A stretch of DNA of 32,117 nt from Blastocatellia bacterium (GTDB lineage Bacteria; Acidobacteriota; Blastocatellia; UBA7656; JADIYM01): contig JAJTWZ010000047.1 in the NCBI GenBank assembly GCA_021463145.1, positions 1 through 32,117 of the forward strand. Direction: 5' to 3'. Under the pieces are notes generated by a model, which searched no databases, was not told the DNA's origin, and was given only the letters and a program-made list of their open reading frames with translations. Positions within the stretch are counted from its first letter, which is position 1; every line of letters begins with the position of its first letter. Positions 1 to 32,117 of the stretch are shown in pieces. Position numbers and translations under genes: made by a program.

Positions 1-340
1 TTCTTCACACTGACAGGGCCGAAAGAGTCGATTTCCGATCGCGGGATGCCGGTACCAGCTTGGGTGTTGTCAGGTGCGGTCGAGAAGGGCCGTCGCCCGA
101 ACAGAGCAGGAGATTCCGCAAGTCTCTGAGTCCAGACTGGTTATCGTGAAGAAGGGCTGTCCCCGACAATCCCCCGACAATTCAGATTGTGAGCGATCAC
201 CGATTTCGCCTCGGGCAGTTCACGCTTCCGCTGAGGGAGTCAAATCCTCCCGATGGGGACGAACATTCACGTCGACGGGGATTCACCACTGAATATCACC
301 CCGATCAGGGTCCTTTCCTATCACATGGGCCATCATATGT
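1..340. other. Gene-free left edge with short repeats
   Basis: No convincing coding region is visible before the hipB promoter. The stretch holds short repeated words: CCCCGACAAT-like runs near 161-180, and the decamer CCCGATGGGG twice (about 249 and 351). The 14-mer at 157-170 recurs in inverted orientation, with one mismatch, beyond the hipBA genes at 1932-1945. The open frames here have no ribosome binding site and no recognisable product. Confidence 0.5.
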
Positions 341-356
341 TACAATCGTCCCGATG
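341..356 (+). promoter_or_regulatory. Probable leaderless promoter of hipBA
   Basis: A good -10 hexamer, TACAAT, lies at 341-346 and is followed by seven bases and then the ATG at 354. This spacing puts the transcription start at or next to the start codon, the usual layout of a leaderless mRNA. No Shine-Dalgarno sequence precedes 354 or the alternative ATG at 369. No clear -35 hexamer is seen. The assignment is inferred from spacing only. Confidence 0.4.
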
Positions 357-596
357 GGGGCGAGTGCAATGCAGACGATCACAGACACGGCGGGCCTTGG
401 CCGATTGATCCGAACGGAACGTAGGGCGCAGAAGCTGACGCAGGTACAACTCGCCGGACTCACCGGCGTCGGCGTGCGATTCTTGCGGGAGCTCGAGGCC
501 GGAAAGCCGAGCTGTCAGATCGGCCTCGCTCTTGAAGTGGCGGCGGCCCTGGGGATCGCGGTCTGTGTCCGCATGCGCCGGGAGCGCTCGTCGTGA
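354..596 (+). CDS. hipB: HipB-like XRE-family antitoxin
   Basis: Small helix-turn-helix protein of 80 residues (75 if translation begins at the ATG at 369). An XRE fold is visible: the LTQVQLAGLTGV segment provides the first helices and RFLRELEAGKPS is the typical recognition-helix signature of HipB antitoxins. In this family HipB dimers neutralise HipA kinase and repress their own operon. Its stop codon overlaps the GTG start of the hipA homologue, so the pair is translationally coupled in the canonical antitoxin-first order. The start at 354 is preferred because TACAAT at 341 gives a leaderless transcript. Function is assigned from family and context. Confidence 0.85.
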   Translation: MGASAMQTITDTAGLGRLIRTERRAQKLTQVQLAGLTGVGVRFLRELEAGKPSCQIGLALEVAAALGIAVCVRMRRERSS

Positions 597-1852
597 CGCG
601 CCGGCTCGACGTCCGGTTCGATCGCGAAATGGTTGGTTCTCTCGATCGGAGTGAGTCCGGTGGACTGCGTTTTACCTACGATCCGGATTACCTTGTCGGG
701 CCCGCGCCGCGTGCCATTTCTTTCTCGATGCCGCTGCAGGAGGCTTCCTACGACGACCGCCTGGCCCGCCCCTTCTTTTCCGGCCTCCTTCCGGATGAAG
801 GCGCGAGGCAGCGTCTGGCCGGCGCCCTCGGCATTTCCGCCGACAACCCGTTTGGACTGCTTGAAGCCATCGGCGGCGACTGCGCCGGCGCCCTGTCGCT
901 CTATCCACCCGGCGAGACTGCGCCAACTTCCGACGAGGCCGGGATCGAGCTTCTGAGCGACGCTCGGCTCGAAGCGCTCATCGTCCGGCTGCGCGACCGG
1001 CCGCTTCTCGGGGGCGAAGAGCGAGTTCGTCTGTCCCTCGCCGGTGCCCAGGACAAGCTTGCCGTCTGCGTCGACGGGCACGACATCGGACTGGCAAAGG
1101 GTGGCCGACCCACCACGCACATCCTCAAACCAGCAATCGATTCCCTCGACGGAACAGTCGAGAACGAGCTGTTCTGTCTTCGGCTCGCGGCTCGCCTCGG
1201 ACTGCCCGTCGCTGCGGTCGAGATGCGCCGAGCCGGCGCGACGCCGTTTCTTCTCGTGACGCGATACGACCGGACGCTCGCCGAAGACGGCACCGTTGCT
1301 CGTCTGCATCAGGAGGATTTCTGTCAGGCGCTCGGCGTACCGCCTGAGCTCAAGTACGAGGACGAAGGTGGTCCCGGCGTGAACCAGTCGCTCGGCCTGA
1401 TCGACCGGGCGACGGCACGTCCGGCGGCGGAGCGGCTGGCGTTCATCCGCGCGCTCATCTTCGACGTTCTCGTCGGCAATGCGGACGCGCACGGAAAGAA
1501 CTTCGCCTTGCTGTACCGCCAGGCGACTCCCGATCTGGCGCCGCTCTACGACGTCGTCTGCACGGCGGCCTATCCACGGCTCTCGAAAAAACTCGCAATG
1601 AAGATTGGCGGGCGCAACGTTCCCGACACGATTCGCCTCGAGCAATGGCTGACGCTCGTCCCGGAAACGCGCCGAGCCAGCCGCGTGCTCGAAGGCGAGC
1701 TGCGCGACATGGCCGAGCGAATCGGGCCGGTCGCCGACGAGCTTCTCGCGCAGCTCACGGATGCAGGCATCCGACACGACGTCCTCGCCGCGATTCGGCG
1801 CGTCGTCGAGACGCGCGCCTCGCATCTGCGCCGAATCACAGATGAATCGTGA
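593..1852 (+). CDS. hipA: HipA-like serine/threonine kinase toxin
   Basis: A 419-residue protein of normal HipA length (about 440 in E. coli). The N-terminal part (residues 1-100) resembles the HipA N1 domain. The SLAGAQDK motif near residue 145 corresponds to the phosphate-binding loop. The catalytic core NADAHGKN is intact (Asp298, Asn303), and LYDVV with Asp320 supplies the metal-binding aspartate. HipA kinases of this family phosphorylate aminoacyl-tRNA synthetases such as GltX and induce growth arrest. The gene starts at GTG 593, overlapping the hipB stop. All visible catalytic residues are present, so the toxin looks functional. The actual target is not predictable from sequence. Confidence 0.9.
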   Translation: MTRRLDVRFDREMVGSLDRSESGGLRFTYDPDYLVGPAPRAISFSMPLQEASYDDRLARPFFSGLLPDEGARQRLAGALGISADNPFGLLEAIGGDCAGALSLYPPGETAPTSDEAGIELLSDARLEALIVRLRDRPLLGGEERVRLSLAGAQDKLAVCVDGHDIGLAKGGRPTTHILKPAIDSLDGTVENELFCLRLAARLGLPVAAVEMRRAGATPFLLVTRYDRTLAEDGTVARLHQEDFCQALGVPPELKYEDEGGPGVNQSLGLIDRATARPAAERLAFIRALIFDVLVGNADAHGKNFALLYRQATPDLAPLYDVVCTAAYPRLSKKLAMKIGGRNVPDTIRLEQWLTLVPETRRASRVLEGELRDMAERIGPVADELLAQLTDAGIRHDVLAAIRRVVETRASHLRRITDES

Positions 1853-2307
1853 GGGGCTTCAGTGGGGATCTGTCGAGTCAGCGGCCGAGTCCACGGACCC
1901 GGCCCTCGTCGCGATGGACGGCCTGACAAGAATTGCCGGGGACAGCAGCCTGTGCGGCCGGGGGACAACTGGTTACGGGTCGAGATCCTGTGGCGCCGCC
2001 GGGAAACCAGGCGGCAAACGGAGGACACAAACTTCGACCTGCAGCACTTGAAGGAACCGGGCTACTCGACGTGCGGCCGAGAAGATCGTCTCTCGAGAAA
2101 CTCCGCCATCTGCTGTCGATTCCAGGTTCGACGGGTTCCGAACTCTAGCCTGCCCTGTAAGTGCGAAGAGATGAGCTTACCTCTGCGGCCGGTGCGTGGG
2201 GCTACCGGTTCCGCGGGACGCGCGCGGAAGCTCGTTACACTCGCCTGCTCGCCATCCACGGACATTGGAGACAGCGCGTCTCAGCGCTCAGCGAGGCGGA
2301 AACTCAA
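1853..2307. other. Gene-free interval, repeat-bearing
   Basis: The 455 bases between hipA and the GAF-protein stop contain open frames without ribosome binding sites or recognisable products. The stretch carries the inverted partner (1932-1945) of the repeat left of hipB, and one copy of a 54-bp dispersed repeat at 2208-2261. It may be the remains of an insertion or of repeat turnover. No promoter or RNA gene was recognised. Confidence 0.5.
2208..2261 (+). repeat. 54-bp dispersed repeat, copy A
   Basis: This 54-base segment, starting GTTCCGCGGG and ending CCACGG, aligns without gaps to the reverse complement of 11056-11109. I count 47 identities out of 54. Both copies lie in non-coding DNA about 8.8 kb apart. 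Read in one frame both encode a similar peptide (FRG-x-RAEAR then TRL), with substitutions in all three codon positions, so conservation as protein is not supported. It resembles an intergenic repeat family. Confidence 0.7.
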
Positions 2308-3462
2308 CTAAAGAACCGTCGAGATCCCGAGCATCGCCGCCGCCGCGGCCGCAAATGACCGCTCCGCGTCGTTCCATTCGCGCTCGACGTGCTGATCGGC
2401 GATTTCGAGATACCCCTGCAGACCTTCCGGCCTCACTATCGGCACTGCCAGAACCGACCTCGCGAACCGCATCTCGAATGCCGGTCGCTCGCCCTGCGGA
2501 AGCGCGCGGACGGTGGATGCTATCGACTTTCCCTGAACGAACTCTCCTCGCCATCGCTTCAGTCCGCGCTCGTCCCACCGCACGTCGATCTCGAGCGTAG
2601 ATCCGGACGAATCCGGAGCCCATCGTCCCCGCTCGCTGGTCACGAGATCTCCCGTGTAGACATCCTGGTGCTCGGCGAAAAGGCTCACCCTCGACGCGTC
2701 GAGTCCGGTGCCCACCAGACCGAGAAGTGTCTCGAAATCCTCTTCGCCGGTCTGCGCCGACAACAACAGGCAGCCGAGCCTGGCGAGCGCTTCCAGTTTG
2801 ACGTCGCGTGATCCAATTTCGCGCTCGGTGTCCGAGAACATCTGACTCGCGGCCTTCGCGACACCGTCGAGCAGCGCATCGCGCCGGCGGATCTCCTCCT
2901 CTGCGTGCTGCCGCTCGCTTCGCTCGAGCGTGAGTGCGCACATGTCGGCAATCGATCCGGCGAAACTCTGCTCCTCGACCGTCCACTCCCGTTCCGAGCC
3001 AACATGCTCGTGGCAGACGATTCCGACGATGACGCCAGCCTGCCGTATCGGCGCATCAAGCATCGATACAATCCCATTGGGCCTGTGGTACGACTCGGTC
3101 AGTTCCGACGTGCGGTCGTCCGCGTTGCAGTTGACGACCGCAAGCGTCCTGTTCGCCTCGAGAGAGCGGAAATAGGCCGGAAAATCTCGAGCGTAGAGCA
3201 CGTGATCGCACGAGTGTGCGTTCTCTTCGCGAAGGTAGAGGTCTCGACAGACGATCTTCGTCCTGTCGTCATCGAAGATCCAGACGGAGGCACGCTCGAC
3301 CTCCAGCGTTCTGGCTCCTACTTCAGTGATGACGTGTAACGAAACGAAGAGGTCGTCGGCGTTGACGCGCGCGTGCGCCAGTTCGAGGAGAGCATCCTGG
3401 AACAGCTTCTGTCGCGACAGGCGCTGCGAGTCGGAGCCTGCGGAATGGAACGAGTCTGACAT
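2308..3462 (-). CDS. Tandem GAF-domain protein
   Basis: A 384-residue soluble protein. Two GAF-like domains are visible, at about residues 22-178 and 215-380. Each ends in the typical pattern of a beta strand and a helix: the first around LDAPIRQAGVIVGIVCHEHV and EEQSFAGSIADMCAL, the second around VLAVPIVRPEGLQGYLEIAD and DAERSFAAAAAAML. A charged helical linker joins them. GAF domains bind small ligands, haem or chromophores, but no ligand cysteine can be named here, and no kinase, cyclase or output domain follows, so it is an orphan sensor. The start at 3462 is fixed by AGGAGG five bases upstream. It is divergent from the peptidase gene across 154 bases. Confidence 0.8.
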   Translation of the reverse strand: MSDSFHSAGSDSQRLSRQKLFQDALLELAHARVNADDLFVSLHVITEVGARTLEVERASVWIFDDDRTKIVCRDLYLREENAHSCDHVLYARDFPAYFRSLEANRTLAVVNCNADDRTSELTESYHRPNGIVSMLDAPIRQAGVIVGIVCHEHVGSEREWTVEEQSFAGSIADMCALTLERSERQHAEEEIRRRDALLDGVAKAASQMFSDTEREIGSRDVKLEALARLGCLLLSAQTGEEDFETLLGLVGTGLDASRVSLFAEHQDVYTGDLVTSERGRWAPDSSGSTLEIDVRWDERGLKRWRGEFVQGKSIASTVRALPQGERPAFEMRFARSVLAVPIVRPEGLQGYLEIADQHVEREWNDAERSFAAAAAAMLGISTVL

Positions 3463-3616
3463 TTGCGCCTCCTCGTGGAATGGGAGTGCAGTGGGTGTGC
3501 GGCGATGATACAACAGGTCGGCTCGCCTTGCGCCATCGCGACGCGCCGCGCGACGCGGCCGTGTCCGGTGTATTAACATCTCGCGGCTATATCCCACGCG
3601 AACCATGGAGAACCGA

Positions 3617-5716
3617 ATGCGACGCCTTGCCACTTTGACTGCCGCGGCGCTTGCCGCCTGTTTCCTGCTTCCCTCGGTCCCCGTCCGTGCTGACGAGGGC
3701 ATGTGGACTTACAACAACGTGCCACGCGCAGAGATCAAGAAAAAGTACGGGGTGGAAATCACGGACGCGTGGCTCAGGAATCTTCAGCTCTCCTCGGTTC
3801 GCTTCAACAGTGGCGGATCCGGATCGTTCGTGTCGGCGGAAGGACTCGTCCTCACCAATCACCACATCGCATCGGACGTGCTCGGCAAGATCTCGACGCC
3901 CGAGCGCGACTACTTCAAGACCGGATTCCTGGCGGCGAAGCGAGAAGACGAAGTTCGAGCGCCCGACCTCGAGCTCAACGTGCTGGTCGAGATCGAGGAC
4001 GTAACCGACAGGGTCGTCGCGGCGGTCAAGAGCGCAAAGCCGGAGGATGCAGGTGCGGCGCGGCGCGCCGTCATCGCCGACATCGAGAAGGCTTCGCTCG
4101 AGAAGACGGGCCTGCGGTCGGACGTCGTCACGCTGTATCGCGGGGCGCAGTTCAATCTCTATCGCTACAAGAAGTACACGGACGTACGTCTCGCCTTCGC
4201 GCCCGAATTCACCGTGGCGTTTTTTGGCGGCGACCCCGACAACTTCAACTATCCGCGCTACGACCTCGACATGGCGCTCTTTCGCGTTTACGAGGACGGC
4301 AAGCCATTGAAGACGGCGAACTTCCTGCCGTGGTCGAAGACGGGGGTGAAGGATGGCGAGGTCGTGTTCGTCTCCGGCAGTCCCGGATCGACGTCGCGTC
4401 TCAACACGATGGCGCACCTCGAGTTTCTTCGCGACGTTCAGTACCCGATCCAGCTTCGACTGCTGTCGTCGACGCAGAAGCTTTTGCAGTCGTTCAGCGA
4501 GAGAAGCGAGGAGTCGGCCCGCCGTGCGCACGACGCGCTCTTCGGAGTCTCGAACTCACTCAAGGTGATCTCCGGAGAAATGGCGGGGCTGAAGGATCCG
4601 GCGCTCATGCAGCGAAAGCGCGATCGCGAAAAGGCGCTTCGAGACGCCGTTGCGGCCAGTCCGGAGCTTTCGAAGGAGTTTGGCGACGCCTGGGACACCG
4701 TCTCGAAGTCTCGGGCCGGCCTTCGCGAGTACTACTCCGAATATCGCATCCTCGAGGGCGGCCTGGCGCAGTCGTCGGAGCTGTTCGGCATCGCGCGGCG
4801 TCTGGTTCGGCTCGCGGACGAGAACGCCAGGCCCAATGCGCAGCGGTTGAGGGAATACTCCGACGCGGGGCGCGCTTCTTTCGAGCTGTCGCTTTACTCT
4901 CCCGCTCCCGTCTACGCGGATCTCGAAACCGCGTTGCTGGCGGACTTTCTTCGATTCGCAACCGCGGAACTCGGTGCGGCCTCTCCGGCGACTGCTTCGC
5001 TGCTTGACGGAAAGTCACCCGACGCCCGGGCGAAGGAGCTCGTCGATGGATCGAAGCTCGCCGACGTGGCCGTGCGCAAAGCGCTTGCAAGCGGTGGAAA
5101 GGCGGCAATCGACGCATCCGACGATCCGATGATCCGTTTCGCGCGGGCCGTCGACGGTCGCGCGCGCGAGTTGCGGAAGCGGTTCGAGGCGGAAGTGACG
5201 GGCGTGGAGGACGGCGCTTACGGCAAGATAGCCCGGGCCGTTTACCGGACCGAAGCCGGCCGTGTGTACCCCGACGCGACCTTCACTTTGCGGCTCGCTT
5301 ATGGACGAGTGTCGGGCTACACGGAGCCTTCCGGTGCAAAGATTCGTCCCTGGACTACTTTCGGCGAGATGTACGACAGGGCCGCAGCGGCAAAAAATGC
5401 GGATCCTTATCGCCTGCCGGACTCCTGGCTCGCGAAGAAGTCGTCTGTGAAGCTTTCGACCCCGATAAACTTCGTATCGACCGCCGATACGATTGGCGGG
5501 AATTCCGGTTCGCCGCTGGTGAATGCGAAAGGCGAACTTGTCGGATTGAATTTCGACCGGAACTCGTTCGGACTCGTCCGGAACTTCGTTTACGACGAGA
5601 AATGGGCCCGCAACATCGCGGTCGACTCGCGAGGAATGTTGCACGCGTTGCGAGCGCTCTACGGTGCGGGTGCGCTGGCTGACGAGCTCGAGGGGGCAAG
5701 AGCCGCGACGCGGTAG
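3617..5716 (+). CDS. S46 dipeptidyl-peptidase, DPP11-like
   Basis: A 699-residue secreted serine peptidase of normal S46 length (about 700-720). Residues 1-25 form a signal peptide ending VRA. The catalytic triad is visible: TNHH (His82/83), the aspartate in the LDMALFRVY block (Asp218) and GGNSGSP (Ser630). S46 enzymes release dipeptides from peptide N-termini in the periplasm. Residue +18 from the catalytic serine is arginine (Arg648). In the characterised family, Arg673 sits 18 residues after Ser655 in P. gingivalis DPP11 and confers Asp/Glu specificity, while DPP7 has glycine there. An acidic P1 preference is therefore inferred. GGAG at 3607 supports the start at 3617; an ATG at 3605 is an alternative. 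Confidence 0.92.
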   Translation: MRRLATLTAAALAACFLLPSVPVRADEGMWTYNNVPRAEIKKKYGVEITDAWLRNLQLSSVRFNSGGSGSFVSAEGLVLTNHHIASDVLGKISTPERDYFKTGFLAAKREDEVRAPDLELNVLVEIEDVTDRVVAAVKSAKPEDAGAARRAVIADIEKASLEKTGLRSDVVTLYRGAQFNLYRYKKYTDVRLAFAPEFTVAFFGGDPDNFNYPRYDLDMALFRVYEDGKPLKTANFLPWSKTGVKDGEVVFVSGSPGSTSRLNTMAHLEFLRDVQYPIQLRLLSSTQKLLQSFSERSEESARRAHDALFGVSNSLKVISGEMAGLKDPALMQRKRDREKALRDAVAASPELSKEFGDAWDTVSKSRAGLREYYSEYRILEGGLAQSSELFGIARRLVRLADENARPNAQRLREYSDAGRASFELSLYSPAPVYADLETALLADFLRFATAELGAASPATASLLDGKSPDARAKELVDGSKLADVAVRKALASGGKAAIDASDDPMIRFARAVDGRARELRKRFEAEVTGVEDGAYGKIARAVYRTEAGRVYPDATFTLRLAYGRVSGYTEPSGAKIRPWTTFGEMYDRAAAAKNADPYRLPDSWLAKKSSVKLSTPINFVSTADTIGGNSGSPLVNAKGELVGLNFDRNSFGLVRNFVYDEKWARNIAVDSRGMLHALRALYGAGALADELEGARAATR

Positions 5717-5744
5717 CGGCTGGTTTCCATTCGTCGATGCGTGG

Positions 5745-5790
5745 CACCGGACCGCGGAGTCGGCTTTCCGCCGGACTCCGCGGTCCGGTG
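5745..5790. terminator. 17-bp perfect hairpin after the S46 gene
   Basis: The arms 5745-5761 (CACCGGACCGCGGAGTC) and 5774-5790 are perfect reverse complements with a 12-base loop. It lies 28 bases after the peptidase stop, a terminator position, but there is no following T-run. The GACCGCGGAG core resembles the palindromes clustered at 11030-11305, so it may be a member of the same repeat family doing terminator duty. Confidence 0.6.
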
Positions 5791-5967
5791 ATTCCGCTCG
5801 CCGAAGTCGAGCCCGGCGTTTCGGCCTTGAAACTTCCTGTCAACGAGATGTAAAGGTTTCTCGTGGCCGGCCGATATGGTTGGTTGAGAGACGGCCACAT
5901 TCCCAGGAGCGTGGATTCAGTGCCATTCAGCGATGGCTGGCCCGCCTCGTAGTTCAGAGGAGGTGTT

Positions 5968-6618
5968 ATGAGAAACGGAATCCTCTCGTTTTTCGCCGTC
6001 AGCGTTTGTCTCGCCGTTTCCGCCGGGGCGAACGCTCAATCGAAATCCGGTGCGACAGCGCGACGCGTGGCCGACAAGCCCGCAGTTTCTGTCGTCAAGC
6101 CGGCTGTAATCGACGTCAAGACGACCTTCTCGCTTTCCACCCCATCCGAGAACTGGTCGCTCGACGATCCGATGCCCGTTGGACAGGTTCAGTTCGGGAC
6201 ACAGCGCCTTTCGCTCGACGATCGGATGATCAACTCGAGCCTTACTCCGGACGGCGAGAATCAATTGCTGTTTCCGGTCAGCTGGTTCGAGCCATATGGT
6301 TCCGCCGATCCGATCCTCAAGTACGTCGTCGTGAAGTACAAGAACGGCAAGGCTACTTCGATCATGGCCGAGTACGTGGAAGGCCGGTTTTCGATGCCTC
6401 GCGAGTCTTTCCAGGCCCATCCCGACGGCCATTCTTTCTACGCCGATGTAGCGGTTCATCGGCAGGACGGCCAGGTTTACCTCAAACAGATGACGTCGAA
6501 GGGCAAGGAGGACGGCAGGGGTGGGCTTTACGTCGATATGGTGATGATCTACCGCGTTGTCGATACGACTCCGGTTGTCCCCGAGAAGCCGGCCACGACA
6601 AAGAAGACGAGGCCTTAG
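5968..6618 (+). CDS. Secreted protein of unknown function
   Basis: A 216-residue protein with a clear signal peptide: a charged MRNG start, a hydrophobic stretch to about residue 20 and a likely cleavage after ANA at 23. The mature part is polar, rich in short beta-prone segments, with a basic threonine-rich tail (PATTKKTRP). I recognise no domain. An AGGAGG four bases before the ATG fixes the start. The gene stands alone between two hairpins (5745-5790 and 6653-6685), so it appears to be its own transcription unit. It is probably periplasmic or outer-surface; no lipobox or anchor is visible. Confidence 0.75.
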   Translation: MRNGILSFFAVSVCLAVSAGANAQSKSGATARRVADKPAVSVVKPAVIDVKTTFSLSTPSENWSLDDPMPVGQVQFGTQRLSLDDRMINSSLTPDGENQLLFPVSWFEPYGSADPILKYVVVKYKNGKATSIMAEYVEGRFSMPRESFQAHPDGHSFYADVAVHRQDGQVYLKQMTSKGKEDGRGGLYVDMVMIYRVVDTTPVVPEKPATTKKTRP

Positions 6619-6652
6619 CCGGGTTTCCGTTCGTCCTTGCGCCTGCTCGCAG

Positions 6653-6685
6653 CGACCCTGACGGCCCCCATTGTCGTCAGGGTCG
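6653..6685. terminator. Bidirectional hairpin terminator
   Basis: CGACCCTGACG (6653-6663) and its exact complement (6675-6685) form an 11-bp stem with an 11-base loop. It sits between two convergent genes, 35 bases after the secreted-protein stop and 10 bases beyond the rhodanese stop, so it can serve both. There is no long T-tract on either side. Confidence 0.65.
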
Positions 6686-6694
6686 AAGTGCGTC

Positions 6695-7132
6695 TCAGCA
6701 CTCCGCGGTCTTGGCAAGCAGTGTGGTGTAGCTGGCATCCGGTCCGGCGTCCGTCGTCGACGGCAGATCGCACATCGACCAGCCTGGCTGGACGACCTTT
6801 CCGCTCGGATCGAACCGTCCCACGTATCCGCCGTCAACATTGAACAGGTTGGAGTAGCCGTTCTCGGCGAGCAGCGCGCAGGCCCGTGCCGAGCGGCCTC
6901 CGCCCTTGCAGTTCAGCACCAGGTTCGCGTCGGGTGGGAAATTCGCCTGGATCGTGCGCAGAAAGTCCGGATTCGGCTGCATCCCGCCGGGTCCGGCGTG
7001 GGCGAACGGCACGTTTACCGCGCCAACCGCGTGACCTTCCGAGAATTCGCCCTCGGTTCGAACGTCGACAAGGTGGTATCCGCCGGCGTCGTGCAGTGCC
7101 TTGGCATCCGGCGGAGTGATGGTCTTGTACAT
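6695..7132 (-). CDS. Single-domain rhodanese
   Basis: A 145-residue cytoplasmic sulfurtransferase-like protein with one rhodanese domain. The N-terminal LVDVRTEGEF motif and the active-site loop CKGGGR (catalytic Cys75 to Arg80) are both intact. Family members move sulfane sulfur from thiosulfate, persulfide or polysulfide donors to acceptors such as cyanide or thiols. The C-terminal 30 residues add two more cysteines (in WSMCDLP and at the last residue), whose role is unknown. GGAGG seven bases upstream supports the ATG at 7132. The gene is a single unit convergent with the secreted-protein gene; its physiological partner is not evident. Confidence 0.85.
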   Translation of the reverse strand: MYKTITPPDAKALHDAGGYHLVDVRTEGEFSEGHAVGAVNVPFAHAGPGGMQPNPDFLRTIQANFPPDANLVLNCKGGGRSARACALLAENGYSNLFNVDGGYVGRFDPSGKVVQPGWSMCDLPSTTDAGPDASYTTLLAKTAEC

Positions 7133-7329
7133 CGTGGTGCCTCCAGTGGTGGGATGGGAGGAGTATATCGAACCTGTACGGATCGGCCAGACCACGCTCA
7201 TACGGGTAACGGAGCAGCGACCGGGTGGACCAACTGACAGCCGGCCCCATCGAGCGGCCGGCAACTGGCCCTTTCGTGTCGCGGTCGCAGGGAGTAGTCT
7301 CCCGCGAATCAACACAGGGAGGTTTTCCG

Positions 7330-7875
7330 ATGTCCGAACTACTTGCCAGACCGTCCGAGTCGGAATACGCGAGTTACTACAGCGGCTATGTCGCGGCAGT
7401 GGAGGGCAACGACGTACTTGCGGAGTTGCGGCGCCGGCACGCCGAGGCGGTTGCGACCTGTCGATCCATTTCCGAGGAGCAATCCAACACCGCGTACGCT
7501 CCCGGGAAATGGACGATCAAACAGTTGCTCAGTCACGTCATCGATTGTGAACGCGTATTCGCGTACCGGGCGCTGCGCTTTTCACGCGGTGACGAGACTC
7601 CTATCGAGGGCTTTGACCAGGACCCGTACGTAGAGAATGCGAGGCTGAACGACTATCCGTTTGCATCGCTCGTCGACGAGTTCGATCACTTGCGCGCGAG
7701 CACGATCCGGATGGTCGAGCACATCGACGAAACAGGATGGTTGGCGCGAGGGAAAGCGAACGGAGTAGACATCTCGGTGCGCGCCATCGTCTTCATCGTG
7801 GCGGGCCACGAGATCCACCACGCGAACATTCTGCGCGATCGCTATCTCGCGGCGGCGGACTCGGCGGCCAGTTGA
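7330..7875 (+). CDS. DinB-family four-helix protein
   Basis: A 181-residue protein of the DinB/YfiT-like superfamily. The typical WTIKQLLSHVIDCERVFAYR segment carries His69, and the C-terminal HEIHH motif (His160, His163, His164) gives the other likely metal ligands of the three-histidine site. Such proteins are predicted metal-dependent thiol or hydrolase enzymes (bacillithiol or mycothiol transferases in some lineages). This member's substrate cannot be told from sequence. AGGGAGG upstream of the ATG fixes the start. It stands alone and is closed by the hairpin at 7930-7971. Confidence 0.8.
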   Translation: MSELLARPSESEYASYYSGYVAAVEGNDVLAELRRRHAEAVATCRSISEEQSNTAYAPGKWTIKQLLSHVIDCERVFAYRALRFSRGDETPIEGFDQDPYVENARLNDYPFASLVDEFDHLRASTIRMVEHIDETGWLARGKANGVDISVRAIVFIVAGHEIHHANILRDRYLAAADSAAS

Positions 7876-7929
7876 CGTTCGACGGGCCGACTGGAGACCT
7901 TGGCCTCGAGTCCCCCCACCTGTAGTTCG

Positions 7930-7971
7930 ATGGCGTGGATGAAGCCGGCAACCGGACCTCATCCACGCCAT
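7930..7971. terminator. Bidirectional hairpin terminator
   Basis: ATGGCGTGGATGA (7930-7942) is perfectly complementary to 7959-7971, giving a 13-bp stem with a 16-base loop. It lies between the stops of the convergent DinB-like and NarK genes, so it can end transcription from both sides. Confidence 0.7.
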
Positions 7972-7993
7972 ATCTCGCGCCGGCGATTCGTCT

Positions 7994-9361
7994 TCAGCTC
8001 TGTTGGTTCTCGAAATGCGCCTGGAGGTGTGGCGACGCGACGTGCAGCATCCTCCAGACCGTGACGTGCAGCCACAGGAAGCTGCCTGCTGTCAAAACGA
8101 GTAGCGCGAAAAACGTCGTCTGTGGAATCCAGGTCCATTCGAGCAGGAATGCGAAGACGGGCGGCAGGAAGAATCCGCCCAATGCACCGAGCAGGCCGAC
8201 CAGTCCGCCAACGGCGCCGACGTCGTTGGGGAAGTACTCGGGAATGTACTTGTATACCGCCGCCTTACCGATGCCCATTCCAACACCGACGATGAATACG
8301 AAGAACGTGAACCAGTAAACGTTCATCGAGAAAGGCAGCACTTCGGTCATTCCGTCTGCGTCGAAGCGTCCGTGGACGTTGATGACGATGTGCCCGCTCG
8401 GTCCCGACAACAGAAGGGTCGCAATCGTCATCGTTCCGAATACCCAGTACATTACGCGCCGGGCGCCGAACCGGTCGGCGAGCCATCCGCCGACCGGCCG
8501 AAGGAGGCTGGCCGGAAAGATGAACAGGGCCGTCAATAGCGCCGCGTGCTGGAGCGGTAGATCGTAGACGTCCACGTAGTACTTCGGCAGCCACACGGAA
8601 AGCGCAACGTAGGCGCCGAACACCACCACGTAATAGAGGCTGAATCGCCAGACGCGAACGTCGCGAAGCGGCTGCATCATCTCGGTCAGCGATCGGCCCT
8701 TGCCTGGCAGATGATCGTGCTTCGGGCTTCCGAACCACATAGCGGCCGCCAGCACCGTCAGCATCAGGCAATAAAGAAAGGGCACGAATCGCCATCCGCC
8801 TGGAATCCAGCCGCCGTAGTAACCGGCGACGGGAACGGTAGCGATCAGGAACGGCCCAATGAATTTCGTGACGGAGGCTCCAACGTTGCCCGCTCCGAAG
8901 ATTCCCAGCGCCAAACCCTGCTGCTCCCGAGGAAACCACGCGGAGTTCCAGGCGATTCCGACCGAAAACGCATTGCCTGCAAGTCCGACGAGAAACGCGT
9001 AGAAGAGCAGTTCCCCGTATGACGAAGCCTGACTGACGAGATAAGCCGGCACTATCGTGGCAAGTATCAGCAGGGTAAACACCCGCCGGCCGCCGAAACG
9101 GTCCGTGGCGATACCGAACAGTAGTCTCCAGATAGATCCGTTGAGTATGGCGATCGCCGTAAGCCACCCGAACTGAACATCGGTGAGGCCGAACTCCTGC
9201 CTGATGGGAATCGCAAGGATGCCGAACATCAGCCATACCGCGAACATCAGGGTGAAGCCGATGCTCGACAACACGCATATGCGGATGCGCTGGGACGCCG
9301 TGCCGACGCCCTTCAGCGCGGACTCGGCTGTCGAGGCGCGACTATTCGATTCGGTAACCAT
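7994..9361 (-). CDS. narK: NarK-family nitrate/nitrite transporter (NarK1-like)
   Basis: A 455-residue major facilitator protein with about twelve hydrophobic segments. The nitrate-porter signature is visible in the fifth helix region: FSVGIAWNSAWFPREQQG followed by LALGIFGAGNVGASV. The N-terminus and first helix resemble NarK1 proteins, which in characterised systems such as Paracoccus are proton-nitrate symporters. Its start (ATG 9361) lies 12 bases after the stop of the upstream narK-like gene, with GGGAG eight bases before it, so both form one operon. Supply of nitrate to the reductase at 23127-28004 is the inferred role. Substrate direction cannot be settled by sequence alone. Confidence 0.9.
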   Translation of the reverse strand: MVTESNSRASTAESALKGVGTASQRIRICVLSSIGFTLMFAVWLMFGILAIPIRQEFGLTDVQFGWLTAIAILNGSIWRLLFGIATDRFGGRRVFTLLILATIVPAYLVSQASSYGELLFYAFLVGLAGNAFSVGIAWNSAWFPREQQGLALGIFGAGNVGASVTKFIGPFLIATVPVAGYYGGWIPGGWRFVPFLYCLMLTVLAAAMWFGSPKHDHLPGKGRSLTEMMQPLRDVRVWRFSLYYVVVFGAYVALSVWLPKYYVDVYDLPLQHAALLTALFIFPASLLRPVGGWLADRFGARRVMYWVFGTMTIATLLLSGPSGHIVINVHGRFDADGMTEVLPFSMNVYWFTFFVFIVGVGMGIGKAAVYKYIPEYFPNDVGAVGGLVGLLGALGGFFLPPVFAFLLEWTWIPQTTFFALLVLTAGSFLWLHVTVWRMLHVASPHLQAHFENQQS

Positions 9362-9373
9362 CGGTGTGACTCC

Positions 9374-10777
9374 CTAGCTGGGCTTCTCGCAGCCCTTCCG
9401 TGTGTAGAACCACCAGTTGATGGCAGTGGCGATCACGTAGAAAGCGATCGCCCCGATGAAGAACGGCGAAGCCGATCCGCTCGACGTGATGGACGTGCCG
9501 ACGAGCATCGCGAAGAGGAACGGACCGTAGGCAGCAACGGCGGCAGTCCAGCCGATCACGCCGGCGGCCTGACGCGGACTGTGCGAGAAGATGATCGGGA
9601 ACTGCCGGAAAGTTGCGGCATTTCCAATGCCAGTCAGCAGAAAGATCGCGAGCATGAGGATCACGAAGATCGGGAACTGGTCGAGCGACGTTGGAGTGAG
9701 TGCTCCGCTGAAGACGAGCGCCAGGCCGCACGCAATCATTCCGAGTCCGGTGAGGTGCGTGAGGATCGCGCCGCCGAACCTGTCGGCGACCGGTCCAAAG
9801 AGTATCCGGGTGGCCGAACCGATCAGCGGTCCGAGAAATGCCCACGTCAGGGGATCCGGGGCGTCCTGGAAACCGCCGTATACCTTTCCGATCAGCAGCG
9901 GGAAGATCGCCGAGAAGCCCGCGAAAGAACCGAACGTCATCATGTAGGTCGCCGTGCAGTACCACGTATGCCGGTTCGAGAAGATGTCGAGTTGCTCACG
10001 GAAGCTGGCGCGAATCGGAACGCTTCTCAGAAAGCACCACGCGAGCACGGCCATGACGAGCAAGAGAGGTACGTACCAGAAGGCCGCGTTCTGAAGCCAG
10101 ATGCTGGATGTCTGCCCGGCCTTCGTCATCGTCTGCGACCCGCCCCCGATTGCGCCCAGGGCCGGTGCCGCAATGATGAGCGGGGTCACGAACTGGGCGA
10201 CGCTGACGCCGAAATTGCCGATACCGGCCTGGATGCCCAGTGCCGTGCCCTGGAGTCGCTTCGGGAAGTAAATGCTCGTGCTTGGCATGTGAGACGAGAA
10301 ATCGCCTCCACCGAAGCCGGCTGAGAATGCAAGGACGAGGAACAGCCAGAATGGCGTCGCGGGGTTCATCACGGCCAGCCCAATGCCGATGCACGGCACT
10401 AGTTTGAGCAGTGTCGCAACGGTGATTACGTGACGAGAGCCAAAAATCGGAATGAGGAAGGTGTGAAGAATCCTGAGGGTTCCGCCGGCCAGTCCGGGCA
10501 TCGATGCGAGCCAGAAGAGCTGCATCGTGTCGAACTGAAACCCGATCTGCGGCAATCGCACGATGATGGCGCTCATCATGAACCAAGTAGCGAACGAGAG
10601 GATCAGGGTGACCGTCGTGATTGCCAGCGTGCGCCAGGCGATCCGGCTGCCGGTCTTTGCCCAGAACTGCGGATCGTTCGGTTCCCAATGGTCCATCCAG
10701 GTGGGACTGGAAGGTTTGTCCGGTTCCGGTGACGGCGGCTCGGCGCCACCGTCGATCTGCACATGACTCGTGTTCAT
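9374..10777 (-). CDS. narK: NarK-family nitrate/nitrite transporter (NarK2-like)
   Basis: A 467-residue major facilitator protein, first gene of the leftward pair. The N-terminal extension WEPNDPQFWAKTG and the following IAWRTL segment are typical of the NarK2/E. coli NarK type, characterised as nitrate-nitrite antiporters. The signature region FGGGDFSSHMPSTSIYFPKR and GTALGIQAGIGNFGVSV matches the nitrate-porter motifs. AAGGAGG five bases before the ATG fixes the start. A Crp/Fnr-like palindrome sits 53-68 bases upstream. NarK1-NarK2 pairs, sometimes fused, are common beside respiratory nitrate reductases, so export of nitrite in exchange for nitrate is inferred. Confidence 0.9.
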   Translation of the reverse strand: MNTSHVQIDGGAEPPSPEPDKPSSPTWMDHWEPNDPQFWAKTGSRIAWRTLAITTVTLILSFATWFMMSAIIVRLPQIGFQFDTMQLFWLASMPGLAGGTLRILHTFLIPIFGSRHVITVATLLKLVPCIGIGLAVMNPATPFWLFLVLAFSAGFGGGDFSSHMPSTSIYFPKRLQGTALGIQAGIGNFGVSVAQFVTPLIIAAPALGAIGGGSQTMTKAGQTSSIWLQNAAFWYVPLLLVMAVLAWCFLRSVPIRASFREQLDIFSNRHTWYCTATYMMTFGSFAGFSAIFPLLIGKVYGGFQDAPDPLTWAFLGPLIGSATRILFGPVADRFGGAILTHLTGLGMIACGLALVFSGALTPTSLDQFPIFVILMLAIFLLTGIGNAATFRQFPIIFSHSPRQAAGVIGWTAAVAAYGPFLFAMLVGTSITSSGSASPFFIGAIAFYVIATAINWWFYTRKGCEKPS

Positions 10778-10829
10778 TCGCGCCTCCTTGTCCGATGGCC
10801 AGATTCTCTTGATTGCGATACCGGCAGTA

Positions 10830-10845
10830 TGTGACTGGTGTCACG
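10830..10845 (-). promoter_or_regulatory. Crp/Fnr-family operator before narK operon
   Basis: TGTGACTGGTGTCACG contains the perfect palindrome TGAC-N4-GTCA (also GTGAC-N4-GTCAC) and fits the TGTGA-N6-TCACA layout bound by Crp/Fnr-type regulators. It lies 53-68 bases upstream of the narK start, a normal activator distance. A further TTGAT half-site with weak partner lies at 10809-10822. A related palindrome lies between ric and the reductase operon. The regulator is not in the window. Confidence 0.5.
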
Positions 10846-11055
10846 CGGCTCAAAGTCCGGAGGGCAAAAATGAGGCTCGGCAGCGAACCAGACCGCGCTG
10901 GAGCCGACCGGCCTGAAGCGCCGTAGGCGCTCCGGAAGAATGCGATGACGACTCGTTCACGCGGCATTGCGACTCGGGGAATACGGAGAGGTTTCGTAGC
11001 AGTCACGATTCGCGGAACGATCTTGTCCGCGACCGCGGAGCGGTCGATGGAATAG

Positions 11056-11109
11056 CCGTGGGTCGCGCGCAGGCGAGTGAAACGAGCCTCCGCGCGTGAC
11101 CCGCGGAAC
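11056..11109 (-). repeat. 54-bp dispersed repeat, copy B
   Basis: Inverted, gap-free partner of 2208-2261 with seven mismatches. Unlike copy A it is framed on both sides by the CGACCGC-GGA-GCGGTCG palindrome, 9 bases away on the left and 17 bases on the right, so it may form part of a larger composite repeat unit. Confidence 0.7.
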
Positions 11110-11233
11110 ATCGTGCAGCAACGCGCCGACCGCGGAGCGGTCGCACTCTCACTATCGCAATGAGCACGGTGAGAGTTGCGTCGTTCAGGAACCAGTTCGA
11201 CCGCTCCGCGGTCGAGATCTTTGCTGGCGCGTA

Positions 11234-11278
11234 CCGGGGGTCACGGCGGATCGCTTCGCTCACCGCCGTGACCCCCGG
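11234..11278. repeat. 16-bp perfect hairpin
   Basis: CCGGGGGTCACGGCGG (11234-11249) is exactly complementary to 11263-11278, with a 13-base loop that contains the small palindrome-like TCGCTTCGCT. No gene ends nearby (the closest are narK2 starting at 10777 and the rhodanese starting at 11649), so a terminator role is unlikely. It may be another member of the intergenic repeat family or encode a structured RNA. Confidence 0.7.
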
Positions 11279-11307
11279 CTATCATCTTGGACCGCTTCGC
11301 GGTCCTT

Positions 11308-11364
11308 CCGAGCCGGAGCGGTCCATCCGAGTCGGAGCGCTCCATCCGAACCGGTGCGGACGTC
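11308..11364 (+). repeat. Three tandem 19-base degenerate repeats
   Basis: Three consecutive 19-base units begin at 11308, 11327 and 11346. The first two (CCGAGCCGGAGCGGTCCAT and its neighbour) differ at two positions; the third is more diverged. The unit ends in a GGAGCGGTCC word related to the nearby palindromes, so this may be local slippage of that repeat family. Confidence 0.55.
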
Positions 11365-11648
11365 ACGATTGGGAACATCGGAACGACCGCTCCGGCGTCG
11401 CGGACTCGCACGCGACCAACGGCTGCCGCTACGAAACACGCAGCCCGTTTCATCCCGGGAGGTACGCCGCAGACGGGTTGGGAACCATCACGCTGGACCG
11501 CAATGCGGCCGGGTTGCGGACGTACCGCCATCACCGGCCTGTTCGGCTGCTTCCGTCGCGAGCGCAACGGCGATCAGGCGATGCAAACCCGTTCTCGATG
11601 CGGCACACTGTTGCAGAAGACTGACAGCAAGCCGGGAGGGGCTTCACC

Positions 11649-12182
11649 ATGTTTCGTGAAATTGATGTGATCGAGCTTCGTGCGGCGCTCGACAAGGGGG
11701 CAACTTTGATTGACGTCCGCGAGTTCGCGGAGTACGCGGCCGGCCGCGTGCCGGGGGCGCGACTCATCCCGCTCGGTTCACTTGCGACGCGAGCGACCGA
11801 AATCGATCGCGACAAACCCGTATTCCTGATGTGCCGCACGGGACGCCGGTCGTCCGAAGCTCAGCGCATCCTTGGCGAGCTCGGATTCGCTCACACGGTC
11901 AACGTGCAAGGCGGGTTCGGCGCGTGGCAGGCGGCGGGTTTTGAAGTCACTCGAGATCCGAAAGCGCCGTGGGCGCTCGAACGGCAAGTGCGTTTCGTGG
12001 CCGGGCTGCTGGTACTCACCGGCGTGTTGCTCTCGGTCCTCGTGTGGCAGCCATTTATCTGGATGGCCGGCTTCATAGGCGGTGGGCTTGTCTTCGCTGC
12101 CGTGACCGACACGTGCACGATGGGCCTCCTCTTGTCGAAGATGCCCTGGAACGCAGTTGGACCTCCTTCGTGCAAGACTTGA
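11649..12182 (+). CDS. Membrane-anchored rhodanese, YgaP-like
   Basis: A 177-residue protein with an N-terminal rhodanese domain (about residues 1-105; LIDVREFAEYAAGRVPGA, active-site loop from Cys62 in MCRTGRRS) followed by a DUF2892-like pair of membrane helices (about 115-133 and 137-160). This is the architecture of E. coli YgaP, an inner-membrane sulfurtransferase whose catalytic cysteine can be S-nitrosylated. GGGAGGGG seven bases before the ATG fixes the start. It is a monocistronic unit between the repeat-rich interval and the hydroxyproline operon. A link to reactive nitrogen handling is possible, given the nitrate genes, but is only inference. Confidence 0.85.
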   Translation: MFREIDVIELRAALDKGATLIDVREFAEYAAGRVPGARLIPLGSLATRATEIDRDKPVFLMCRTGRRSSEAQRILGELGFAHTVNVQGGFGAWQAAGFEVTRDPKAPWALERQVRFVAGLLVLTGVLLSVLVWQPFIWMAGFIGGGLVFAAVTDTCTMGLLLSKMPWNAVGPPSCKT

Positions 12183-12345
12183 TAGCCTGACCAGGACTAC
12201 CCTCGCCGTCGGGACGGGCGGTTCGGACGAATCGGTCACCGGGTCGCACGCTGCTTCTCCGCTTCGAATCGTCCAGGGGCACCGCAGGGGCCTTAACCTG
12301 GAGCGCGCACTTGTGCACATGATCGCTACCGGGATCGGTTCTGCG

Positions 12346-12360
12346 TACACTGTGGCCATG
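12346..12360 (+). promoter_or_regulatory. Probable leaderless promoter of hydroxyproline operon
   Basis: TACACT at 12346-12351 is followed by six bases and the ATG at 12358, so transcription would start on the start codon. No Shine-Dalgarno sequence is seen upstream. The small inverted repeat GCAC-TT-GTGC at 12307-12316 lies where an operator could sit. Evidence is spacing only, and no clear -35 box is present. Confidence 0.35.
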
Positions 12361-13965
12361 CAACAACCTGTCGTACTCACGGGCGCCAACTTCATCGGTG
12401 CGTCGTCTTCGACGCGTGGGAGCGCCACCATTCAGGGCATCGATCCGGCCTCGGGTGCGCCCCTCGCGCCTGCATTTTTCGAGGCAACGGCAGACGAGAC
12501 CGCCCGCGCCTGCACTTTGGCGGCCGAAGCCTTCGGCATTTATTCCGCGCTCTTACCGGCAACCAGATCTTCGTTTCTACGGTCGATCGCCGATCGGATT
12601 TCTGAACTGGGCGACACGCTGCTCGAACGGGCGAACGCCGAAACGGCGTTGCCTGTGGCGCGCCTTCAGGGCGAGCGCGCGCGCACGATCGCGCAGTTGC
12701 GGATGTTCGCCGGACTCGTGGACGAGGGATCGTGGGTCGATGCCCGGATCGATCGCGCAATGCCGGATCGAGAGCCGATTCCGAGGCCCGACATCAGGCG
12801 AATGCTCGTGCCGCTCGGGCCGGTCGCGGTCTTCGGAGCGTCGAACTTCCCGTTGGCGTTCTCCGTAGCCGGGGGCGACACCGTCTCGGCGCTTGCAGCA
12901 GGTTGCCCGGTCGTCGTGAAGGCTCACCCGGCGCATCCCGGCACATCGGAACTGGTCGCGCGCGCGATACTGGACGCTGCCGGTTCGACTCCTGGGATAC
13001 CTGACGGTGTCTTCTCGATGGTTCACGGCGCATCCGTTGCCGTCGGTCAGGCACTCGTGACACACCCGGCGATCAAGGCGGTGGGTTTTACGGGATCTCT
13101 CGTGGCGGGACGCGCGCTTTTCGATGCCGCGGCAGAGCGCGCCGAGCCAATCCCGGTGTACGCCGAGATGGGCTCGTCGAACCCGGTGTTCATCCTTCCG
13201 GAAGCGCTCGCAACTCGTGGCGGCGAGATCGCGAAAGGGCTCGCGGCATCGATAACGCTCGGCGCTGGACAGTTCTGTACGAACCCGGGTGTGACCATCG
13301 TCGACGGATCGGCAGACTCGAACCGATTTCTCGAAGCGCTCGGCAACCTGCTCGAGGCCACTTCCGCCGGTACGATGGTCGCGGCGCACATTGCGGCTGC
13401 GTACTCGCAAGGCCTGGATGAGTTCGCATCCATCCGCGGCGTCACGATGGCATCGGTGGCGGCCGACGATGCGCCGAACCGCGCAACTGCGGCCAGGGCG
13501 GCATTGCTCGTCACCGACTCGGCAACCTACTTGGCGTCGCCGCCGCTCGCCCGCGAACTCTACGGGCCGGCGACGCTGGCCGTTCGCACCGGCAGTCGCG
13601 AGCAACTCATGGACCTCGCTCGCGGGCTTCACGGTCACCTCACGGCGACGGTTCACGGTACCGAAAGCGAACTTGTCGAGTACGCGGACCTGGTAGCCAT
13701 CCTCGAACGAAAGGCCGGCCGGGTTGTGATCAACGGTTTTCCGACTGGTGTCGAGGTCGCGCCCGCCATGCATCACGGAGGGCCGTATCCCGCGACCTCG
13801 GATGCGCGTGCAACATCGGTGGGAACGGCGGCGATCCTTCGCTTCGCGAGGCCCGTGTGCTTGCAGGGCTTCCCGTCCGCGCTCCTTCCTGAAGAACTGC
13901 GCGACGAGAATCCGCGCGGCATCTGGCGGACGGTTGACGGTGTGCTCTCGAAGGACGAGCTGTGA
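12358..13965 (+). CDS. 2-oxoglutarate semialdehyde dehydrogenase
   Basis: A 535-residue aldehyde dehydrogenase of the long alpha-ketoglutarate-semialdehyde (2,5-dioxovalerate) subfamily. The start LTGANFIG and the core FGASNFPLAFSVAGGDT are typical of this group. Catalytic Cys307 lies in GAGQFCTNPG and the general base Glu270 in YAEMGSSNP. It oxidises 2-oxoglutarate semialdehyde to 2-oxoglutarate with NAD(P)+, the last step of hydroxyproline (and pentose or glucarate) breakdown. Its stop overlaps the GTG start of the hydroxyproline epimerase, and the following genes supply the earlier steps, so the hydroxyproline role is favoured. It is the first gene of the six-gene operon. Confidence 0.92.
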   Translation: MQQPVVLTGANFIGASSSTRGSATIQGIDPASGAPLAPAFFEATADETARACTLAAEAFGIYSALLPATRSSFLRSIADRISELGDTLLERANAETALPVARLQGERARTIAQLRMFAGLVDEGSWVDARIDRAMPDREPIPRPDIRRMLVPLGPVAVFGASNFPLAFSVAGGDTVSALAAGCPVVVKAHPAHPGTSELVARAILDAAGSTPGIPDGVFSMVHGASVAVGQALVTHPAIKAVGFTGSLVAGRALFDAAAERAEPIPVYAEMGSSNPVFILPEALATRGGEIAKGLAASITLGAGQFCTNPGVTIVDGSADSNRFLEALGNLLEATSAGTMVAAHIAAAYSQGLDEFASIRGVTMASVAADDAPNRATAARAALLVTDSATYLASPPLARELYGPATLAVRTGSREQLMDLARGLHGHLTATVHGTESELVEYADLVAILERKAGRVVINGFPTGVEVAPAMHHGGPYPATSDARATSVGTAAILRFARPVCLQGFPSALLPEELRDENPRGIWRTVDGVLSKDEL

Positions 13966-14915
13966 GCCAGGTTCCGAATACAATCGACGTGGTGGATTCC
14001 CATACCGAGGGCGAGCCGACGCGCGTCGTCGTGTCGGGCTGGCCGCAGCCGGCCGGTGCGACGATGGCCGAGCGCTGTGCCGAGCTCATCCGCGAGCAGT
14101 CGGCGCTGCGACGCGCGGTCGTATGCGAGCCGCGCGGCCACGACGCCGTCGTTGGAGCGCTGCTGACTCCTCCCGTCGAACAAGACTCGACAGCCGGCGT
14201 GATTTTCTTCAACAACGTCGGGGCGCTGGGAATGTGCGGCCACGGGCTGATTGGGGTAGCGCGGACGCTTTCCTTTCTCGGGCGTCTCGACGGCGACACT
14301 GCGCGCATCGACACGCCGGTTGGCACGGTCGGCTTCGCGATCGAGGCGGATGGATCCATTACGATTTCGAACGTCGCGTCGCGGTGCCACTCGAGAGACG
14401 TAGCCGTCGACGTGCCTGGACTCGGCCGCGTGACGGGCGACGTGGCGTGGGGCGGCAACTGGTTTTTTCTGACGCAGATTTCGAGTCCGGCGATTTCGTT
14501 CGATTACCGCCGCGAGTTGTTGAGCGCTTCCGTGGCGATCAAGCGCGCCCTCGACGAAGCGCGGATCACGGGCGAAGGCGGAGCGGAGATCGATCATGTC
14601 GAGCTGTTCGGACCCGCATCGCGAGATGACGCAGACAGCCGGAACTTCGTGCTGTGCCCCGGACTCGAGTACGACCGTAGTCCGTGCGGAACCGGAACAT
14701 CGGCGAAGATCGCGGTGCTCGCGGCTCGCGGCAAGCTGGACCCTGGCGAACGGTGGCGGCAGGAGTCGATCACGGGAAGCCTTTTTACCGGATGGTACGA
14801 GCGACGCGGAGACGAGCTGTTTCCCTTCATATCCGGACGCGCTTTCGTGACGGCGCGTTCTTCGCTCGTCTTCGAACCGGGCGATCCGTTCCTGGATGGG
14901 ATAGGCGGGCGGTGA
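13962..14915 (+). CDS. 4-hydroxyproline 2-epimerase
   Basis: A 317-residue member of the proline racemase family. Both catalytic cysteines are present: Cys92 in MCGHGLIG and Cys242 in DRSPCGTGTSA. Having two cysteines indicates a racemase/epimerase rather than trans-3-hydroxyproline dehydratase, in which one position is threonine. It would convert trans-4-hydroxy-L-proline to cis-4-hydroxy-D-proline, the first step of the pathway. The GTG start overlaps the upstream stop by four bases, and the next gene starts inside its stop. Preference for hydroxyproline over proline is inferred from the operon (hydroxyproline dehydrogenase subunits, deaminase and semialdehyde dehydrogenase). Confidence 0.92.
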   Translation: MSQVPNTIDVVDSHTEGEPTRVVVSGWPQPAGATMAERCAELIREQSALRRAVVCEPRGHDAVVGALLTPPVEQDSTAGVIFFNNVGALGMCGHGLIGVARTLSFLGRLDGDTARIDTPVGTVGFAIEADGSITISNVASRCHSRDVAVDVPGLGRVTGDVAWGGNWFFLTQISSPAISFDYRRELLSASVAIKRALDEARITGEGGAEIDHVELFGPASRDDADSRNFVLCPGLEYDRSPCGTGTSAKIAVLAARGKLDPGERWRQESITGSLFTGWYERRGDELFPFISGRAFVTARSSLVFEPGDPFLDGIGGR

Positions 14916-16024
14916 GTGTGGATGCGATCGTCGTAGGCGCGGGCATCGTCGGCGCCGCCGTGGGTGAGGCGCTCGCGGCCGACGGACTTGCGGTGACGGT
15001 GCTCGACGCCGAGTTCCCGGGCGCGGGTACGACTTCCGCCGCAATGGGGCACGTCGTGGTGATGGACGACTCGGAAGCACAGTTTGCGCTGACCGGGTAT
15101 TCGCGGCGCCTCTGGAGCGAGCGCGCGGCGGAGCTGCCACCCGATGTCGAAGACGAGTGCCCGGGAACTTTGTGGGTCGCCTCGGACGAAGAGGAACTCG
15201 AACACGCGGTACGCAGATCGCATTTCTATCGAGAGCGCGGCGTCGAGGCCGAGGTGCTCGACAGCGCGGCGCTGGAGAAGGCTGAGCCGAATCTGCGGCG
15301 AGGCCTTGCGGGAGCATTGCTGGTGCACGGGGATCGCGTGATCTATCCGCCCAATGCCGCGAGGCGGCTGTTGTCGAACGCGGTCGTTCGCGGCGCTCTG
15401 GCAGAACGGCGCGTTCGTGTGGAAGCTATCGAGCCTGGCCGTGTTCGCGTGAACGGATCGTGGCGCGAGACGGCTATTGTCGTAAACGCCGCGGGAGTTG
15501 GAGCACCGGAGCTGACACCCGGTCTCGCGATCGAGCCGCGAAAGGGCCACCTGGTCATCAGCGACCGGTATCCGGGGTTCTGCCGCCACCAGCTCGTCGA
15601 GCTCGGGTACTTGAAGAGCGCTCATTCGGCCGGGGCCGAGTCGGTCGCGTTCAATCTTCAGCCAAGGGCCACGGGACAGGTGCTCGTCGGCTCGTCGCGA
15701 GAGTTCGTCGGCCTCGATCGCTCGACAAACCGCCGGCTCGTGGGTCGAATGGTGCGCCGGGCCGTGGATTTCGTTCCGGCGCTCGCCGCTCTTTCGGTGC
15801 TTCGGACCTGGGTCGGGTTCCGGCCGTCGACACCCGACAACCTGCCGTTCATCGGTGAGGTTGACGAAGGTGTGTTCGTCGCTGCTGGTCACGAGGGGCT
15901 CGGGATCACCACGGCGCTGGGGACGGCGCGGTTGCTTGCGGATCTCGTCGCCGGTCGTGTACCGGAGATCGACCCCTCGCCGTATTCGCCGCTGCGTCCA
16001 ATGCCGGAAGCTCAACATGGCTGA
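14912..16024 (+). CDS. D-hydroxyproline dehydrogenase, FAD subunit (DAO family)
   Basis: A 370-residue FAD-dependent oxidoreductase of the D-amino-acid oxidase/glycine oxidase fold. The dinucleotide-binding motif GAGIVG is at residues 9-14 directly after the start, and the C-terminal FAD segment (GHEGLGITTALGTARLLADL) is intact. In heteromeric D-hydroxyproline dehydrogenases a subunit of this type oxidises cis-4-hydroxy-D-proline to 1-pyrroline-4-hydroxy-2-carboxylate and passes electrons to partner iron-sulfur and flavin subunits, which are encoded immediately downstream. The GTG start at 14912 overlaps the epimerase stop. A role on another D-imino acid cannot be excluded. Confidence 0.88.
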   Translation: MSVDAIVVGAGIVGAAVGEALAADGLAVTVLDAEFPGAGTTSAAMGHVVVMDDSEAQFALTGYSRRLWSERAAELPPDVEDECPGTLWVASDEEELEHAVRRSHFYRERGVEAEVLDSAALEKAEPNLRRGLAGALLVHGDRVIYPPNAARRLLSNAVVRGALAERRVRVEAIEPGRVRVNGSWRETAIVVNAAGVGAPELTPGLAIEPRKGHLVISDRYPGFCRHQLVELGYLKSAHSAGAESVAFNLQPRATGQVLVGSSREFVGLDRSTNRRLVGRMVRRAVDFVPALAALSVLRTWVGFRPSTPDNLPFIGEVDEGVFVAAGHEGLGITTALGTARLLADLVAGRVPEIDPSPYSPLRPMPEAQHG

Positions 16025-16265
16025 CTCGGTTACGATTCGTGTCGACGGCAGGGAGATTCGGGCCGGCTCGGATACAACGGTAGCCGTTGCACTGATCAAC
16101 GCCGGCGTCTGGACGTTCCGCACGTCGGTGACTGGCGAGCCAAGGGGGCCGGTGTGCGGGATGGGCGTGTGTTTCGAGTGTCGCGTAGCGATCGACGGCG
16201 TGGAGCACGTGCGTGCCTGCATGGAACCCGTGCGCGACGGGATGGAGATCGATACCGGTGGCTGA
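16017..16265 (+). CDS. [2Fe-2S] small subunit of dehydrogenase
   Basis: An 82-residue ferredoxin-like protein. The four cluster ligands are visible as C47-G-M-G-V-C52-F-E-C55 with Cys68 further on, the plant-type [2Fe-2S] pattern found in the small subunits of heteromeric amino-acid dehydrogenases and in the N-terminal part of sarcosine oxidase alpha. It would carry electrons between the two flavoproteins encoded on either side. It overlaps the upstream gene by eight bases and the downstream one by eight, so the three subunits are translationally coupled. Confidence 0.88.
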   Translation: MADSVTIRVDGREIRAGSDTTVAVALINAGVWTFRTSVTGEPRGPVCGMGVCFECRVAIDGVEHVRACMEPVRDGMEIDTGG

Positions 16266-17502
16266 AGTCTTCGACGTGGCAGTTGTCGGCGCGGGGCCGG
16301 CCGGTGTTGCGGCGGCGTGCCGCGTGGCGGAGCGTGGTGCGCGCGTGGCGCTCGTCGACGAGGGATTTCGGCCGGGGGGTCAGATCTACCGGCATCGCGA
16401 GGGAAGAGCGCCGGCGGCGATTGGCGAGTGGATGGCCCGACTGGCTCGGCTGAAGGTCGATGTGATTCACCGGACGGCGGTCCACGATGCGCTGCGACTC
16501 GACGGGAAGTTCCAGTTGCGAGCGGAGAGCGTTCACCTGGAGGCGCGGAAGATCGTGCTCGCGACAGGCGCCAGGGAACTGTTGCTCCCGTTTCCCGGAT
16601 GGACGCTGCCGAACGTATTCTCCGCGGGGGGATTGCAGGCTCTCGTGAAGTCGGGGCTCGAGGTCGCGGGAAAGCCGGTGGTCATAGGCGGTTCGGGTCC
16701 GCTGCTGCTGCCGGTGGCGGCAACCCTGGCGAAGGCCGGTGCGAAAGTCGAATTGGTGTGCGAGCAGGCGAGACGCGCGTCGCTGGCCCGGGCGCTGCCC
16801 TGGCTCGCGCGTTCGCCTCGGAAGCTTGCCGAAGCGTTGAGTTACCAGGCGGCATTCGGGCCGTCGCGATACCGGACATCGACCTGGATTTCGGAGGCGA
16901 TTGGCACGGATCGGCTGGAGGCCGTCGTGACCAATTCCGCGCGCCGGGTCTCTTGCGATTTCGCGGGTGTGTCGTTCGGACTGGTTCCGAATGTGGAGCT
17001 CGCCGTATTGCTCGGATGCGAGCTCCGGGATGGTTTCGTCGTCGTCGATCGGCGGCAGCAGTCGACCGTACCAGGAGTCTTCGTGGCGGGCGAGCCGTGC
17101 GGCATCGCTGGCGTCGATGGAGCGCTGGGGCAGGGGCTCGTCGCTGGCGACGCGGCGTGCAGGGATGTCACGGTGACGGCGGACGTAGAAGCCGCCAGGG
17201 GCTGGTATGAGTACAAGCCTCCGCCTCTTCTTCGTTCCTTCGCCCTGCGGCACGAAGTACTCGAGCTCGCCCGCGCCGACACGGTGGTCTGCAGGTGCGA
17301 AGATGTCAGGCTCTCACGCTTCGATCCGGAATGGTCGGCCCGCGAAGCCAAACTGGCGACTCGAGCAAGTATGGGACCGTGCCAGGGTCGAATCTGCGGC
17401 CCGGCACTCGACGCGATCCTCGGTTACGGGGCAGACTGCGTGCGCTGCCCGGCCAAGCCCGCGACGTTCGAATCACTGCTTATTCCGGAGGACCGAAAAT
17501 GA
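16258..17502 (+). CDS. D-hydroxyproline dehydrogenase, NAD/FAD-type subunit
   Basis: A 414-residue pyridine-nucleotide-disulfide-type oxidoreductase. GAGPAG near residue 10 is the FAD motif, VIGGSGPLLLPVAATLAKAG is the second Rossmann motif, and a C-terminal BFD-like [2Fe-2S] domain is marked by C345-x-C347 with C375-x4-C380. The same layout occurs in the large subunit of heteromeric hydroxyproline, octopine or nopaline dehydrogenases. Together with the two preceding products it would form a three-subunit D-hydroxyproline dehydrogenase, probably at the inner membrane face, passing electrons to the respiratory chain. It starts with GTG at 16258, overlapping the ferredoxin gene, with GGAG upstream. 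Confidence 0.88.
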   Translation: MAEVFDVAVVGAGPAGVAAACRVAERGARVALVDEGFRPGGQIYRHREGRAPAAIGEWMARLARLKVDVIHRTAVHDALRLDGKFQLRAESVHLEARKIVLATGARELLLPFPGWTLPNVFSAGGLQALVKSGLEVAGKPVVIGGSGPLLLPVAATLAKAGAKVELVCEQARRASLARALPWLARSPRKLAEALSYQAAFGPSRYRTSTWISEAIGTDRLEAVVTNSARRVSCDFAGVSFGLVPNVELAVLLGCELRDGFVVVDRRQQSTVPGVFVAGEPCGIAGVDGALGQGLVAGDAACRDVTVTADVEAARGWYEYKPPPLLRSFALRHEVLELARADTVVCRCEDVRLSRFDPEWSAREAKLATRASMGPCQGRICGPALDAILGYGADCVRCPAKPATFESLLIPEDRK

Positions 17503-18389
17503 ACTGGGAAGGCGTCCTGCCTGCTATCACTACGCCGTTTCGAGAGGACCTCTCGATAGATCACGAGTTTCTGGCGGCTCACGTCGAGCGCCAGATGAGC
17601 GCGGGCTGCCGCGGCCTCGTGGCGCTCGGAAGTCTCGGCGAAGCCGCTACGCTTTCGTTCGACGAGAAGATCGGGATATTGCGGACGTGTCGTGTTGCTC
17701 TCGGCCCGTCGGCGCCGCTTGTTGCAGGCATCGCGTCGCTGTCGACGGCCGAAGCGGTCGCCCTTGCCCGCAGCGCCGCCGAGGCGGGCGCGACGGGACT
17801 GATGGTCCTCCCGCCGTACGTCTATCGCGGCGACGATCGCGAGACGCTCTCGCACTTCTCGGCCGTGATTCAGGCGACCGGGCTCGATTGCATGCTCTAC
17901 AACAACCCGATCGCATACGGCACGGATGTGCTGCCGCCGGACGTCGCCCGGCTCGCGGCCGAGCACGGGAATCTCGTGGCGGTCAAGGAGTCGAGCGCCG
18001 ACGTGCGACGTATCGCCGCGATCCGATCGCTTATCGGCGACCGGCTTGCGATCTTTGTTGGGGTAGACGATCTGATCGTCGAGGGTGTCGCCGCGGGCGC
18101 GGTTGGATGGGTGGCGGGTCTCGTGAACGCGCTGCCCGACGAATCGGTGCGGCTCTTCGAGCTCGCGCGCACTGGTCGCTCGGCCGATCTGGATGCCCTT
18201 TATTCGTGGTTCCTGCCGCTGCTGCGGCTCGACGTGGTTCCAAAATTCGTGCAACTGATCAAGCTGGCGCAACAGGAGTGCGAGTTGGGCTCGGAGGTGG
18301 TTCGTCCGCCGCGGCTGACGCTCGCGGGAGACGAGCGAGAGGAGGCACTCCAGATCATTCGCCACGCCTTGGCCACGAGGGAGTCCTGA
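17499..18389 (+). CDS. DapA-family deaminase/aldolase
   Basis: A 296-residue TIM-barrel protein of the dihydrodipicolinate synthase/N-acetylneuraminate lyase family. The Schiff-base lysine lies in LVAVKESS, and the YNNP tyrosine motif is present. In the hydroxyproline pathway the family member 1-pyrroline-4-hydroxy-2-carboxylate deaminase converts the product of the dehydrogenase into 2-oxoglutarate semialdehyde, which the first gene of the operon oxidises. Place in the operon (ATGA overlap with the dehydrogenase gene, GGAGG just upstream) strongly favours that role over lysine biosynthesis. It is the last gene of the operon. Confidence 0.88.
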   Translation: MNWEGVLPAITTPFREDLSIDHEFLAAHVERQMSAGCRGLVALGSLGEAATLSFDEKIGILRTCRVALGPSAPLVAGIASLSTAEAVALARSAAEAGATGLMVLPPYVYRGDDRETLSHFSAVIQATGLDCMLYNNPIAYGTDVLPPDVARLAAEHGNLVAVKESSADVRRIAAIRSLIGDRLAIFVGVDDLIVEGVAAGAVGWVAGLVNALPDESVRLFELARTGRSADLDALYSWFLPLLRLDVVPKFVQLIKLAQQECELGSEVVRPPRLTLAGDEREEALQIIRHALATRES

Positions 18390-18722
18390 CTCACCGGGTT
18401 GTGACGCTCGGGAAACAGAGTCCATTCGAATGACTCGCCGGTAGCCAGGAGAGCCGCAGCAAACGGAATTGTCCTGCGCGCGGCCTGATTCAGCTTCGTT
18501 ACGGGACACGAATCGAGGGGATCGAGCAAGCGGGAGGTGTACCACCCAGACTTGCGCGCGGCGCTCACTGCAATCCGCTGTGGATAATTCCGATCCGGCA
18601 GGGAACAGTTCGCGAAAGTAACAGTGCGTCTGATAACGACATGTTTTAGAAACTCAGCATCAACGAATACCCATTCGCGAACCGACGGCGCAGCGTATTT
18701 ACGGAAGCCGGCCTCGACGTCC
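18390..18722. other. Gene-free interval between convergent operons
   Basis: The 333 bases between the deaminase stop and the DUF1501 stop contain no gene I can support. The only recognisable word is a single perfect DnaA-box sequence at 18579-18587. I see no strong terminator hairpin, which is unusual for a convergent junction of two operons. Confidence 0.5.
18579..18587 (-). promoter_or_regulatory. Single DnaA-box-like 9-mer
   Basis: TGTGGATAA is the exact complement of the consensus DnaA box TTATCCACA. It is isolated: no AT-rich unwinding element, no cluster of boxes and no dnaA or dnaN gene are present, so this is not an origin. A random match or a titration site are the options. Confidence 0.3.
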
Positions 18723-19931
18723 TCAAGTTGTAAGACCGAGTATCTGGGGTTCGAACCCTGGAAATACCGCAGCGGCGTTGGCGAATCCCATTGGGCCGGT
18801 GATCACGTCCGAGAGGACCGATCGATAGTCGATCCTGACCGGCAATCCGCCCGGCCCGGCGAGCGCTTCGTCCTCGATCAATCCGGGCCAATCGCCGACG
18901 ATGCGTCCGCCTGCCACCCTGCCTCCCAGCAGCATCGCCGCAAAGCCGCGCCCGTGATCCGTTCCGGCGGAGCTGTTCTCTCCGATCCTGCGGCCGAATT
19001 CCGTCATTACCAGTGTCGTAACGTCGGCGCTCCGCGTCCCCAGATCTCGATCGAACGCAGCGAGACCCGTTGCAAGCTGGGCAATCGCGTCGGCCTGAAA
19101 GCCCGTCGCCGCTCCCTGGACGAAGTGCGTGTCCCATCCACCGAGGTCAAGGCAGGCTACCTCGAGTCCGACGTCCGCCTTTACGAGCCGGGCAACTTCG
19201 CGGAGTCCGGCGGCGAAATCGTCCTGACCGTACGCAGCGATTGCCGAAGGCTCGTAGGACTGCCCGCGTAACGTCTCGACCTTCGAGAGCAGCGCAAGGG
19301 TTTCGCGCCCCGGATCGCCGAGCACACCGGGCTCGCCGGCGTAGAGTGTTGCGAGACCTGCGGCGAAGTCTCCCGCCCGTGATGCCGAGGCGCCAATCCG
19401 GATCTCGTCGATCGTGGTGATCGCGCACGTTGAGCGCGCGCCCCGAAGCGACTCCGGAATGGCCGTGCCAATCGCGACAGCGGAGAGTGGCCCTGCGGAC
19501 TCTGCGCCACGCGAACGGAGCATTCTTCCAATCCATCCTCCGCCGATCGGGTGCCCGTAGGCTTCGCCGTGCTCGACCTGGTCCTGCGTCTCGAAATGCG
19601 ATCCCGTCGGGTTGTCGGATCCAACCGCCTGCACGATCGCCAGCCGCCCTTCCTCGAATGAAGGAACCAACGGAGCCATCATCGGATGCAGTCCATAGAA
19701 ATCGTCGAGTCGCACCGAACAATCGGCAGAACCGCCCGGCGCCGGCGGCGGAATTGCTATCGTCGGGCGGACTCCGTAGTAGCGATCGTCGCCATATGGA
19801 ACGAGGATGTTCAGCGTGTCCGCTCCTCCACGCAGGAACACGACGACGAGCGTATGGCGGCGGTTCACTTCTGCCGGTTCGATCGGCAAGACGAAATTGC
19901 GCAGGAAGACTCGACGTGACGATCGTCTCAT
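18723..19931 (-). CDS. DUF1501 family protein
   Basis: A 402-residue protein of the DUF1501 family, a branch of the alkaline-phosphatase fold. The VVVFLRGGADTLN segment near the start and the C-terminal MTEFGRR with GTDHGRGFAAMLLGG are the family hallmarks. The basic N-terminus (MRRSSRRVFLRN) resembles the start of a Tat signal but lacks a clear following hydrophobic stretch. It begins two bases after the stop of the DUF1800 gene; DUF1800-DUF1501 pairs are a recurrent unit in Acidobacteriota, Planctomycetota and other groups, with no established function. A secreted or periplasmic role is usual for the family but is uncertain for this copy. Confidence 0.88.
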   Translation of the reverse strand: MRRSSRRVFLRNFVLPIEPAEVNRRHTLVVVFLRGGADTLNILVPYGDDRYYGVRPTIAIPPPAPGGSADCSVRLDDFYGLHPMMAPLVPSFEEGRLAIVQAVGSDNPTGSHFETQDQVEHGEAYGHPIGGGWIGRMLRSRGAESAGPLSAVAIGTAIPESLRGARSTCAITTIDEIRIGASASRAGDFAAGLATLYAGEPGVLGDPGRETLALLSKVETLRGQSYEPSAIAAYGQDDFAAGLREVARLVKADVGLEVACLDLGGWDTHFVQGAATGFQADAIAQLATGLAAFDRDLGTRSADVTTLVMTEFGRRIGENSSAGTDHGRGFAAMLLGGRVAGGRIVGDWPGLIEDEALAGPGGLPVRIDYRSVLSDVITGPMGFANAAAVFPGFEPQILGLTT

Positions 19932-19933
19932 TG

Positions 19934-21439
19934 CTAGTGCCTCTGAAATCCTGGCGATGCGAGCACGAGCGCAACGACGCCAGCAACGCGATCGGCGACG
20001 AGAACGGACCTGTCGGCCGCAATAGACTCGACAACGGCGGTTTCGACCGGTGTCGCAGTGCGCCCGGTAAAGTGCGCGACGAACCGCGGCGCGTCGATCG
20101 ATTCGCCATGGATCGCGTCAAGCGCGCCTGCAAGCTCCACAACCGGAGCATTGACAGTCGGTATCTGGTTGGTGGAGAGCACGGCCGCGAAGTTCCACCG
20201 CCAGAGCAGGGAACCAACCCACTCGGAAGCTTCGTCGGAATAGCCGTCGGGCGTTGGAAGCTGGAACAGTCCCTGGCCCATGCGGTTCAGGTATTCGACG
20301 AGCGCCGGATGCGCGTGCGTGTCGGCGCCAAGAGCGCGAAGGCCCGAGACGACGAACTCGAATGGGCGCTTGACCTTCGCGCCGCGGGCGTTGCGAAACT
20401 CGTCGGAACGGAGCACCTCACGGACCGTCCGGGCGATGTCTCCGCCGGTCTCTGAGAACGTCTTCGCGATTCGCGACACCAGATCAGGCGGTGGATCGTC
20501 GCAAACGAAGCGGCGAACGAGCTTGGCGGAGATGTGATTTGCGGTCGACGGATGCAGGCACGCAATATCGATGACTCGGTCGAGGTCGGACGCGCCGCCG
20601 CCGGCCGCTATCGTGTGCCCCAGCACCGACTTCTCGCCGTCGTCGTGCCGCAGTGGATCGAAGACGACGGTGCCTTTCGACCACTTCGTCTTCAACGTCC
20701 AACCCGTCAGACACCTGGCCACCTCCGAGACGTCCTGTTGCGTGTACCCCCCGTTCACTCCGAGCGTGTGGAGTTCGAGCAACTCTCGGGCGTAGTTCTC
20801 GTTCGGCACCTCGTCCGGCGACGACCGGCGATTCTCCTTGCCGTCTAGGTACACGAGCATCGCGGGAGATATCGCCGATGCGCGAATCAGGTCACGGAAC
20901 TTGCCGAGCGCGTGTTTTCGGACGACTTCGCGATCGTCGCTGGCTTTCAGGAAGATGCAGTCGCCCTTCTCCAGGAAGATGTTCAAATGATCCGACCAGA
21001 ATCCGACCATCACCTCGAAGAGCTGGCGTCGGCTGTAGATCGCCCGAAGGAGCGTGTGGCGCGAGAGTTCCTCGCGTAACACCGGCTTCTTGAACTCGTA
21101 GCCGAGCGACGGGTCGCAATGAACGGATTCGAACCTTCTGGCGCGCAGGTCGCACGCCCTGTCGTCGATCGACGCGGGATCGAGCTGCTCGTCGATCCAG
21201 GCCGGCTCGCCCATAGCTCTCACTCGCTCGAGGTCACCTGGCCAGGGCCCGAATGCCGCCCTGCTGAGCAGGTGAAAGGCCGGGTCGATACCGGCACCGG
21301 ACGCGACGGCGACGGAATCGGGAATCGACTGCCCGAGGTCGCGAGCGACCCGGCTGATCAGCCGTTCACAACCGGCAAATGGCATCGCCGCGGCTCCCAG
21401 GGCAGCGGTGGCGAGCAACTCTCGCCGCGTCGGGCTCAT
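19934..21439 (-). CDS. DUF1800 family lipoprotein
   Basis: A 501-residue DUF1800 protein. The N-terminus carries a twin-arginine-like TRRELL followed by an alanine-rich hydrophobic stretch and a lipobox-like FAGC (Cys24), so export and lipidation are likely. Family motifs are plain: NYARELLELHTLGV with the following GGYTQQDVSEVARCLTGWT, and a C-terminal PTPDGYSDEASEWV. The molecular function of DUF1800 is unknown; it travels with DUF1501, as here. The start at 21439 overlaps the stop of the upstream membrane-protein gene by four bases, giving a three-gene coupled operon. Confidence 0.9.
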   Translation of the reverse strand: MSPTRRELLATAALGAAAMPFAGCERLISRVARDLGQSIPDSVAVASGAGIDPAFHLLSRAAFGPWPGDLERVRAMGEPAWIDEQLDPASIDDRACDLRARRFESVHCDPSLGYEFKKPVLREELSRHTLLRAIYSRRQLFEVMVGFWSDHLNIFLEKGDCIFLKASDDREVVRKHALGKFRDLIRASAISPAMLVYLDGKENRRSSPDEVPNENYARELLELHTLGVNGGYTQQDVSEVARCLTGWTLKTKWSKGTVVFDPLRHDDGEKSVLGHTIAAGGGASDLDRVIDIACLHPSTANHISAKLVRRFVCDDPPPDLVSRIAKTFSETGGDIARTVREVLRSDEFRNARGAKVKRPFEFVVSGLRALGADTHAHPALVEYLNRMGQGLFQLPTPDGYSDEASEWVGSLLWRWNFAAVLSTNQIPTVNAPVVELAGALDAIHGESIDAPRFVAHFTGRTATPVETAVVESIAADRSVLVADRVAGVVALVLASPGFQRH

Positions 21440-21993
21440 TGCCGTGCCGGCTCGGCGGTGACAGTTGGAAATCCGAGCTCGGTGGAATTCGAATCGGGCG
21501 AAGGCTCGGCGGGAATGAGCCTTCGAATCAGTGCGATCGTTGCGGCCCCGGCTCCGATCACGAAGGCAACGGGAAGCAAGACGAACCAGCCCACTATGGG
21601 GAGAAGCCCCGACAGCGCCAGTACGACACCACCCCGCAGAGTCGCACGCCAGGGCCGGTGAGCGTCCGATGCCGAAGCCAGTCGCTCTCCGATGCACGTC
21701 GCAAGCCCCGCGACGCCAATGAAAGAGTGGAACACGGTCGCGCTCAGCACTGTGGCTCCGATGATTGTGCCAATCGGACCGCCCAGCTTCGCGAGCGCGA
21801 TGGAAGAAGCGATAGGGACCAGCGCTACCGGAAATCCGACGACGAACGGAAGGACGAGACCTCGACGCGTCCGTTCTGTTGAAACACGGACGGCGTTGGG
21901 CCATAGCCCACGCGCAAGCAAGGCGAGACTGACGAATGCAAGCGTCAGCCCCAGAACGACGAAGAAGACTGCCATCGTATCGGCCATCAGCAT
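21436..21993 (-). CDS. Membrane protein of unknown function
   Basis: A 185-residue protein with about four to five hydrophobic segments (roughly residues 8-28, 46-64, 70-98, 120-150) and a polar C-terminal tail. I do not recognise the family. AGGAGG eight bases before the ATG at 21993 selects this start over an ATG two codons later. It is the first gene of the operon with DUF1800 and DUF1501, overlapping the former by four bases, so it may help anchor or export them. That is inference from coupling only. Confidence 0.75.
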   Translation of the reverse strand: MLMADTMAVFFVVLGLTLAFVSLALLARGLWPNAVRVSTERTRRGLVLPFVVGFPVALVPIASSIALAKLGGPIGTIIGATVLSATVFHSFIGVAGLATCIGERLASASDAHRPWRATLRGGVVLALSGLLPIVGWFVLLPVAFVIGAGAATIALIRRLIPAEPSPDSNSTELGFPTVTAEPARQ

Positions 21994-22138
21994 GGCTGCG
22001 ACCTCCTCACGACACGGTCAGTTGATCGGCACGACGATCGGTGAAGCGATCCGTCGCCGGCGACCTGCTGTACGAACCGTCTCGGGACGAGGTTTGACCG
22101 AAGTTTGGGAGGCAGGGAGCGACAGGACGCACGGCGGC

Positions 22139-22173
22139 GCCCCTGCGAGCAGCGCCGCGGCGCTCACAGGGGC
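22139..22173. terminator. Hairpin terminator after ric
   Basis: GCCCCTGCGAGC (22139-22150) pairs with 22162-22173 with a single mismatch, and the centre AGCGCCGCGGC can pair further. It lies 58 bases after the ric stop in the ric direction and before the promoter of the DUF1800 operon, a fitting terminator position. There is no T-tract. Confidence 0.55.
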
Positions 22174-22230
22174 ATCGCGATTGTCATCTGGCTGCGGCAA
22201 GCCAACGTCTGCTTGCCCTTACGGGACGCT

Positions 22231-22956
22231 TCAGCCCTGAGATTCCATCTCCATGGCCCGTGGGAAGAGCACATTGTTTTCGAGGTGGATGTGCTGATGG
22301 AGATCGCGCTCGAGTTCTTCCAGCCCTTCGTAGAGAGCGCGGAAGCTCATGCAGGCATCGGCTGGAAGCGTGAACCCCCCAGACGCCTCACGAATGTCGC
22401 GCAACAGCGCGCCGTCGACGTCGTGCTCGTGCATCATCATCCGGATCGGATTCGACACCGTTCCGAACGGGGGCATCGGAATTGACCGTCCCGCGCTGTG
22501 CGCCCGCTCCATGTCGGTGATGTAAGGGAAGAGGATTCGCTCCTCCTTCATCATGTGCGGCATCAGGTCGTCCCGTAGTTGACAGAACGCATGACCCACC
22601 TTGGCGAGTTCCGGATGGTTCTCGCCGTGCCGCGATTGCACCTTCGCGAGCAGCTGGTCCAGTCGAGCAAGTTCATCGGCGGTGAAGACGTGGTGCTTCG
22701 ACACGATGTGCTCGATGAGCTGCTCGAGCGTCGCTTCCTTCAGCATCCGGTCGAGTTCGGTGACAGGGCTCGACAGCTCGAGCTCGTTCAGCTTGCCAAT
22801 GAGCTCATCGCCGTCGATTCCCGCAGCAGCGCACGCAGCTTCCAGAGTCTGCCCGCCTCCGCAGCAATAGTCGATTCCGGCGCGTTCGAATACCCGGGTG
22901 GCTCCCGGGACGCGCAATGCAAGATCCCTGACCGTTTCGTGAATGATTGCTGGCAT
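22231..22956 (-). CDS. ric: Ric/ScdA/YtfE iron-sulfur cluster repair protein
   Basis: A 241-residue di-iron protein of the RIC family, normal length. The N-terminal ScdA domain carries the DYCCGGG motif with two adjacent cysteines, and the hemerythrin-like part supplies conserved histidines in [22 protein letters not shown] and HQHIHLENN. These proteins restore iron-sulfur clusters damaged by nitric oxide or peroxide. AAGGAGA six bases before the ATG fixes the start at 22956. It is divergent from the nitrate-reductase-like operon across 170 bases that contain a Crp/Fnr-like palindrome. Nitrosative stress protection during nitrate reduction is the inferred role. Confidence 0.92.
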
Positions 22957-23030
22957 CAATTGTCTCCTTCTTCGGCGCGCCTCTGGGGCTGCCTTTCGGT
23001 TCAAGGTATCCCTCGACCGGCAAACTGAGG

Positions 23031-23046
23031 TATGACTTAGGTCACG
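23031..23046. promoter_or_regulatory. Crp/Fnr-like operator in ric/reductase divergent promoter
   Basis: TATGACTTAGGTCACG contains the perfect palindrome TGAC-N4-GTCA at 23033-23044. It is almost centred between the two start codons (about 82 bases from ric and 88 from the cytochrome b gene), so one site could serve both directions. The same core stands before the narK operon. The binding regulator is not encoded here. Confidence 0.5.
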
Positions 23047-23126
23047 GCGCACCGGTATCCCCTCCGGCTGCCTCTCGAACCGCTTACCCAGAGCGGTTAC
23101 GACCAGCGAGAGTCAGTCCGAGACCG

Positions 23127-24311
23127 ATGCGGTTGAAACACATGACTCGACTCGACATTCGTCCCGAGAATCTCAAGGCGACGGCGTGGGGCACGGCAGC
23201 GACTGCCGTGCTCGGCGTACTCATCGTCGCCGGGTCGCGACGTCTGAATCATTTCGATGCCGCGCTCGTCGGCTACACGTTCGCCGTGCTCTTCGCGACC
23301 TTCGGCGTGACGTACCGCTACGCGATGTGGCTCATGCGTCCGACGACCGCGATCTACTGGCGAAGGGGATGGCAGGTGTTTCTAAGGCCGAAGTACATCG
23401 GCCGAAACATCGCGCTCTGGATACGGCACGTTGGCAGCGACTTCGTGCTCAATGCCTTCGTGTTCCGGCGCGGGAAGGCGCGATGGATGGCGCATTGGCT
23501 CATCATGTGGGGCTGCGTGCTCGCCACGGCGATCACGTTTCCCCTCGTCTTCGGCTGGGTACATTTCGCGACGGTGACGGGAGATTTCGGAACTTACGAA
23601 GCATTCGTCTTCGGCTTTCCGGTCTCCCGATTCCAGATCGACTCGCTGATAGGGTTCCTCACGTTTCACGGTCTCGTGTGGGCCTCGATCCTGGTGACCC
23701 TGGGTGTGATGCTCGCAATGCGAAGACGCATGCGAGATCGAAGCGCGGCCGCGATTCAGCAGTTCGGCGAAGATTTCCTCCCGCTCATCCTGCTTTTCGC
23801 AATCAGCGTCACGGGATTGATGCTCACGGCCAGCTACACCTGGATGAAGGGTTACGCGTACGACTTCCTTGCCATCCTTCACGCCATCACGGTTATCTTC
23901 ACGCTGCTCTGGTTGCCATTCGGCAAGTTCTTCCACATCTTTCAGCGGCCCGCGCAGATCGGCGTCGCCTTCTACAAGGAAGTAGGCCGGCTGGAACCGC
24001 CCGCGCATTGTCGCCGTTGCGGACACGGCTTCACCTCGGAATTGCACGTGCGTGACCTCATCGAAGCCGAGCGCGTGCTTGGCTACCGATACGATATCGA
24101 CGGAGAGGTCGAACACTACCAGTGGATATGCCCGCCGTGCCGCCGCTCCATGCTCGTTCTCGCCCAGGGACGCGCCTGGGCGGACGAGCTTGGAACGGGT
24201 GTCTACCCCCTTGGCGGCGAATCACCCGACGGAGTCACGCCACGCTTCGGCAACGCGGGCGTCAACCAGGGTCCGCTTGGAAGCGAGGACCGCGACAACT
24301 TCCATCCCTGA
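23127..24311 (+). CDS. NarI/DsrM-like cytochrome b membrane subunit with cysteine ribbon
   Basis: A 394-residue membrane protein with about six hydrophobic helices in residues 25-275. Histidines 123, 181, 252 and 270 lie in or beside helices; His252 and His270 are 18 apart, the same spacing as the haem ligands His187 and His205 of E. coli NarI, and are followed by the KFFHIFQRP ending typical of NarI-type cytochromes. A b-type haem quinol oxidase role is therefore likely. The soluble C-terminal part (residues about 290-394) has two C-x2-C pairs (CRRC, CPPC), suggesting a zinc ribbon or rubredoxin-like site. The start at 23127 lacks a strong ribosome binding site; an ATG at 23142 is an alternative. 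Automated annotation may call such proteins transporters. Confidence 0.7.
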
Positions 24312-24337
24312 AACGAAGGACCAACTAATCACACCAG

Positions 24338-26545
24338 ATGGCAAACGCTCCAGACCAGACTTCGCTGTTCGTCGATCGGTTCGGTCCGCACCCCGCCTAC
24401 GCAACGGAAGTCCATCTCGAGACGAGTGGCAGGATCGACCGGCTCGTCTCGACACACTGTTGCTTTTGCGGACAGCAATGCGGCATCAACCTGAAGGTTC
24501 GCGACAACGCCGTCGTCGGCTTCGAGCCACGAGAAGACTTTCCGTTCAACGAAGGCAAGCTCTGCCCGAAGGGCGTGAAGCGATATCTGCAGGGAATGCA
24601 TCCCGACCGGCTGCTCTCGGCGTTCGAGCGCGACGATTCCTCGCCATCCGGATTCCGGCCGATGACATACGAGCGTGCTGTCGAGCGCGTTGCGGCCGAG
24701 ATCGACAGAATCCAACGCGAGCACGGGCCGGACGCGTTCGCCGTTCTCAGCGGCGCCAGCCTGACGACCGAAAAGACCTACCTGATGGGCAAGTTCGCGC
24801 GCGTCTGCCTGAAGACGCGCTACATCGACTACAACGGCCGGCTTTGTATGGTCAGCGCAGGCGCCGGTAACAAGAAAGCGTTTGGCATCGACCGGGCGGC
24901 GAACCCGTGGTCTGACATTCCAAAGGCAGAGGTAGTCTGGATTGCAGGCGCCAACGTCGCCGAATGCGCGCCGATCACTACAAGTTATGTCTGGCAGGCG
25001 CGCGAAAACGGCGCCAGGATCGTCGTCGTCGATCCTCGAATCACCCCGATTGCGCGAACTTGCGACCTCTTCCTTCCCGTCAAGCCCGGACGCGACATTG
25101 CACTCTTCAACGGCGTGCTCCAGTTGATGATCGAGAACGACTGGATCGACGGCGATTTCATCGAGCGGCACACCGTTGGCTTCGACGCGGTTGCGGAGCA
25201 CGTTCGCGAGTGGACGCCGCGCCGCACCGCGGAGGTGACCGGCATCTCCGAGAAGGCGATCCGAAAGGCCGCGGAATGGTGGGGCCAGGCAAGCACGAGT
25301 TTCCTTCTGCATGCACGCGGTATCGAGCACCACACCCACGGTGTCCAGAACGTGCTCGGGGCGATCAATATGGTTCTTGCCTCGGGCCGCATCGGACGCG
25401 AGGGCTGCGGGTACGCAACCATCACCGGACAGGCGAACGGGCAGGGAGGGCGCGAGCACGGACAGAAGTGTGACCAGCTTCCTGGCTGGCGCGACATCGA
25501 AAACGACGAACATCGCTCGTACATTGCGTCCGTCTGGGATGTCGAGCCAGAGACGATTCCGCACTCCGGAGTCGATGCCTACGAGATCTTTCGCAAGATC
25601 GAGGCCGGCGAGATCCGCGGGTTGCTCTCGATCTGCTTCAATCCGAAGGTTTCCTTGCCGGACAACTCGTTCGTCACGCGAATGCTCGAGAAGCTCGACT
25701 TCTTCGTTGCAATCGATTTCTTCCTCAGCGAGACGGCGCAACACGCCGACATCGTTCTGCCTGGGTCGCTTCACGAAGAGGATGAGGGAACCGTGACGCA
25801 GATCGAGGGGCGCGTCATCAAGATCAACAAGGCCGTGGACCCTCCTGGCGATGCGCGCCAGGACTGGCGAATCGTGCAGGACATCGCTCACGCGCTCGGA
25901 AGGCCGCACGGTTTTTCATTCGAAAGTCCGCGGGAGATCTTCGACGAGCTGCGGATCGCTTCCAGAGGAGGCGTAGCCGACTATTCGGGTATCACCTACG
26001 AGAAAATCCAGAAGCAGAATGGAGTTTTCTGGCCTTGCCCCGGCGATGACCACCCTGGCACCCCCCGTCTTTTCGAGGCGGACTCATGGAACCCGGTGGC
26101 GAAAGGTTCGGGACCGTTCTACTTTCCGGACGGCAAGGCGCGTATGAACGTCGCGCCATACACTCCGCCCGCGGAGGACGTCGACGACGAGTATCCGCTC
26201 ATGCTCACGACCGGCCGCGTCGTCAGCCAGTTTCTCTCGGGGACGCAGACCCGTCGAATCGGCCCGCTGGTCGATCAGTACCCGGAGCCGCTGTGCGAAA
26301 TGCATCCGCGGCTCGCAGAAGCGCTCGGCATTCGAACCGGAGATCCGGTGATCGTCGAGTCTCGTCGCGGCACAATGCGGCTACCGGCGATCGTCGTGTC
26401 CACCATCCGGCCCGACACCGTCTTCATCCCGTACCACTGGCCCGGAGCACGGAGCGCCAACCAGTTGACGGTGTCGGCCCAGGATCCGATCTCGAAGATC
26501 CCTGAGTACAAGGTCTGTGCGGTTCGAATCAGGAAGGAGGCGTGA
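24338..26545 (+). CDS. Molybdopterin oxidoreductase, nitrate reductase-like catalytic subunit
   Basis: A 735-residue Mo/W-bis-MGD enzyme. Ligands of the N-terminal [4Fe-4S] cluster are visible: Cys41, Cys44, Cys48 and Cys76, followed by Lys78. Cys170 in [10 protein letters not shown] matches the Mo-ligand cysteine motif of NapA and assimilatory Nas enzymes, and the [15 protein letters not shown] block is typical of the Nas/Nap branch. The C-terminal molydopterin-dinucleotide domain ends near [11 protein letters not shown]. There is no Tat signal, so the enzyme is cytoplasmic, unlike NapA. The C-terminal [2Fe-2S] BFD domain of many Nas proteins is absent. Context (NarK, ric) points to nitrate; formate or another oxyanion remains possible. 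Confidence 0.85.
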
Positions 26546-26548
26546 TCG

Positions 26549-27205
26549 ATGCCGGTTCCCGCGCACATGGAGTTCTTCATCGACCCGAATCGATGTATCG
26601 GTTGCCAGGCGTGCGTCCAGGCGTGCAGCGAATGCGACACGCACAAGGGCCACTCGATGATCCATCTCGAGTACGTTGATCGCAGCCACTCGGTGCAGAC
26701 GGCTCCCGTTGTCTGCATGCACTGCGATTCGCCAACTTGCGCCGAGGTCTGTCCGGCTGACGCGATCAAGCGAACGGAGGATGGCGTCGTGCAGACAGCG
26801 CGCAAGCCGCGCTGCATCGCATGCAACAACTGCGTGCTTGCGTGTCCGTTCGGAGTGCCGAAGATGAAGACGGACGCACACCTGATGATGAAATGCGACA
26901 TGTGCTATGACCGCACGTCGGTCGGCAGAAGGCCTATGTGCGCGACGGTCTGCCCGAGCGAAGCGCTGTTTTTCGGCACTCGCGAACAGATCGAAGCCCG
27001 CCGCAAGCGGTCTGCGCCTACCAATTCATTCCGGTTCGGAAACCAGGCCATCACGACGAAGGTGAACATGATGCTTCCGGTCACCGCGCGTTCCGAGTAC
27101 ATCGACGTCACAGCGGCGATGGGCGACCGTAACGTCGGAAAGGACATTCGGTTCACCGTGCTTACTGACGCCCTGTTCGACGACGCGGAGGAGAGGACTG
27201 TATGA
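26549..27205 (+). CDS. Four-cluster ferredoxin subunit (DmsB/NrfC type)
   Basis: A 218-residue electron-transfer subunit with sixteen cysteines in four groups: 16-19-22-26, 56-59-64-68, 89-92-95-99 and 116-119-131-135. This is the pattern of four cubane clusters seen in DmsB, PsrB and NrfC. No signal peptide is present, matching the cytoplasmic catalytic subunit upstream. It would pass electrons from the membrane cytochrome to the molybdenum site. AGGAGG eight bases before the ATG fixes the start, three bases after the catalytic subunit's stop. The C-terminal 80 residues ([15 protein letters not shown] onward) are outside the cluster domain and may contact the other subunits. Confidence 0.9.
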
Positions 27206-27750
27206 CAGGCAGGACTGGAGATCGAATCGCAGCAGGGCCGGACGGGAGGCCGCTAGCCGAGCAACCGCCGTGGCGTCGCGATTTCCCGGTCGACACGGCC
27301 GAGGAGAACTACGTTGCGAGGCGCGATTTCACCAAGTTTCTTGTTCTGACGAGCGCGGCGTTCGTGACCGGGCAGTTCGCCATTTTGTTTGGAGAGCTTT
27401 CGCGTCGAAATCGGCCCGCGCCGGGAGCGGTGGCAATCGTGTCGGCCGCAAATCTTCCAGTCGGAGGCGCCAAGGCATTCGCGTATCCGGGCGAGCACGA
27501 CACCTGTCTTCTGGTGCGAGTAGACGAAACGAACTTCGTGGCCTTCAGCCAGGAGTGCACGCACCTGTCGTGCGCCGTCATTCCGCAACCCGAACAGAAA
27601 CGCTTTTTCTGCCCATGCCACGACGGAAGCTTCGACCTCGAGACCGGGCGTCCCATCGCTGGCCCGCCGCAAAGACCACTGCCGCGCGTAAATCTCGAGA
27701 TTCGCGACGGCGTCGTCTATGCAACCGGCATCGAGTTGAGGACGCTATGA
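27202..27750 (+). CDS. High-potential Rieske protein
   Basis: A 182-residue Rieske iron-sulfur protein. Cluster ligands are C119-T-H121 and C137-P-C139-H140 with Cys124 (CTHLSC) available for the Cys124-Cys139 disulfide; this is the bc1/b6f-type, high-potential arrangement followed by GSFD. A twin-arginine-like ARRDFTKF (Arg40, Arg41) precedes a hydrophobic segment (about 45-63), so it is probably Tat-exported and anchored with the cluster in the periplasm. A Rieske protein in a bacterial nitrate-reductase operon is unusual; haloarchaeal nar operons encode a Rieske protein (NarB) and a cytochrome b (NarC). The gene overlaps its upstream neighbour by four bases. Confidence 0.9.
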
Positions 27751-28004
27751 GCGACATTCTCACTCGAGAGCAACGGATCACGATCGTCTACGGGGTTCTG
27801 TGCATCGTCGTAATGATCGTTGTCCTGCAACTCTGGCTTCTGACCGCGACGATGAACGCATATCTAGGCGGCGACGGTTCTGTCGTAATTCCGGCGGCGC
27901 TGGCGAGCCTCGGTTGTCTCGGTCTCAACCTTGGACTCCTGAAATATCTCTACGCGATGGAAAGGCCCAGGCCCGAATCACGCGGGCCACAGCCGGGTGC
28001 CTGA
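27747..28004 (+). CDS. Small two-helix membrane protein (DUF6755-like)
   Basis: An 85-residue protein with two hydrophobic helices (about 11-34 and 47-69) and a short polar tail. It overlaps the Rieske gene by four bases (ATGA), so it belongs to the reductase operon and is probably an accessory membrane subunit that holds the Rieske or cytochrome part. I think it resembles the DUF6755 family seen beside Rieske and molybdopterin genes, but that match is from memory and not certain. No cofactor-binding residues are visible. Confidence 0.7.
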   Translation: MSDILTREQRITIVYGVLCIVVMIVVLQLWLLTATMNAYLGGDGSVVIPAALASLGCLGLNLGLLKYLYAMERPRPESRGPQPGA

Positions 28005-28044
28005 GCGCGCGCATGTAGGGCTACCAGCACCCAATGTCCCGAAG

Positions 28045-28341
28045 TTTACTCTAGCGTATTAGGCGCAATGAGAGCGCCAACGCACGAGAGGTTAGGTACG
28101 CAGTAATTCGGGGTGATCGCTTGCGAACGATCGGCGTGTATTGCGCAATCCTACCCCGGCGTTACGACCCCTGTTTGCTGCGCAAAATACGGACACCAAA
28201 TTGCGCCTAATGCACCCACTGCGCGTTGGACGCAGAACTTGTGCGCAATATCTGGGGATTTCAAGCCGGGCGTCGTCGAAAACGACGGGAAAGGCCGGAA
28301 AGTGTCACCTTTCGGGACGGTCAGCCGACCCTTAGAGTAAA
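28045..28341. repeat. Segment bounded by 9-bp inverted repeats with TTGCGC words
   Basis: The ends TTTACTCTA and TAGAGTAAA are perfect inverted repeats 279 bases apart. Inside are GCGCAAT (28063), the 10-bp palindrome ATTGCGCAAT (28140-28149), TGCGCAA (28179), ATTGCGCC (28200) and TGCGCAAT (28242), and the 11-mer TTAGGCGCAAT recurs inverted at 28200-28210. It could be a small non-autonomous element or a cluster of binding sites; no target duplication was recognised. Confidence 0.4.
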
Positions 28342-28412
28342 TTTAGGAAGTTTGGGGGCTGGAAGCGCTTCATGTGGCCCCCTTTGCGGCAAAGGTACAG
28401 TTGCGGCTGAGG

Positions 28413-28682
28413 CTACACGCGACGGCGTGGTGAAACAATGTTTTGCGGGGTCGTAGAAGGATCCCACGCCGCTCCCGACGCCCACGCTGGCCCCAGATTT
28501 CGCGAGCGATCACCCAGAACGCGTGCGTGTAACCGGCGCAAGGGTCGTCCCGGATTGCGAACCAGAGATACCGTTTTCCGGACACCGAACAGGGATCGCT
28601 CCGTCTCTTCGATCGCCTCGACGAGGCCCACCGCTCCGATGGTGGCAATCGAAAGGACATGCTCAAGCTCGAACGTGAGCAT
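28413..28682 (-). pseudogene. Possible frameshifted small-protein relic
   Basis: Starting at ATG 28682 the minus strand reads sensibly for about 36 residues (MLTFELEHVLSIATIGAVGL, then an acidic helix to FGVRK), then becomes low-complexity arginine-rich. From that same point the neighbouring frame reads YLWFAIRDDPCAGYTHAFWV and IAREIWGQ, which looks protein-like. A single frameshift near 28572 would join the two into a protein of about 70 residues or more. I recognise no family. A sequencing error or chance are alternatives. Confidence 0.3.
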
Positions 28683-28859
28683 AGCCGCGATGTGTGCTCC
28701 TGCCTAATTGCCGAGAAGCGCCGTGGATGCAGACTCTGGACGCGGCGTACGTGGCAGCAATTCCTTGAGAGCGTGAGTGAGGATGCGTGACCGATAGCCG
28801 GAAGTCGCATACGGTGCCGACTCGTTCATCGGAGGGCCAGCCTCTCTGGCGCGCCGGAT

Positions 28860-29111
28860 CTACGTCTCAGCTTCGTTTGCCTTCGACTCCGCTTTCTCGT
28901 CCTCCTCGGCCTCGCGCGTCCACTCCTCCATCATCTCTCGTTGCATTTCTAGGGACGCTTCGCTGTCGCCGGCCATTGGCGGACTGGATTCGAAAAGCCT
29001 CCTGACGAGCTCGTCGCCGTCGAGAATATCGTCTGGCGCGCTAGCAGATTTCGCAGTTTTCCGTGTAGTGCGTGCGGGGTTCCGTGGGTTCCGATTCGAG
29101 GAATCGTCCAT
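28860..29111 (-). CDS. Small acidic/basic hypothetical protein
   Basis: An 83-residue protein with a basic serine/threonine-rich N-terminus and a strongly acidic, helical C-terminus (EMQREMMEEWTREAEEDEKA), probably a coiled coil. GGGAGG six to seven bases before the ATG at 29111 gives good support for translation. No domain is recognised. It lies alone in the accessory region between the relic and the decayed recombinase, on the same strand as the latter, 271 bases downstream. It could be a small antitoxin-like or DNA-binding accessory protein, but nothing in the sequence shows that. Confidence 0.6.
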   Translation of the reverse strand: MDDSSNRNPRNPARTTRKTAKSASAPDDILDGDELVRRLFESSPPMAGDSEASLEMQREMMEEWTREAEEDEKAESKANEAET

Positions 29112-29382
29112 CTGTGTCCTCCCATCGTGAAGCATTCCCGGTTGTCGTCGGTCTGATCGATCACTTACGAATGAGTTCAAACGTCTACCCAATCATCTCG
29201 AATGGGTCCTGTTCACAGAGCGACTTGCTGCAACCTCACCCACCTAACCCTAGTTTCTCGGGCATACGGCTGCCGATCACAAGAAGAATCGACCGTGCAC
29301 GCGACAACGTCAAGAGAACACACGGATGTGTACGGCACGCACTCCTTGGCCAGCCCTCTTCGTGCCGTTAGGTCACCTGTCA

Positions 29383-29943
29383 TCAGGCCACCTGACCAGT
29401 GTGCTTGTATAGCGTAGTCCTCGACACACCGTACCGCCGCGCGATGTCGGAAACGGCAATCGTCCTTTCACGCCACAGTACGCGGATCTCCCGCAGCTCC
29501 CGTTCGCCCAGCTTCGGCTTTCGCCCGCCCTTGCGGCCACGCGCACGCGCCGCCGCAAGGCCCGCGCACGTCCGTTCCCGAATCAGGTTGCGCTCGAACT
29601 CGGCAAGTGCCGCAAAGACGTGGAAGACGAGCTTGCCTGAAGCACTAGACGTCTCGATCCGCTCGGCTATCGACTCGAAACCGACGCTCGCGCGTTCGAG
29701 CTCGCCCACGATGCGGACCAGATCCGGCAGGCTCCGTCCGAGCCGGTCGAGCCGCCAGACGACGAGCGTGTCGCCTGCACGCAGCGCCTTGCGGCATTGC
29801 TCGAGCTCAGGCCGATCGGCGTTCTTGCCTGAAATCCGCTCTTCGTAGATCGCCGCGCACCCGGCCCTCGCGAACGCGTCGCGCTGGAGATCGAGACTCT
29901 GGTCGTCGGTCGGCACCCTCGCGTATCCGATGCGTTGATTTAT
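29383..29943 (-). pseudogene. Serine recombinase (resolvase/invertase), inactivated
   Basis: The frame encodes a resolvase/invertase-type serine recombinase: N-terminal catalytic domain with ADRPEL, WRLDRLGRS and the long FAALAEFERNLIRERT helix, then a C-terminal helix-turn-helix (SDIARRYGVSRTTLYKH). The start of the domain reads NQRIGYARVPTDDQ, where the family has YARVSTxDQ: the nucleophilic serine is proline. The codon where the initiator methionine is expected is ATA (29943-29941), with a stop four codons upstream and no ATG. The only usual start codon is the GTG at 29916, inside the catalytic motif. Two separate lesions indicate a dead gene, a relic of a transposon or invertible element. 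Confidence 0.75.
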
Positions 29944-30028
29944 GGACGTTTACAGGACGCTGACTAACTTACGGCGGTACTAACACCATTGACGTCCGGA
30001 GGGCAGGGAAATCGGATCGGTTCCGGAG

Positions 30029-30056
30029 TGTCCGGAAAACCACCGTTTTCCGGACA
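30029..30056. repeat. 12-bp perfect hairpin, core repeated at 28571
   Basis: TGTCCGGAAAAC (30029-30040), loop CACC, then the exact complement (30045-30056). The right arm with its three preceding bases (ACCGTTTTCCGGACA) recurs at 28571-28585, exactly where the minus-strand relic changes frame. No gene ends next to it. Confidence 0.6.
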
Positions 30057-30365
30057 TCCCGACTCGGCACGTAGCGACAGCTCGGTCGGCCTCTGGCCGG
30101 CCTTCGTCTTGGACTCGCGTGTCTGAGTCCTGGTCCGTCTAGCAACGGCATAAAAAAGCGACGCTGCTCGTATGATGCCGGTTAGCGACTTGATCTGGGG
30201 CGAACCCTCACGAAGGGACCGTGTGCCGGTCTCCTTAGCGTACGATGTTTTTCGTTTTCTGAGGCGACGCCCTTAGGAAATATCATCGGCGCCGTCCCGG
30301 GATTCCGGTCGGGTCACGTTCGACGTAACGCCACACGCTTGTGGCGCACAGTCGCGTAACATGGC

Positions 30366-30397
30366 GAATCGGCGGCTCGCCGAAAAGCCGCCGATTC
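30366..30397. terminator. Hairpin after the orphan gene
   Basis: GAATCGGCGGCT (30366-30377) pairs perfectly with 30386-30397 around an 8-base loop. It lies about 70 bases after the stop of the leftward gene at 30468, a plausible terminator, but lacks a T-run. Confidence 0.55.
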
Positions 30398-30467
30398 TCG
30401 CGGCTGAACTTCGAGGGCTCTCGGTCAACTGTCTCGGGTTCGAGCCCTCTCGCCACAACTGCGCCGG

Positions 30468-31157
30468 CTACAGGCGGTCGATAAACACTTCCAGATGCAT
30501 TACATCCTCGGCGTTGAGCCGCGGGCTGGCAACGAACTTCAGCGACACGTCACCACGGACGGTCGTGGTAATAACAGTGCCGCCTACCTGTATCCATGGA
30601 ACGGACGCGACATGACCGACGCTGGCGCCGCCTGTCTTGACTACAAGTTGAGCACACTTGCCCAGCGCCGGCGCGACGCCGGGAACGGTACCGAAGTCCG
30701 TCGCCTGTAGCACGAGAGGCGGCGGACCGACGTGCAAGGTGTAGATTACTGAAAGATCCTCAAGGATCTCTCCGACGAAGAATCGGTGAGCGAATCCATC
30801 CGGCGGTACGCCAAGCTCCGTGACTCGCAAGTGAGCCCGCAACGTCGTCAATGGTGCGGCACCGACGATGTCCGCACTGACGTACTCGAGCAGATACTTC
30901 TTCGTCGTGCCCGCCGCGACGACCAGCAGTAGCATCGTATGGTCGAGAATGTATGTAGGAGCCGAGTCTGTCAGACCAGGCGAATTGAACTCTACCCACA
31001 GGCCTTTGTCCACGTACGCGACGCTGAAATACAGGCCGAGATGTCCCAGGTGAATGATGGACGTGCTTCCACGTAGCGGTAGCGGAACAACTCCATCGAA
31101 GAGCCTGCGCTCGTCCGGCGCGAAGACAGCCGTCAATCTTTCTCCGAGTTCTTTCAA
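30468..31157 (-). CDS. Orphan hypothetical protein, TTG start
   Basis: A 229-residue protein with no recognised domain. It is rich in beta-prone valine/threonine segments and lacks a signal peptide or clear membrane helix. The start is TTG at 31157, supported by AGGAGG five bases upstream; no ATG or GTG gives a better start. Internal patterns such as LLLVVAAGTTKKYLLEYV and VGHVASVPWIQVGGTVITTT suggest a compact beta-sandwich, but I cannot name a fold. It stands alone between the decayed recombinase and the toxin-antitoxin end of the accessory region, so it is probably cargo of mobile DNA. Confidence 0.65.
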   Translation of the reverse strand: MKELGERLTAVFAPDERRLFDGVVPLPLRGSTSIIHLGHLGLYFSVAYVDKGLWVEFNSPGLTDSAPTYILDHTMLLLVVAAGTTKKYLLEYVSADIVGAAPLTTLRAHLRVTELGVPPDGFAHRFFVGEILEDLSVIYTLHVGPPPLVLQATDFGTVPGVAPALGKCAQLVVKTGGASVGHVASVPWIQVGGTVITTTVRGDVSLKFVASPRLNAEDVMHLEVFIDRL

Positions 31158-31360
31158 GGGAGCCTCCTGTCATCACTGAAGCTGCATTCGGCCCCGGTTC
31201 GCAAAGGGTCAGGAAATGGCAACCTTGCGTTCCGGCGGCCGGAGTGTAATTCCCCCTCGAGCCATCGCGATCCTTACATCGGCGCCCCTTGGCGTCAATA
31301 GTGTTTATCGAACCGGGCGTCGGCACCTCCCACACGAATGCAATATGCATCTAGCTACAT

Positions 31361-31663
31361 ATGATGTCACGTACATATGTCGACTGCGAACTCGTTGCCC
31401 GGGTGAGCCGGCTCTCCGGGATCGAACCCCCAGTTATTGTGGGCTCCCAGAGCGTCTATGCGCTGACGGCTGAAGAAGTTTCTTCGGTCGAACGCTCCCG
31501 CGATGTCGACGTGCTCCTCGAGCGCGCCACGCCTGCGGCCCGTCGCGCGATTGGGCGCGAAATGGGGCGGTACAGCGACGTCAACGAAACGGACTGGACT
31601 CTATGTCGACCCGGCTCGCACGTGAGTCTGTCGACCCGGGACCAAGCCCGGCGTTGCGCATAG
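31361..31663 (+). pseudogene. Nucleotidyltransferase-like (DUF6036/AbiEii type) fragment
   Basis: The reading from ATG 31361 contains a nucleotidyltransferase-like core: VIVGSQSVYAL gives the hG-S motif and RDVDVLLER the D-h-D-h motif about 17 residues later, as in DUF6036/AbiEii-type proteins. The family continues for another 80-150 residues; here the sequence after about residue 72 (SDVNETDW) degrades into low-quality translation and ends at 31663, so it looks truncated. No ribosome binding site is visible. It lies just before the promoter of the ribbon-helix-helix/PIN pair. The family assignment is tentative. Confidence 0.45.
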
Positions 31664-31693
31664 GGATAGATAGGTGTATAAACACCTATGCGC
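31656..31693. promoter_or_regulatory. Autoregulatory operator/promoter of RHH-PIN operon
   Basis: Three ATAGG half-sites stand here: 31660-31664, 31670-31674 (one helical turn later) and inverted at 31685-31689. They form two overlapping perfect palindromes that share the right arm: GCGCATAGG-N20-CCTATGCGC and ATAGGTGT-ATAA-ACACCTAT. The AT-rich centre GTATAAAC fits a -10 region. Ribbon-helix-helix antitoxins bind such repeated half-sites and repress their own operons. Confidence 0.6.
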
Positions 31694-31717
31694 TCAAGCA
31701 CTGTACTGGAGGGTCCC

Positions 31718-31957
31718 ATGAATACCGTTCGCTGGAACATCGCGGTGTCGCAGGATGTGGATCAGGCCGTGCGCATGTTCATCGCCGCCCAGGGCGGCGG
31801 CCGCAAGGGGGACCTGTCGCGTTTCATCGAGGAAGCGGTGCGCGCCTACATGCTGGAGAGGGCCGTCGATCAGGCCAAGTCAGCCGCCACCGGCCTGAGC
31901 GAGACGGATCTCTCCGACCTCATCGAAGAAGCGGTGGACTGGGCGCGTAAGCGCTGA
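31718..31957 (+). CDS. Ribbon-helix-helix antitoxin
   Basis: A 79-residue protein. The N-terminal NTVRWNIAVSQDVDQAVRMF forms the beta strand and first helix of a CopG/ribbon-helix-helix domain, GRKGDLSRFIEEAVRAYML the second helix; the acidic C-terminal half (DLSDLIEEAVDWARK) is typical of a toxin-binding tail. GGAGGG four bases before the ATG at 31718 selects this start. The stop overlaps the start of the PIN toxin gene (TGATG), giving translational coupling, and the operator described at 31656-31693 lies just upstream. Antitoxin function is inferred from fold and context. Confidence 0.85.
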   Translation: MNTVRWNIAVSQDVDQAVRMFIAAQGGGRKGDLSRFIEEAVRAYMLERAVDQAKSAATGLSETDLSDLIEEAVDWARKR

Positions 31958-32117
31958 TGCGCGTCATCCTGGATACCAACGTGCTCCTGGGCGCGTTGAT
32001 CTCGCCACACGGTCCGCCCGACGCGATCTATCGCGCCTGGCGAGCGGGGCGATTCGATCTGGTGACTTCCACGGTACAACTCGCCGAACTGCGGCGCGCG
32101 AGCCGCTACCCCAGGCT
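31957..32117 (+). CDS. PIN-domain ribonuclease toxin, partial
   Basis: The gene is cut by the window end after 53 residues. The start MRVILDTNVLLGALISPHG carries the first catalytic aspartate of the PIN fold (LDTNV), and the STVQLAELRRASRYP segment contains the conserved Glu of the second acidic site, matching the PIN_3/COG1569 group of putative toxins. Such enzymes cleave RNA and are silenced by the antitoxin encoded just before. ATG at 31957 overlaps the antitoxin stop. The remaining acidic residues lie beyond the window, so activity cannot be judged. Confidence 0.85.
   Translation, partial: MRVILDTNVLLGALISPHGPPDAIYRAWRAGRFDLVTSTVQLAELRRASRYPR

Follow-up and report, generated by a model that had tools for sequence, protein, structure and literature searches.

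What is the function of five genes that encode, in this order, a distant NarI-like cytochrome b, a Nas-type molybdoenzyme, a 16-Cys ferredoxin, a Tat-anchored Rieske protein and a two-helix DUF6755 protein? They are found in the window, a stretch of 32,117 nucleotides of DNA from a soil-type Acidobacteriota bacterium, together with three other genes that bear on the question:

7994..9361, minus strand: NarK-type nitrate/nitrite MFS transporter (best model TIGR00886, 212 bits, below the cut-off of 311.7)
9374..10777, minus strand: another transporter of NarK/NarU type, forming a tandem with the preceding gene (268 bits with TIGR00886 and 272 bits with the NarU model, each below its cut-off)
22231..22956, minus strand: RIC/ScdA di-iron Fe-S repair protein of the nitrosative-stress type, divergent from the module (TIGR03652 238.8 bits, cut-off 204.7)
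23127..24311, plus strand: membrane cytochrome b, 394 aa (alternative start ATG at 23142)
24338..26545, plus strand: Nas-type catalytic subunit with Mo-bisPGD, 735 aa, lacking a Tat signal
26549..27205, plus strand: four-cluster [4Fe-4S] ferredoxin of 218 aa with 16 cluster Cys, lacking a Tat signal
27202..27750, plus strand: Rieske [2Fe-2S] protein, 182 aa (PF00355)
27747..28004, plus strand: DUF6755 protein (PF20540, E 2.7e-32), 85 aa, two predicted TM helices

The five module genes are co-directional, with gaps of 26 bp and 3 bp followed by two 4-bp overlaps, which agrees with the compact arrangement on one strand given in a preliminary description of this DNA. Gene content, order and conservation, the clade and residues of the catalytic subunit and genomic linkage were computed. 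The cytochrome is encoded in at least 464 stretches of the species-representative genome set, 80 of which were retained for reading, and the search for the same gene order elsewhere, proposed in that description, recovered it in about 90 loci from about ten bacterial phyla. In the 80 retained stretches, as in 20 loci of Acidobacteriota and on a Deinococcus plasmid, all five genes are present if the contig extends far enough, save in one case; the Rieske and cytochrome genes, whose absence from homologous loci had been named as grounds to refute the proposed enzyme, are both present. The exception, L095, has the cytochrome and catalytic genes and a downstream region that lacks the ferredoxin, Rieske and DUF6755 genes; it was considered as a truncated variant and is kept as a single exception. 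Recurrence of the order across phyla excludes a chance arrangement of the five genes.

The module is best explained, with a probability of about 0.78, as a quinol-fed, cytoplasm-facing membrane respiratory nitrate reductase, an analogue of NarGHI built on a Nas-type catalytic subunit. The catalytic protein matches all three molybdopterin-oxidoreductase Pfam domains and has [4Fe-4S] ligands near its N-terminus (C41, C44, C48 and C76). Its Mo ligand is C170, followed by Met, a pair kept in 89/89 sequences, and the surrounding GRLCMVSAG is Nas/Nap-like, as had been claimed. A Tat motif is found at the N-terminus in none of the 20 loci with called starts, also in line with the preliminary description. 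In a tree of 36 rows, built as that description had suggested, the catalytic subunit falls on the Nas/Nap side and the module enzymes form one clade (100/99), whose neighbours are Nas enzymes from assimilatory contexts, so that tree and active-site residues both support a nitrate-reductase-type subunit. The NasC model NF047855 gives 810 bits (cut-off 1100, passed by no homologue in 149 Acidobacteriota genomes), the NapA model TIGR01706 279 bits (cut-off 930), and the NarG model TIGR01580 57 bits (cut-off 1084), with Cys at the Mo-ligand position. The catalytic protein and the cytochrome both miss the curated cut-offs of known families, so substrate and fold are inferred, a point against the best explanation.

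The cytochrome has about six TM helices and four candidate haem-ligand His residues, H123, H181, H252 and H270. H123, H252, H270 and four Cys are present in 96/96 relatives, and H181 in 93/96; its absence from three of them counts against the best explanation. The C-terminal CxxC...CPxC motif, which is zinc-ribbon or rubredoxin-like, is invariant, and the loop 70-116 is net-positive. No Pfam family was found above cut-off for the cytochrome, and no match to bc1-type cytochrome b, which sets aside a cytochrome of the haloarchaeal bc1 type. Foldseek with the AlphaFold2 model (pLDDT 84.5) returned NarI with probability 0.99 (E 0.13) and EtfD with probability 1.00, at weak E-values. PF02665 (NarI) gives weak matches to 11 of 20 relatives, with E 1e-4 at best, and hhalign against NarI gives E 9e-4 with a probability of 23. 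H252 and H270 are 18 residues apart and align with the E. coli NarI pair corresponding to His187/His205, so the NarI-like spacing proposed earlier stands for this pair, but not for H123 and H181, which are spaced differently. Model, Pfam match and alignment together support the cytochrome as a probable distant member of the NarI superfamily, as had been suggested.

All 16 cluster Cys of the ferredoxin are kept in 84-85 of 85 rows, which confirms the 16-Cys assignment; the NarH model TIGR01660 gives it 37.7 bits, below the cut-off of 524. The Rieske protein, the only module member with a Tat motif, has a conserved cytoplasmic N-terminus, a Tat-type RR motif, one TM anchor and a cluster domain predicted to be periplasmic. 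Over 84 rows its CTHLxC...CPCH ligands are invariant and an RR motif is seen, and all six ligand and extra-Cys positions are kept in 84/84. The ligands fit the earlier label of a bc1-type Rieske, but the predicted structure (pLDDT 89.5) is closest to arsenite-oxidase AioB, followed by b6f Rieske; the list of matches includes the arsenite oxidase-cytochrome c552 complex 8ed4. The fifth gene, whose identity adds to the preliminary description, scores 111 bits against PF20540 (gathering score 27 bits), and all DUF6755 loci read in Acidobacteriota genomes fall inside the five-gene module. The DUF6755 protein is probably a small subunit in the membrane that partners the Rieske protein. A simple NarGHI-like path leaves the Rieske protein without an explained role, which counts against the best explanation.

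The scheme that follows is inferred in its substrate, its assembly into a complex, the pairing of haems, the membrane topology, the path of the electrons and the part played by Rieske. A linked carrier of NarK type or a SLAC1 channel would let nitrate into the cytoplasm. On the periplasmic side of cytochrome b, (Me)naquinol would be oxidised, and electrons would cross the membrane from a distal haem (H181/H252) to a proximal haem (H123/H270), then pass through the four ferredoxin clusters and the catalytic [4Fe-4S] cluster to nitrate at the Cys-ligated Mo. Energy would be conserved as a redox half-loop. Nitrite would be exported and, in many hosts, go to periplasmic NrfHA for ammonification. 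The Rieske and DUF6755 proteins would make up an accessory arm that faces the periplasm, probably as another point where electrons enter from, or leave to, cytochrome c. Such a linear path from quinol to nitrate would explain why haem ligands and clusters are conserved.

The Rieske protein also allows the enzyme to be read as fed by cytochrome c, with electrons passing from a periplasmic cytochrome c to Rieske, through the haems across the membrane and to nitrate. AioB, the nearest fold to it, exchanges electrons with cytochrome c, as in the complex 8ed4, and the invariant ligands of the Rieske imply an essential redox role, but the module has no dedicated cytochrome c and a quinol site is suggested by the NarI-like arrangement of the haem ligands; this reading is unlikely. 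Somewhat more doubtful is a bc-like Qo site formed by cytochrome and Rieske, which would send one electron of quinol to Rieske and a periplasmic cytochrome c and the other to the haems, ferredoxin and nitrate; the split of quinol electrons raised in the preliminary description is not supported so far. The cytochrome is, L095 aside, always co-encoded with a Rieske of high-potential type, with two extra invariant Cys, whose cluster is predicted on the periplasmic side, opposite the cytoplasmic ferredoxin. The cytochrome is nevertheless on the side of NarI and not of bc1 cytochrome b, and the module showed no conserved gene for a cytochrome c. Nitrate is a high-potential acceptor, so there is no evident energetic need for bifurcation. 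An equally doubtful reading makes the module a third, unrecognised class of respiratory nitrate reductase, spread over about ten bacterial phyla: its NarI-like diheme cytochrome would act together with the periplasmic Rieske to split quinol electrons in a Q-cycle-like or bifurcating manner, and cytoplasmic nitrate reduction would in this way be coupled to another electron branch in the periplasm.

The genomic neighbourhood bears on the role of the enzyme. Directly downstream of the module is a SLAC1 channel gene in 41 loci and a NarK-type/MFS transporter gene in 20, together 61 of 64 readable loci; the MFS genes are NarK-type where checked. The product of 7994..9361 is a candidate nitrate/nitrite carrier for the module of the window. 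RIC is a recurrent neighbour (22 loci), as are Crp/Fnr-type genes; an FNR-box search of the window gave three matches, with six expected by chance, and none upstream of the operon. What looked in many loci like a hemerythrin gene 700 bp downstream was rejected as a neighbour, being in most of them an antisense shadow of the NarK gene at a fixed offset. NrfHA genes flank the module in four genomes (G063, G051, G038 and Lacipirellula limnantheis). NrfA is present in 26 of 39 module genomes versus 48 of 258 others (p = 3e-9, not corrected for relatedness), and, when genus g42 is dropped as the sole control for phylogeny, in 12/23 versus 44/254 (p = 4e-4). NirK, the Cu nitrite reductase, was rejected as a general partner, being above cut-off in only 2/30 module genomes. 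Nitrate reduction by the module is best read as largely ammonifying. Neither NarG nor NapA is present in 28 of 36 module genomes; the genome of the window has two NarG, and therefore the module is not the sole nitrate reductase in this host. Herpetosiphon and Lacipirellula limnantheis are hosts of the module for which a NarG or NapA was not found.

An assimilatory nitrate reductase with membrane electron supply, serving nitrogen nutrition, would fit the sister clade, which contains Nas of assimilatory context, and the way in which such acidobacterial genes are publicly annotated, as assimilatory (PMC5900883). It is improbable, since the module is linked to NrfHA and RIC and not to nirBD or nirA, and the module genome G086 has a distinct nas beside nirB, nirD and a siroheme methyltransferase gene. 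No NirBD, NirA or siroheme genes were noticed in the 32,117-nt window, and canonical assimilation is disfavoured by genomic context. The linkage to NarK, SLAC1 and NrfHA and the separate nas of G086 thus favour respiration over assimilation, as first proposed. Similarly improbable is a periplasmic complex in which the catalytic subunit and ferredoxin are exported with the Tat-targeted Rieske, as AioA with AioB. The restriction of the Tat motif to Rieske and its AioB-like fold would suit such export, but the nitrate/nitrite-type transporter or anion channel that follows the module makes sense mainly for a cytoplasmic catalytic site, and the Rieske TM, with its long conserved cytoplasmic N-terminus, resembles a permanent anchor. 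A formate dehydrogenase, or an enzyme for another substrate, is very improbable: the closest solved structures are formate dehydrogenases and the FdhA model gives 566 bits (cut-off 666), but the grouping with these enzymes that would have spoken against a nitrate reductase is not seen, as they form a separate clade (support 100/100), the FDH His after the ligand Cys is Met here, TITGQ replaces PLRGQ with Thr for Arg, the NasC model scores higher, and the linked genes are NarK, SLAC1 and NrfHA, so that tree and active-site residues reject a formate dehydrogenase.

No description of the module was found in open-access full text (subscription journals outside coverage), where DUF6755 is named in no paper and nothing was found on SLAC1/TehA beside operons for nitrate reductase. 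Current labels for the catalytic gene are assimilatory or generic molybdopterin oxidoreductase, and the cytochrome is called "MFS transporter" in the one annotated record that was read; for this reason the module would be missed by narG/napA marker surveys. If the respiratory reading is true, nitrate respiration is under-counted. An acidobacterial survey reported nrfAH in 23 MAGs and narGHI in 15 (PMC8100337); the module could explain such an excess of nrfAH over nar/nap, as well as NrfA-bearing genomes without a known nitrate reductase. It would also offer a natural case of a Rieske protein joined in one complex with a Nas enzyme and a NarI-like cytochrome, and would place DUF6755 in a functional context. 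Cultured hosts, which are Herpetosiphon, Lacipirellula limnantheis and Deinococcus sp. NW-56, make this testable.

Among known systems, cytochromes bc1 and b6f share Rieske fold and ligands with the module, while its cytochrome has no bc-type Pfam match. NapA/NapGHC shares the Cys-ligated Mo and the broad nitrate reductase branch, but Nap is Tat-exported with c-type haems, while the module enzyme lacks a Tat motif and is below the NapA cut-off. AioAB also combines a MopB enzyme with a Tat-targeted Rieske, and the module Rieske finds its best structural match in AioB; to our knowledge, AioAB has neither a four-cluster ferredoxin nor a NarI-like cytochrome. AioA is periplasmic and has no protein Mo ligand (PMC10100899), whereas the module has C170. 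Haloarchaeal nar operons also have Rieske (NarB) and membrane cytochrome b (NarC) genes beside nitrate reductase genes, but the catalytic subunit is of NarG type. The parallel, drawn earlier, is only partial, because NarC is a bc1-type cytochrome b (PMC8301774) and the module cytochrome has no such Pfam match. In Paracoccus NasC-NasG a Nas catalytic subunit is likewise served by a Rieske protein (PMC3475470), but NasG is of NirD type and NasB links it to NADH, while the module Rieske is Tat-anchored and occurs with membrane subunits. NasC/NasA/NarB enzymes share the broad catalytic clade and Cys-Met Mo-site signature, but are served by NirBD/NasG/NasB or soluble ferredoxin, in contrast to the membrane cytochrome, four-cluster ferredoxin, anchored Rieske and DUF6755 of the module, which is below the NasC cut-off. 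NarGHI differs from the module in several respects: the module has a Nas/Nap-type catalytic subunit in which Mo is Cys-ligated and the cluster is CxxCxxxC, its ferredoxin is not NarH, its cytochrome is only a remote NarI relative, it adds Rieske and DUF6755, and no NarJ was recognised in its operon. The proposed principle is nevertheless that of NarGHI, with a membrane quinol site and two haems b, a four-cluster ferredoxin and a cytoplasmic Mo site; both systems are linked to NarK, and H252/H270 align with NarI His187/His205.

The best-supported reading of the module is a putative quinol:nitrate oxidoreductase, an analogue of NarGHI, whose active site would face the cytoplasm. The features of the window that are discussed here are:

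23127-28004, + strand: module, five ORFs in the same direction
upstream of the module, divergent: RIC/ScdA Fe-S repair gene
7994-9361 and 9374-10777: two NarK-type transporters in tandem, about 12 kb from the module

The window belongs to a 5.28 Mb genome of Blastocatellia, Acidobacteriota. Pfam searches of the module proteins assign the molybdoenzyme, the ferredoxin and the Rieske protein, identify the fifth gene as DUF6755 (PF20540), and find no family above cut-off for the cytochrome. The NarK model is best or near-best for both window transporters, with both scores below its cut-off. Elsewhere in the window, a HipA-type kinase toxin gene (593-1852, +; HipA_C and Couple_hipA domains) lies just downstream of an ORF (189-596) that may encode a HipB partner. 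Consecutive genes at 12157-17502 (+), for aldehyde dehydrogenase, a proline racemase-family protein and two FAD oxidoreductases, resemble a hydroxyproline-catabolism cluster, and 18723-21904 (-) holds a DUF1501/DUF1800 pair, which is common and of unknown function. The module is followed, after about 1.4 kb, by a serine recombinase/resolvase gene (29383-29916, -), which points to a mobile element or recombination site there.

The catalytic subunit has NasC as its top NCBIfam model (810 bits, cut-off 1100), followed by FdhA (566 bits). In a maximum likelihood tree of 36 rows, built in careful mode, formate dehydrogenases and nitrate reductases fall on opposite sides (support 100/100), and the module subunits, on the nitrate reductase side, form one clade (100/99) beside the Nas of Deinococcus grandis and Acidobacteriota (100/98). 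The D. grandis Nas gene adjoins nirBD, and the acidobacterial one in genome G086, which also carries the module, adjoins nirB, nirD and a siroheme methyltransferase gene. Met directly follows the Mo-ligand Cys in 89/89 module sequences, while FDHs have Cys/Sec-His, and TITGQ stands at the place of the FDH PLRGQ. The N-terminal CxxCxxxC...C is the Fdh/Nap/Nas pattern (PMC8301774). The Nas-like character proposed in the preliminary description is supported by the Cys-Met site and the clade. A Tat motif was sought in this subunit and none was found, as had been claimed, so the enzyme is predicted to be cytoplasmic.

A weak NarI (PF02665) match occurs in 11/20 cytochrome relatives. The structure predicted for the cytochrome (pLDDT 84.5) shows about six transmembrane helices, and Foldseek gives EtfD (probability 1.00) and NarI (0.99), with weak E-values. 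H123, H252 and H270 are conserved in 96/96 relatives and H181 in 93/96; H252/H270 align with the haem ligands His187/His205 of E. coli NarI. The 70-116 loop has a large excess of positive charge (K+R 9.8 vs D+E 1.6) and segment 142-173 is net negative, a pattern that would place H181/H252 towards the periplasm and H123/H270 towards the cytoplasm. Four C-terminal Cys are invariant, in a CxxC...CPxC motif (residues 292-340, cytoplasmic end) that is a candidate zinc ribbon or rubredoxin-like iron site.

The same five-gene order, sought in other genomes, recurs with Rieske and cytochrome genes included. When 84,980 species genomes were screened with the cytochrome alignment, at least 464 relatives of the cytochrome came up, and the titles of the 80 kept stretches name Acidobacteriota, Chloroflexota (including Herpetosiphon isolates), Planctomycetota (including Lacipirellula limnantheis), Myxococcota, Armatimonadota, Gemmatimonadota, Verrucomicrobiota, Latescibacterota, Bacteroidota and others. 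Where the contig is long enough, the order is cytochrome, catalytic subunit, ferredoxin, Rieske, DUF6755. The sole exception is L095 (JADLGW010000051.1), where the cytochrome and catalytic genes stand without ferredoxin, Rieske or DUF6755; loss, rearrangement or an assembly fault are candidate causes. In Deinococcus sp. NW-56 the module is on a plasmid, and its cytochrome b (WP_104992190.1, L141:7774-8886) is publicly annotated as 'MFS transporter'. PF20540 occurs in 39 of 297 evenly drawn Acidobacteriota genomes, and the 30 loci read all fall in the same gene cluster; longer stretches keep this order throughout, with DUF6755 weak in the most divergent lineages. In Planctomycetota PF20540 occurs in 9/294 genomes.

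Among 64 loci with a readable gene directly after DUF6755, that gene encodes an MFS protein in 20, NarK-type in those checked. SLAC1/TehA-family anion channels recur at this position in 41/64 (L039-L138); they are candidate bacterial nitrate/nitrite channels and could replace NarK. Of the module loci, 22 contain RIC and 17 contain Crp/Fnr-type regulators. NrfHA neighbours the module in Lacipirellula and in three other genomes (G063, G051 and G038, the last with the order module, NarK, NrfH, NrfA, NarK). In the Acidobacteriota draw NrfA occurs in 26/39 genomes with PF20540 vs 48/258 without (Fisher p = 3e-9), and in 12/23 vs 44/254 when genus g42 is left out (p = 4e-4). Of 36 module genomes, 6 encode NarG, another a NarG fragment and a further one NapA, which leaves 28 with neither. 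The genome that holds the window encodes two NarG, one NrfHA and one SLAC1, so the module there is an additional, putative nitrate reductase.

As in NarGHI, quinol electrons would pass to the cytoplasmic active site and on to nitrate. Gene set, conservation, clade, residues and linkage were computed; we infer that nitrate is the substrate and that the subunits form a complex, and likewise how the haems pair, which path the electrons take and how energy is coupled. The ferredoxin keeps all 16 cluster Cys in the alignment of relatives, in agreement with its earlier description as a 16-Cys protein. The Rieske ligands and two extra Cys are invariant (84/84), and the predicted fold is closest to AioB, then to the b6f Rieske. 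The Rieske/DUF6755 pair may serve to split quinol electrons, to take in electrons from cytochrome c, or for structure or regulation; quinol-splitting, originally suggested for this module, is improbable. The Rieske protein has an RR motif and one TM helix, and carriage of catalytic subunit and ferredoxin to the periplasm with it is disfavoured, as the transporter linkage of the module counts against a periplasmic catalytic subunit.

In a survey of the DMSO reductase superfamily, NasC/NasA/NarB figure solely as assimilatory enzymes (PMC10100899), and acidobacterial surveys handle nasA as assimilatory and report nrfAH more often than narGHI (PMC5900883, PMC8100337). In the open-access literature searched, no paper names DUF6755 and no description of the module gene set was found. 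Defining features of NarGHI, Nap and assimilatory Nas were checked in the module, and for each of the three some are lacking, which sets it apart from all three. From its sequence, the module is filed as a putative new variant of respiratory nitrate reductase, outside NarGHI, Nap and assimilatory Nas.
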